A stretch of 64,000 nucleotides of DNA. It comes from Hemileia vastatrix. Its lineage: Eukaryota; Basidiomycota; Pucciniomycetes; Pucciniales; Zaghouaniaceae. The first letter of the stretch is position 1. Each line of letters begins with the position of its first letter. The position numbers and the translations under genes were made by a program. This document shows, in pieces, positions 1-64,000 of this stretch. A model generated the notes under the pieces. The model saw only the letters and a list, made by a program, of their open reading frames with translations, ran no database searches and was not told the DNA's origin. The stretch covers positions 24,153,683-24,217,682 of the forward strand of contig JASXTE010000002.1 in assembly GCA_030280995.1 (NCBI GenBank), read 5' to 3'.

Positions 1-1133
1 AATTTATGGTCCTACTACTTATTGATAAATGATTTAGTTATTAAACCTCAGGGGAAGACTAATAAAATAGTTATACTCAAATAAAACTCACAATACTTGG
101 ATTTAAATGTGTGCTAGTGGTGGAAAATAGATGAATAAAATATAGTTATAGCTTTATGTAAAGATAAAATCAATTTATAGTGGCTTTATAATATATTTCT
201 AAAGGTTAATAATTGTATAGTAGTGTTTGTTGGAGTTGTAGTAACTGAATGATGATAAATAACCGTCAAAATCCCTCCTTACTTATACCCAAATCCACTG
301 GAGTGCACAGACTTTCAATCCAGATGATGTCACTGCTATCCCCGGCAGTTACAGCACTGTGAGGGCCCATCACCTCCCCATGGCGTCCACTTCAAGAATT
401 TTCAACACCCAGACCTCCAGTAAGGACCCTCCATCACTATTAATAATAACACTGATCCATACCATAAATAGAAAACCCAGATAAAAGAGGATACCATAAA
501 GAAACAGGTAAAATAAATAATCAAAAAGAGATTTAATGAAAATAAAAGCATATAAAGGAAACAAATAAAATGTCCAATCCCCCAATAACATCCCCAAGCA
601 TCCACATTAACCCAGAAACATCCTTCCAACCCATAAATCCGTGAATAACCATCCAAGGAAGTAATTTGAGTTGTCCAAACTGGGTGTATGCGCCTGATAT
701 AGGTGTCTATGCTTCTGTAGGCGTTGTGAGTCCACTTATTTTGTCCATATGACCTAAATTAAGCATAAAAACAAAGGTTATAGGCTATTAAGGGGCTAAA
801 ACCCACTTATATACCTAAATATACATAATATACTGCATATTTCACTGAATATGAGATTTATGTATACATATAAGCATATGTATGTCAATAATTACTTCAT
901 ATCACTTAAGATAAGTATATTATGACTCCATTAACACCTTAATAAATATTATTAGGCCATGGATAAGCTATTTAAAATATTATAAGTTATATAATAGAAT
1001 AATAATTATATATATAATAAAATAATATATATTATTATTTTAACCTTATTTTAAAGATATAAGCTTAATCTACTTAAGGTTATCTTATTTTAAGCATAAG
1101 AAATACTCAGTCCTAAGGATATTTAGGCTGAAA
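1..1133 (-). repeat. Solo LTR family R, copy 1, cut by window edge
   Basis: This matches 58686-59863 and 60954-62130 almost base for base over about 1.1 kb, including a GC-rich core near 270-430 and an AT-rich palindromic stretch near 990-1040. Its left end lies outside the window. The LTR sense is read as minus because the minus-strand start of intact copies (TGTCAGCC) resembles the start of the Gy-5 LTR, and a TATA-like GGGTATAAGTAAGG lies on the minus strand near 285. Overlapping open frames inside it (75 and 84 codons, minus strand) look incidental. Confidence 0.8.
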
Positions 1134-2631
1134 TAAACAGTACTAATGAATATGTAATATTTTTTATTGGTTATATGTTTGAAATGTGAATTAAAAAATG
1201 TAGAATAATAGCCCAATAATCCCCTTTTTTTATGACCATAAATATCTGGTATTCACCCCTTCTTTCCTAGACCCATTGAACTTCTATCCCTGGCCATTAC
1301 AGCACTCTTAGTAGGCCTGTCGTGTCATGGTGTCCATGTCACAAATTTTTAAAGGCTTAGTAACTAAATGAATTCCCCCATATAAAAGAAGAGCCATATC
1401 ATAGAAAAAAAATAAGAATAATGCGGGATAATCCATCAAAATATAGAAATAGACCAAAAACAGAATATAAGTGTGTTATTCTATAAATAAATCTCTTAAA
1501 TAGGAGAAAAAAAACTTCTAAATAAGGGGGATTAACAGTGGAAATTAAAACACTAATTATAACAATTTTCCCCATTAAATTAACGAGTTAGAAATACCCA
1601 ATATAGCCTTTAAACCCTTCATGATACCAAAAGAGGACATGAAATGTGTGTTAACTGATTCCAGATTCTTGGAAGGCACCTTTATGGGTAAATACTTGAA
1701 TTTTTAAGTGCATTCAGAAAATTTTGGAAATGATGGTGAATTGTGGCCAAATATCTTGAGGCTATTGCAATAATTAGGAGGTATCAAATTTAGAAATTCA
1801 TAACTATTTTAAAGGTCTTTCACAAAACAAAAAGAAAGCCACAAATTTGACATTAATTCTAAGTAAAAAGGTGTTTTTGGGACACAATATGACATATTCA
1901 AAAAAATAATTATGGTTGGTTTGGTGGAAAAAAGAGGTATTTTAAAATTAAAGATTTCTAATTTTGATACCACCTAATGAGGTCAGTGCATGTGTAATGC
2001 AATTAGGAGACTAAATAACTGCCTCTCACCTATTTTAGAGTGATTAAAAATATAGTTCAGGTACTCAAGTGATTAAAAAGTGTGAAATTACTAACTTTTT
2101 AATTAATGAAGATATGCACCTGGGATAAATGCAGGCAGCATAAGGCCAGAACACGTAAACCAATTTTAGCATAAAAAGCATTAATTTTTAGAAGTCTTAC
2201 TTTAAGACATTTAAGTAGCCAAATAAATTTCACTGAATTAGGAAAATTGATCTGCCAAAGCACAATTTTAATATAATCAAATTTATAGTGCATATATCTA
2301 GCTTTTACGTGATTTAAGGTGCATTTATCAATTATTTAAACATAATAATGTAAAAAAAACTTTAAGACCACTTAAAAATTATGCAACCTTATTTAAAAGT
2401 ACTCAATATTACTTTAAATAACTCCTACTTAGTATTAAGTACATAATACCTATTATAGATGGGTTTATGCATATATTCAAGGTATTCTAATGGAATATAC
2501 TTTAGTATATGACTTACTTCACTTATGTATACATATTGTAAACACTTAGTTATTTTCCACATGACTAATACATGTGTCTAGCACATTTTATATGCTTATT
2601 TTACTTAGTCCTGGATATATCCAGGCAGACA
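1134..2631 (-). repeat. Diverged LTR of family R' (relative of R)
   Basis: The plus-strand end AGTCCTGGATATATCC...GCAGACA corresponds to the conserved R terminus. The block 1200-1420 (with ATCCCTGGCCATTACAGCAC) matches the GC-rich core of R at lower identity. Read on the minus strand it aligns along its length with 5147-6635, for instance a shared GCAGATCAATTTT(C/T)CTAATT-like block. The boundary with copy 1 is uncertain and I found no TSD. Small open frames here, such as 2099-2293 on the minus strand, are probably not genes. Confidence 0.6.
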
Positions 2632-4070
2632 GAGCTCCATTGAATTAATCATCTGTTATGTCTATGAGAGTATTATTATAATTAATGTTGATTAAAATTT
2701 TTCAAAATTATTCATTTTAAAAATAAATAACTTTTTATTCAAAAAAAACAAAAAAAGGATGATGTTCCACTAGCTCTAAAAGTACATATGTTTTTTCCCT
2801 TTTTTTACCCCTGTATAAGTTTTATTACACCTTTGTCACCCCCACCTGGCCCCCACCAGCCCCAACTTGGGGCTAAGAAAGGGCTGGAGATTTTCTAACA
2901 TATTTGGAAACATGTCAAATTTCTCAAACATAAATAAATATTTTTTGATAATTTACTTACAGATCATAACTTTTCTCACCCTCTCTTTCCAATGTTTCTG
3001 GTCACATTTCACTACAACCACTAGTTTTTAATTTCAAATTACCAATTTTTTATAAAATTTAAACCCATGAAATAAATACTTAATATTTTATATTTTTGAC
3101 ATAATTTTATGAATCTAGATCTAAAAATTTATCATAACAAGACTTTGAGTGATAATATTAAGGTCAAACAAAATTTTAAAAGTGATGAATTATTGCCTGG
3201 GGCTTTACGTCAATACATCCTTTTTTGGGTACAGTGATCTACCAAATGTTTTAAACACTATTATAAATGCTACTTTATCTATACCAATTCAAAAGACTTG
3301 CAGCTCTTTACACTTTAATAAAAGCATGTATGAAACCAGTCTAACATACTAAAAATAGAAAATAAATGGAATAACATAAAGAAAGATCCAAAATCCATGA
3401 TGAAATTTTTTTTAAATATACCAAAGAATTTTTTGAGGTAGGTAAAATACTTACCTGAATATAGCCCAGATATCATAGAATTCCTTCTCAAAAGCAAATG
3501 GTGAAAATAATATTGAAAAAAATAATACATTTTTTTGCTTATTCCCCAAAGTGCCAGGGGTCACAAACTTTTCAGTCATGCCAAGAGAATAATGAAGCTT
3601 CATTTAAAGTTGCTCTTGAAAAGTAAGTATGACCCAAAATATGATTTAGAATAGAAATAAAAGTGACTTAAGGCAGCTATAAAGTACATTAAGGTTTTGA
3701 TGAATTTGGGTAAGGCAAAAAGGGCTAAGTTTCATGAGTTGAAGATTTTGGAAGTTTTCCCATGAAAGAAAAAATGCTTTGGTTTGATGTATGAAGCTTT
3801 GATAAAGGAAGGAATTTGAAAAAATGTCTTGAAAATAAAAAATTATGAGGATAGAAAAAATAGTTTTCATGAGAAGATGACACTACCAACATCATTTGTT
3901 TCTCACAAAGAATAACAAATGTGTAAAAGTTTTTTAATGGTTGAATAAAAAATATATAAAAATTTTAATGTCACCTAGAAATCAATAATAATATTTATGT
4001 ATTTTTAACACAACTTTTATGCCATGTGGCCTAAAAATAATTTAGTAGTGTGAACAGAATGGTAAAACAG
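2632..4070. other. AT-rich DNA with no recognised gene
   Basis: About 1.4 kb with only short, low-complexity open frames. There is one GC-rich island near 2836-2890 (runs of CACC, GGCCCCCACC, CAACTTGGGGC). This is the left flank into which Gy-1 inserted. No coding similarity could be recognised. Confidence 0.5.
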
Positions 4071-4892
4071 TGTAGCAGTTTAAAGTTTAAATGGGAACTA
4101 AAAGATACTTTAAATTTATTTTGGTAAATTTATTATAAAGATTTATAGGTTTGTTTAATTTTAAAAACTTTTATTACATAGAAAATGGTTAGTTTTATGG
4201 TGAAAATTGGTCTAATAAATGTGTGAAGAGAAAATCATTATTTCACCATCAAGAAACACTATTATAAGATTAAAAATGCATAGAAATAAAATTCAGGAGG
4301 CTCAAGAACCTTTAGAATGTATATGGGAATTTTTACTATTTTTTTATATTTTTAATAATTTTTTATTTTTATTGATTTACTTAAATTTAATGATTTTTAG
4401 CTCAGTGAGTAGGGCTGCGCAGTCAAAAAAAATTGTAAAAATTTTTCTCAAATAATTCCCTATCATCTTTATTTCTTACAGATTTTTTGTTAAGGTTTTA
4501 CAGTTTTAATTTAGTCCAGAGGTAATGGATAAATAGGCACACAACTAGACTATGCATATAAAGCTTGTAGACTCAAATTTAATAAATAGCATACAACATC
4601 ATAAGTATTATAATGCATAACCACTTTTTCAAAATAACATTCTGCACTTTGTAATACCCTTATAAAAATAACATTTTTACTTAACACTTCATATATTTTG
4701 CACATACACGTATAGGGTATAATTAGATAGGTCTCAACTCAAGGGACTCAATTTTAACATCTTTTCACAAAAGTAAAAGCTTCATGAAAGCATATTAATT
4801 CAATAATTTAAATAACTTTTCACTGGTAAAACTTTGTTTTGTATTTCTTTATTTTAACCTAATAACACCAATTCTATCATCTCAAAAACCAT
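4071..4892 (+). repeat. Gy-1 5' LTR, left part
   Basis: It aligns on the plus strand with the reverse complement of the solo LTR at 50534-51690: shared start TGTAGCAG, GCTGCGCAG near 4415, and GTAATACCCTTATA near 4650. At 4892 the alignment stops and resumes at 44112, the insertion point of Gy-2. The bases before the break are ACCAT and those after the insertion are ACAT, which fits a 5 bp TSD with one lost C. Confidence 0.8.
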
Positions 4893-5146
4893 TGAAGAAA
4901 GAATCTTTAAGTCACCTTTCTGTAAGAAAAATTCAAGGGAGTTGGATAAAAAATGAAAACCCTATACCTTTAAGTAAATATAGAATTTCTAATTAAATAA
5001 GCTTAAATTTTCACTTGATAAGAAATAAATTGCTGACCAGTTTCTATTGACACTTTTGAGATGTTAGAATCTGTGTTATTTTGTAAGTATAAAGAAATAC
5101 AACAAAAAGTTGAAACAGAGTAAAGTTATTTAAATAATTGGATTAA

Positions 5147-6635
5147 TGTCAGCCTGGATATCCCCAAGACTGAGTAAAAGCTACTTATGTGTTATTTTAA
5201 ACACATGGAATTTACATGGGAACAATAAATAAAGGTACACAAGTTGTATAAATAAGTGAGAATTATGATAAAATACAATATATGCCATTATAAAATCTTA
5301 TATACATGCATATATCAACCTTTTATAAGTCTCATTTACCCAATATTAAGAATGAATATGCTAAAGTAATCTTAAGAGACTTAAAAATAAGGCTACAAAA
5401 TCTTTAACTAGCCTTAATTTTTTTTTTCATTGTTTTATGTGAAAAACAAGAAATGCGCTTTAAATTACTTAAAAGTTGAATATATGTGCTATAAATTTTA
5501 TAATATTAAAAATGCGCCTTGACAGATCAATTTTTCTTAATTAGGAATATTGATTTGGCTACTCAAAGGTATAAAAATAACACTTTTCAAATTTGGTGTT
5601 TTTTATGCCAGAAATGGCTTCTGTGTACTGGCCACATACTTCTTGCATTTTTCCTATGTGAATAGTTTCATTTTTAGAAAATTTAGCTTTTTCACACTAT
5701 AAATACCCCACATTCTAGGCCTACTGTGGGGAAACACACTAAAATAGGGGACAGGCGCTTATTTAGTGTCCTAATTTAATTATAGGTGTATTGACCTTAT
5801 TATATGCACTGATTTCATTAGTAACCTCAAGCTTGGAACCTTTAATTCACTACCAGGCTTAAATTTTCCTTAATTAGTAAAGGATTTGCCCATACAAGCG
5901 CCTGCCAAGGACTGCATGTAGTTACTCCACATCTCACATCTTTCGGTGGGGTTTTCAGTGGTTTCTCAGTGAATATTGGTTATTTTCGGATAAGGATTTC
6001 ACATAGTATATTGTTATAATTAGCCCCATAATTTCTACTTTTGATCCCCCTTAATATTTTGTAATTTCTAGTGTTATTATTCCTTTTTTTAGTCTTTTTT
6101 TAAGGTATTACACACATATACTCTCTTTTTTGCTTATTCATTATTTTTGATGGATTATCCCTATTACTATAGGATTTTGGAAGGTGATATCATTATAATT
6201 ATGTTACTGGTCATTATTTATGTTGTTTTACAGGTGTTTTACCTATATTGAGGCCTCATTAGCAGTGTATAGGACTGGTAAATAAAGGGGCTCATTGGAG
6301 GAATTATTGGGTATAAAAGGAGGGGGTTTTGGTCTTGTTTTCTAAATTCTTTATTATTAAAATCAAAATATATAACCAATAAAATTACAATAAATATCAA
6401 TAGTAATTAAAAAATTCTTTGAATAGTATGTGAGTTATTACATCTATTTTTCTACCAACTATAAGCCTGTGACCCATATATAATTAGTGAGATTTAAATT
6501 AATGAGACCCTTTGATTGATTTATATTTTAATATTTATCGGATTTGTTCTTAAGTATTCATATAAGAAAATAAAATCTTTAGAAAACTGACTATTCAAGC
6601 TATTTCATGTCTCTGCACTTGAAATCAGCCTGAAA
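5147..6635 (+). mobile_element. R' solo LTR inserted in Gy-2 3' LTR (TSD ATTAA)
   Basis: It starts TGTCAGCCTGGATATCCCC and ends near CAGCCTGAAA, flanked by perfect 5 bp repeats ATTAA (5142-5146 and 6636-6640). It aligns with the reverse complement of 1134-2631 and more weakly with family R. A TATA-box-like GGGTATAAAAGGAGGG lies at 6310-6325, placing the promoter in the last fifth of the LTR. No internal element sequence remains, so it is a recombination-derived solo LTR. Confidence 0.75.
6312..6318 (+). promoter_or_regulatory. TATA box of R' LTR
   Basis: TATAAAA is followed by a purine-rich GGAGGGGG. The equivalent position in R copies reads GTATAAGTAAGGAGGG on the minus strand (59008-59020 and 61272-61284), and Gy-5 has CCTATAAAAGG at 32905-32915. 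The shared placement supports these being LTR core promoters. Confidence 0.55.
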
Positions 6636-7456
6636 ATTAATATTTTTTGTGAAGTTTTTCTTTTTGTGAACAGTTGTTAAAATTGAATCACTGGAGTTGT
6701 GACATTTCTAATGATACCCTTCATCAATATATTTATATTTTTTTGTTTAATAATTATGAAGTGTTATATTAAAATGTTATATTTATTAGGGTATTACAAA
6801 TGGTAATATAGTATGTTAAAATGATGGTGGTTATGCATTATATTATTTTATGATGTGTTATAATTATTAGATGTTTATATGCATAGACTAGTCATGTGCC
6901 CCCTTTTCCTTTCATTAGTACATCAAGAGATTCCCAGAAATTGTACTGAGTTTTTCTGGACTTTCTGGAGTTTTCACAGTCTTTGGGACTCAATTAGAAC
7001 CTTTAAGCCTGATAAAAATCTAAAAATATTACATATGATAGGGTTGAATCTGGAACAAATTTCATCTAATTTAGGTAGACTGCGTAAACTTATTAACTGA
7101 GCTAAAAATCATTAAAAATAAGAAAATTAATAAAAATTAAAAATAATCAAAAATATTTCATAAAATAATTAAAAATATAAGGAAAATTTTAAAATCTCTC
7201 CAATAACTTTTGAAGGTTCTTGAGACTCCTGAATTTAATTTCTATTTCTTTTTGGGCCTATAGCATCATGTCTTGACTTTGAATTAAATATTCTATCTTG
7301 ATGCCTTTATTAGACTAATATTTTTCATAAAACCAATCTTTTTCTTTATAATAAAATTGTACCAAATTAAAATAGCCTTTAAAAACTCTATAATAAGAAA
7401 CCCAAAATAATTTCTAAGCATCTCTCTAGTACCATACTAAACTTTAGACTGCCACA

Positions 7457-7471
7457 TGCTCCCTCCAATGA
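7457..7471 (-). other. Gy-2 polypurine tract
   Basis: On the minus strand ATTGGAGGGAGCA lies directly before the 3' LTR start TGTGGCAG. Gy-4 has the near-identical ATTGGAGGGAGGA before its 3' LTR at 26037. The tract primes plus-strand DNA synthesis in LTR retrotransposons. Confidence 0.75.
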
Positions 7472-7671
7472 TTTATTTCTCCACTCTTAAATTTGCATAA
7501 TTCATTGATAACTTACTTATCTCCCCTTGATTACTTCAACCATCATCTTCAAATTTCATCCTCACCACCAAAGTTCCTTCTCAACAAAATTTCAACTTTA
7601 TCACCACCTTCATCATTTATTTAAAATATCTAGCTTCTACCTGAGAATTAGGAGCCAGATACTAAGTTCCT

Positions 7672-8056
7672 TGCTTAATTTCAAATCATTGCCTCCCTAG
7701 AAGAACTTCCTGTGATCTCTGCAGGCTAAAGAAATTTAAATGTATCTGTACTATAATTACTTCCAGAACCAATGTCTACACAGGCCCAGGAGCTTTTCCT
7801 GATCCAACCATACCCAAAAAGAGATTATAAAAAATTCCATTTTTCTTCAGAAACATTAAGGCCAAAACAGCTTTATCCTCCAAAAAACTTAAACCTGATC
7901 TTCAGCTACCACACTTTTCTCACTATCCTAATCCAATTATTCCAGTTTCTCCTTTCAGTTTTTCTGAAACTTTATTTCCTGGCTCAAAAGGTTTGTCCCT
8001 TTTTTAATATCAATTTATCCACCTCACTGAATTATCCATCCCTTTTACTATAAGCC
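7672..8056 (+). pseudogene. Antisense zinc-cluster frame a1 of Gy-2 (remnant)
   Basis: This lies on the plus strand, opposite to Gy-2 gag-pol, close to the 3' LTR. At 7711-7743 it encodes CDLCRLKKFKC, a perfect C-x2-C-x6-C half-site very close to the CDICRLKKLKC of yeast Gal4 (recalled from memory). The other half-site is degenerate: Cys codons at 7672-7674 and 7690-7692 precede it, with stops further upstream. Downstream is Pro/Lys-rich sequence; an open frame with ATG at 7772 continues to 8053 in a different phase and may be a shifted remnant. The equivalent spot in Gy-4 (25560-25960, minus) carries a fuller version. The role, if once functional, would be DNA binding (inference). Confidence 0.55.
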
Positions 8057-8989
8057 ATTGAAATTACCAATACTGATGATGTTGGACAGGTACAAATTGA
8101 ATATATATATTATTATCCAAAACTTCATATATATCTCTTTTTAGAATTCTGTGATGATATGAAGAGAAAATTTTTAACTTATTTTCAATAAATTAAAACC
8201 AATGATAATGAAGATATCATAAATAGAAGATTTTTGATGCAAAGTTTAGATGCTGAAGTAGAGATTTTTCAATAAGATTATTTGTTTTGATTGTTCTTCT
8301 CTTCTTTTAAAATTTTTTTCTTTAGTGTTGTTAAACATGCTGTCTGGTTGATCCTGTTTTCTATATGAATTTTATTTATATAAACTGAAATAAACCATAT
8401 TTGTCTTGTGGAAATTCTACTACTGAGAGCAAGGATTAAATACCTTCAGACTCCCTTCTAACAGTCTCTTTCTGGAACAGCATGAGAGAGTAGGCTATAC
8501 ACCTAATGGGCTGAATACTTTCATTCAATTCCAACCATAAGGTCCTCCAAGCTTCCTCCATTATAGCCTAAAATGTATCACACTACAATTCCAACTACTT
8601 AATTCAGCTTCAAAAGATTAAGCATCACAAAATTCAAATTAATTTCCAACACTTCAAACAACTTTAAAACTTTCAGAATTTTAAATATTTATCCAGACAT
8701 TCTTAGCACCTTTATTTCCAGCCTTTGAGTGCATCTGATCTCTGCACCCCATCATCCAACCCCTCTACACTCTCCATATTGCAGGGAGAACCTTATCCAT
8801 CTTAAAAGTCTGTTCCAATACACTATGAATATCCTACTTTCTATATACATAATAAATTTTGTCCACATTTTATGAAATATTCATTTTCTAAAGTTCAGCT
8901 GAACCTTATCTATCAGTGATTCAGTTTTCCTAATGAGTGATTTTTCAGTTTGAGTACTTATGAACCAGTGATAAATTAAAGAAATTGAA
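8057..8989. other. Gy-2 spacer between a1 and the motif array
   Basis: AT-rich sequence inside the 3' region of Gy-2 with no recognisable coding part. The corresponding spacer in Gy-4 (about 25320-25555) is much shorter, so part of this may be additional inserted DNA that I could not delimit. Confidence 0.4.
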
Positions 8990-9235
8990 TTGAAGTTCTG
9001 AACAGATTTACATTATCAGTTTATAGTATTGGAGGATCAAACGTTTAATTGATTGCCAGTTTATAGTCTTGGTGGGCTATTCCTTTTTTAAATATTTATT
9101 TAGATTTTCCAAATTATGATTAAATAGCCAGTTTATTTTTTTTGGACAAAAGAACAATAACTTTCTAGTTTAAGGTCATGGAGGACTCAGATCTAGAATA
9201 TTCCAGTTTAAAGTCATGTTAGACCAAAACATTCA
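8990..9235 (-). repeat. Degenerate TAAACTG motif array upstream of a2 (Gy-2)
   Basis: The plus strand shows repeated CAGTTTATAGT(A/C)TTGG, CCAGTTTA and AGTTTAA(A/G)GTCATG near 9018, 9058, 9130, 9165 and 9212, each followed by GG(A/T)GG or GGAC-like bases. The reverse complement is the GTCC-NCAAGACTATAAACTG unit that forms a clean tandem array at the same relative place in Gy-4 (24842-25045). It lies 100-350 bp upstream of the a2 start. Confidence 0.6.
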
Positions 9236-9353
9236 ATTGATCACCAACATCTCTACTAAAATATTGAGTAAAAAATTTTCCACTAGTCCTTTCTCCAAGC
9301 TCCAAATTCTCATCTGGGGGTTCTCATAATTCCTAATTTTCAATTTTTTCAAG

Positions 9354-10450
9354 ATGTCTGCAGCCAAATTTTATGCTTCTCCAGATCAAGCTTGCAACTA
9401 CTGTTCATTCACCAATAGAGACTGTGTTTTAACATTCAAATTCAAAAGACACACCTATAATAGAACTTTCTCCATCTTCTTTGAAACAAAGAGAAGATGT
9501 TCTGTCCTCAAATATGGCTCCTTAACTATACCTGCCACCAGATTTGCTTCCTTCTGCAAGCCTTTTCCTCAACCTACAACTTCTCCTTCAATTCCTATCA
9601 GCAATCCTGCTCCATTTAGCCTTTTATACTACCTCAACATTCCTTCTGATTCAAACTCCAAGGAACCTTTCCAACCAATTTCTACTTCAGATGTTCCTTC
9701 TCTTCAATCTAGGCTTGCTAGTGATCCTCATAGGACTTTAACTTTACCTAGGGCTATGTCCAATCCTCCTTCAACAAACTCAGTCCTAGAGATTTCTTCA
9801 TCTCCATCAATTTATTATCTTAGTCCTGTTAGAAGCCCATATAATAAAAGACCCAGATCAAACAGCCTTAACCCCTCTAAAACTCTTCTAACAATCCAAA
9901 AAAAAAATTTCTAGCTCCTGCTCTCCACCTCCAAATAATATCCACACCTTCTATTAAAAATACTAATACCAAATAATATGGTTTTAAAAATTAAAAAACC
10001 ACTCCTCCTTCCTTCTCAAGGAAAAACATTTACCCAGTCAGCCATTAAACTCCTGTCTTAACAGTGTGGATTCTGGTAATTTCCTTTTGAAAATTTTTCT
10101 AATATGCTTCATTCTTGATTGTTATTAATGCTATTGTTAAGACTTTTCTGGCTCTTCCTGTCCATATTCAGATTATCATTTTCCAGATCCAGCTCCTTCA
10201 ATCGCTTATTTTCCCAATCATGTAATCAGCAGCAAACTTTACCCTTCTTTTAACAACATTTTGACACATTATAGAAGCTACCTTCCAAAAGACAGAGCAG
10301 AGGCCTATTTGAGAGAGAAATTTATGAGAGACCAATTTAAAATAGCTAAATTTCTCCAAAACCATTGAAATAACCCAATTGAATCAGCCAAAATTATTCA
10401 AATCCTCTTTCTTCAAATTTATAAAATAAAGCTTCTTCTTCAAAATATAT
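9354..10450 (+). pseudogene. Antisense zinc-cluster frame a2 of Gy-2
   Basis: An ATG at 9354 opens 186 codons on the strand opposite to gag-pol. Residues 14-24 form C-x2-C-x6-C (9393-9425). Fourteen residues later (9468-9500) comes a second half-site in which the first two Cys codons read TTC (Phe) and the last is intact; in Gy-4 the same positions are Cys. A Ser/Pro-rich region follows, ending at a stop at 9912. In another frame, 10291-10368 encodes a charged block (AEAYLREKFMRDQFKIAKFL) resembling the C-terminal block of the Gy-4 copy at about 23380-23430, so the gene was longer and is now frameshifted. The family assignment rests on cysteine spacing; I know of no named relative. Confidence 0.65.
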
Positions 10451-10550
10451 GCTTCCTTGATTGATCCGTATTTTTCTCAATGATTTTTCTAACCTGGGTA
10501 ATCCCAGAATTTATAAAAAATTTAAACAGAAAAAAAATCTAAATACAATA

Positions 10551-10640
10551 TTATTACTATTATTACTCATTATACTTTATTTTATTTTATTTATTTTTAT
10601 TATTTTATTTTATTTTATTTTATTATTTTGTTATTAATTT
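10551..10640. repeat. AT-rich microsatellite (TTATT/TTTTA)
   Basis: Simple repeats of ATT, TTTTA and TTATT. It lies just past the end of a2 and before the pol end of Gy-2, the same place where Gy-4 carries a long TAA tract. Confidence 0.8.
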
Positions 10641-10656
10641 TTTTTTTCATATATTT

Positions 10657-10917
10657 CACTACGCAATATAGGGGGTGGACTTGCTAGCAAGTCCTCAACC
10701 TGAACTCAGATGGAACTCAGATGGAACTCAGACTGAACTCATACTGAACCCATACTGAACTCTACTTGAACACCCACCTAAAACTGTTCTGCTGAGTGGT
10801 GTTCATCCCTGATTGAATGGTTCCTTTATCAATAGCTCAATGTGTGTTCAATCTATGGTGAGTTTGGGTCCAAGGTTGCGGACTTGCTAGCAAGTCTGCC
10901 CCCCATATTGTGTGGTG
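10657..10917. mobile_element. CACTA-type MITE, 261 bp, copy 1 (TSD TTT)
   Basis: Terminal inverted repeats of about 44 bp start CACTACGCAATATAGGGG and end with the complement of CACCACACAATATGGGG. Each contains the 18 bp palindrome GGACTTGCTAGCAAGTCC (intact at 10677-10694; last bases changed at the right end). Subterminal repeats of the type GAACTCAGAYTGAACTC follow the left repeat. The flanks are TTT on both sides. The twin at 55932-56192 has the same length. There is no coding capacity, so it would need a transposase supplied in trans. Confidence 0.85.
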
Positions 10918-11889
10918 TTTTTTTATATATTTTAAAAAAATTTTAAAACATAAAAAAAATTTTAAAATAAAAGACTTAGTTTTAAGAAAGAAAAAAAATT
11001 AGAAATGGGTTTAAAGTTTGAAATTAAAATAATAATTAAAGTTATTTTTATCTTTATTTTAATTTTGTTTCAAAATTTTGAAAATTTAAAATAAAAGATG
11101 TTTCCAGTCATTTTATGAGCTGTACTGTAGACATCATACCAACATCCAAGTGAATATTTATGTGGGATAAACAAGAAAAAAATTGAAAATAAACACAAAT
11201 AATTATTAATTTTTTAATAAAAATGTAAAATAACAGAATAGAGAAATGATAACTGGGTTGGCTCCCTCCAATTTTTAAAAATGATTGGAGACCGCCAGTG
11301 AGAGTTATCCCTGAAAAAATTAATAATAAATATAATTTAAAATTGAAACAACATAAAATTCAAAACATTAAATATTCAAACATAAAAAAAATTAAAAATC
11401 AAAAGAAATAATAATTTATTTAAAAAATCTCCAATCCTATGTTCAAAAGAGCATATTTTGTTGATTTTTATATTGGTCCAGTTTATGGTCTTAGGGGACT
11501 AAATATATGACAAAAAAAAGTCAGAATTCAACAAGAAAAAGGGTCAATATGGTAACAAACATTGTGGGGTAATTGCGTATTGAGAAATCAGCCCATCAAT
11601 TATCTCAAACTTTCCAATATTTAAATTTAGAAGGTTCCCCTGTGAACCCTTCTACCAATATAATAACATTCCAAAAAAAAAATCTGTACCATAGAGGTTT
11701 GATGGTAAATTTTACTTGACTTCTTTCTTCATAATACTGGTAAATAAATTATCCTCATTCTAGAGGACTTATTGATAATGATAGTTGACAGTTTATTTTC
11801 ATTTCAGAGTTTTCTTGTTAGCATTAGTTAGTTGTTTATCCTCATTTCAGAGTCATACCTCAGCACTCCTGGTGCCCCTAGGATAGAAG
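10918..11889. other. Gy-2 post-pol spacer
   Basis: Non-coding sequence downstream of Gy-2 pol (minus strand). It shares with Gy-4 (22430-22830) a GGCTCCCTCCAAT block near 11261 and a CATCCAAGTGAATATTTATG block near 11140, and holds TAAACTG-type motifs in reverse (CCAGTTTATGGTCTTAG near 11479, CAGTTTATTTTCATTTCAG near 11790, GTTTATCCTCATTTCAG near 11835). No gene is seen. Confidence 0.55.
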
Positions 11890-13271
11890 CACTTAAATTG
11901 ATTGGCTGCTACCCTTATTTTTGACACTACTTCATCTAACCCTTCTAAAATATATGAACTTCCAGACACCTGCTCTCTGATTTTATATGGTCCATTCCAC
12001 CTGTCCAAAAACATCTTCCCCACTGAATTTCAAACTTCTATTATACAAAAAACCTTATCTCCAGATTTAAAAGGTTTTCTGAGTCTATGAACCAACCACC
12101 TATCCCAATCTCTGACTGACTGACTTAAGATCTTGATCATCCTAGAATATTCCTTTTCTAAAGTTTCTTCCTTCCTCTCTAGCTGTACCATTCTTGCAAA
12201 TAATAAATCTTCAATAGTTTTGCAAGTATCCAAATATACTTTAAGATATGATTCATCTTCTAAATCATCTGGTAAAACTGGGTTTTTATCAAAAACTATT
12301 TTGTAAGGTAAATATCCAGTTGTCCTTATAGAAGAGATTCTTTCAGAAAATAAAACCAATGTTAAATAGTGCCTATACTTTTCAGCACTGGTCTAACACA
12401 TTTTAATTAAAGCATTCTTAATAAAATGATACCTTCTTTCCCCATACCTTCAGCTTCAGGATAATATAGGGTTGTTACCCTAACTTCTTATCCAACTTTT
12501 GATATAGCTTCACAAAACTCAGTCCCAAATTCATGAACTCCATCAAAATTTACCAACTTCATCACTCCATATCTATATACCCAACTTTCATTAAAAATCT
12601 GCTATGTTTTTGGCATTTAAATTAATAAGAGGTTCTGCCTCTATTCTTCCAGATAACTTATCTCTGGAAATAATCAAATATTTATAATATCCCTCTTTAA
12701 TATGAACAGCATCTAAAATTACCCCACCAGGAAGAGTTTTTTCACCAGTTGCATGCCCAGGTTATTTTAACGTTAAATAAATTTTTCTTTGACATTCTTC
12801 ACATTACTGAAGCCACTGTTTAGCAGCCATCTTTATTCCAGGCCGCCAAAATCTAACAGAAATTTGTCTATAAGTTTCTCCCACCCCTCTATGCCTTAGA
12901 TCTTCATATAGTGATTTCATAACCAACTCTTGCCATTTTTTCTGAGTTATAATAACCTGAAGATTTGGATACCAGCTTTTAATTATCCTCTTACCTGATA
13001 AATAAAATCATAGTGAATTACATTTCATAGCCACCCAATCATCATCATCACATTCTCTGGCCTTTCCTGAGTTAAAAAATATTTAAACATCTTTGAATAA
13101 ACTCCTGTCTTTCCCCAGAATTCATCTTGAAACTGCATTAATACCACATCAATGTGAGCTTCCATAACACCGAAAACACCTGCAAATGAATGAGCCAATA
13201 ATTTCCTACCCTCAAATTGCTATTTGGTGATATAGGATTTTGACTCATCAACCTCTCTTTAATCTTATCAA
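11890..13271 (-). pseudogene. Gy-2 integrase, downstream part
   Basis: Minus-strand fragments align with the Gy-4 integrase. The zinc-binding region reads YEDLRHRGVGETYRQ (near 12900) followed by CEECQR (near 12800). The core shows LDAVHIKEG (first catalytic Asp, near 12715) and NFDGVHEFGTEF (second, near 12545). The best open piece, 12030-12359, gives RTTGYLPYKIVFDKNPVLP and the C-terminal DRWLVHRLRKPFKSGD. Numerous stops and shifts interrupt it. The upstream edge, 13271, is the Co-3 insertion point (TSD ATCAA), and the remainder of pol resumes at 42020. Confidence 0.75.
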
Positions 13272-13894
13272 TGTTAACAAAAGGTGACAGGTAAATATAG
13301 GACTCAAGGGACAAAGGATGTGAAGATAAGAAGTGTAAAATAGGACAAAATATGATTACCTGTTAAGAAAAAGGTGATAGGTAAATATGGGAATCAAGGG
13401 ACAAAGGACATGAAGATAAGAAGTGGAAAATGGTACAAAAGCTTTGAATGATAAGATAAATAATTATTATTATTAGCTATGTAATAAAGAGGGGTAAAAA
13501 TATAAGAGTAAAAATTTAAGAGAGAGATGAATATCAAGCTTTCATAGAGCATACATACATGACTACCTGTTAAGCAAAGGCTACAGGTAAATATAGGACT
13601 CAAGGGACAAAGGATGTGAAGATATAAAGTGGAAAATGGAACAAATACTTTGAATAATAAGATAAAGATTAATTAGTATTAGCTATGTAATAAAGATAAG
13701 AGAGAATATAAGAGTTAAAATATAAGAGAAAGATGGATGCCAGTATGAGAAGGTACTGGAAGCCATATAAATGCTGATTTATAACTAGGTTAAGTTAAAT
13801 TTCATAAATTAGTATTTGAAAAGACAATAGGTAAAAACCTATCTAGGTTATGTATAAGTATATATTTAAGACTATTAGACAACCAACATTAACA
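13272..13894 (-). repeat. Co-3 3' LTR, 623 bp with three internal repeat units
   Basis: On the plus strand units starting TGTTAA(C/G) with (A/G)CAGGTAAATATAGGACTC begin at 13272, 13361 and 13568; the 5' LTR at 41604-42019 has only two such units (41604, 41693). The extra unit of about 200 bp explains the length difference of the pair. The polypurine tract GCATAGGAGGG (minus) lies just past 13894. Confidence 0.8.
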
Positions 13895-13906
13895 CCCTCC
13901 TATGCT
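13895..13906 (-). other. Co-3 polypurine tract
   Basis: Minus-strand GCATAGGAGGG abuts the 3' LTR start TGTTAATG. Position and purine run are those expected for plus-strand priming. Confidence 0.65.
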
Positions 13907-14079
13907 CAAGAAGGAAAGGGAGAGAGATTGAGTGATTCTAAAAAGGTATGATGTTTTGGAAAGAGAGTGACTTGGTGAGTGTATTGGCCACCATATTTGT
14001 GGTGGGTATGTATTCTATTTTGAATTCACCATTGTTGACTTGTTTGCATAGCCAACAGATACGAGTATTTATGTGAAGT
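13907..14079 (-). pseudogene. Co-3 RNase H, C-terminal end
   Basis: The minus strand encodes HINTRI, then LCKQVNNGEFKIEYIPTTNM followed by VANTLTKSL, the typical end of copia RNase H. The frame is the continuation of the sequence at 27117-27850; Gy-4 lies between. The join occurs inside the RxKHI segment of RNase H. Flanking bases AAGTT / AATTT suggest a degraded 5 bp TSD of Gy-4. Confidence 0.75.
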
Positions 14080-15138
14080 TGTGGTCTTCAAAAATTGGCA
14101 GAGGCCTTTGTTGGTCTATTTGGCATTGTTTTGATATGTCTTAAATGACATTGTTTAATAATTGGGTGTTCTTCTGGATTAATTCAGCAAATATTGGGAC
14201 TTAGGAGATGTGGGTACTACCATTAGATAGCCCAAGGTTTTATCTATATTTTATGTCATGATGAAATTTTTTTATATTTTAAGTATTAAGGGGTCATTTC
14301 TTCATTTTTTATTTAAAAAGATAGCTGTTTAATTTTGTTTTTTGTGTTTTACAGGCTAACCTTAAGTCTTTGGGTTAAGTGCTTAGTACCGTTAGAATGA
14401 GCTAATTTTTCTCTACATTTTATGTCACATTGTTGTTATAGTCTAATTATGTGTTTTAAAGGTATTAGTAGTTGTAGTAGATGTTTCTAAGTATTTTGGG
14501 CTTTTTTGGAGGGTTTTGGTGGTTTTCTGACTTCAGGGAGGTCTGGCCGCTTCTAGGCAGGCCACTCACCTAGGTGCTAGAAGGTTGGAAGTGTTTCTAG
14601 AGGAGTGTTATGCAATTTGGCACTCAAGAATGCCAAATTTGTTGGTGTGCATAGGCTCTTTGAGGGTGCTCTGTGTGTATATACTAAATAAGACAGTTTG
14701 GGGCAACTTTAATTATCATACAACCATCTGGAGGTGATATAATTGTTCTCACTCAGTTTTCACTGTTTTTTGGCCACAATTGGCTGTGTTTGTTGCAAGG
14801 TTAGTTCTTCATTTAACTCAACTTTGGCAACTGGTTTCTCTGGTATAGCTTTGTAACCTGCATCAAGTATTTTTTCTTTTTTCTGTGCAACAAGTGCACA
14901 GTGTTTTGTTTTTCTGGTGTGGATCTTTCTGCATTTCAGGTTTCTGGCTCTTTGGCTCTCAGTGGTCTGCTATTGGCTACTGTCTTGACTTGTAAAGCAG
15001 TCAAGAAGTGTGTTGGAAGGGGTATTGTAACAGTCTCTAATTTGCTTTAGCTAATAAATCTCACATGGTATTTTCTCTCCAGTTTTACTCCAACTCCATC
15101 GGTCAAGGCCTATAGATAATACTTTAGGATTGTATACA
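14080..15138 (+). repeat. Gy-4 5' LTR
   Basis: It starts TGTGGTCTTCAAAA and ends TTGTATACA. A TATA-like GTGTATATACTAAATAAG lies near 14678 and matches 26632 in the 3' copy. Ends follow TG...CA. Confidence 0.85.
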
Positions 15139-15142
15139 TTTC

Positions 15143-15160
15143 TGGTGCCCAAAGTGGGGT
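15143..15160 (+). other. Gy-4 primer-binding site, tRNA-Lys type
   Basis: TGGTGCCCAAAGTGGGGT four bases after the LTR resembles the lysine-tRNA primer site known from other retroelements (TGGCGCCCAACGTGGGGC, recalled) with few mismatches. Gy-1 has a related site at 44275. Confidence 0.65.
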
Positions 15161-15245
15161 GAGGATTTGTTATCTTTTTGGATTTTCTGATACTTTTGGA
15201 CTCTCTTCTGTGGTTGGAAATTGGGTTTATGGAATCTATTGGAAA

Positions 15246-16583
15246 ATGGCTTCTGGACCCTCTTTCTCCAGTGGTGGTAGTGGAACCATTGGTACTGCTG
15301 AGGATGATATTCCTCCTGTTTCTGTTAGTCCTTTAGTCAGGATCAAGTCCTGGAAGGGGCCTATGTTTATGGGGGAGGATGTGAAGTTGTTTCTGTAGCT
15401 TTTTGAGGCTTCTGGGAATGTAGATAAGGCTTCTCACATGAGAATGGTGAAGCAAGTCATCTTTTACATTGGTGAGAGGTCTTTGGTGAAGGAATTTGCT
15501 GACATGGAGGGTTATAGGAGGAAAGATTGGAAGAAGTTGTGTCTGCAGATGACAGACAAGTGGTAACCCAGGTAATCTATGGTGGATCTCAATATAATTG
15601 CTAGTGAATGGAAATCTTATGGAGGTGTGGATAACCTCCACACTTATAGGAAGTTTCTGGCTCAGTTGGAGCCAGTGGTAGATTATTTGGTGGATATGCA
15701 GGAGTTGGAGAATACTGACTCTGCAAGGGATATTTTCTGGTATGCTATGGTCAGGAATCTTAGGATTGATGTGTTAAAGGAGTTAGAAAGGAAGGATAAA
15801 ATAAAGATTCTTCCTAATGGGAATCAGAAATTTCCTGCTCTTTCTGTGGTGAAGGAGTTTGTAGAGAATCATCTGAAACTTTTGGCAGTGGATTCTTTCC
15901 AGGAAGCTAGCACTAAGTATGTTAGCAAGGTCAGTGAATCTTTTTCTGAAGATGTGGATGAATCTAGGAAGAAGGAAAGTGTAAAAAAGGGGAAGGCTCC
16001 TGAGAAGCTTAAAGAGGTTGACCCTGTGGTGGAGCAGTTGGCTGATCTGACAAAACAGCTACATATTTATGTTCAGGAGGCTCAGAAGGCCAATAAGGCT
16101 CTTTCTCAGCATAGAGATTGTGATAAGAGGGTTGGTAGGAGTGATCCTTGGGTCTGATCTTATTGCAGCATGAAGGGCTACAAGTCCAATGATTGTTGGG
16201 CACTGAATAGGGATGTGTCTGAAGGGAAGGTGGAATTTTATGGGAAAGTGTTCAAGTTCCCAGATGCTTATTTTGTGAATCCTAATGATGGTCAGGCTCC
16301 AGTGGACTTGGTGAGGAGGAGACATAATGTCAACTCAAGGAGGCCAAGGTTTGAAGAGTTGCCTAATGAGGCTTCTTCTTCTGGTAAAGGTGGAGATGAT
16401 GTCAAGGGCAAGGGAAAGGAGGCTAATAGGGTCTCATTAACATCTTCTTTTGGTGGTTTGGAGTTGTATTCTTGTGGTGGAAAGTCAAGTGGGGAATTCT
16501 TGGAAGGTGTTTATGATGTAGAAGCAGGAAAGGTGGGAAGGCCTAAGAGCAGTTCTCATTCCCAACCAAAGCCTAAAGTTTAA
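15246..16583 (+). pseudogene. Gy-4 gag
   Basis: Begins MASGPSFSSGGSGTIG at 15246. Stops at 15396 and 15564-15572 break the N-terminal half; 15579-16157 is open and gives VDLNIIASEWKSYGGVDNL and acidic helical sequence. At 16155-16196 lies a C-x2-C-x4-H-x4-C zinc knuckle in which the first Cys codon is TGA and the His reads Tyr (TAC), both explicable as damage. The C-terminal part to 16583 is basic and Gly/Ser-rich. Gy-1 carries a parallel sequence at 44403-45900. Gag would form the particle and bind RNA. Confidence 0.75.
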
Positions 16584-17692
16584 AAAGTTGATCTTAAGCT
16601 GAGTGCAGCTAGGAAGAATTACAGCAAAGAGGAGCTTTACAAAATGCAGAAGGGTATGGCAAATATGGGCCCCCCTAGTCTTGGAGCATTGGGAATGAAC
16701 GGTGAGAAAATGCCTATGGATGTTGATTCTGACTCTGAGGAGGATTTCCCTTTGGCTTCATTTCAAAAGCCTGCTGGATTTAGAGGTTCTGGGGAGGGAT
16801 CTGGTTTGATTCCTGTTGATGGTAAATCTGTTGGTGGTTCTGGTCCTCAAGAATCTTCTAGGACCAAGGCAGTGAAGCAAAGAGCTCACTTTGAGAGGCC
16901 AGTGGTTTCTGGTAAAGTTAATGTTATAGACTCTTCTGAAAAGGATGAATCAGGGTCAGGTTTCCCTTACTTATTGGGAGTTTTATGCTATCAGTCCTGG
17001 GTTGGCTGATAGGCAGAAAAAGTTGTTGACCAGGAGAAGGGTTTCTTCTGGGGAGGTATAATACATTTGTGATTCTTCTGAAAAATTTGTAGAGGGGTTG
17101 GAAACTCACTTCTCTGCACCTCTGGGTTATGTCAATGTCACTCTCAATGGCAGGGAGGCTAGGGAATTGGTGGATTCAGGTTCCCAGATTAACCTGATTT
17201 CTTTGTTTGAGGCTACTCATCTGGGCCTCCCCATCAAGACAGGTATTGGTGGAAATTTAAGAGGGATTGGTGGTCTTGTCACTGAATTGGTTGAATCATC
17301 TGAATTTTTGAAGTTAGATGTTGATGAAGCCTCAGTGAAGGTTCATTTTTACATTTCAAAAGGCACTCTTAAAGCTGTTTTTGGTGGGCCATTCTTGATG
17401 GATTTTGAAGCATGAATTGGTTATAAGCTTAATGTGGGACTCAGTTTGATTTTGACTGGTGAAGATGAAAGGAGACTTCACATGAGGTTATCATCTCCTG
17501 GAGAGGATGGTTGGGAGACCAGGCCTGGTTTGTCTTCAATGTGCCAGTGCATGGATTGTTGTAGGAGAAGAAAACAAGTTGGTGCTGCCTCTGGTTTTTT
17601 GGAGGGGGGCTCAGGCTCTAGTGGGAGTCTGTCTTTTTAGAGTGGTACAGGCTGATCACCCAAGTGCTACAATCTCTCCCCAAGATGAGTAA
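16584..17692 (+). pseudogene. Gy-4 protease region
   Basis: 16644-17009 is an acidic linker with DVDSDSEEDFPLASF. 17098-17415 is an open retropepsin-like domain with the active-site motif LVDSGSQINLIS (17169-17204) and the closing VFGGPFLMDFEA. A stop at 17413 interrupts the join to KLNVGLSLILTGED. Cys-rich MCQCMDCC follows near 17540. The protease matures gag-pol. Confidence 0.8.
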
Positions 17693-18669
17693 ATCCCATT
17701 TTTTAGTAGGTCAGCTCTCTTGGAGATATACCAAGTTGATTTTCAACTTTCTCATTTTAATTTTTCTCTTTTCTGAAAGTATTTTTCATGTTTTTTATCA
17801 AGCATCTGTTACTCTCAAAATTTTCTATTATTTTTAATTCAAGTTCAAAAAAAAAAGATTGGGTATATATCTTTGTTGAAAGATATGTGGAAAAGCTGTG
17901 GAGTGTTGATATTGGGATCTAAAATAAGTCCTCCCAATCATGCACCACTAGGGTTTCATCTATGCCTTTCAAAATAACTACCTTGGCCATGTCTGTGAGC
18001 ATTTGGGATACCACTGGTTATTTTTGTAGGATAGAAGAAAACTTAAGAAAGGAAAATAAAAATTTCAAGATAACTGAAGAAAATCAAGAAAAAAATCTGA
18101 ACATAATAAAGAAAGAAGAAAAGAAAAATTTTTGTGAAGATCAGCAAGATCAATTTTTGGGCCTCTAGCATGAGGTTAAACTGCACAAAATTTTGAAGAA
18201 AGAAGATCATCAAGATCAATTTTTGGGCCTCTGGAATGAGGATAAACTTCAAAAATTTAGAAGATGTGATTCAGAAGATGAATCAAGATTTGAAGATTTA
18301 GAAGATGGAAGCGAGGATGAAGATGTGGAATTGCAGAAAATTTTTGGAGTGGTGAGATTGGGGAATAAAAAAAAGTCCTACTAATAGTGCACTCCTAGGG
18401 TTTCTTCTACACCTTTTAAAAAGATTACCTTGGACACACATATGAGCAATGGGGGAACCCTTGGTTTTTGTTCCAAGTCTGGTGGTGAAGATGTACTGAA
18501 GATCCCTCAAGTTGAAGGTGGAGCTGCAAAGTATAAGAAGGTAGCGCAGAAGATAAGGCCTGTCAATGAGCCTATACCTGTAGGATTGAACCCTCCTTTG
18601 AATAGACCACCTTTTTCAAGAGATCCGTACTGTACTCCTCTTGTGAAGAATCCTCCGGATTTTTTGTAA
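17693..18669 (+). pseudogene. Gy-4 protease-RT linker with internal duplication
   Basis: Lys/Glu-rich linker. The segment around 18140-18250 is a tandem duplication of about 65 bp: both copies contain GATCAATTTTTGGGCCTCT and end in ATGAGG(T/A)TAAACT, encoding HEVKL and NEDKL. Further on, 18430-18669 reads PVNEPIPVGLNPPLNRPPF, which matches Gy-1 at 47640-47690 and leads into RT. Several stops. Confidence 0.65.
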
Positions 18670-19769
18670 ACTGCTAGGGTGACTGTGGAAAGGTTGAAAG
18701 TTGTTAATTTTGGTCCTGATGGGTGTTTCTCTGATGAGGAAAAGAAGTTGTTGTTGCACATTATTTTGCTGAGGGAGAAAGTGGTGGAAATTTTTTGAGG
18801 AAGAAAGGGGTGTGTTGAAACAATATTATGGGGAACCTTACTTGATTCCTGTGGTTTGTCATGAACCTTGGAAAATTAAACCTATTCTGATTCTAGCTTC
18901 TATAAGGGATGATTTTGGTAGAGATTGTTAGGGAAAGAGTCAGGAATGGTTTATAAAAACAATCAAAATCTAGCTACTCAAGTCCGGTTTTCTGTGTAAA
19001 GAAGCACAATGGGAAGCGGAGGGTGGTGCATGATCTTAGAGCCTTGAATAGAGTCACTATCAAGGATGCAGGGTTGCTGCCAAGTGCAGAAGAGTTTGTG
19101 GAAGATTTTTCTAGAAGGGTGTGTTATGGTTTGGGAGATATTATGGGTGGTTATGATGAAAGGGAACCTCACAGGGATTCACGGCCACTTATAATGTTCT
19201 AGACTCCTCTGAAAAGATTTCAGCTCAATAGGTTGCCTCAAGAAGAAACTGATTCAGTAGCAGTATATCAAGCACAAATGGATTGGATTTTACAGGATGA
19301 GGTTCCAAATAATGCTGGTATTTTTAATGATGATGGTGGAATCAAAGGACCCTCCACTGATTATGGAAATGTGGTGCTGAAGGAGAACCCAGGTATAAGG
19401 AGATTTGTTTGGGAATATGCAATTACTCTAGAGAGAGTATTGTTTAGGATTGAAGAGGCTGGTTTGACCATTTCCGGGTCAAAGTTTTGTTGTTGTGTTC
19501 CTGCTTTGGAAATTCTGGGTCATGTTGTATGTAAGGAGGGAAAGATTATGGCAAATATGAAAGTTAATAAAATTCAGTTATGGCCAAGGCCCAAAAATAC
19601 TACTGAAGTCAGGGGATTTTTAGGGGTTTGTGTGTACATCAGCATTTTTATTAAAGATTTTTCTTTGTTGGCTTCACCTTTGAGGAAGTTGACCAGGAAG
19701 GACACAGAGTGGGTATGGACTGAAGAGTGTGATGAGGCTTTTCAGAAGTTTTATAAAGGTGGTAGGTGA
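18670..19769 (+). pseudogene. Gy-4 reverse transcriptase
   Basis: The early part (18676-19230) is shifted several times but shows VVHDLRALNRVTIKDAGLLP and RVCYGLGDIMGGYDE. From 19233 an open stretch has YQAQMDWILQDEVPNNAGIF, then NDDGGIKGP at 19326, where most relatives have IDDGGIKGP; both catalytic Asp are kept. NPGIRRFVWEYA and EVRGFLGVCVY with KLTRKD follow. This variant RT core is one I associate with basidiomycete Ty3/gypsy elements. Confidence 0.85.
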
Positions 19770-20217
19770 AGATATTATTCTTCACAAGCTGGATTATGGT
19801 GTTGGTTCTGGAAGAGTTTATCTGGAAGTGGAGTCAAGTTATATTGCTTCTGGTGCTTTTTTGTCTCAGGATGATAAAACTGAGAGGTTCAGGCCAGTAA
19901 AGTATGAGTCAGTGGTATTTAATGAGGTTGAATCTAGGTACTTTCAACCTAAGTTGCAATTTTTCAGTGTAGCAAAAATTTTGAAGAAGCTGCAAACTGT
20001 TTTTTGGGGGAAGCATTTTGAGCTTCAGGTGGATGAAAAATCTCTGGTTCAAATGATCAATAAACCTAGTATTCAAAATGCTTCAATGGCCAGGAGGGTG
20101 GCATTTATTCAGCATTTTTCTTTTTACCTGGTAAACACTCCTGGAAAAACTTTTATGATGCCTGATGGATTATTAAGGAGACCACCACCCACAGATGAAG
20201 ATTCAGACTCTGAATAA
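19729..20217 (+). pseudogene. Gy-4 RNase H
   Basis: An open frame of 162 codons, shifted relative to RT. Motifs in order are YLEVESSYIASGAFLSQ (an Asp of the usual VDSS reads Glu), FNEVESRYFQPKLQ, LQVDEKSLVQMI and FMMPDGLLRRPP, and it closes with DEDSDSE. The enzyme degrades the RNA template during reverse transcription. Confidence 0.8.
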
Positions 20218-21871
20218 TTTTATGAAGATGTTCCAGTTTTAGGGCCAGCACAAAGGGTGCTGAAGATTTTTATTTCCTCCCCCATGAGGCTAAACTGGAT
20301 GATTATTCTCTCCTCCACCAAGAGGTTAAACTGGCTTGTTCGGATCTTCATTCTGGTTGTCAGGATACTTTTGTTGATGAATATGGGGCTGTCGTTTGGG
20401 ATGTCTCAAAATTGGAGAATTTTTTTTTGTTGGTTAACTGGTTTCTCTAAATATTCACTGGAAGAAAAAGGATATACCAAAATCAAGGGATTGGTGTCCT
20501 GGATGGGATGGTTGTGTTTCTCATGTGTACACTGGTTATTTTGATTATAGGGTTGTACCCTTGGATGTTTTTTTTGTTAAATTTCAAAGATGAGACCTGG
20601 GGTCAGACTGGGTTTTATTTTATTATGGTTGAATATCTGTTAAATTTGGAGAGGCCAGATATTTGTGATGATGATACTTCGATGGCAATTAGGAAGAATA
20701 GTCCTGGCTTCTATGTTTCAGGAAGGAGGTTGAGGAGGAGTATACATCCAAATCTACAAGTAGTAGTGACTCAGAAAATGGGTCAAGAGTTGGTGTTGAA
20801 GTCTTTGCATGAAGACCTTGGTCATAGAAGCTTTGGGGAGACATATAGAAGAAGAGTAGCAGACAGAGTTTTGTGACCAGGTATGAAGTTGGCTGTGCAG
20901 GGTTGGGTTCAATCTTGTGAAGAATGTCAAAGAAGAAGTCGCTTGAAACCTAAAAATGTTGGCCGTGCTACTGGTGAATCAGCTGTGTTTTGAAGAGTCA
21001 GTTTGAATGCTGTCTGTATAAATGAGGGCAGTTATAAATACTTGATTGTTGCCAGGGATAATTTGTCTGGTTGGGTCAAGGCAGTGCCTCTGGCTAATTT
21101 GACTGCCAAAAATGTGGTAGAATGTTTGAAGAAGGAATGGGTGTTTAGGTATGGGTTGATGAAGTTAGTGACTTTTGATTGTGGGCTAGAGTTTGGAGCT
21201 AAATTTTAAGAAGCTGTGGAAAGTATTGGTTCTAAAGTTAGAGTGGCTACACTTTATTATCCTATAGCTGAAGACATGGTTGAAAGAGGCCATCAAGTTA
21301 TCAAGAATGCTTTGATGAAGATGTGTGGAGATAGTGCTGAAAAGTGGAGGCATTATTTACCCTTAATATTATTTTCTGATAGGATCACTGTGAAAAGGAC
21401 AACTAGCTATTCCCCTTATGAATTAATGTTTGGGCAGAAAGCTGTTCTACCAGTGGATTTGGAAGCTGTCTCTTATCTTGGAATTGATTGGGATGATGTG
21501 TTCTCAACAGAAAATTTGCTCTGTGCCAGGATGTAACAGTTGGAATGTAGAGAGGAATTTTAAGAGAAGGCATACTCTAGAATGATGAAGATAAGTAATC
21601 AATAAGTCAGGTACTGGGACAAGAAGTTGGCTCATAGACTCAGGAATCCCTTGAAACCTGGTTGTTTGGTTTTGGTGTATGTTAGAAGCTTGGAGAGTCA
21701 TTGGGGAAAGAGGTTTGCTGACAGATGGAATGGACCTTAGAGAGTCAGATCACAGGTGTCTGGAGGTTCTTATGTTTTGGAGGATTTAGATGGCACAGTC
21801 TTGAAGAAGAGAGTTGCTGCTGATCAGGTTAAGAGATTTTTCCCAAGAGGCACTAGAGGTGAAGAAGATTG
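20218..21871 (+). pseudogene. Gy-4 integrase
   Basis: After a linker with two GAGG(C/T)TAAACTGG motifs (20287, 20323), 20508-20876 leads to the zinc site LHEDLGHRSFGETY and CEECQRRS near 20920. The core has LNAVCINEG (first Asp reads Asn), VTFDCGLEF (second Asp) and DMVERGHQVIKNA (Glu). 21216-21536 gives RTTSYSPYELMFGQKAVLP, and the C-terminal part shows YVRSLESHWGKRFADRW. Stops at 21207, 21534 and others. No chromodomain is seen. The last codons read NEDKLW at about 21875. Confidence 0.85.
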
Positions 21872-22975
21872 ACTTTGAAATGAGGATAAACTATGGAACA
21901 TTCTTTAAATTTTAGATTATGGTGATGCTGTGCATCTGTTTTGTTGGAAAAAAATTTTTTTTAGAAGGTACCCGTGGGTGGGGCTTCTAGATCTTATTTT
22001 GGCAAGTGTAGGGGTAACTGATGAGCTGGCTGCTCTGTAGAACAGTTACCCCAGATTGTCTGTTTACAACCCCTTCTCTTAATTTGGTTGAACCCCAGAA
22101 TTGGTTTCTCTTCATAGGTTTTAGTCCTCTATGACTTTAAACTGGAAATTCTTTTGGTTTTTAAGTGCTGGACTCTTCATGCTTATTGGTTTTGGTATAT
22201 GTGGTTGAATGTCTTGTTTTTGTTAGAAGGTACCCAGAGGGGACTTCTAGATTTTATTTTGGAAATTGTGGGGGTTACTGATGAGCTGGAAGCTCTGTAG
22301 AACAGTTACTCCATGACTGTTTAAAGTATTTTGTTTGTCCTAGTTGAATCCTAGTTCTGTTTTTTATGCAGGTTTCAAGTACACTATGACTTTAAACTGG
22401 CTTTCTGGTACAGGACTGGCTTCTTTGGTTTTGATGGTGGATCACTGGTGGTCTCCCATAATTTTTAATTATTGGAGGGAGCCCACCCATTGATCTTTTC
22501 CTTTGACAGCACTTTCTATGGAGCCAGACTTTTATTTTTCTTTTCTTAAATTTCTGTGTCTAGGGTTGTGTTAGATGGTAGTTTTATATTTTTTCTTTTT
22601 TTTTTCTTTTAATTTTTTATGGAGGCTATTAGGATATAAAGGAGGAAAAATCACAAATTATATTATAAGGTGTTAGCACATCAGGGTCACCTGGATGATA
22701 TTATTTTTCTTAATTTATTTTTTTATCTAAATTCAATTAAAAATCATTTAAAGGTGTATCCACATCAAGTTGCACTTGGATGTAGGTAAGCTATCAGGGG
22801 ATCAGCTGATCAATTTTATGGGGGATACAATTTTTAGTTATTATTTATCTCGTTTTATTATTATTATTCATATCATTTTAATTTTTCAGCTCTCATATTT
22901 TTTGGGTAATTTTGTTTAATTATTTTCAAGTTTTTTTTAGTATGTTAGTAGCTTAAATAAAAATAAAAAATAAAA

Positions 22976-23051
<76 letters not shown>

Positions 23052-23157
23052 TAAAATAAAAAATAAAAATAAAAATAAAATAAATTTATATATATATATA
23101 TATGTTAATTATTATTTTTCTCTCTATTTAGTGAATTGTTAATTTCTTTTTTTAATT
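21872..23157. other. Gy-4 spacer between convergent pol and a2
   Basis: Non-coding. It holds two copies of a block with GGGG(T)AACTGATGAGCTGG...CTCTGTAGAACAGTTAC (about 22013 and 22270; a third copy at 25113), each followed by a TATGACTTTAAACTGG motif (22132, 22386). A GGAGGGAGCCCACC block is at 22474. From 22955 to 23105 there is a simple TAA/TAAAA/TA tract. Confidence 0.65.
22955..23105. repeat. TAA microsatellite with AT tail
   Basis: About two dozen TAA units near 22976-23048 flanked by TAAAA variants and TATATA. It sits about 50 bp from the end of antisense frame a2. Confidence 0.9.
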
Positions 23158-24663
23158 TTAATTTCTGGAAGAAGAAGCCTCCGGCGGTTGGTCTGGATTA
23201 TGGTGGCATTTTTGCTTTTTATTAGGATTGGAGGAAGGACTGTGTTCTTTGTGATGTAGGTGGCTGGAAAGCCTATATGGGTTGTAATGGTCAGGGACCA
23301 GATTAGAAGGTAATTTTTTGGAAGAAGTGGAGGAAGCAGGGATAGAGTGCTGGAAGGTGTGCTTGATTATTCTAGACATCTTCCAGTGGTCATCAAGGAG
23401 CTGTTTACTCAGATTCTTTTCAAACTCATTCAATGGACCGTGAAGAGCAAAGGCCTTAAGCATGTTACAACACATCATTCTTAGGTGTTATTTCATGTCA
23501 ATCTAATCCAGCGCTAAGGTAGTTTAAAGAGGTTGGCCAATCTCGATTGCAGTTTAAGGAGGTGGGGTTCCCACTACACAGAAGAATTGGATCATTAATT
23601 GTTCTCTGTTAAAGAAATTGGATTTATTAATTTGGTACTTACAGATTGGGAGCTCATCAAATTTGTAAGTGTCTGGGATTTGAGCTGTTGAAGAATTCTA
23701 AATGCATGTTGTAGGAGGATCAACCAGATGGAGGTATGGATTCTCATGATCATTCTCTATATGGTTTTGGGAAGATGGACTAGAAGGAGGGGATTCCTGT
23801 GGCCTTGTTGGAGCAGTAGGGCTGCTGTTATTGTTGTTGATATTATTGCTTGGCCCGGTTGGGTTTGATACTGGTGGTGGAGTGACAGGGTTGTTGTAGG
23901 ATGGGCCAGGAGAAGGTGACCTGGAAGCTGATTGGGATCTTCTGGATGAAGATCTGGAAGAAATGGATTTTCAGAGGAGAGGTGTAGATAACTCTTTTTT
24001 ATTGATAGGGGGAATTTAGTTTGGGAGCAGTGTTGGGTGCTCTGGTTCCTTCTTGAGGTCCTTTTGCAGGTCTTCTAGAAGTTTTAGAGTTTTTGGTATT
24101 TTTTGATGAAAAATTTGTTGTGCACATTGCTCTGGGAGCCCTAGGAGGTTGTTTCATAGAGTTATTGTTGTTTATTGATGGATTTTAGCTTTTTTTCTGC
24201 TGGAATTTGGTGGTTTTGAGCCTGATTACTGCTCCCTAGGGAGGCGGGCAGGCCACCTGGATGCGCTCTAGAAGCCTGGGAGCTGATTTTGAAGCTGTTT
24301 TAACCGGATTTGCAAAAATAAAGGCTTTTTCTTGGGATGATAAAGCAGGTCTTTTGGAGAGAGTTCTGGGGGCAGAGCCGTGTGATCTTCTGCATTGAGC
24401 ACAAGATAAGAAAGAGGAAGCAGGACCTATTTCTGGGGATATGATAGGAGATCTAAAGGTGTCTTTGTGTGAATGTGAAGGTGGTGGTATAGGATATTTG
24501 GGGTCTCTGTTGCACTTTTTCTTTTTGGAGTTGCAAGAATCACAGGCCCTGTTATAGAGTTGGGCTTCAGGAGTTGGAAGAGTGAAAGTGCAAGGTCTGT
24601 ACATGTGGATACAATTTTTGCAAGCATAGTCCTTGGGAGAAGTGAAGCAAGGAAGTTCTGATG
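23158..24663 (-). pseudogene. Antisense zinc-cluster gene a2 of Gy-4
   Basis: About 500 codons on the strand opposite to gag-pol. The upstream part (24663-24236) contains two half-sites, C-x2-C-x6-C at 24622-24590 and again at 24544-24512 (CDSCNSKKKKC), separated by 15 residues: a complete six-cysteine Zn2Cys6 arrangement, followed by a further CAQC near 24395. The middle is Ser/Arg/Pro/Asn-rich (SRSSSRRSQSASRSPSPGPS near 23940). The end (23478-23158) has an amphipathic block, FEKNLSKQLLDDHWKMSRII. Only one frame change (near 23985) is needed; six or more in-frame stops are mostly TAA/TAG. The start is unclear: the codon aligned with the ATG of Gy-2 a2 is lost. Likely a DNA-binding regulator by family; the target is unknown. 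Confidence 0.7.
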
Positions 24664-24841
24664 GGTGAAAATCTGGGGATCCAGTTATTATCTGTGATGG
24701 ACAACAATGAAGAGAAAAGATATAAAAAAAAATTTTTATAAGTGTTCTGTAGATGATGAAGAAAAAGTGGAAGTTCAGTAGGGTGGTTGCAGAGTGTTGT
24801 GCATGGAATTGGCTCTGTCTTTTTTATGTAAAGTGTGAATA

Positions 24842-25045
24842 GTCCGTCAAGACTTTAAACTGAACACTGTGGTAAGTCCGTCAAGACTTTCAACTGACAA
24901 CTGTGGTAAGTCTGTCAAGACTTTAAACTGAACACTGTGGTCAGTTCATCAAGACTTTAAACTGAAGAATGGTGGAGTCCCTCAAGACTATAAACTGAGG
25001 TTGTGTTGATGGTTGAGTCCTTCAGGACTATAAACTGATAATTTG
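24842..25045 (+). repeat. 34 bp tandem array with TAAACTG core, upstream of a2
   Basis: Units GTCCGTCAAGACTTTAAACT begin at 24842, 24876, 24910, 24944, 24977 and 25016, so the period is 34 bp for the first four. Three looser units (GTCCCCCAAGACTAAAAACT type) lie at 25228-25310. The array is 180-380 bp upstream of the a2 coding region on its promoter side. Confidence 0.85.
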
Positions 25046-25559
25046 ATGATGGTTTAATTCTGGAAGAGGGCATCCAAAGGGGTAGTCTCTGAATTTAGTT
25101 AAGGCAAGTGTGGGGGTAACTGATGAGTTGGCTTCTCTGTAGAACAGTTACCCCAGAATTTTATTTTTATTTATTAGGCCTTTAACAGTTTTATCTCTGG
25201 TTCTGGCTTTATGATTTAGGTTTTGAGTCCCCCAAGACTAAAAACTGAGGGTTTTTGAGTCCCCCAAGACTACAAAATTGGGGCTGTTATTCCCCCAAGA
25301 CTTTTAACTGAGTAAATTTTTAAGTATTTTATTTCTTATTAAAGAATTTCAGGCAAGAATCAATTACAGAAGAGAATCAAGAGTTGAAACAAATTTTTCA
25401 GCATTAGTATTGAACTGGTGGATTAGGTGTCTTCTTTTCTCAATCTCCTGTGGATCTTTGGCAGGAGTGGATTGGAAGTAGTTTAGAATAATATGTTTTT
25501 ATTGAGAAGAGTGTTTTTGGAATTTTTCCTTGATGGTGGGAAATTGATTGTGTGGTGTT

Positions 25560-25960
25560 GTTTCAATGGTTCACACATTGTCATCATCACTGTCTGAATG
25601 GGAATGAACTGGTAATTCATCAGCTTAAATTACAGTATGGAGAAGCATTGGTTTTACCATCAGATGGACAAGGTATGGTAGAGATAGTGGTTGTGGTGGT
25701 GTTGGAATTCTTTTTGGAAGGGTGTGACTTGTTGATTAATCTGGGTATCAAGATGGAAGGCCTGAATCTTTTGGTTTTGCTGCAAGATGGACCAGGTTGA
25801 GGGGAAGGGAAATCTGTTGCAGATGATAATGGACCAGGTCTGGAGAAAGATTTCTTTCTGGAATAGCAGGCATCACAGGCAGATATGTATGGATGAATTG
25901 GGGGTGTTATGATACAGATGATGTTTTATTCAATACAGTATTGACAGGGACCCATTTCAG
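25560..25960 (-). pseudogene. Antisense zinc-cluster gene a1 of Gy-4
   Basis: On the minus strand, 25946-25914 encodes C-x2-C-x6-C with one internal TAA where Gln would fit. Twelve residues later, 25877-25845 encodes CDACYSRKKS followed by Phe (TTC) in place of the sixth Cys. Together this is a Zn2Cys6 pattern (C-x2-C-x6-C-x12-C-x2-C-x6) with a damaged last ligand. Downstream is Ser/Thr/Pro-rich with basic KKNSNTTTTT, ending near 25600. It lies only about 80 bp from the 3' LTR, so its promoter may lie in or next to the LTR. The same position in Gy-2 (7672-8056) holds a counterpart. Confidence 0.65.
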
Positions 25961-26023
25961 AGATGTATTTTGAAAAATGTGTGAACATGGTTGTTTTGGT
26001 GAAGTAGAATGTGGACATTCTCA

Positions 26024-26036
26024 ATTGGAGGGAGGA
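26024..26036 (+). other. Gy-4 polypurine tract
   Basis: ATTGGAGGGAGGA lies directly before the 3' LTR start TGTTGTCTTCC, almost identical to the Gy-2 tract. Confidence 0.8.
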
Positions 26037-27116
26037 TGTTGTCTTCCAACATTGGAAGAGGCCTTTGTTGATCTATTTGGCGTTGTTTTGATATGTCTTA
26101 AATGACATTGTTTAATAATTAAGTGTTTTTCTGGATTAATTCAGCGAATATTGGGACTGCAGGAATGTGGGTACTACCATTAGATAGCCCCAGTTTTTCA
26201 CTATATTTTATGTCATGATGAAATTTATTTTATATTTTAAGTATTAAGGGGTCATTTCCTCATTTTTTATTTAAAAAGATAGCTGTTTAATTTTGTTTTT
26301 TGTGTTTTACAGGCTAACCTTAAGTCTTAGGGTTAAATGCTTAGTACCGTTAGAATGAGATAATTTTTCTCTACATTTTATGTCACAATGTTTTTATAAT
26401 CTAATTATGTGTTTTAAAGGTATTAGTAGTTGTAGTAGATGTTTCTAAGTATTTTGGGCTTTTTTGGAGGGTTTTGGTGGTTTTCTGACTTCAGGGAGGT
26501 CTGGCCGCTTCTAGGAAGGCCACCCACCTTGGTGCTAGAAGGTTGGAAGCGTTTCTAGAGGAGTGTTATGCAATTTGGCACTCGAGAATTCCAAATTTGT
26601 TGGTGTGCATGGGCTCTTAGAGGGTGGTCTGTGTGTATATACTGAATAAGACAATTTGGGGCAACTTTAATTATCATAAAACCATCTGGAGGTGATATCA
26701 TTGTTCTCACTCAGTTTTCACTGTTTTTTGGCCACAATTGGCTGTGTTTGTTGCAAGGTTAGTTCTTCATTTAACTCAACTTTGGAAACTGTTTTCTCTG
26801 GTTTAGCTTTGTAACCTGCATCAAGTATTTTTGCTGTTTTCTGTGCAACAAGTGCACAGTGTTTTTTTTACTGGTGTGGATCTTTCTGCATTTCAGGTTT
26901 CTGGTTCTTTGGCTCTCAGTGGTTTTCTATTGGCTACTGTCTTGACTTGTAAATCAGTCAGGAAGTGTGTTGGAAGGGGTATTGTAACAGTCTCTAATTT
27001 TCTGTAGCAAATAATTCTCACCAGGTATTTTCTCAAAGGGACAGGGGTTTTTCTTTCCAGTTTTACTCCAACTCCCTTAGTCAAGGCTTATAGCTTGTAC
27101 TATAGCATTGTCTACA
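26037..27116 (+). repeat. Gy-4 3' LTR
   Basis: Matches 14080-15138 over its length and ends TTGTCTACA. It carries an extra 20 bp near 27035 (AAAGGGACAGGGG stretch). The next base to the right is Co-3 RNase H. Confidence 0.85.
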
Positions 27117-27830
27117 AATTTTTCTGTGTTGATAGAGAGGATTCAAGGTTAGATTAATAGACTCTTGATTATCTCAAGAGTTGATGATTTGAGGTGAATG
27201 TCAAAATTTTTGACTAATTCCTGGGTTGAAAGTAGGTCTTGACCACATTCAGTCATAGAATAATATTCTGATTTGGATGTGGATAGAGAAACAGATTTTT
27301 TTTTTGAGGAGCGCCAACTAATGAGACCAAGATGAAAGATAAGAGTTCCTGAAGTGGACTTTTAGTTGGTAGACTTATTATAATCTGAATTGGAAAAGCC
27401 AGTTAGATTGCCAAATTTGCTGCTTTTAATGTTTCCTTAAGTAAGAAAATGATTTAAGTTAATTAGAGATATCTTAAAACATAAAAGAAGGCATTAAATT
27501 GCTCATCCTTGGGATTATTGAGGAATTGAGTAAGGGAACTGGTGGCATATTCTAAATCAGGACATGTGCATAAGACTAGGTAATTGAGAAAAAAATGGCT
27601 CTTCTATATTTGAATTGACTCGTGAGATTTAGAGTTTGATCAGAGGAGATTTGAGTGTTTGGGACAAGTGGAGTAGACTCTGAGTGACAGTTTTTCATGA
27701 TTGAGTTCTGATAATTATTTATTTATATAGAGAGATTGGAGTAGACTAATAGTTCTAAGTTTTCTATTTCTAGTATACTTCATACTGAAAACCCAAGATA
27801 ATTCCTCTTAATCATCCACTTCAAAAACAT
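27117..27830 (-). pseudogene. Co-3 RT end and RNase H
   Basis: In minus order: EELSWVFSMKYTRNRKL (RT thumb, near 27800), ESTPLVPNTQISS (near 27690), YRRAI and CPDLEYATSSLTQFLNNPKD (near 27570), then RNase H pieces SVSLSTSKSEYYSMTECGQD (near 27260) and SINLTLNPLYQHRKI at the Gy-4 border. This order is the standard copia tail. Frameshifts and stops occur throughout. Confidence 0.8.
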
Positions 27831-29038
27831 TGTAGAGAGTTCTAAAGTACTAAGCAGTAGACACAATGCGAGATGGGTTGGTTCTTCTTTTCAATTTCTA
27901 AAAATAAGTGCCTGACACTCTTATTTTTAAAGACAACGCAATAATTTGTAACATTAATATGTGATTAGAAAGTTTATAAGTTGAGAAATGAGTTTAAAAG
28001 ATTGGGAAAAACAAGTATTACTATCTGGATATTTCTATTCTTGACAAGCACTAATATTAACAGCTACTCCCTCTTGAAGCACTCTCTTTGAATATGCCTT
28101 ATTATAGCAATAAAATAACTCTAATACTAGTCAATCCTACTGAATATATATATTCTCTCTATGTTGCAATCTTTCACTTATACTATATGAAATACACACA
28201 CAGACGCACAAATGACAAAAAGAATCAGAAATATCTCTTATATATTCTCAAAAAAATGATCTCAGAAAATCTAATATCTTATACTTGACTCCACAATTAT
28301 TAACTATTTGTTTGTTAACTAACTATTTGTCAATTGTTCCCCTCCTTATTACTAGATGCAATACCCTTTTTTATACTTTTCCAGCGCTCAAAACACAGTT
28401 CTCTAGTGGATCTCTAGCGCTGACTCTATTGCTACATTAGTAAAACAATAGCTAATCTATTAGTAAACTACGTACACCGCTTGTAACAACTACAGTGCTT
28501 AAAACATACTCTATCCTTACTGACACTAGTATTAACTTGTTTCACTTATACTTCACATGCGTGCTCCTGACTTTACCTTTGTTTTGTTTCAGCACTACTT
28601 CCAAGTTTGACTCCTTCTAATGCTGATCCTAGTTGCTTTGAATTTTAACTAGTTAACCTCCTATATTACCTGTTTCAGTAAGTTACCACACTAGCTGTGG
28701 TGCAGTATACTTCACACTTGAGTCTTTCCTTGAGCCATAATTCCTTCATTAGTGTGTAACACACAATTATTGGAAAATCCAAATCCATATTGTTCAGCGC
28801 TTGCATTCCTAAATTGATAACACACAATTCCCCATTGTGTGGCACATCCTGCTGTAAAATCTGAGCGCACAGACCCTGAATCCTCTTCTGTGCTTCTATT
28901 TCCCTTTGTTCTTGAAACACACAAATACTCATTATAGTTTAGAACTACCTACTGCGCTATGAATCCCCTTTGTTCTTCCTGGACTATGCAAGCTGATTGG
29001 TCCAAAATCAAACTACCTGCAAGGCGCATACCACAACA
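27831..29038. mobile_element. Unidentified 1.2 kb insertion in Co-3 RT
   Basis: RT reads up to FKDNI at 29040 (minus) and resumes with FEVDD at about 27840, so the DNA between is foreign. Its ends are TGTAGAGAG on the left and CACAACA on the right, compatible with an LTR (TG...CA). TTCAA occurs next to both ends (27820 and 29039) but with six extra bases on the left, so the TSD is doubtful. Two overlapping minus-strand frames (28675-28932) resemble nothing I know. Several AGCGCT/GCGC islands stand out from the AT-rich background. Confidence 0.5.
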
Positions 29039-29560
29039 TTCAAAATATTATCTTTGAAATTTTGAATTGATGGCCCACCAATAATAAGATAATAAAAATG
29101 AATAAAGACATAACACAGCTTTGAAGGATCTTCACTGCGGAACAAGCAGGGATCAGCTATGCTTGGTCAAAAACCTATTTCTTTAAAGAAAGAGGAGAGT
29201 TTGAGTTACCAGCAGCCTGGACTTTGTTTAAGTCTGTATAGTAATTTTTTGAGATAGAGACAGGAGTTACTAGATTGAGGGGTATACCCACATGGAAATC
29301 TCAGATATTAATCTTCTTTGGGTTCACCATGTAGAAAGGCTGATTTAAAGTCCATTTTATGTAATCCCCAATCTTCGAAAGCAGAAACACCTAGGAAGAA
29401 ACAAAAAGTAGATATACAACCAGTGGGAGCATAAGTATCATTGTATTTGATACCTTCTATTTGTAAAAATCCTTGAATGCATATTCTGGCTTTGTACTTA
29501 ATAATGTTTCCTTCTGAATTGGTTTTCAGTTAGAAGGTGCATGTGTTACCAAGAAGGTGA
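29039..29560 (-). pseudogene. Co-3 reverse transcriptase, N-terminal part
   Basis: The minus strand gives YKARICIQGFLQIEGIKYND, TYAPTGCIST, DFKSAFLHGEPKED and CLYLKKLLYRLKQSPGCW, unmistakable copia RT blocks. The catalytic YVDD region reads IHFYYLIIGG, so both Asp are lost. A stop follows GEPKED. Confidence 0.85.
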
Positions 29561-31030
29561 TTGTGATCAGGTATTGCAGTTTCTTCCCAAACCTTATGTT
29601 TGGAAATACTACTGAGTTCAGTTTGAATTGCTTTCAGTTATTCATCACTATCAGGAGAATTGATAGCCCCATAATAGTTTTTGGGTGTGTCATACAGAGA
29701 AACAATCATACAAATTGGGTTGCCTCTATGATTAGACGTAATTATATTGGATGGATCAATGTCAGAGGATATTTCATTGGTAGGTCAAGTATTTCTATCT
29801 ATTTAGGTGTAGTGATTAGTTGTATAGGTATTTTTAGCTCTTTCTTTCTCATTTTGAGTAATAGGTGTAGAAGAATCTTCAATCTACTTGAATCAAACAA
29901 AGGAAGAGATGTTTGCTGGTTTGTTGTCAGTAGGAGTGGATGAATAATCCAGATCCGGAAAAAGAAGGGTGTTGATAGGCTCACCTTCAGTTATTTTTTT
30001 TGGCTAGATTAAATGTATTTAAGAATTTAATGTTATGTGTTATAATTATTTTATCAGATTTAAAGGAATAAATGCAATAGTTGAAATGACCCTCACAATG
30101 CCCAGGGAATATGCCTTCTTCACCACTACTATTAAATTTTCCATCTAGAATATGCTTTTGCTGAAAATAGACAATTTTGGTACCAAAAGGATGAAGATTT
30201 TTAAGTGTTTTAATTGTATCTTTGTGATAAATTTCCCAGGGTAATTTTTTGTTTTTGAGAGACAAGGATGGTAGAATATTGAGTAGAAAGGTAGTGGTAT
30301 TAACTGAACCAGCCCACCAATATAAGTCAATTCCTGATTCAATCAGTAAGAATCTAGTTTTTTCAATAATTGAATGATTTACTCTTTTGGCAATTGGATT
30401 TTGTTGGGGCGAGTAGGTTTCAGTATGTAAATGAAGGATACCTTTTTCTTTCAAGTGATTTTGTACAGCGTTACTGGTGAATTCATCACCATTTTCTGAA
30501 ACGACACATTTAATTTTGCGTTCCTGCTGATTTTCAACTAATTTTTGATACTCTTTAAACTTTTCAAATGTTTCAGATTTAAGTTCTAGGAAATATATAT
30601 GTCAAAATCAAGAATGGCCATCTACAATTTAAAGGAAGTAATTTTTGCAACCTTCAGATTCTGGTGTGATAGGTCCACATAGATCCATGTGTATTACATC
30701 CAGGGTGGATTCAGGCATCAGAAAAGAGCTCAAGTAGGGTAAGATATGTGATTAAGCTAATGCACAAGTTTTGTGTTTGAAATCAGAGAAGCTCACACCT
30801 AGAAAGAGCAGTTCCATGGTGTGGTTATTGGGATAACCAAAGTTATGATGTAATAATTCTTGATTATTTTGATTTGCAGTTAAAGTTGCAATTAAATTAT
30901 TTACATTTTGTTTCTGAAAAGGAAAGCTGATTATTTGACCCTTAGTGGAGAACTCAATAAGGGTATAGTTATTGTTTTTAATTTTGAAAATTCCATTATC
31001 ATTGATGAAACACCAGCCATTGTGGATAAT
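29561..31030 (-). pseudogene. Co-3 integrase and linker
   Basis: In minus order: LLHHNFGYPNNHTMELL (zinc-binding His pair near 30830) and KTCALA, then IHMDLCGPITPES (first Asp, near 30690), VVSENGDEFTSNAV (second, near 30490) and TETYSPQQNPIAKRVNHSII (30420-30360), where the catalytic Glu of the usual GVAERKN reads Lys. The open frame 30454-29987 ends with the copia GKF/G-H-C region (HCEGHFNYCIYSFKSDKII). 29561-29986 is the low-complexity linker to RT. Confidence 0.8.
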
Positions 31031-32013
31031 ATCAATAGCAGATACAAGGGTGACTTTAATGGAGGGTGCCTATAGAGTATTGTTTATGCTAAATTCTTGG
31101 CTGGATGATGAGTTGCAGGTAATGGTGCCTTTTCCAAGGGCAAGTACCTCATATCTGTTTTCAAATGATAATGTAATTTTGGTAGATTTGAATTATTTGA
31201 AAAGGGAAAAATTATTGAAAATTGAGAAGGAAGTCCTACTGTCAAGGATAGTGTAATTGAGTGGTATGTCTGAGAACACAGATAAAACTTGGTGTTGACT
31301 AGATTTGTCCTTAGATTCTTTGTCCTTTTTTTGTTTTAAATATTCTTCACATTTTTTGGGGTGTAAGTGAAAGTAAGAGTCTTCTGAGTGGGGAGCTAAG
31401 GGATTATGCTTCCCTTTCAAAAAATAGTTTCTTGTTTTAGTGTCTATGTCTAAAACTGTCCCAGAGACATTACTAGATGTATTTATCACTTTGCATTGTG
31501 TAACCTTGACCAGGATATTGGCAAAAATACTTTCAATTGTAGTTCATTGATTAGTGATGTCATGTTTACTAAGGATTATAGTTTCAGCAGTCTGATACAA
31601 TTCCGGTAGTAGACTCAAAACATAGTTTGCCATTATGTAAGTCAAATTATTTTCTTTGAATAAATCAGGTGCCATGTCCCCTAGTAATTTAAAATTGCTT
31701 CTGAATTTGTACGTTTCTCCAAGGATATTGCTTTCAAGGATTTTAATTTTAGATTGTTTATTAACAAAGTACGAGCACTTTTAAATTCACTTTGACACAT
31801 AGTGATTCTTTATTTGAGTCCATAATTCTGCTGGCTCCACTGCTTCATCATCCAATATGAGTTTGTGCTGATTTTTCTGATCCATGAACATCTTAATGAT
31901 GGCTTTCATTTGTCACAGTCTGATTTTAAATATTGAAGGGAGTTCAGGATCAGATGGCACCAAGTGATCCTTGCTGAGAAATTGGTCAAGATTTCTGACA
32001 GTAAGTGCATATC
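31031..32013 (-). pseudogene. Co-3 gag and protease
   Basis: The frame 31489-31193 has HNPLAPHSEDSYFHLHPKKC, the stretch that follows the zinc knuckle in copia gag, then ILDSRTSFSIFNN, which corresponds to the protease LDSGAT site with Gly-Ala lost. Upstream to 32013 is helical gag sequence (QMKAIIKMFMDQKNQHKLIL near 31880). At 32013 gag is cut by Gy-5 and continues from 41373. Confidence 0.8.
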
Positions 32014-33279
32014 TGTCAGCCTGGCTATACCAGGAGCCCTGTAAATGATATGTTGATTTATTGGACCTGAAAGAGGGCGTAAGAATTGCATTTGATGTAT
32101 ATAAATTAATATTTTATTGCATAAGAAAATTATATAAGTATCTTATTAAATATAAGTGTTATATTAAGTTTATTGTTATATAAATTATTTATACATTTAA
32201 ATTAAGCATAATATATTTTATATTCTACAAATATTGACGCATTTTTATGTATTTAATAAATATAAATTAATAATTAAACAATTAAAAACATATATTATAA
32301 TTATATGTGTAAAATTGACTTATAATGAAATTAAATTAATTAATTAAATTTATATATTAAATAAAACTTTTCATATATTATTAAACAATAATATTGGGCG
32401 CTTTTTTGACCCTTAATTGTTTCAGGAAAATTATTAAATAAATTATAACACTTATTTAATAACATAGTATTAAAATCCCCACTTTAAATTACAAATATCA
32501 TTAAATTAATTATATGTTTCATTTAAACTAATTATTGAATTAATTACATATTTAAAACAATTAATTAAAATTGCTTCAAACTGGATTGAATTGGTTACAT
32601 GAATTTTTTGGTGTGAAAATAATTCTATTTGTTTTACTTAAACCCTTTACATGTCACTATAATGTCTGTTTTGGATTATTTTACTCACTGTTCTCATGTT
32701 TTAAACTTACTTGGTTACTAATTATCTTAATTAAGTGTTTTTGGGAAATTATGGTGGTAAAATTAGTTACTTACTCAAGGGTTTAGTTGACTGTTTCATG
32801 TTTTTCTCTCAGTCTCCATGTTCTAGTTCTATTCTTTTAATGTCCAGTTTCATTGTATTCCTTTTTTGTGCTTACCACATTGAGATGCTTCAGAGGATCC
32901 TTTGCCTATAAAAGGTTTTGGATTATCCCCTGTAGCTGCATCATTATTTTACACTCAACTCAAATCCATTTTATTACATTTATTATATTTTTATTAACAT
33001 TAGTAATCTAATTTAAAAAAAAGTATATAAATATTCCCAGGTTGGCTTAAGTCTAATAATAATTATAACTGTTTTCCACGCATTGAAAATAATTACTAGT
33101 TAAATAAATATATTATAATTTAAAACCCTTAAAATTGTGTCAAGTCCCAAGGAAACCTCGTCGCCTTCTCTTTTAAAATACTTATACTACTTTATTACTT
33201 TATTCCTTTATACTACCTTGTCTTCCTCCTCTCTTTTTTTCTTCATCTTCTTCTCCTTTTTCTAGAAGACCGGCCGACA
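32014..33279 (+). repeat. Gy-5 5' LTR
   Basis: 1266 bp starting TGTCAGCCTGGCTATACC. A TATA box CCTATAAAAGG is at 32905-32915, about 370 bp before the LTR end. Pyrimidine-rich CTTC repeats lie near the 3' end and differ in number from the 3' copy. Confidence 0.9.
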
Positions 33280-33946
33280 ATTGAGAGCCTTTCCAAATGA
33301 CGACAACAAATGACATAACGCACGGACCACCCAAACCAAAAAAGTAAAAGTTTGCCGCGGCCATGTTTCAAACTTGGGTTCTATTGTTTTGGTTTGAATT
33401 ATTTTGAAGTGATTTTGCGATCACTATAGTAAGTTGACCTTTGCACCTCTCACTCATATTATTATATTTTTACTGCAATAACAGTGTTTGTGACTTAATT
33501 GCTGATTCACTGAGTGTAAGTTTTCTTTATATTAAATTTTTTATTATTATTTTCCTAGTTGACCATAATAGAGTAACACTCTTAGTCCTAGAAGACAATT
33601 AATTTTTAATGAATTATTTAAATAATTTTATTAAATCTTTTTTGTTTATTGGTTGACCATAATAGTACTCAGTACTTAGTCCCAATATTATCATCATATT
33701 AATTTTTGGTATTAATTATTTTGGTTGAATTACAAAACCTTTTTTGGTTGTTCCCCTTTTAATTATTTTTAATTCTTAATAAATAATTGTAATTACATTT
33801 ATTTGTATTACATTTTTTATTAATTAATTGATTTTTGATAAAAATTTAATTTTTTTTTGTTTTGTTAAAAATTCAATAAATTATATTTTATTTTGAATTA
33901 ACAATTTGAATCATTAAATAATATTGATTCTATTTTCACAGTTTAA
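33280..33946 (+). other. Gy-5 leader between LTR and first ORF
   Basis: 667 bp without a long frame. It begins ATTGAGAGCCTTTCC, which does not start with TGG, so the primer is unclear. Two GTTGACC(A/T) blocks recur (33435, 33560, 33652). Confidence 0.5.
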
Positions 33947-34591
33947 ATGTCCAGTAGTTTGGCTAACAGCATGGATAACTTACATGTGGATAAGATTGAA
34001 GTGAATGTTGACACTGAATCTGTAGGTTCTTCTAAATTAACTTACAAAAATTATTCAGCTGACAAAAAACCTTCAGGACGTGGAAATGGCAGGAGAAGTG
34101 GCAAACCCCCCTCACCAAACACCTCTGAAAGAAGTAAAACCTCTAATAAATCAGGAAAATCAACTCAAAGGTATAAAAATAAAAAAGATACCTCTAACCT
34201 AACAAGTAAACAATCTGTCCAGTCACATCAAAGAACTAAATCAGAAATCATGAAGTACAAGGCAAGGGTAGACACACTCTGGCAGCAGATGCAGGAGTTA
34301 TTAAATCCCAAACAGGCTCAACCTCCTCATTTCCAAGCCTCCCAGCCTCAGCCTCAACCTCAGCCCAATCAGGTACCCAGCTCCTTCACGCAAAATCAAA
34401 GCACTCTGCAGGTGGAGCAGTGGAAATGGGATTACTTGATGAGCCATTACCAACAGAATGTTCAGAAACCAAAAGCTCAACATCCAGTCCCATCTAGGAC
34501 ACCAACCTACCATCCATCTCCCCAGCCCCATCCTTATCAGGGAGGCAGAAGAAAGAAGGCACAGGGGAAGCTTCCTCCCTTGCCATGGTGA
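33947..34591 (+). CDS. Gy-5 upstream ORF, basic Pro/Gln-rich protein
   Basis: Intact 214-codon frame. The N-terminal half is Ser/Lys/Gly-rich and basic (GRGNGRRSGKPPSP near residues 46-59), with one helical segment (IMKYKARVDTLWQQMQELL near residues 101-119), then Pro/Gln-rich sequence (QPQPQPQPNQ) and a basic end GGRRKKAQGK. Its stop overlaps the next ATG as ATGGTGA (34585-34591), so the following gag frame could be reached by re-initiation or a -1 shift. I do not recognise a family; it may be an N-terminal extension of gag. Confidence 0.65.
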   Translation: MSSSLANSMDNLHVDKIEVNVDTESVGSSKLTYKNYSADKKPSGRGNGRRSGKPPSPNTSERSKTSNKSGKSTQRYKNKKDTSNLTSKQSVQSHQRTKSEIMKYKARVDTLWQQMQELLNPKQAQPPHFQASQPQPQPQPNQVPSSFTQNQSTLQVEQWKWDYLMSHYQQNVQKPKAQHPVPSRTPTYHPSPQPHPYQGGRRKKAQGKLPPLPW

Positions 34592-36473
34592 GTAATTTTT
34601 TTGATAAACATGTTGGTATGTATAATAACAAATATTCTTCAGGTAATATTGTGGATCCTGGTGAAAGAACAGTTAAACCCTTAAAAAGACAACTTCCTTT
34701 AATAAGTAGCCCCAATGATGTAATTAGCAAATTATCATTTGATGAAACTTTACCTTTAACTTCTACTTCTTTAATTAACCCTTCTCTTGCAATTGAGAAT
34801 TATTCTGTTTCCCCTGAATTCTATACGTTAATTGAGAAAACTTCTGAAGAAATATTTAAAGATACACTTGATTTTAATGTTGTGAAAGATAAACATTTGA
34901 GAGACATGTTAATACATGAGAGTGATAGATTTAATCATTTGCATTTACATTGCAAAGGGAGCTCTTCTGTTCAAGACACTGATTATTTTAAATTGAAAGA
35001 CACATTAAATAATATCCTTGCTCAACAAAAGTCTATTAAATCTGATCACAGATCACTTTAAGATAAATATAGTCACCTACGCAAAATTATTTATGATCTA
35101 AAAGATAAAAATACTGCTTTGAAGAATGACAATATGCTTCTGCATTGTGAATTAAGAAAATTGAAAATTGATTCTCAGAATTTGAGTAATAAATGCTCTA
35201 TAGATGAGGACCAAAATGTTCTATCTATTTCTAGGATTAATGATCAACTATCTTATATTCCTGATTTAAGAAATAAGTTATCTGATCTTGAGAACCTATT
35301 TTATGCATTAAAGGCTTTCCAAACTACTCATTATCATGAGTTAAGAAATATTGCTTAAACTTCTGTTAATCATAATAATAAACAGCCTGAACAGAGTGGT
35401 TCTTCTCTCCCTTGTAATGTACCAGTTTTACCAGCTGATATTCATTCTGAGAAATCTGTTACATCAAATAGAAGTATTTTAAATGCTCACAATGAGACAG
35501 CTACCTCTGTGAATAATGAAATATCTGAACACCTTTCAAGACTTCAAGAATTAATAACCTTGAATAATTCAAACCATAGGATGGAACATCCCAGTAACCA
35601 GAAAAATTGGCCTAAGTTGGATCAATATCCTACCTTTGATGGTGATTCTTCATCTGATTGGCAACAATTTATCCAAAGAATTGATAATTTAAAGAGATCT
35701 TATAAACTACCTGATAAGGAAACTGTTTCTAGGCTAATTTCTTTATTTTCCAATGTAGCCTTGATGTGGTATGAATCTTTTCTATTAGATAACAACCATT
35801 ATACATGGAATGATTAGAAATCCTTGATTGTGAATCAATTTGGTGATTCAAAATTTAGGTTGGCTCAGCAAAGACTGTATGAGAATACTAGATATGTATC
35901 CTCCTCTGTTGAAAAACCCATTTTTTTCTTATGAAAGTAACAAATATTCTGAGATAAATTGATCCAAAGATGGATTATGATGTTTGGAGAGATAAAATCT
36001 TGTATAAATTACCGAATTCTCTTAGAGATTAAATTGTAGCTAGAACTGAGCATGTGAGGGAACACTCTTCTTTCATTAAACTCTGTAATGAGGCACTGCT
36101 CAACCATAGATATTAACCAAAGAATTACATTGGTAAATCTTATCATGATCAAAATAAATCCTCTACAAAGCCCCCAGAAACACCTGGCAAACCCTCTGCC
36201 CCATTTACACCTAAAAAATATGCAACAAATACTTGTTATAAATGTAACAAACCATGGCAAAAGGGTCATGTTTGTGACAAGAAAGTTCATCTTGTTGAAC
36301 AAAATGAAGACACTGATGAAGCTGAAATTGATATCAATAATTCTTCTAGTGACTGTGAAAGTAATATCTCCTATGACAATGAATCTGATAAAGATGTTTT
36401 AATTTTGGAACAGGATGTCCATTATTTAGATAATATATCTCAAGAATGTGTCTTGGATTTATCTTCAGTATAA
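34585..36473 (+). pseudogene. Gy-5 gag
   Basis: 34585-35817 is one frame with in-frame stops at 35059, 35356 and 35815. The middle is probably coiled coil (LRKIIYDLKDKNTALKNDN and following, near 35080-35350). 35605-35900 matches the retrotransposon gag domain: WPKLDQYPTFDGDSSSDWQQ and LFSNVALMWYESFL. A shift in the T run near 35925 leads to the zinc box CYKCNKPWQKGHVC (36234-36275). A single TAA at 36471 separates it, in frame, from protease. Gag builds the particle. Confidence 0.8.
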
Positions 36474-37200
36474 AATTCTGAAATAATTAAAGATATTACT
36501 AAAAATTCTATAGCCATATCTCCTTTGAAGGTACCTTTTATCATTAATGGTAAAAATGTTGATGTAGTTCTTGACTCTGGTGCTGGAGGAAGTGTAGTGT
36601 CTGAAAGAGCCTTAGCTTCAGTAGATAAGGATTATTTGGGTAAATTGTTACCTATGACTTCTGAAAAATGGAGAGGGTATGGTTCTACCTTGTGTCCCAT
36701 TGGCAAATACAAAACCTCTGTATTCTTCAAATATAATGGTGGTTTTGTCAGAGCGATTTGTGAATTTTTTGTCATGAAAAATGATAATTTAAGCAATTGG
36801 TTTATTATGGGTAATGATATATCAACCATGTTTGGTGTGAAATTGGACCCTGAAAATAATTGCTTCACCTTGGGATTGAATGGCAAAATAAAATTCAAAA
36901 TTTCCTCCTCTAGAAAACCTTCTGGGCATCTTTTAAAGTCTTGTAACTCACTGATCCAGTGTAAAGGCAGACCATAAATTGAAATGGATGATTTATTAAA
37001 TGATATAAATACTGCTTCTTTTGGTGATCAGTTAACTAGTGAACAAAATGATTCTATAATTGTCTCAATTACCTCTTTCCCTATGGCTTTTGCTCATGGT
37101 TCTCATGTCTTAGGAAGTGTTCAGGAAGAAATGAAAATTACCTTATCCTGTAACTTGAGTGATATTCATCCTAGTCTTAAAAAAACCTTATCCTGCTTCT
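36474..37200 (+). pseudogene. Gy-5 protease
   Basis: The open frame 36525-36977 gives VPFIINGKNVDVVLDSGAGG (active-site DSG near 36573) and NWFIMGNDISTMFGV. A TAA at 36975 is followed in the same frame by 36984-37223, which runs into RT; a run of A near 37180 shifts the frame. The domain is otherwise intact. Confidence 0.85.
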
Positions 37201-38798
37201 CCAACAAAAAGCAAGGATATTGAAGATAATATTGCCACATTATTAAAAATGAATATCATTGAGAAAGTGGATGTCACCCCCAAATATTTTGTCATCTCCC
37301 CAGTCTTAATTTCTTATGAAAAAGATAAGGCTAGATTATGTGGAGATTACAGAGCATTAAACACTTATACTGTTGATGATATTTATCCTTTACCCAGAAT
37401 TAATTCAATACATGCTACCTTCAAGGTGCAAAATTTATTAGTTGTCTGGATGGTAAAAAAGGGTATAATCAAGTTCCAGTTGAGAAAAATTCTCCAAAAA
37501 ATTTTCTTATTGCTACTCATATGGGAATATAAATGTATGTTAGAGTGCCATTTGGCCCTAAAAATGCCCCTTCAGCTTCTCAAAAAGTCATGGATAACAC
37601 TTTCCATCAGGAAATAACTGAGGGATGGCTCATGGTGTATATTGATGATATCACAGTTTTTTCTAAAACTTTTGATGGACATATGGTTCATTTCAGTAGG
37701 GTTTTCCAAAAAATGGAGGAAATCAATATGATCTTGTCCTTGAAAAAGTGTAAATTTGGTTTTCAATCTTTAAAAGTCCTTGGCCATGTTGTGTCAGGCC
37801 TACAAATTTGTGTAGACCACAACAAAGTTGCTGAAGTTCAAAATGTGAAAGCACCAGATTCTGTAAGAGAAATCCAAAGTTTTTTGGGTATTTTTGGCTA
37901 TTATAGACAATATATTAAAAATTATCAGGTCATAGCATTGCCTCTTACCAAACTAACTAGGAAAGATGTTGCATTCATCTGGAATATTGACTGTCAAAAA
38001 GCTTTAGATACATTAAAATGTTGCTTAATGACAGCCCCTATCTTAGCTCTTCCGGATTTTAACAAACCATTTTTCCTGTATACAGATGCTAGCTTTGTTG
38101 GTCTGGGTGCTGCCCTCCACCAGAAACAAATTATTAATGATAAATCCTCAGAGGTTGTAATTTGTTATATTTCAAGAACCTTGAGAAATAGTGAATTGAA
38201 ATATGGTGCCACTCAATTAGAGTGCTTAGCAGTTTTTTGGGCTCTTGAGAAGCTTTATTACTATCTATATGGCCAAATGTTTGAATTGATAACTGACTGT
38301 AGTGCTGTGAAGTCCCTCTTAAAGCTAAAAACACCTAATAGACATATGTTCAGGTGGCAACTTGCTGTTCAAGAATACAGAGTACAGATGACAATCATCC
38401 ATAGGGCTGGAAATGTTCACTCCAATGTTGATATGCTGTCCAGATTGCCTCTGCCAAATAATGACTCAAATCCTGCTTATTTACCTGAAGATGATGCTGT
38501 TCATATCCATGGTATATTTATAGTTGATATGAAAGAAGAGTTATTACAATTAATACTGGATTCATATGATAAGGATTCTGATTTAAATAAATTAGTTACT
38601 ATCTTAAATGATCCTAAGAATGCTTCAATTCAAGCATTGATTAAAACTCTTCCTGAAAATTATCAAAATGCTTTGATTAAAGGAAAGTTTTCTATTGTAG
38701 ATGGTTATATATATTATAGAAGAAAGCTTACTAATGTAATTGTAATTCCTCCTTCTATGAAAGAAATTATCCTCAAATTTTTCATGATGACATATTAG
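37150..38798 (+). pseudogene. Gy-5 reverse transcriptase and RNase H
   Basis: Fingers: IIEKVDVTPKYFVISPVL and RLCGDYRALNTYTVDDIYPL (37159-37400). A one-base shift near 37425 precedes the palm. The 421-codon frame 37533-38798 holds VPFGPKNAPSASQKVMD, YIDD at 37638-37649, LGHVVSG, SFLGIFGYYRQYIKNYQ and KLTRKD. RNase H follows with LYTDASFVGLGAALHQ, ATQLECLAVFWALEKL, LITDCSAVK and HSNVDMLSRLP. All catalytic residues of RT and RNase H are present. Another shift at 38780 leads to integrase. Confidence 0.9.
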
Positions 38799-40064
38799 CT
38801 GGTCATTTTGATCTTGAAAAAAAATTTATTAGAATCAAAAACACTGCTTGGTGGGCTAATATGTCTAAATATACAAAATTATATGTTGAATCTTGTGATT
38901 CCTGCCAGAAATCTAAAAGGTTGACAGGTAAAAGAGCAGGGTTATTACAACATATTGAAGCACATGATGGTCCTTGGAAAATCATTAACATGGATTTTGT
39001 CACTGGACTTCCTGTAGCAGGTAAAGACAGTTATAACTCTTGTTGGGTAATAGTGGATAGATTCACAAAAATGTGCAAGTTTATTCCCACCCACAAAGGA
39101 ATTGGCTTTCTTATGGTGGACTTACATGTTTAATATTATTGGATTTCCAAAAGCCATTATCTGTGATAGAGATCCAAAATTTACTTCTGAGTTTTGGACC
39201 TCTTTGATGAATATTTGTGGCTGTGAGTTAAAGTTGTCTACAGCTCACCATCCTCAGACTGATGGTCTAGCTGAGAGAATGATTCAAACTCTGGAAGATA
39301 TTATTAGAAGGTATTGTGCCTTTGGATTGTAATATATAGACAATGACAGATTTACTCATGACTGGGTCACTCTATTTCCTGGTCTTGAATTTGCATATAA
39401 TATCACTGTTCATTCTGTCACTGAGAAAAATCCTTTTGAGCTTTGGTTAGGTTATGTACCAAACACTCCTGCTCAGATTCTCAATAATAAAATACCTAAT
39501 TTGGAACTACACCCTGGTGTTAAATCTTTAATGCAAATGCAACAGCTATGCAGAAAACATGCTCAAAGCTGTATTGATAAAGCATTTGAATATGAAAAGA
39601 AAAGATGGGATAAATCCCATAAAGAATACACATTTAACAAGGGTGATGAAGTGTTGATATCAACTGTCCATTTCAATTTACAAGGTAACAACAAATTAAA
39701 AGATCCTTTTGTAGGACCATTTGTTGTTAAAAGATTGGTTGGAGATAATGCAGTAGAAGTTATATTGTATTCTCCATATGATAGGAAACATCCTGTTTTC
39801 CCCATTTCTTTTCTTAAGCCTTATACTTCCAACAGTGACTTATTTCCTAAAAGAAGGGGAAGACCTAAGAAAAACCCTCAGGAAGTCACAGAAACTGCAG
39901 AAATTGATAAAATTCTCAATAATATAATTATCACTTCTGAAAGGGGTACTGAATATTTATTGAGATATAAGAACAAATCATCTGAACTTGATGCATGGAT
40001 ACCTGGCAAGGAGATTTCAAATCTTCCTACTCTATTAAAAAAGTACAAAAAGAAAAAATCTTAG
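38799..40064 (+). pseudogene. Gy-5 integrase with AT-hook-like patch and chromodomain
   Basis: Zinc site with H-x3-H region and CDSCQKSKRLTGKRAG (38895); core IINMDFVTGLPVAGKDSYNS, ICDRDPKFTSEFW and HPQTDGLAERMIQTLEDIIR, so D, D and E are intact. One frameshift near 39100 and a stop at 39330. The last open frame (39501-40064) carries the GPFVVKRLVGDNAVEV module, a KRRGRPKKNP patch (39849-39878) like an AT-hook, and then a chromodomain-like EIDKILNNIIITSERGTEYL, LRYKNKSSELDAWIPGKEI. Chromodomains of such elements direct integration to chromatin (family knowledge). Confidence 0.88.
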
Positions 40065-40085
40065 CATTTTTATTATTATTTTTTT

Positions 40086-40097
40086 AGAGTGAGGGAG
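40086..40097 (+). other. Gy-5 polypurine tract
   Basis: AGAGTGAGGGAG abuts the 3' LTR start TGTCAGCC. Confidence 0.75.
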
Positions 40098-41367
40098 TGT
40101 CAGCCAGGTTATACCAGGAGCCCAGTAAATGATATGTTGATTTATTGGACCTGAAGGAGGGCGTAAGAATTCCATTTGATTTATATAAATTAATATTTTA
40201 TTACATAAGATAATTATATAAGTATCTTATTAAATATAAGTGTTATATTAAGTTTATTGTTATATAAATTATTTATACATTTAAATTAAGCATAATATAT
40301 TTTATATTCTACAAATAATGGCGCATTTTTATGTATTTAATAATTATAAATTAAAAATTAATTAATTACAAACATATATTATAATTATATGTGTAAAATT
40401 GACTTAAAATGTAATTAAATTAATTAATTAAATTTCTATATTAAATAAAACTTTTCATATATTATTAAAAATTAATATTGAGCACTTTTTTGACCCTTAA
40501 TTGTGTCAGAAAAATTATAAAATAAATTATAACACTTATTTAATACCATAGTATTAAAATCCCCACTTTAAAATACAAATATCATTAAATTAATTATATG
40601 TTTCATTTAAACTAATTATTGAATTAATTACATATTTAAAAAAATTAATTAAAATTGCTTTAAACTGGATTGAATTGATTACATGAATTTCTGGTGTGAA
40701 AATAATTCTATTTGTTTTACTTAAACCCTTTACATGTCACTATAATGTCTGTTTTGGATTATTTTACTCACTGTTCTCATGTTTTAAACTTACTTGGTTA
40801 CTAATTATTTTACTTAAGTGTTTTTGGGAAATTATGGTGGTAAAATTAGTTACTTACTCACGGGTTTAGTTGACTGTTTCATGTTTTTCTCTCAGTCTCC
40901 ATGTTCTAGTTCTATTCTTTTAATGTCCAGTTTCATTGTATTTGTTTTTTGTACTTACCACATTGAGACGCTTCAGAGGTTCCTTTGCCTATAAAAGGAT
41001 TTGGATTATCCCCTGTAGCTTCATCATTATTTTACACTCAACTCAAATCCATTTTATTACATTTATTATATTTTTATTAACATTAGTAATCTAATTTAAA
41101 AAAAAGTATATAAATATTCCCAGGTTGCTTTAAGTCTAATAATAGTTATAACTGTTTGCAGCGCATTGAAAATAATTAATAGTTAAATAAATATATTATA
41201 ATTTAAAACCCTTACAATTGTGTCAAGTCCCAAGGAAACTTGTTGCCTTCTCTTTTAAAATACTTATATGACTTTATTACTTTATTCCTTTATACTACCT
41301 TGTCTTCCTCCTCTCTGTTTTCCTTCTTCTTCTTCTTCTTCTTCTTCTTCTAGACGACCGGCTGACA
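40098..41367 (+). repeat. Gy-5 3' LTR
   Basis: 1270 bp, aligned end to end with 32014-33279. It ends GGCTGACA, which forms a perfect 8 bp inverted repeat with the start TGTCAGCC. ATATC follows. Confidence 0.9.
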
Positions 41368-41372
41368 ATATC

Positions 41373-41603
41373 AAAGGTAAGTTTTCCACATGCTATAATT
41401 TTTGTTGTTTAATTTTTCAATTCCCTTAATCTCTGAGAAGTTAGAATTATCTTGAAGATAAGAGAAATTTGGAGCTGGTGTGGATTACTCATCCATAGCA
41501 GTGTGTGTGGAGTTTGTGGATGAAGAGGGAGACCAAGCAGTGTTTGTAAATTGGGGAGTTTCCAGGATATATTAAAGAAGCAAGGACACTGGGCCCACAA
41601 CCC
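41373..41603 (-). pseudogene. Co-3 gag start and primer region
   Basis: A minus-strand ATG at 41496 opens MDE, then a stop, then STPAPNFSYLQDNSNFSEIK and GIEKLNNKNYSMWKTYL, a classic copia gag start; the frame continues across Gy-5 into ALTVRNLDQFLS at 32013. Between LTR and ATG, TGTGGGCCCAGTGTCC (about 41585-41600, minus) is a possible primer-binding site. Confidence 0.75.
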
Positions 41604-42019
41604 TGTTAAGCAAAGGCAACAGGTAAATATAGGACTCAAGGGACAAAGGACATGAAGATAAGAAGTGGAAAATGGGACAAAAGATTATTACCTGTTAAGA
41701 AAAGGGGACAGGTAAATATAGAACTCAAGGGAAAAAGGATGTGAAGATAAGAAGTGGAAAATGGGGAAAATGCTTTGAATAATATGATAAAGATTAATTA
41801 GTAATATCTATGTAATAAAGAGAACTAAAAATATATGAGTAAAAATATAAGAGAAAGATGTATGCCGGTATGAGAAGTTACCAGCAGCCATATAAATGAT
41901 GATCTATAACTAGGTTAGGCTAAGTTTCATGAATTAGAACTTGCTGAGATAATTGGTAAAAAGCTATCTAAGTTTTGTATAAGTATGTATTAAAGACTAT
42001 TAGACAACCAGCATTGAAA
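41604..42019 (-). repeat. Co-3 5' LTR
   Basis: 416 bp with two internal units (41604, 41693). The plus-strand right end CAACCAGCATTGAAA aligns with CAACCAACATTAACA of the other LTR. It is followed by TSD ATCAA (42020-42024). Confidence 0.8.
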
Positions 42020-42880
42020 ATCAACACACATTTCAGCACCAACCATTTCTTCTTCCATATTCTTTTTAAACAAAATTTTATTCACAACTAAACTCTCTTT
42101 AACCAAATTATCTTATAATCCAACACATACACCATTCACCAATTTACTACTATCCTACACAATTACACCATCTTCATCATAATTCACCACTTCTTCTCCA
42201 CCTTCTTTTTTTTCAAATTTATCTACACCATCTTCCCCAATCACATAATTTATAATTAATTCATCACTATTCACATTTATAAAACCAGAAAGTTTAACCT
42301 CATGGAGGAGGTCCTACTCATATTAATCATAATTTTTAAATTTTATACAGCCTTCCAGTTTAACCTTGTGGGGAGGTAAGCAAAATCTTAAGCACCTTTT
42401 TTACTGGCTTTGATTACAGTTATACCTTCATTGAATTTTTCTGAGTCAGAATCTTCTTCAGTGGATGTTTTCTTGAAAATCAATATGTCATAGTAAAGTT
42501 TTTTCCAGGCTTATGTACTAAATCAGGAGAAAATTGTTGAATAAAAAATACCCATCTGATCATGGGAGTATTTGGTAAAATTTGAGAATTAATAATTTGA
42601 ATTAAAGATTTTGTATCCACTTAAAGTTTGAAGTTTTGGCCACATAAAAAATTTTGAAGCTTCTTCAGAATTTTAGTCACACCACATATTTCTAATTTGG
42701 GTTAAGATTATCTTGATTCCACTTCAGTAAAAATGACATATTCATACCTGAATGGTCTGATATAAGCCATTTTATCCATCTGAGACAAAACTTCCCCAGA
42801 ATCAATTTGGCTTTCATTCACTGTCAAATAAACTCTACCTGCTACTTTACCATAATACAACTTATGGAGCTCAATATCTT
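42020..42880 (-). pseudogene. Gy-2 RNase H and linker to integrase
   Basis: Minus-strand pieces parallel Gy-4 RNase H: LRWIKWLISDHSGMN near 42760, KTSNFKWIQNL near 42620, HKPGKNFTM near 42490 and EEDSDSEKFNE near 42440. The linker holds two motifs visible on plus as AGTTTAACCTCATGGAGGAGG (split: 42294 onward) and CAGTTTAACCTTGTGGGG (42358), the same TAAACTG-type motif found at this spot in Gy-4 and Gy-1. Badly decayed. Confidence 0.65.
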
Positions 42881-44030
42881 CTCAAACTAACTTCTTCAAC
42901 TTTACAAATGCTTCTCCACATTCATCACCCCACTTCCAATCTTCATTCTTTCTAGTCAACCCTATTAATATAGATACCAATGTAGAGAAGTAATTATAAA
43001 AATCTGAACACAAACACATACCCCTAAAACTCCTCTGACCTCAGTAGGATTTTTGGATCTTGGCTAGAACTGAATTTTGTTAATATTCTTCTTTAACATA
43101 ATCCTATCCTCTCTACACACCACATGATCAAGAATTTCAAAATCTGGAACATATCAATAAAAATTTGAGCCAGAAAAATTTAAACCAGCCTTTTAAATCC
43201 TAACAATATCTTCTCTAGAAAAAGAATATCACCAGATGAATTTTTGTATTTCTGGATTCTCTTTCAACACTTCATTATAATAATCTGTTAAAGGACCTTT
43301 AATTCCACCATCATCAATAAATATACCAGCATATTGTGGATTTCATCTCAAAGAATCCAAGCCATCTGAGCCTGATAAACTGAAACTGTATTAGTTGCAC
43401 CTTGAGGTAATATTGTTAGCTTTAAATTCTCAAGTGGTGTATCAAAATTAGTGAGAAGCCTATAATCAGGATTTAACTCTCTCTAATAATATCCTCCTGT
43501 AATATCACCAACCCATAACACACTCTACCAGAAAACACTTCTACAAACTTTTCTGCACTAGTTGGTATACCAAAATCATTTATTGTAACCCTTTATAATT
43601 CCCTAAGATCATGAAATTCCTTGGGATTTCCATTAGATTTCTTGATACAGAATACTGGACTTGAATAATTGATGAAGACTTTTAATATAGTCCAGTTCAA
43701 ATACATTCTCTAATGACTTCAATATAATCTTCTTTTAAAGATTCAGGAATTGGAATCAGCTTTTGCTTCCATGGTTTGTGACATACCAGAGGAATATTGT
43801 AAGGTTCCCCATAGAAATTCTTCAGTACACCTCTCTCCTCCTCTACAAAAACAATGGACTTCTCCCTCTTTTCCATCACATACAAAAACAACTTCTTCTG
43901 TTCACTTGAAAACTAATCTTCAGGTTCAAAATTAACAATACCCAATCTTTCAAAAGTAATTCTTGATGTTTAAAAAGGTTCCTGTCGATTTTTGAGTAAA
44001 GGACTTTCATAAGGACCTCTTTAAAAATTG
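42881..44030 (-). pseudogene. Gy-2 reverse transcriptase
   Basis: From the minus-strand start: DWVLLILNLK-like sequence, then VEEERGVLKNFYGEPYNIPL and VCHKPWKQKLIPIPESLKED (43891-43740), which match Gy-1 and Gy-4. The core AGIFIDDGGIKGP is intact at 43330-43292 (DD at 43310-43315). NPEIQKFIW and TEVRGVLGVCV follow. Stops about every 20-40 codons. Confidence 0.8.
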
Positions 44031-44111
44031 ATTTATAAATTTCCATATTATGTAGCCCAAAATAACATTTAAGCATCTCTTCAGGGTCCTACTATACTTT
44101 AGACTGCTACA
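44031..44111 (-). repeat. Gy-2 5' LTR remnant
   Basis: Minus-strand TGTAGCAGTCTAAAGTATAG at 44111 and a GATGCTTAAATGTTATTTTG block match the Gy-2 3' LTR start at 7456. About 80 bp remain before RT-linker sequence begins, showing an internal deletion of the rest of the LTR, gag and protease. Confidence 0.7.
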
Positions 44112-44273
44112 ACATCAAAATAACTGGTCAAGAACTCATTTTCTTATCAAGTAGAAATTTTTGCTTAGTTAATTTTGAAGTCTTATTTTACTTTAAGGGG
44201 CAGGGCTCTCTCAGGTTTATTTAGCTACCTTAGATTCTGCTTACAGTAAGGCAACTGTAAGAGTATTTTTACA
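44112..44273 (+). repeat. Gy-1 5' LTR, right part
   Basis: Continues the LTR cut at 4892. ATTCTGCTTACAGTAAGGC near 44234 matches the reverse complement of 50555-50575. It ends GTATTTTTACA. Confidence 0.75.
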
Positions 44274-44274
44274 T

Positions 44275-44295
44275 TGGTAGCACCCAATGTGGGGT
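44275..44295 (+). other. Gy-1 primer-binding site
   Basis: TGGTAGCACCCAATGTGGGG one base after the LTR; like the Gy-4 site (TGGTGCCCAAAGTGGGG) with three additional bases, pointing to the same lysine-tRNA class. Confidence 0.55.
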
Positions 44296-44402
44296 TGGAA
44301 TTTTCTGGCTTTTAAACAACCTTTCTTTATAATTGGACTCATTTATCCTGTAAGAAGCTTACTTATTGGAATAATTTTTAAAAGTTTATATTTTACTTTT
44401 GG

Positions 44403-46250
44403 TATGTCTTCTTTTTCTGGATCTGGTGTTGCTGGTACTGGTTTTCCTGTTATGGAATCAGTTGGTATTCAAACTTGGGATGGGCACAAGTTTTATAGGG
44501 ATTAAGTTAAGTGGTTTTTAAGTAGGTATGACGCTGCTGCTGCTGTTTTTGGAGCTTTTCATGTAGTCATGGTGAAGCAAATTAGTTTCTTTATTGTTGA
44601 AAGAGAGGTGGAAAAAGATGTCATTGTTATGGATCATTATAAAAGGTGGGATTGGATAAAGTTTTCAAAAGAGATAGTGGACATATGGGGTTTTAAGTAT
44701 TCTATGGTGTAGTGTAACAAGAATTTTGGTTTCTGGAAAGCAAAGGGTGGTGTTGCTTCACTGGTTGAGTATACGAAACTGTTTGGGAAGTTTAAATAAG
44801 TTGTGAAATATCTGGTTTTGAATGATGAAATTACTCATGAAAATCAGGCTAAGGATATCTTTTGGTCTGAATTTAGTAGGAGTATTAATATGGATGTGCT
44901 AAAAGCGTGATCTAGAAAAATTCTGATGAATACTACGCCTAATGGATAAAACAAACTACCAGATTTTGCAATTATCAAGGAGAATGTGGATTCATACCTC
45001 AAACTAATGGCATTTGACAGCTATTAGAGATCTTGCACTCAGTATGCTAGCAAGATTAGTGACGTACTGACTGAAAATAATTATATTATGGTGAAATATA
45101 AAGAGGCCATTAATTCTCAGATGGGACAGCTGCTTGATAAAATTGAGGGAAATGTTGATAATCAAATGGTGGATCAGTTGGCTGACTTGGCCAAGCAGCT
45201 TAAAATTTTTCTTCAAGATTCACAGAAGGTCAATTAGGCTCATTTTTCATTGTCCTCTTCTTCTTTCTATCAATCTAGTCTCAATTAGAGGAGGTATTAT
45301 GGCTATAATAAATGAAACCATAACCTGTTTAATGGAAATGGAAATGGTAAAGTTGGTAATGTTTATGGAGGTGGATATGGCAAACCCAGGGTGTTCTCTT
45401 ATTGTTATAGTAGGGGGAAATGAGCTGGTGATTGATTATATTTGTATAGGGACCTGAAGTCTGGTAGAATCAAATTTTACGGAAATTTTTATAAGTTTCC
45501 TGATTGATCCTTTATCAAGCCCAGTGAAGGTAAGGCTCCCTTGTATTTGGTTAGGAGGAATATGATGGGTGAAAATAGGATCTGGTTTAAAGAAATATCT
45601 GGTGATGAAGATAATGAAAAAATATGGAAAAATAATGATGGAAATTGTGGTGGAAAAATTGATAAGGGTAAAGAGAAGGAGTTCTTTAAGGTAGCAATTT
45701 AATTCAACTTCATTGGTGGTTGGGAGTTGTTTAAAGCTGCTAGATTAGATGATAAGTGTATGGAAGGGGAATATAATTTGGATGCTTCTAGAGGGAGAGA
45801 TACTTCTAAAGCTAAGAGTAGAAGTCCAAGCCAATTAAGGGCTAAACAAGGCAAGGTGGAACCAAAAAAGGTGGATGAGAAAAGTCTTTCAAAAGATTAA
45901 ATCAATAGAATGTGGAAGGGGAAGGCTGATATTGGACCTCTTAGTTCTGGTACGATGGATTTAAATGGGGAATATTTCCTGTGGATGAAGATTTAGATTC
46001 TGAAGAAGATGTATATTTAGAATCTATCCCCAGACCAGGTTTAAGTGGTCCCATTCCAATACAGGGAGTGAGGACAATTGATGGATCTGGATTTCTAAAA
46101 GCTGTTGGTGAAAGGTTTGAGTTCTTAATTCTGAAGACATAGAAATGGCTCATGATTTTGGCAATGTGGGTCCTCAAGAGGTACCCAGGGCCATGTTTGA
46201 AAAAGCAAAGGCGCAATATGAAAGGCAAGTAGTGGCTTTTCAAGAGAATT
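44403..46250 (+). pseudogene. Gy-1 gag
   Basis: Begins MSSFSGSGVAGTGFPVMESV at 44403, the counterpart of Gy-4 gag (MASGPSFSSGGSG). The frame is cut by TAA at 44504 and many later stops. The zinc-knuckle region near 45390 reads SYCYSRGK with later Cys codons lost, followed by SGRIKFYGNFYKFPD, which aligns with VEFYGKVFKFPDAYF of Gy-4. The acidic DEDLDSEEDVYLESI equivalent lies near 45985. Confidence 0.7.
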
Positions 46251-47202
46251 AAATGGATTTTTTTTGGGAAGGGTGAATCAACTTCAGCTTCCTCTATTTT
46301 TAGGTGAATTATTTATGATTAGTGCAGCCCTTTCAGAGAAGTAGAAGAAGCATCTGACAACAGTAAAGATAGCAGCTAGAGAGTTGGAATATATGTGTGA
46401 AAACGTGGATGAGTTTGAGGAGGAGGTGTTTACTCATTTCTCTGCTAATCTATGATATTTGATTGTATCTTTAAATGGTAAAGAGGTAAAGGCCCTGATG
46501 TATTCTGGGACTTAAATTAAATTAATTTTTTTGGAGTTAGCTACAAATGTTAGTCTACCAATCATGAATGGAGCTTATGGAAAACTTAGAGGTATGTTAG
46601 GGAATGCTACTGAGCTGATGGGTGAAGCAGAGTACTTAAAAGTAGGTGTTGGTGAATCTGTTAGTAAGGTTCATTTTTAATTGGCCAGAGGGGCTGTGAA
46701 AGCGGTTCTTGGTGGTCTTTTTTTGATGTATTTTGAAGCCAAGATTGGCTATCAATCTGGAATAGGTATAAGCTTAAAGATTACTGGTGATAATATAAGA
46801 AGATTGAATATGCCTTGGAACCTCCTTTATATAGCCTCAATGTGTCATAATTGTTTTTGAACTAAAAAGAGATGAATAAAAATGGTCAGCTTCTGGTGAA
46901 TTAATTGAAGAAATTACTAATTTAAACCACTATTTTTTGGGGTAGGAAGGGCTGATCCCTATGGTTTTTTAGTCTCTCATCAAAAATAGATCCTGGATTA
47001 CAATAGGTCAGCTCAATTGGAGATTATTCAAGTGGATTCTCAATTATTTTCTCTTGATATTTTATTGGTTTGAAAATATGTGATATATTTTTCTACATAT
47101 CTTTTATCTTTGTCAAAAATTTTTATCAATTTTAAAAATGGGTCAAGAGGAATGATGGGATGTATAGTTTTAGATAAAAATTGAAATTTTAATTTAGTTA
47201 AA
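46251..47202 (+). pseudogene. Gy-1 protease region
   Basis: 46440-46760 reads LNGKEVKALMYSGT (active-site Asp replaced by Tyr), LRGMLGNATELMGEAEYLKV, then VKAVLGGLFLMYFEAKIGYQ, parallel to Gy-4 17098-17430. Stops and the lost Asp make it inactive. 46940-47202 is the damaged spacer containing GRADPYGFL-like sequence. Confidence 0.7.
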
Positions 47203-47732
47203 ATGGTGGATAGTAGTGATTATAATTCTGGGGGAAAAGTTTCTAGCCTCCAGCAAGAGGATAAACTGCATTTAACTCCACCAATTCAACAAAAAAATCT
47301 GAGTATGATTAAATCTCAAAAAAATATTATAATTAAAAATAATTTTTCTGTCCTCCAGAAAGAGGTTAAAGTCCTAACTTTATTTACTGGGGATTTTATG
47401 GTGGAGAATTGTGGTTATGGTGATGGGAAAATTGGTGCTAAATTAGATGATTAAAAAGAGGATAAAAAATTTAAAAATAGTAATAAAAGTTATGTTTCAT
47501 CTTATTATGTTTCTGATTCTGATGATGAAGATAATTCTGATCACAATTTATGTAATGGTGGATCTAAAAGAGATCTTATTTCTCTAGGCAAATTGGATGT
47601 TGATGCAGAGAAATAAAATAGGTAGGTAATAAGGTCAGGCCAATTAATGAACCACTACCAGCTGAATTAAACCCACCTTTGAAGAGGCCAAATTTATCAA
47701 GATATCATTATGAAAGTCCTTTAGTCAAATAA
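47203..47732 (+). pseudogene. Gy-1 protease-RT linker
   Basis: Open from 47203 to 47454: SSLQQEDKLHLTPPIQQKNL and SVLQKEVKVLTLF. The peptides QQEDKLHL and QKEVKVL repeat the ExKL unit of the Gy-4 linker, encoded by GAGG(A/T)TAAA(C/G)T. Then comes acidic SDSDDEDNSDHNLC and PINEPLPAELNPPLKRPN-like sequence leading to RT. Confidence 0.6.
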
Positions 47733-48880
47733 ATGCCTGAATTCTCTGAAAAATTAAGAATTACTTATAAGAGACTGGGTGTTGTTAATTTTGGGCCTGA
47801 AGATTGGTTTTTTGGTGAAGAGAAGAATTTTTTGTTGGATGTGATGGTAAAAAGGGAGAAGACCTTTGTAGAGGAGGAGATAGGTGTCTTGAAGCATTCT
47901 TACAGGGAACATTACAATATTCCTGTAGTATGTCACAAACCATGGCAGAATGAGCCAATTCCAATTCCTGCATCTTTGAAAGATAATTATATTGAAGTCA
48001 TTAGAGTACAAATTCAAACTGGATTATATGAACAGTTTTCATCAAGTTATTTTAGTCCAGTATATTTTATCAAAAAACCTAATAGAAAGCTAAAGGTATT
48101 TCATAATCTTAGGGAATTAAACAGGGTTACAATAGAAGATGATGGTATTCCACCTAGTTCAGAGGGGTTTGTGGAATCATTTTCTGGTAGAGTGTGCTAT
48201 GGGCTAGGTGATATTATGGGGAGATATGACAAGAGAAAATTAAATCCTGATTCAAGGCCTCTCACTACTTTTGATACTTCAATTGTACAATTATAACTAA
48301 CAAAACTACATCAAGGTGCAACAAATTTGGTTCAATATTATCAGGCTCAGAGGGCCTGGATTATTCAAGATGAATTTCATCATTATGCTGTTATGTTTAT
48401 TGATGATGGTGGAATTAAAGGTCCTTCAACAGATTATAATAATGAAGTGTTGACGGAGAATATAGGGATACAAAACAATATTGGTGAATATGTTGTTTAT
48501 TTAGAGAGGATATTGTTAAGGATTTAAGAGGCTGGTTTAACTATTTCTGGCTCAAAGATTTCTTGTTGTGTACAAGCTCTGGAGACTTAGGGTCATCTGG
48601 TATGTAGAGAGGGTAGGATTATGTAAAAGAAGAGGGTTAAAATAATTCATTTATTTCCAAGTCCCAAAAATATTACTCAATTAAAATGACTTTTAGGGGT
48701 ATGTGTTTATGTTAGAATGTTTATTGAGGACTTCTCTTTATTGGAAACTCCATTGAGATGGTTAACTAGAAAGGATGCAGATTTGGAGTGGAAAAAAGAG
48801 TATGAAGAGGTGTTTTTGAAGTCAAAGAAGGTAGGATTTATTTGGCTTTTGATTCAAGTCATATTGCTTCTGGGGAGGTC
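47733..48880 (+). pseudogene. Gy-1 reverse transcriptase
   Basis: The 187-codon frame at 47733 holds LGVVNFGPEDWFFGEEKNFL, YNIPVVCHKPWQNEPIPIPA, SPVYFIKKPNRKLKVFHNLR and GRVCYGLGDIMGRYDKRKL. 48327-48527 follows with YYQAQRAWIIQDEFHHYAVM, FIDDGGIKGP (48396-48425) and ENIGIQNNIGEYV. KRLTRKD-like sequence is near 48760. Catalytic Asp pair present, but stops at 48294, 48525 and beyond. Confidence 0.85.
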
Positions 48881-49526
48881 TTGTCTCAGAGGGATAAAGC
48901 TAGTTATACTAGATCAATCAGGTATGAATCTGTTGTATTTACTGAGGTGATATCAAGATATTCCCTACAGAAATTCAAATTATGTAGTGTGGCAGAAATT
49001 TTTATGGAAGCTTCATAATATTTTATGGGGTAAACTCTTTGAACTTTGAGTGGATAAAAATTTTTTCATAAAAATGCTCAATTCGCAAAGCTTACCAAAT
49101 GCTTCAATGACTAGATGGGTATATTTTATTCAAAAATTTTCTTTTGATTTAGTTCATAAGCCTGGAAAAACTTTCACTATTCCAGATTGATTGTCAAGAA
49201 GACCACCAACTAAAGAGGAATCTAAATCAGAAGAATTAAATGAAGATATTCCTCTTTTAAAAGCCAGCACAAAGGGTGCTTAAGGATTTCCTTACCTCAC
49301 TCATGAGGTTTAAATGGCACACTGTATATAATTTAAAAATCATGATGGACATGAAGAGGAAATCCCCCATGAGATTGAACTGGATGGTTTTATAAATGGA
49401 AATAATGATGAGATCATGATAAATGATGTTCTCAGGGAAAATGCTGAAGATAAATTTGGTAAAAAATTTGTTGGAGATGAAGTGGTGTATTATTATGAAG
49501 ATGGTGTAGTTGTGTGGGATAGTAGT
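48830..49526 (+). pseudogene. Gy-1 RNase H and linker, cut by CACTA-like element
   Basis: DSSHIAS-like sequence near 48850, FTEVISRYS near 48940, VHKPGKTFTIPD at about 49153, EESKSEELNEDIP near 49220. Two TAAACTG-type motifs, CATGAGGTTTAAATGG (49302) and CATGAGATTGAACTGG (49369), lie in the linker to integrase, the same spot as in Gy-2 and Gy-4. 49430-49526 reads acidic KFVGDEVVYYYEDGVVVWDS. The CACTA-like element starts at 49527. Confidence 0.7.
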
Positions 49527-50533
49527 CACCACACAATATGGGGGGTGGACTTGCTAGCAAGTCCACAACCTTGATCCCAAATTCATATTTAATTTAGCAC
49601 ATAATGAGGAAATGATAAAACAACAAATAATCAAGCTTGGAACCTCCCTGAAATAAACTCAAATACAAGTTGAATACTTATTGAAGCAAAGTTGATCATT
49701 ATTTCAAAAAGTCTTGTAATCTCACTTACTCTAATTCTAAAAGGAATATTAAGATGAGTGAAGTCCATAACATTAAAAGACTGGAAATGCATTAGATTAT
49801 AAAAATGATTTGCTTCTGCTTTTTGAATTCACATGTAGTAGTAAATTTCTCATTTAAATCAAATAAAAAGCTTTCTTACATCTTCACATAAGTTTGTGGA
49901 GCTATCAATATATAGAGAAATTACTTATTATCATAAGAAGTTTTTGAAGAGAAAATATGTAGTTTACTGATATTTTTCATTGGATTTCATCATTAAATGT
50001 TTTGTAAATATATTTATTTATTCTAATATTATGCTCAGGAATCATAAATTTTTTCAAAATTTAAAATATTTCTGTAAGTTAAAAATTTCTTTCAAATATA
50101 ATTAAAATAGATTGATTTAGAGGTATCATTTATACAATTAGTACATATAATTTTTTTAATAAAGTGAAATAATGATATGGTCACTATTATTTTTAAATAA
50201 TAAATTTCCTTCTTCTTCAATAAATCAAAATATTAAGGGTGGAATTTTATGATGATGAACCATATGTCTAATAATTAGTAAACTAGATTTTGGGGTTAAT
50301 TTTTTTTTGTATCAGGATATAACCCATTCCCATTCCTTGTTATGTTATATATATATATATATTATATAATTTATTTTGAAATTCTCCTTCCATATTTTTT
50401 CCTTCAATTTCTTGACCATATCATGTTCTTCCCCTGTTGAAGCTTCCCCCTTATGCTCACTTTAATTCTCTCTTACCTGTTATATTTCATCTTCACACTT
50501 TGTGAATACTTCTCCATACCTCTTCATCCCGCT

Positions 50534-51690
50534 ATGGTAAGGTAAACTCTTACAGTTGCCTTGCTGTAAGCAGAATCCGGAGGAGATATATGGATTTAGC
50601 TGAAAACCCCGTCCTTCCAATAAAAATAACAAAGTAGGTGTTCTAAATCACTAAGCTAACCAATCTACTTAGATCTGATTGATAAAAATAATGAAACTCT
50701 AAAATAATTTACGCTTATTGAGATTTAAAGAAAGTGGCTGTTGATAAAGAAATACTGATAACAACAATTAAGGTGTACCAGTGAAAGATATGAAAAGATT
50801 GACTTTTATGTTTTTATAATATTTTAAATTTTTATGAGACAGCAATAATCAAGTCCCAGCGACGAAGACCTTTCTAAAGATACCCTGTATGAAGTGTTAT
50901 TTAAACTGTTGAATTGTATTTCTAAGATGTTATGTAAAAATAATAATGTTATAAGGGTATTACAAGTTATTTTAATTTGTTGAGTAATAAAAAATGAGAC
51001 TGTGGTGGATAATGATTAAGCTGTATGATGTGTCCCCCCCCCCCTCAATTTCGAGTTTGAGAAGCGCTTAAGTATCCCTAGTCACGTGCCTAAGTTTTCC
51101 CCTCCTGAGCTCTTCCAGAGTCAATCCGGAGCCCATACGGAGTCCGTACGGAGTCAAAGCGGAGTCCGTACGGAGTCCGTACGGAGTCGAAACGGAGTCC
51201 GTACGGAGTCCGTCCGGACTTCCGGACTCAATTTAGAACCTTAAAACCATAATAAAAAATCTAGAAAAATTTCACATAATAGAGCTACTTCCCTTTTACC
51301 TACCAAACTAATTTTCGTAGTCTGCGCAGCTCTAATTACCCCGTGAAAATTCATCAAAGTTAAGTAATTTTTGAAAACGTAAATATTTCTATAAAACTTT
51401 AAAATTCATTTAAAAATATAAGAAAAATAGTAAAAATTCTGGGAAAATTTCCAAGGTTCTTGAGTGACTTGACTTGATACTTATAAATTTTTTAGACCAT
51501 AAAAATAAGTTTTCTCCGCAAAATAAATTGTATTTGTGTAGGCATTCGCTTGTGACCAATTTCTTCATATTTTAAACTCCAATAAATTAAATAAAACCCT
51601 TTTATAAAAAAAAATAATAACGCCAATCTTGCACGCCGTAATAACTCCATTTACATATTTAGGTGCCGTACTAAACTTTAGGCTACCACA
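50534..51690 (-). repeat. Solo LTR of the Gy-1/Gy-2 family, with CGG-N3-CCG array
   Basis: Minus-strand start TGTGGTAGCCTAAAGTTTAG at 51690 and end near AGAGTTTACC at 50541 align along their length with the Gy-1 and Gy-2 LTRs. Flanks CCGCT / CCGCC may be a 5 bp TSD with one change. It retains many CpGs (including CACGTG at 51083) that the older copies lost, so it is younger. Its most striking feature is the 11 bp periodic array at 51138-51214. Confidence 0.8.
51138..51214. repeat. Seven 11 bp units of CGGAGTCCGTA
   Basis: Units start at 51138, 51149, 51160, 51171, 51182, 51193 and 51204, an exact 11 bp period. Five (51138, 51160, 51171, 51193, 51204) contain CGGAGTCCG, an inverted CGG/CCG pair with 3 bp spacing; two read CGGAGTC(A/G)A. 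Related half-units flank the array (CCGGAGCCC at 51126, CCGGACTTCCGGACT at 51214). It is a GC island in AT-rich surroundings. Confidence 0.9.
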
Positions 51691-51739
51691 CCGCCTCCCT
51701 TGAACTCCCTCCTTTTACTCCCTTCTCCACCCCCCTTTA

Positions 51740-52270
51740 CTCCCTTTAGAGTGAAAGAGGTAAAGTAGTAAGCAAAAGGGAGGAATTGGAAATTGTGGGG
51801 GGTGGATTTTATTGAAGAGCGATAGATTTAGGATGAGAAGAAAAGAGGTAGAGAGGATAGAAAAAGAGGTGGTGTGGGGTAAAAAAGGTTAGAAAGAGGG
51901 TGGAAGTGATAGTGAGAGGGGTATGGTGGTGTGGACTGTGAGTCCAAAGGGTGTGGTGGGGTAATGTGGCAATCAGAAGGGGTGGGGTGGGGTAGAAAGA
52001 GTAAAAAGAAAGAGTTATAAGTGTCAAGATTGGAGATAAAGGGGTGAAATGGGCTGAAAAGTGAAAAGGAAGAGGATGAAGTGTGAGGGAAACAGGTGGG
52101 GAAGGGTGAGAAGAGTAAAAGTTCAGTTTTGAAGGCATTAAAAGCAAAACAAAGTCAAAAGGATGATGAGCAAATGGAAAGGGGGGAATAGAAATGAAAC
52201 AGGTGAAGAGTCAGAAAAGTATGTACAAAGGGGTTGAGTGAGTATAAAAAAAGGTGGTGAAAAACAGAAG
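51740..52270 (+). repeat. Purine-rich strand-asymmetric tract
   Basis: More than 500 bases dominated by A and G on the plus strand, with GGGGTGGGGTGGGG near 51981 and many GAGG/GAAAG runs. The long minus-strand frames here (51809-52147, 52138-52335) are the complement of this bias and not genes. Confidence 0.75.
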
Positions 52271-55200
52271 ATGAAATCTATCTTTTGACTGAAGGATGGA
52301 GTCCACCCTGCAATAGTATGATGTTTTGCTTCCATTTAAAAAAACAATATTTAAACCTGTTGTATGGATATTTTACATCCTTAATCAATTCAAAATACAC
52401 ACATATTGGCTGTTTGTAATAAACAATTGTATTCAAAGTAGAAGAACTATAAAAATATAAAAAAAACTAGCCATAAAGCCTTAGTACATTTTATAAAAAA
52501 TAATTTCATGGAATAATTGTGATAGCTATACATAAGATAAAAAAATGAATTTTACAGGTAAATTTTAGAAAAAAATTTAAAAATGGAAAAAAGTGACTAT
52601 GATATTAAAAATGAAAATCTCTTTTTATATCATGAGGTGAAATTATTTATCCTTTAATTTAATATTAAATGCTGTTAATGAGATGAAAAATAGCTATGGC
52701 TTTCCTTATAAGGTGCAGATGAGACTTGAACAAAAAAATAATTGCTATATTTTACCTTTTATATTTTTTTGTTTGTTCTATCATTAATATAAATATCTGA
52801 ATAATTATAATTAATAAATAAAAATTTAAGAAAATTAAATAGTAAAGATTTTCCAATATATTTAATTATATTGATTTAGTAAAATAAAAAGCCCATTGAG
52901 CCCTTTTCATTGCTTAAATTTTTTACACAAAGAATTATATACAGTTTTATAAACATAAAAATGTTAGTTGTGATGGGACTTGGATTGAGCTCCCAATGAG
53001 TTTCTTTTCCTGACTACTGTTCAAGATAAGTTAATCTGTGAGAATTTTATTTAAAATTTGATTTTAAATTCCTTAATGCATGCCCAGATTTATCTTTTTA
53101 TTGAAAAGATTTATACCAAATACTGGGAAATTCTGAACATAAATAAAAATATATTATTCTGATTTTTGCTTTACTAATAAAATATTTAGGTTTCTTCTTT
53201 ATTATTTTAATGTGAGTTTTCTCATATGATAGATTAAAAAAGCCTTTAAATTTCATTGTTTTTATCTACAATTCACATGAAAAGAGAGAACTTTTATTTT
53301 TTTATTTAAACTAAATTTGAGGAATATTACTTTTGTATTTATTAAACATTATTTATCTCCTTTTGATTAACAAAATCTTTTTTCTTAGATTTTTACTTCA
53401 AATTTTATAGAAAACCTCAAGTTATGAATTCAGATAGTTTAAAAATGTGTAAAAAATATTTTTTATCAATTTGAGCTTGAAGATGATTTCAACTTACAGC
53501 CCTAAATTGTTCTTTTGAAATTAAATGAAAATTTCAAAACCTATTCCAATAAAACTCATTTTTATAAAAATGAACTTATTTAAGTATTTATTCTTAATAA
53601 GGAAGATAGCTTAGAAGATGCATGAATTTTTACTGTTCAATAAAATCTAAAAAAATATATATTTTTTATATTTGCTAATAAAGAACATATTTTTCTCCTT
53701 TTTTTAATTTTAGTGTTAAAATCATATTACTAACAAAGCATCAATAAATTATTAATCTGTATTTTTTCACTTGACTATAATGTTTGTATTTTGTATTGTA
53801 AATTAACATGGTCAATACTCTTGTTCTTTAAAAAAAGAATGTATTTCTGTGCTATTATAATCATTTTAAAGGACAAAAAGAAAATATTGAAATATTTCAT
53901 GCTTCTATTTAAAATATTTTCTTAACTTTTAATTAATAAAAATTCAATTATTTTTATATTATCCTTTTATATGAGTATCACTATAAATATATAATTTTTC
54001 TCATTTCAAACTATAATCTCATAAATTGATTCTTCTATAAATATAATCATGCATTGATACATAAAAAATTCACTATAATACATAATATAGAGTCTGTGAA
54101 AAATAGTAGAACTTGATATTTAAATTCAAAAACTCTCATAGTGCATGATAGAAATCTGTTTAGTTTGTGCTGTGTATTCCCAGGTGAAAAATATTGATAT
54201 CTTAAACTATTGAATTCAAGAAATATGAACCATTCAGTTTTCATTTATAAAGAATATTTGGTGATTTATATTAATTTTCCAATTGATGTTTTGTATTCCT
54301 TTTTATTAAACTATTTTAAGAGCATAATTTCACAGAATAGGGGTTAATTTTTGTGACTTTATCAAATTAATTTAAAGAATAAAGATTGACCTAAAGAATA
54401 TCCGTGTATTTGATAAAAATTGTTTCATTATTATGAAAAGTATTGGATTTACTAAAAATCTAAAATAAAATGCTTTTGAATTTGAGCACATTTTATCCTA
54501 AAAAGACCAAAATTACTTAACTTACTGTTTGTATCATTTTCTTGCATTTTTGAATTTTATAAAAAAATATTAGACTTTACCACTTGAAGAATTTTTTGTT
54601 TGTTTGACATATATAATCTCATTCTTAAATTTTTATTTATTTGGAGAAAGGAGAAATGAGGGTTCTGCATCATGTCCATTCTTTTATAATAAAATCTTAC
54701 TGAATTTAATTTTTATAATTTTGCATCTTTTATACAGAAGTTTATAATAAAATATTGGAAAAGAACTATGACTTAATTTGTTATTTATATAATTATTTTT
54801 TTTTAAAAAAATATATTAAATAATCTTAAAATTCTGAAAAAAATTGAGAATAATTCAGTTTACATGGTCTCTATAAAAAAATGAATGATTTGTATTATGA
54901 AAAAATGGATGTTTTCTACATTAAGAAGTCATGAAATATTTTTTAAATTTTTTTAAAAATATTTAGTATATTTCTTAGAATGATTAAAATTTATACTTAA
55001 GAAAAAACAATGTAATTTCATGTATTTTTATTATTAAATTTTTATTCAAAAAGATTATCTGATTACATTTCATCAAAAATTATTGTTTATTGAGAAGATT
55101 TCAAATGCTTTTATATTCTTATTTCTATTGAGATTTGAATATTTTTCATAATTCTTTCAATAAAAAATCACCCATGTTTTGTGAATATTTCAAGCTTATT
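52271..55200. other. AT-rich interior of the CACTA-like element
   Basis: Nearly 3 kb of very AT-rich DNA without a credible frame, RNA or internal repeat that I could recognise. Confidence 0.5.
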
Positions 55201-55302
55201 ACAGGAAGACTTCAGTCTGAACTCAGTGTGGGTTCATTCTGAGTTCCATCTGACTTCAATTTGAGGACTTGCTAGCAAGTCCCCCTCAAATATTGTGTGG
55301 TG

Positions 55303-57030
55303 AGTAAATTAAAGAATGGTGTATATTTCGGAGTATTAGAAAATTTTGTTAAATAATGGCTGGGTTTATATAAAAATTTGCTTAAAAGAGAATGGATGAT
55401 GAAGTTGTTGATTCTGAAAGGGGTTTTTGATGAGGTTAGATAGAATTTGGTTAAAGAGAGGTTGAAATGCTCAGAGGTTGATCAATCAAAATCTCATTAG
55501 ATCAGTAGGTAAATTGAGGGTAGGAAAATATTGCTTCATTCATTTGCAGGTGATTTTAATAATAGGTAAGTTCCTATTTATATGATATTGATGTACTCTC
55601 AAGATGAATTCAGGGTACAGACAGGATCTTATTTGTCTGGTAGAAGTTGTATGAAAATGAGGTATCCAAATCCTCAGGTAGTTGCAACTCAGAGAAAATT
55701 CAAGAGTTGGTTATGAAATAACTACATGAAGATCTTGGATGTAGAGAGGTTAGAGAAACTTATAAAAAATTGCTGGTAGGTTTTGGTGGCATGAAATGAA
55801 GATGGCTGTTAACAGTGGGTTCATTAATGTGAAGAATATGAAAGAAGAAGCTATTTAAGGTCAAAATAACCTGGACATGCAACTGGTGAAAACACTCTTT
55901 TTGTTTAAGTTAGTATGGAAGCTTTACATGTCACTACGCAATATAGGGGGTGGACTTGCTAGCAAGTCCTCAACCTGAACTCAGATGGAACTCAGGTGGA
56001 ACTCAGACTGAACTCATTCTGAACCCATACTGAACTCTACTTGAACACCCACCTAAAACTGTTCTTCTGAGTGTTTTTCATCCCTTATTGTATGGTTCCT
56101 TTGTCAATAGCTCAATGTGTGTTCAATCTGTGGTGAGTTTGGGTCCAAGGTTGCGGACTTGCTAGCATGTCTGCCCCCCATATTGTGTGGTGTGTTAAAG
56201 AGGTACATTATAAAAATTTAATTTTTGCCAGAGATATCTATCTGGATGGGAAAAATAAGTTCCTTTTATTAATTTGAATTCCAAAAATGTGCATATTTTT
56301 TGATGAAAGATTGGCTATCTAGGTAAGGAGCAATAAATTTGGTGACCATTGATAGAGGGCCTGAATTTGGGAATGATTTTAGGGAATATTTATCAAAATT
56401 TGGATCAAAGGTTAGGGTAGAAACCCCATATTTTCCTGAAGCTGAAGAAATGTTAAGGAGAGGAAATCAAGTTACTAAGGGTGCTTTATTTTCAATGTGT
56501 GGGACCAGTACTGAAAATGGAGGCACTATTCAACATTTGTTTTATTAGCTGACCAAACAACTTTAAAAAGTACAACTGGATTATCACCTTATAAACTAGT
56601 TTTTGGTCAAAAAGCAGGTTTACAAGTTTATTTAGAAGCTGAATCATATTGAGTAGATTGTTTAACTGTCAAAAATACTGAAGATTGATTGTGTGCAAGA
56701 ATGATACAGCTGAAAATGAATGAAAAAATTTTAGAAAAAGAAAACTCTAGGATGATCAAGATCTGAAGATTGTCAGTAAAATATTGGGATAAGAGGTTGG
56801 CTCATAGACATAGAAAACCTTTAAAAACTGGAGATAAATTTTTGGTGTATAATAGAAGTTTGGAAAGTCAGTGGGGGAATATGTTTTCAGTTAGGGGGAA
56901 TGGAACATAAAAATTCAGAGAACAGGTGTATGGCTATTCATATTTTTTAGTGGAGTTAGATAGAATAGTGTTTAAAAATATGGTAGCTTCCCATCAAGTC
57001 AAGAGGCTCTATCCTAGGTGAATCAGGAGT
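55303..57030 (+). pseudogene. Gy-1 integrase, interrupted by MITE copy 2
   Basis: Resumes after the CACTA-like element. CEEYERRSYLRSK-like zinc-site sequence lies near 55830, and MEALHVT before the MITE at 55932 corresponds to the first catalytic-Asp region. 56339-56548 holds TIDRGPEFGNDFREYLSKFG (second Asp) and EEMLRRGNQVTKGALFS, where the catalytic Glu of VERGHQ reads Arg. TTGLSPYKLVFGQKA-like and RWSVKYWDKRLAHRHRKPLK-like sequences follow (56570-56830). Heavily damaged. Confidence 0.75.
55932..56192. mobile_element. CACTA-type MITE, 261 bp, copy 2 (TSD TGT)
   Basis: Same length and arrangement as 10657-10917 with only scattered differences. Flanks TGT at 55929-55931 and 56193-56195. Inserted in Gy-1 integrase. 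Confidence 0.88.
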
Positions 57031-57165
57031 TCCAAAGCTTAACTCCAAAATAAGGATAAACTACCTACTATTGTTTTATGAAGCCAGTTCTGAAATGAGG
57101 ATAAACTACCAACTATCATTATCATGAATTCTCCTGGAATGATGATAAACTATATACTGTCATTA
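57031..57165 (+). repeat. Three tandem units with GAGGATAAACTA core
   Basis: ATAAGGATAAACTACC (57049), ATGAGGATAAACTACC (57100) and ATGATGATAAACTATA (57136) sit in units of about 36-51 bp at the very end of Gy-1 pol. In one frame they encode KDKLPT and NEDKLPT; Gy-4 has one such unit at its pol end (about 21875). Confidence 0.7.
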
Positions 57166-57860
57166 TTAAAAAAGCTTTTGTTTAAACTTAATGTAGAAAT
57201 TATATGGTGAAGATTTGTGCTGGAGTGAAATTTTTTTGGTAGAGGTTTTCACAGCAGAACCTTCTAATTTAAATATTGGCAAGTTTAGGTGTAATTGATG
57301 AGCTGGCTGCTCTATGCTCAATAACACCATTATGTTTGTTACCATAGTTTCACAGTTTCTTTTTGAATCCTGGATTTGTTTTTGTGATATAGATAGACCT
57401 CTTAGACTATAAACTGGATCATTATGACATCAACTAAATACACTGATTTGATTACAGGATTCAAGATTAATACTTTATGTTTTTTTTTTAATAATTTTCA
57501 TTTTTAATATTTTTTTATGTTTTGAAATTTATATTAGGGGGTATCATAGTTAGAGATCTTCAATTCCAAAGTACCTCTTTTTTCACCAAATCAACCATGA
57601 CTTTTTTTTAATATATGGCATATTTAACCCCAAAAAAACCTTTTAACTGAGAATTAATTTCAATTTTTTGGATTTCTTTTTGTGTTGTGAAACACCTTTT
57701 AAATAATTACAAATTTCTAACATTGATACCCCCTATTGTTTTAATTTTATTTATATTTAATCTTCTCAGAGATAATTCTCACTGGTTTTCTCCAATAATT
57801 TTTGTAAATTAGAGGGAGTCCACCTAATGATTATTTCTCTTTAGGGGGTTTTAATATTCA
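57166..57860. other. Gy-1 post-pol spacer, truncated
   Basis: Contains GTAATTGATGAGCTGGCTGCTC (split; near 57290), which matches the Gy-4 blocks at 22017 and 22272, then CTTAGACTATAAACTGGATC near 57400 and AGAGGGAGTCCACC near 57811. After about 57860 no further match to Gy-4 is seen, so the 3' region, any antisense genes and the 3' LTR are missing. Confidence 0.6.
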
Positions 57861-58045
57861 GGGATCCACAATCATGGATCAGGAATTTTTTTTTCCAGGA
57901 TCAGAAATTATTAATTGTGAAAGATTCTTATCCACTATCCCCAGCGCTACTGCATAAGAATTTCACAATAATGCATTATCCCACCTTTTATACCCCAATT
58001 TAAATTTCTGATTCCTGATCACAAACTCCTCAAATCCATGATTGA
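57861..58045. repeat. Inverted-repeat unit of about 185 bp
   Basis: CAATCATGGATCAGGA (57870) on the left is mirrored by TCCTGATCACAAACTCCTC then AAATCCATGATTG on the right (58013-58043). The interior has AGCGCTACTGC. It could be a small MITE or a hairpin; no TSD was identified. Confidence 0.45.
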
Positions 58046-58685
58046 TTTTTCAGCCATTCACATGAAATATAATTGTGGATGCCATCCTTATGTCTCTTTT
58101 CACTCTATGCTACTTAATTTTAGTTTCATACACATAAAATTTTTTATCTACACACCCCACCTGCTAATTTGGTGGAAAATTCTTGTTTTCCACTCATCGC
58201 CTAAACCTTCTACCAACAACCTTTTCTACCAGCAATAATGAAGCACCTCTCTACTAGGAAGAAACTTCACTCAGCTATGAATGTTATCACTTTAACTTTA
58301 GTTTCTGACTGTAATTATGACTCTGGTTTGGAATTAAATTGAGCTTTTATGTCTTTTTAATGATCTTTATGAAGAAGAGGATCCCAAAATTACACCAGCT
58401 CTCCCCTCCCTTGAATCACAAAATATTCTTTCCACCAGCATACTCTCTGTCATTATTCAAATAACCCTCCAAAATTTTGAAACACAACTCTTTTAATTTT
58501 TTTTTCATACTCTCCAAATGTTAAACTTGTGTGTTTTATTCACTTGGTTTGGTGTTTTTTTTGCATATTCATTTTTATTATGAGTTTTTGGTGAATGTCT
58601 GTTTTTTTGTTGTCTCATTTTTTTCATTCACCAGCTCATCAAGATATCATATATTCTCTGAGATCACGTAAATTTTCACTGTTTA
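58046..58685. other. Unassigned DNA right of the nest
   Basis: Mixed AT-rich sequence with short frames only (58038-58238 is hydrophobic and low-complexity). 58240-58460 has moderate GC and pyrimidine-rich stretches but no protein I recognise. Confidence 0.4.
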
Positions 58686-59863
58686 GGTCATTATAGTCTA
58701 GTATGTAAGTATGATATAATAGTGTTATTTTATGGTCCAACTACTTATTTATAAATGATTTAGTGATTAAACCTCAGGGGAAGACTAATAGAATAGTTAT
58801 ACTCAAATAAAACTCACAATACTTGGATTTAAATGCGTGCTAGTGGTGGAAAATAGAAGAATAAAATATAGTTATAGCTTTTTATAAAGATAATATCAAT
58901 TTATAAGGGCTTTATAATATATTTCTGAATGTTAATAATTGTATTGTAGTGTTTTTTTGAAGTGTAGTAATTGAATGATGATAATAAACCGTCAAAATCC
59001 CTCCTTACTTATACCCAAATCCACTGGAGTGCACAGACCTTCAATCCAGATGATGTCACTGCTATCCCCGGCAATTACAGCACTGTGAGGGCCCATCACC
59101 TCCCCATGGCGTCCACTTCAAGCAGTTTCAACACCCAGACCTCCAGTAAGGACCCTCCATCACTATTAATAATAACACAGAGTCATACCATAAATAGAAA
59201 ACCCAGATAAAAGCGGATACCATAAAGAAACAGGTAAAATAAATGATCAAAAAGAGATTTAATGAAACTAAAAGCATATAAAGGAAACAAATAAAATGTC
59301 CAAGCCCCCAATAACATCCCCAAGCATCCACATTAACCCAAAAACATCTTTCCAACCCATAAATCCGTGAATAACCATCCAAGGAAGTAATTTTAGTTGT
59401 CCAAACTGGGTGTATGCGCCTGATATAGGTGTCTATGCTTCTGTAGGCGTTGTGAGTCCACTGATTTCGTCCATATGACCTAAAATAAGCAGAAAAACAA
59501 AGGTTATAGGCTATTAAGGGGCTAAAACCCACTTATATACCTAAATATACATAATATACTGCATATTTCACTGAATATGAGATTTATGTATACATATAAG
59601 CTTATGTATGTCAATAATTACTTCATATCACTTAAGATAAGTATATTATGACTCCATTAACACCTTAATAAGTATTATTAGGCCATGGATAAGCTATTTA
59701 AACTATTATAAATTATATAATAGAATAATAATTATATATATATATAATAAAATAATATATATTATTATTTTAACCTTATTTTTAAGATATAAGCTTAATC
59801 TAGTTAAGGTTATCTTATTTTAAGCATAAGAAATACTCAGTCCTAAGGATATTTAGGCTGACA
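58686..59863 (-). mobile_element. Solo LTR family R, copy 2
   Basis: 1178 bp; left end GGTCATTATAGTCTAG (aligned to TGTCAGTACAGTCTAG of copy 3), right end TAGGCTGACA. Flanks GTTTA / GTTTC are a near-perfect 5 bp TSD. Nearly identical to copy 3 by eye. A TATA-like GGGTATAAG (minus) lies at 59008-59020. It also contains a 134-codon minus frame (59128-59532) and a 79-codon plus frame, both kept in copy 3 but broken in copy 1; most likely chance. Confidence 0.82.
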
Positions 59864-60953
59864 GTTTCTTTTTTCATTCATCCATCATATTCTTTCCTCC
59901 TCTCCTCAAAAATTTCTCAAACAATTTGGGTTTATGTATTTTCTCATATTATCTCTTCAGATAAGTCATTTTTTTCATTTTTTTCATTTTTTTGATTTTT
60001 TGATTGCTAATTATTATTGTTTTTGGTTTTCTTTTTCTTTTTTCTATCTGAAATTTTCTTGTAAGTGACTATTTTTTATTTTAATGTGAAAATTAAGTTT
60101 TTTTTCTCTCCCTTTTTCTTTCTTTTTTAGCTCCATCACCCTACTCTTCATTTCTCCTTGGCATGGTCATTATCCCCCAATTCCCCTACTTCACTTTTTT
60201 TTCCATGTAATTAAAACACATATATTTCACATTCTTTATGCATTTCACTTACCCCATATTCAATTTCCCCCAAATGCCAACATCAATCTTTCTCACTCTA
60301 TTTTTCCTACTTTTCAATCAAGGTATGTTTTATCTCCTTTTTTTCGTGCCTATATGATATCTCTTTCCCTATATAAAAAATTTTGTATTTAAATATATTT
60401 ATGACTCTTATATGGATAAAAGTGGACTTATTAAACCCCTCTTGTTCTCATCTCCATTACCACTTTTCAAATTTTGTAAATGTTTGAAAATCAGACTCAG
60501 AATAAGGGTTAAGTTTGTTTTTATCTAATTTTGCTCTAACTAAATATTATCCTGAAGGCTACTTTTTAATTCCCACTAACAGATTTGAATTTAATTCAGT
60601 GGTTTCTGAGATATTAACATTTAAATATGAGCTTTTTTTCCACATTTAAATTATTTTTATTTCATGTCTTTATGTGACAAATTAGGGTTAGGTTTATTCA
60701 AATCACATGTCCTTTTTTTGGAGATTCTCCTGTAGCCTGTTTTTTACTTCTTATAAATGGATTTGAATTTGTTTCAGTGGTTGCTGAGTTATTGACCTTT
60801 AAAGATGAGCCTTTTTTCAAAATATCACTTAATTTACTTGATGTTTTTATATTGCATAATTAGAGAATAAGGCTTCTAAAACACTTATCTGATGATTATC
60901 TAGGCTTTTTTCTCCAAAATCTTAGGATAAATCAATTATATTATGGCCAAGTT
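59864..60953. other. Unassigned DNA between two R LTRs
   Basis: Pyrimidine-rich and AT-rich. A loose direct repeat (AAATTTGTTT...GGTTTCTGAG at about 60570 and GAATTTGTTTCAGTGGTTGCTGAG at about 60765) suggests an old internal duplication of about 190 bp. No gene is seen. Confidence 0.4.
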
Positions 60954-62130
60954 TGTCAGTACAGTCTAGTATATAAGTATGATATAATAGTGTTATTTTA
61001 TGGTCCTACTACTTATTATTAAATGATTTAGTGATTAAACCTCAGGGGAAGACTAATAGAATAGTTATACTCAAATTAAACTCACAATACTTGGATTTAA
61101 ATGCGTGCTAGTGGTGGAAAATAGAAGAATAAAATATAGTTATAGCTTTTATAAAGATAATATCAATTTATAAGGGCTTTATAATATATTTCTGAATGTT
61201 AATAATTGTAGTGTAATGTTTATTTGAAGTGTAGTAATTGAATGATTATAATAAACCGTCAAAATCCCTCCTTACTTATACCCAAATCCACTGGAGTGCA
61301 CAGACCTTCAATCCAGATGATGTCACTGCTATCCCCGGCAATTACAGCACTGTGAGGGCCCATCACCTCCCCATGGCGTCCACTTCAAGCAGTTTCAACA
61401 CCCAGACCTCCAGTAAGGACCCTCCATCACTATTAATAATAACACAGAGTCATACCATAAATAGAAATCCCAGATAAAAGCGGATACCATAAAGAAACAG
61501 GTAAAATAAAAGATCAAAAAGAGATTTAATGAAACTAAAAGCATATAAAGGAAACAAATAAAATGTCCAAGCCCCCAATAACATCCCCAAGCATCCATAT
61601 TAACCCAAAAACATATTTCCAACCCATAAATCCGTGAATAACCATCCAAGGAAGTAATTTTAGTTGTCCAAACTGGGTGTATGCGCCTGATATAGGTGTC
61701 TATGCTTCTGTAGGCGTTGTGAGTCCACTGATTTCGTCCATATGACCTAAAATAATCAGAAAAACAAAGGTTATAGGCTATTAAGGGGCTAAAACCCACT
61801 TATATACCTAAATATACATAATATACTGCATATTCCACTGAATATGAGATTTATGTATGCATATAAGCTTATGTATGTCAATAATTACTTCATATCACTT
61901 AAGATAAGTATATTATGACTCCATTAACACCTTAATAAGTATTATTAGGCCATGGATAAGCTATTTAAACTATTATAAATTATATAATAGAATAATAATT
62001 ATATATATATATAATAAAATAATATATATTATTATTTTAACCTTATTTTTAAGATATAAGCTTAATCTAATTAAGGTTATCTTATTTTAAGCATAAGAAA
62101 TACTCAGTCCTAAGGATATTTAGGCTGACA
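60954..62130 (-). mobile_element. Solo LTR family R, copy 3 (TSD AAGTT)
   Basis: 1177 bp with ends TGTCAG...CTGACA and perfect flanking AAGTT at 60949-60953 and 62131-62135. In minus sense it starts TGTCAGCCTAAATATCC. The GC-rich core (61260-61430) is almost unchanged among the three copies. Confidence 0.9.
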
Positions 62131-62319
62131 AAGTTCTTGAAAAAATTATATATTTGTGCATTTCAATCTAATCATAAACTGGCCAAGAAAGCTGGAGTTC
62201 CATATTAGACAGATATAAAATGGGTTGAACTTTGTAAAAATTGTATCTTTTATTCTAATGTTATCATAGACTATAGAGGAATTCATAGGCAGAGTAATGT
62301 TGAAAAAACTGATTCTAAT

Positions 62320-62658
62320 ATGCTTAATTTTTGGCTTTTCTGTTGTATCAATCATTTTACTGGAAGACCAATTCCGTCACCTGCTAAGATCAAAGTCCAT
62401 GGACTATATTTTCCAGATCATGAATTTATCATGAAATTTGGTCTAGTAAATGAGTTTCTGGAAGAAATTTGGAATTCCTCAAGAGACAATTGTCAAAATA
62501 CTAAGGCACCTCCTGGATTGGAATCTTGCAAAACATTTACTCATTTTGGATGTTCTTTTTGGATCAATCAAAGATTGATAAACTGTGTAAGTAAAGTAAG
62601 GAGTAAAGGTTCAACAGATATTAAAAAATTAGGGAGGGGTTCTAAATATGGTAATTAA
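62320..62658 (+). CDS. Possible coding fragment, 112 codons, unknown
   Basis: Reads like real protein: mixed composition, HFTGRPIPSPAKIKVHGLYF near residues 12-31 and Cys-containing ESCKTFTHFGCSFWIN in the middle, ending in basic KKLGRGSKYGN. Upstream 62131-62319 holds no clear continuation. I recognise no family. It could be a fragment of a host gene or of another transposon; the start codon choice is arbitrary. Confidence 0.35.
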   Translation: MLNFWLFCCINHFTGRPIPSPAKIKVHGLYFPDHEFIMKFGLVNEFLEEIWNSSRDNCQNTKAPPGLESCKTFTHFGCSFWINQRLINCVSKVRSKGSTDIKKLGRGSKYGN

Positions 62659-64000
62659 AGAATTTAAAATTTTTTTTCTTAAATTTTTATTATATCAGTT
62701 AGTAAAGATAATTAATCAACTTTAATTATTTTACCATTGAGCCCCTGTTCTGTATAAAGGTGTTCATTCATTTATATTCTATGAATGAGTTCATAATACC
62801 TTTCTTGTCATGTTTTCTCTAACTTTGCTCATGAAACTATTGGCAGATAGTATTTGGGATTCCTTTACTTGGTTGATTATCTTTTTTAATTAGTTTAATT
62901 AATTATATATGAAATTAAAATGAAAATTTAGTAATCCTTACCCCCTCCCAGAGATAATTGCAGGGCAGGGTATTACCAAATTTTCATATATCATGTGTAA
63001 ATTTTTTGACTTGAAGAAAAAATTGGAATGAAATATGAATGAAATAAAAAAACTATTCATAAAAATTTTTTAATTAAGCAGTCAATTTTGCCAACAGACT
63101 TATTATCTTTAACACATTCTAAAAAGAAAAATTTCTTTAAAAATTTGGAATGAAATATGTAAAAAATAAAAAAAAATGGTCAACAAAAATTTTCATTAAG
63201 CATTTCATTTCCTCAACAGATTTATTGACTTTAACACATTCTATCAAGAAAAATATCTTTTTTGAACCATCTTCAAGTTGATAATTGAGTTTCATCTTAT
63301 CCAATAGGAAATTTTACTTGTCACAGGGGGGAAAACCCCTGTACTAGACATTGAGCTCAGTTTTTGGTCACAGGGTATAATTCTGTGTGTGTTTTATGGA
63401 GTAACCCTGTTTTGAAAAATTCCGAGTGACCATTGTTTTAATCAGATTTTTTTGTTTTTCTGACATTGGCATCCCTTCTTCTGCTGCCTTTACCCCCACT
63501 TCTCTCATTCACAGTAAATTTTTAACTTCATATCTACCTTTCCTCCCCTTCTCACTCTACTTCTCACACCCTTTCATACACTCCTCATTTACTTTTTCTT
63601 GCTTCCTCTCATTCCTGCTTTCTATCTCAATGCTGGGGCTCCTCTCAATATACATCACTGGTCAACTTTCAATACTCCATCATACTTTTATACATGGGCT
63701 CTAGCAAGTAGGCTACTTGATGTTAATCAGCAAGCAGCATAAATGATGCATGTTTCCCCTATTACCTTCATTTTATATAAAATCTATGGCACCTCATTCA
63801 TATCTCCTTGTCACCAGACGACCTACGCACAAGGTCGAGGATGTTCCTGAAAGTGAGATGAGGGATTTAGAAACTTCTTTGAAGCACAGAGGAATGATTT
63901 GAGGAAGTGGTTCGAAGGTTACTCGAAGTAAGAGCTACAGGTTCAAGGTTCATTCAAGAAGAATTATAAAATAGTTTCAAAGGTAATAGGAATTCTCAAG
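62659..64000. other. Right flank, no recognised gene
   Basis: AT-rich. 63025-63262 contains two direct copies of a roughly 120 bp unit (each with TTGGAATGAAATATG and TTTAACACATTCTA). A small inverted GGGGGAAAACCCC lies at 63328. 63426-63704 is an open but pyrimidine-driven hydrophobic frame I do not trust. The last 180 bases (from 63820) are less AT-rich and include a 23-codon open stretch with VEDVPESEMRDLETSL that may begin another element. Confidence 0.4.

What the first reader, a model, noticed from the sequence alone, without database searches (positions are those of the whole stretch)
23158..25960. Retrotransposon Gy-4 carries two zinc-cluster genes on the strand opposite to gag-pol
Between pol and the 3' LTR, minus-strand frames a1 (25960-25560) and a2 (24663-23158) each show two C-x2-C-x6-C half-sites with spacers of 12 and 15 residues, the Zn2Cys6 arrangement of fungal transcription factors. 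a2 continues for about 500 codons with only one frame change. Additional antisense ORFs are known in some plant Ty3/gypsy lineages; I know of no element with an antisense pair of zinc-cluster proteins. Family call: cysteine spacing (seen). Regulatory role: inference.
Basis: partly seen in the sequence, partly recalled or inferred. Interest (0 to 1): 0.92.

Follow-up and report, generated by a model that had tools for sequence, protein, structure and literature searches.

The report
Backward zinc-cluster genes in a retrotransposon
A very abundant jumping element in a large, probably fungal genome carries, on the strand opposite to its own replication genes, two related genes for small zinc-binding proteins that look like gene regulators; selection has kept at least one of them readable, and no such gene pair turned up in the papers searched.

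Summary
Gy-4 (LTRs 14080-15138, 26037-27116) is a Ty3/gypsy-type element with many relatives in a 748-Mb genome (first-look candidates: 3338 for a2, 2661 for a1; 40 scored each). Between pol and the 3' LTR, on the opposite strand, two genes each carry C-x2-C-x6-C-x(12 or 15)-C-x2-C-x6-C. The same pair, in the same order and orientation, lies in a diverged sister element in this window (a1' 7642-7743, a2' 9357-9914) and in that element's other copies. Variants shared by several copies are depleted of amino-acid changes in the antisense frames (a2 carboxyl part p = 3e-4; sister element p = 5e-4); singletons look neutral. For a1 the test is not significant. a1 has a likely 49-nt intron, and its open frame reaches into the 3' LTR. 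The zinc clusters are unusual: the half resembling the second half of Pfam Zn_clus comes first, so the half-sites look permuted; no match reaches Pfam's cut-off. A directional 14-bp motif clusters upstream of a2. Best reading: an antisense regulatory module that works like retroviral HBZ. Transcription, zinc binding and function are untested; the window copy itself is decayed.

The parts
14080..15138 (+). 5' LTR of Gy-4 (TG...CA)
   Evidence: Matches 26037-27116 at 92% over 1082 nt; best gapped block 944/1000 identical; ends read. No target-site duplication was recognised.
17062..21536 (+). decayed pol pieces in the order protease, RNase H, integrase
   Evidence: Pfam: 17062-17415 Asp_protease_2 E 1.4e-5; 19693-20217 RT_RNaseH E 8.7e-17; 20994-21209 rve E 7.2e-5 (below its cut-off). 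The RT pieces 18957-19202 and 19203-19769 had no Pfam match.
26037..27116 (+). 3' LTR; its first ~120 bp overlap the open frame of a1
   Evidence: in-frame stop at 26159 in 18 of 26 copies, in-frame ATG at 26108 in 19 of 26, also 25988 (19 of 28) and 25955 (22 of 28)
25658..26108 (-). a1 exon 1 (zinc cluster at 25946-25845); start codon not determined
   Evidence: Cys counts in 29 other copies: 21, 25, 23, 24, 19, 22; all six in 12. Window copy: stop in the first half-site, sixth Cys is Phe.
25609..25657 (-). predicted 49-nt intron of a1 (GTAAAA...CTGAT...CAG)
   Evidence: 29 usable copies of 30: GT 26, AG 25, exactly 49 nt 26, CTRAY branch site 25
25364..25608 (-). a1 predicted exon 2
   Evidence: Mean stops per copy 1.48 in the spliced frame, 2.24 and 6.72 in the other two, 8.90 if unspliced; none in 10 of 29 spliced and 0 of 29 unspliced. 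The selection test does not support it.
24841..25302 (+). tandem repeats (units 34, 40 and 32 bp) upstream of a2 with the directional motif AGACTTTAAACTGA
24236..24688 (-). a2 ORF1 with the zinc cluster (24622-24512)
   Evidence: ATG at 24688 in 28 of 30 copies (ATA in the window copy), in-frame stop upstream at 24826 in 28 of 30; Cys counts in 29 other copies 19, 29, 23, 29, 22, 27
23158..24310 (-). a2 ORF2: Pro/Ser-rich linker and conserved carboxyl domain, in another frame, overlapping ORF1
   Evidence: Longest majority-stop-free antisense stretch, 24174-23160 in window-copy frame; extended upstream by reading single copies; w 0.37-0.40 for shared variants in 23316-23675. How ORF1 and ORF2 are joined is unresolved.
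21963..22315 (+). two copies of a 93-bp repeat with a palindromic core (a third at 25065-25157)
   Evidence: family D11
9357..9914 (+). a2' of the sister element (element on minus): zinc cluster 9393-9500, spacer 14
   Evidence: family of 29 other copies; profile match to a2, prob 91.8, E 7.5e-7
7642..7743 (+). a1' cluster of the sister element, spacer 12
   Evidence: 11 copies including the window: Cys 3, 7, 10, 11, 6, 8 of 11; TGA at the first site in 7 of 11

Best explanation
Gy-4 and its sister lineage are Ty3/gypsy-type retrotransposons with an antisense regulatory module. On the strand opposite to gag-pol, between pol and the 3' LTR, they carry two related genes. a1 probably starts in or next to the 3' LTR, has a small intron and encodes a short protein; a2 starts downstream of a tandem-repeat array and encodes a zinc cluster, a Pro/Ser-rich linker and a conserved carboxyl domain. 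Shown: both frames recur in many copies and in a diverged sister element, a1 and a2 are homologous to each other, and a2 evolved under purifying selection. Inferred: an antisense transcript from the 3' LTR makes nuclear DNA-binding proteins that act on the element's own control sequences (LTR and the repeated AGACTTTAAACTGA motif), setting how much sense RNA is made, much as the spliced antisense protein HBZ does in HTLV-1. An intron on the antisense strand cannot be removed from the sense RNA that is reverse-transcribed, so it is kept through transposition.
For: Copies: 29 other a2 copies and a1 copies keep most cysteines. Sister element: same pair, same places; profile matches a2-a2' prob 91.8, E 7.5e-7, a1-a2 prob 95.0, E 3.8e-8. 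Selection, variants shared by at least 3 copies against singletons: a2 ORF2 64 syn/95 non (w 0.53; by codon position 46/38/77) against 138/410 (w 1.07), p 3e-4; a2 ORF1 21/32 (0.59) against 46/147 (1.25), p 0.036; sister element 10338-10944 33/49 (0.44) against 39/159 (1.20), p 5e-4; the two other antisense frames of each region show w of 1.18 or more. Integrase at the expected distance on the opposite strand in 5 of 5 Gy-4-type copies tested. a1 intron, a1 frame reaching into the LTR. Motif: 15 matches in 64 kb, 14 of them in these elements in element-sense orientation; shuffles mean 1.94, maximum 6 of 100. Precedents: antisense genes in the same place in plant Tat/Retand elements and fungal Boty (PMC7264820, PMC11963269, passages); HBZ (PMC3185765, passages).
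Against: No transcript data. a1 selection not significant (p 0.34), and in predicted exon 2 shared variants are 3 syn/19 non (w 2.09). The sister a2' zinc part is only borderline (57/120 against 89/264, p 0.10). Some sense frames that mirror a constrained antisense frame also dip (w 0.63-0.65). Splice-site conservation is no higher than its surroundings in the sister element (donor 74th, acceptor 54th percentile). In Gy-4 ORF1 and ORF2 of a2 are in different frames with no conserved GT donor. Integrase was found at the expected place in 0 of 2 sister copies tested. The motif was chosen after seeing the array, and tandem duplication alone can multiply it. Every Gy-4 copy examined is old and mutated.
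Confidence: 0.6

Rival explanations
1. Antisense accessory proteins with a structural, not regulatory, job: zinc-containing nucleic-acid chaperones or packaging/nuclear-import helpers of the particle.
For: Two small, basic, Cys-rich proteins would fit; PMC7264820 (section 7) discusses nuclear import as a possible role of antisense ORF proteins. No zinc-knuckle match was seen in the one gag piece scanned (window 15576-16157).
Against: The clusters resemble a DNA-binding family (PF00172, E about 6e-4, below cut-off), and a repeat array lies just upstream of a2 in both elements.
Confidence: 0.2
2. Passenger genes: host DNA captured once (or a nested element) and carried along without function.
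For: The window copy is decayed, and the genes lie where insertions are tolerated.
Against: Present in two lineages whose pol is about 69% identical, in the same order and orientation, with purifying selection on shared variants.
Confidence: 0.07
3. The antisense transcript, not the protein, matters: antisense RNA makes double-stranded RNA and silences the element; the frames are a by-product of the C-rich antisense strand.
For: The antisense strand is C-rich along the whole element (GC skew +0.17 to +0.41 on the + strand, 15-26 kb), which favours Pro/Ser-rich open frames; antisense RNA control is discussed in PMC7264820.
Against: Composition does not give a six-cysteine motif (0 of 1541 shuffles), nor codon-position bias in two lineages, nor conserved spacers.
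Confidence: 0.1

Closest known systems
HBZ of HTLV-1 (antisense bZIP factor)
   Same: Gene on the antisense strand near the 3' LTR, predicted splicing, possible start in the LTR, encodes a putative DNA-binding regulator (HBZ facts: PMC3185765, abstract and passages).
   Different: bZIP, not a zinc cluster; one gene, not two related genes; transcription and function are proven there and untested here; host is an animal virus, no homology implied.
Antisense ORFs of plant Ty3/gypsy elements (Grande gene23, RIRE2, Retand with TRP28/PF04195)
   Same: [quoted passage not shown] in Retand a predicted DNA-binding protein plus tandem repeats in the same region (PMC11963269, passages; PMC7264820, sections 5-7).
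   Different: No zinc cluster is mentioned in either paper (0 occurrences of 'zinc' in both); Pfam found no TRP28 in the ten proteins scanned.
Boty-like elements of Botrytis cinerea with antisense gene brtn
   Same: Fungal LTR element with an additional antisense gene between pol and the 3' LTR (PMC7264820 section 5; Zhao 2011, Virology 417:248, seen only as a citation).
   Different: The brtn sequence was not seen, so homology was not tested; one gene is described.
Fungal Zn2Cys6 (GAL4-type) binuclear cluster, PF00172
   Same: Two C-x2-C-x6-C half-sites; sub-threshold profile matches, best 20.4 bits, E 5.8e-4.
   Different: The half that matches profile positions 17-35 comes first and the half that matches 1-15 comes second; spacers of 12-15; below the curated cut-off of 21 bits.

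Membership tests
Fungal Zn2Cys6 cluster (PF00172) | two C-x2-C-x6-C half-sites | tested here: met
   Window a2; all six Cys in 9 of 29 other a2 copies and 12 of 29 other a1 copies
Fungal Zn2Cys6 cluster (PF00172) | score above Pfam's gathering cut-off (21 bits) | tested here: not met
   a1, 4 of 4 copies matched (E 5.8e-4 to 5.5e-3, 17.2-20.4 bits); a2 carrying the cluster, 1 of 2 Gy-4-type copies (E 0.092); sister a2', 0 of 2. Window a2: 13.8 bits
Fungal Zn2Cys6 cluster (PF00172) | order of half-sites as in the family (basic half first) | tested here: not met
   the amino-terminal half-site aligns to profile 16-36, the carboxyl-terminal one to profile 1-15
Fungal Zn2Cys6 cluster (PF00172) | binds two zinc ions and DNA | not testable with these tools
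   no structure model was made; no binding data
Ty3/gypsy LTR retrotransposon | paired LTRs with TG...CA ends | tested here: met
Ty3/gypsy LTR retrotransposon | domain order RNase H before integrase | tested here: met
   RT_RNaseH at 19693-20217, rve at 20994-21209 (rve below its cut-off); RT itself had no Pfam match
Antisense accessory ORF between pol and 3' LTR | antisense frame in the right place, conserved across copies and under selection | tested here: met
HBZ-like antisense gene | spliced antisense transcript from the 3' LTR | tested here: inconclusive
   Intron predicted and frame reaches into the LTR; no RNA evidence

The most novel reading that the evidence does not exclude
A retrotransposon family with thousands of copies in its host encodes, antisense to its own genes and with its own intron, a pair of paralogous regulators built on a circularly permuted zinc cluster that bind the element's own repeats and LTRs: an activator-repressor pair that sets copy number, and a DNA-binding fold variant not described before.
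Probability: 0.3. Interest if true: 0.87.

Novelty: new variant of a known kind. Interest (0 to 1): 0.72.

Why it matters
Antisense genes in LTR elements are known, but PMC7264820 (section 7) says no clear similarity to other proteins had been described for the plant ones. Here the proteins resemble a well-studied class of fungal regulators, come as a pair of paralogues, and sit beside a repeat array that could be their target, so the old question of what antisense retrotransposon genes do becomes directly testable. If the permuted half-sites bind DNA, that would be a new variant of the main fungal transcription-factor fold, spread in very large numbers through a genome.

Tried and rejected
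Chance or composition: rejected for a2 by shuffles and codon-position bias. Dead capture: rejected for a2 by the sister element and by selection. A single Gy-4 intron joining a2 ORF1 to ORF2: no GT at 85% or more in 24236-24360; at 60% only two weak candidates. Early idea that the frame change of a2 is an intron shared with the sister element: weakened when single copies showed that window-copy indels shift the frame. Sister-element intron (10076-10141): plausible consensus, but its sites are not specially conserved, and a pattern search found an intron-like match in only 17 of 30 copies, with mixed starts and lengths.

Relatives outside the genome: viral contigs with a2, with the RT piece of another element in the window and with the a1 alignment, and genome contigs of prokaryotes with the a2 alignment, gave no relative. 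Solved structures: nothing relevant. I recall, from no call, that predicted proteins of mushrooms show a similar swapped order of cluster halves; that lead could not be tested.

Full report
The element. Gy-4 has LTRs at 14080-15138 and 26037-27116, 92% identical over 1082 nt, with a purine-rich stretch directly before the 3' LTR and no recognised target-site duplication. Its + strand carries decayed protease, RNase H and integrase pieces in that order (the RT pieces gave no Pfam match). CpG is strongly depleted in the element (observed/expected 0.084). The window lies in a 747.6-Mb assembly of 791 contigs.

Observation. a2 has the full six-cysteine motif, the only one in six frames of the 64 kb and absent from 1541 window shuffles. 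In the pol-LTR region half-sites number 3 against 0.10 expected, and in the corresponding region of a second element 2 against 0.04. a1 is damaged in this copy (stop in the first half-site, sixth Cys is Phe).

A second element in the window. A related element on the minus strand (pol 68.8% identical in DNA over 1316 nt) has both genes at the corresponding places on its own antisense strand: a2' at 9357-9914 and a1' at 7642-7743. Copies of this sister lineage elsewhere in the genome (40 scored, 71-84% identity for most) show a2' with spacer 14. The a1' region was found in 11 of 15 fetched stretches, 10 of them over about 800 nt at 76-81% identity, and its cysteines fall at the same six places with the same spacer of 12 as a1 (11 sequences including the window: 3, 7, 10, 11, 6 and 8 Cys). 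At the first place 7 of 11 have TGA, so many sister copies share a broken a1'. Profile comparison links a2 with a2' (prob 91.8, E 7.5e-7) and a1 with a2 (prob 95.0, E 3.8e-8); plain BLASTP of the window's own a2 and a2' is only suggestive (E 0.027).

Copies. The a2 DNA has 3338 first-look candidates, 40 scored, 86-89% identical to the window copy; a1 has 2661, 40 scored, 90-92%. Nine a1 hits pair with a2 hits at 1.2-1.6 kb, one being the window copy. Integrase lies at the expected distance on the opposite strand in 5 of 5 Gy-4-type copies fetched, and in 0 of 2 sister copies. In the 29 other a2 copies Cys is kept in 19, 29, 23, 29, 22 and 27; all six in 9; no stop in the region in 10. In a1: 21, 25, 23, 24, 19 and 22 of 29; all six in 12.

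Selection. Copies differ from each other by about 10% (mean identity 0.897), mostly by singletons acquired after insertion. Variants shared by at least three copies mainly predate insertion. In a2 ORF2, shared variants are 64 synonymous and 95 amino-acid changes (w 0.53) against 138 and 410 singletons (w 1.07), p = 3e-4; a2 ORF1 0.59 against 1.25, p = 0.036; sister-element region 10338-10944 0.44 against 1.20, p = 5e-4. In 180-nt windows the carboxyl domain is strongest (0.37 and 0.40; this run counted variants in at least two copies). Against: a1 exon 1 0.64 against 0.93, p = 0.34; a1 exon 2 2.09; sister a2' 0.78 against 1.10, p = 0.10; some mirrored sense frames also dip to 0.63-0.65. Shared variants can also be recurrent mutations, and the p values treat variants as independent.

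Gene models. a1: an in-frame stop at 26159 in 18 of 26 copies is followed by ATG at 26108 in 19 of 26, inside the 3' LTR; two later ATGs lie outside it. A 49-nt intron (25657-25609) has GT in 26, AG in 25 and a branch site in 25 of 29 usable copies; the frame after it is stop-free in 10 of 29 when spliced and 0 of 29 when not. a2: ATG at 24688 in 28 of 30. Its zinc-cluster ORF and its linker/carboxyl ORF overlap in different frames in Gy-4; the join (unusual intron, frameshift or two proteins) is unresolved. In the sister element the linker is in one frame with the cluster, and an intron-like sequence precedes the carboxyl part.

Zinc cluster. Pfam Zn_clus matches a1 in 4 of 4 copies scanned (E 5.8e-4 to 5.5e-3, 17.2-20.4 bits, cut-off 21), with the first half-site on profile 16-36 and the second on 1-15; a2 matched in 1 of the 2 Gy-4-type copies scanned and in the window copy, again with its second half-site on 1-15; sister a2' in 0 of 2. 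So the order of halves looks permuted. A genome-wide PF00172 search listed 13 matches, none at an a1 or a2 place (3254 candidates, 150 scored).

Possible target. AGACTTTAAACTGA (up to 2 mismatches) occurs 15 times in the window: 10 in Gy-4, 3 in the sister, 1 in a third element near 57.4 kb, each in element-sense orientation, and 1 elsewhere; shuffles give 1.94 on average and at most 6. Most lie 160-620 bp upstream of a2 in Gy-4 and 140-340 bp upstream of a2' in the sister. The motif was picked from the array itself, so the enrichment within Gy-4 is partly by construction.

Literature. Passages and sections read: PMC7264820 (sections 5-7 and passages), PMC11963269, PMC8365987, PMC4227169, PMC12210899 and PMC3185765 (passages). 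Antisense ORFs between pol and the 3' LTR are known in plants and in Boty; Retand adds a predicted DNA-binding domain and tandem repeats; HBZ is the functional analogue. No antisense zinc-cluster pair was seen in the listings of searches; subscription papers are mostly not held. The rust transposon paper PMC12210899 has no occurrence of 'antisense' or 'zinc'.

Verdict. The family name needs a caveat (permuted, below cut-off), the kind has precedents, and the regulatory role is a reasonable but untested inference.

Noticed in passing
window 7642-7644 and loci L068-L082: At the first cluster cysteine of the sister element's a1', TGA stands in 7 of 11 sequences (Cys in 3), i.e. a shared inactivating change or something odder.
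   Followed up: partly
G000 contigs C472, C511, C313, C446, C632, C698, C520, C89, C696, C738, C104: 12 of 13 genome-wide PF00172 matches lie at coordinates below 115 kb on these contigs, several in long open frames; only one is on a 33-Mb contig (C34). Possibly unplaced or foreign contigs.
   Followed up: no
window 21963-22055, 22223-22315, 25065-25157, 57240-57332: A 93-bp repeat with palindromic core occurs three times in Gy-4 and once in a third element; function unknown.
   Followed up: no
window 14080-27116: CpG observed/expected is 0.084, suggesting strong methylation-driven decay of the element.
   Followed up: no
window 32014-41345: A different Ty3/gypsy-like element with long repeats about 8.08 kb apart and a pol-like frame of 421 codons.
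   Followed up: no
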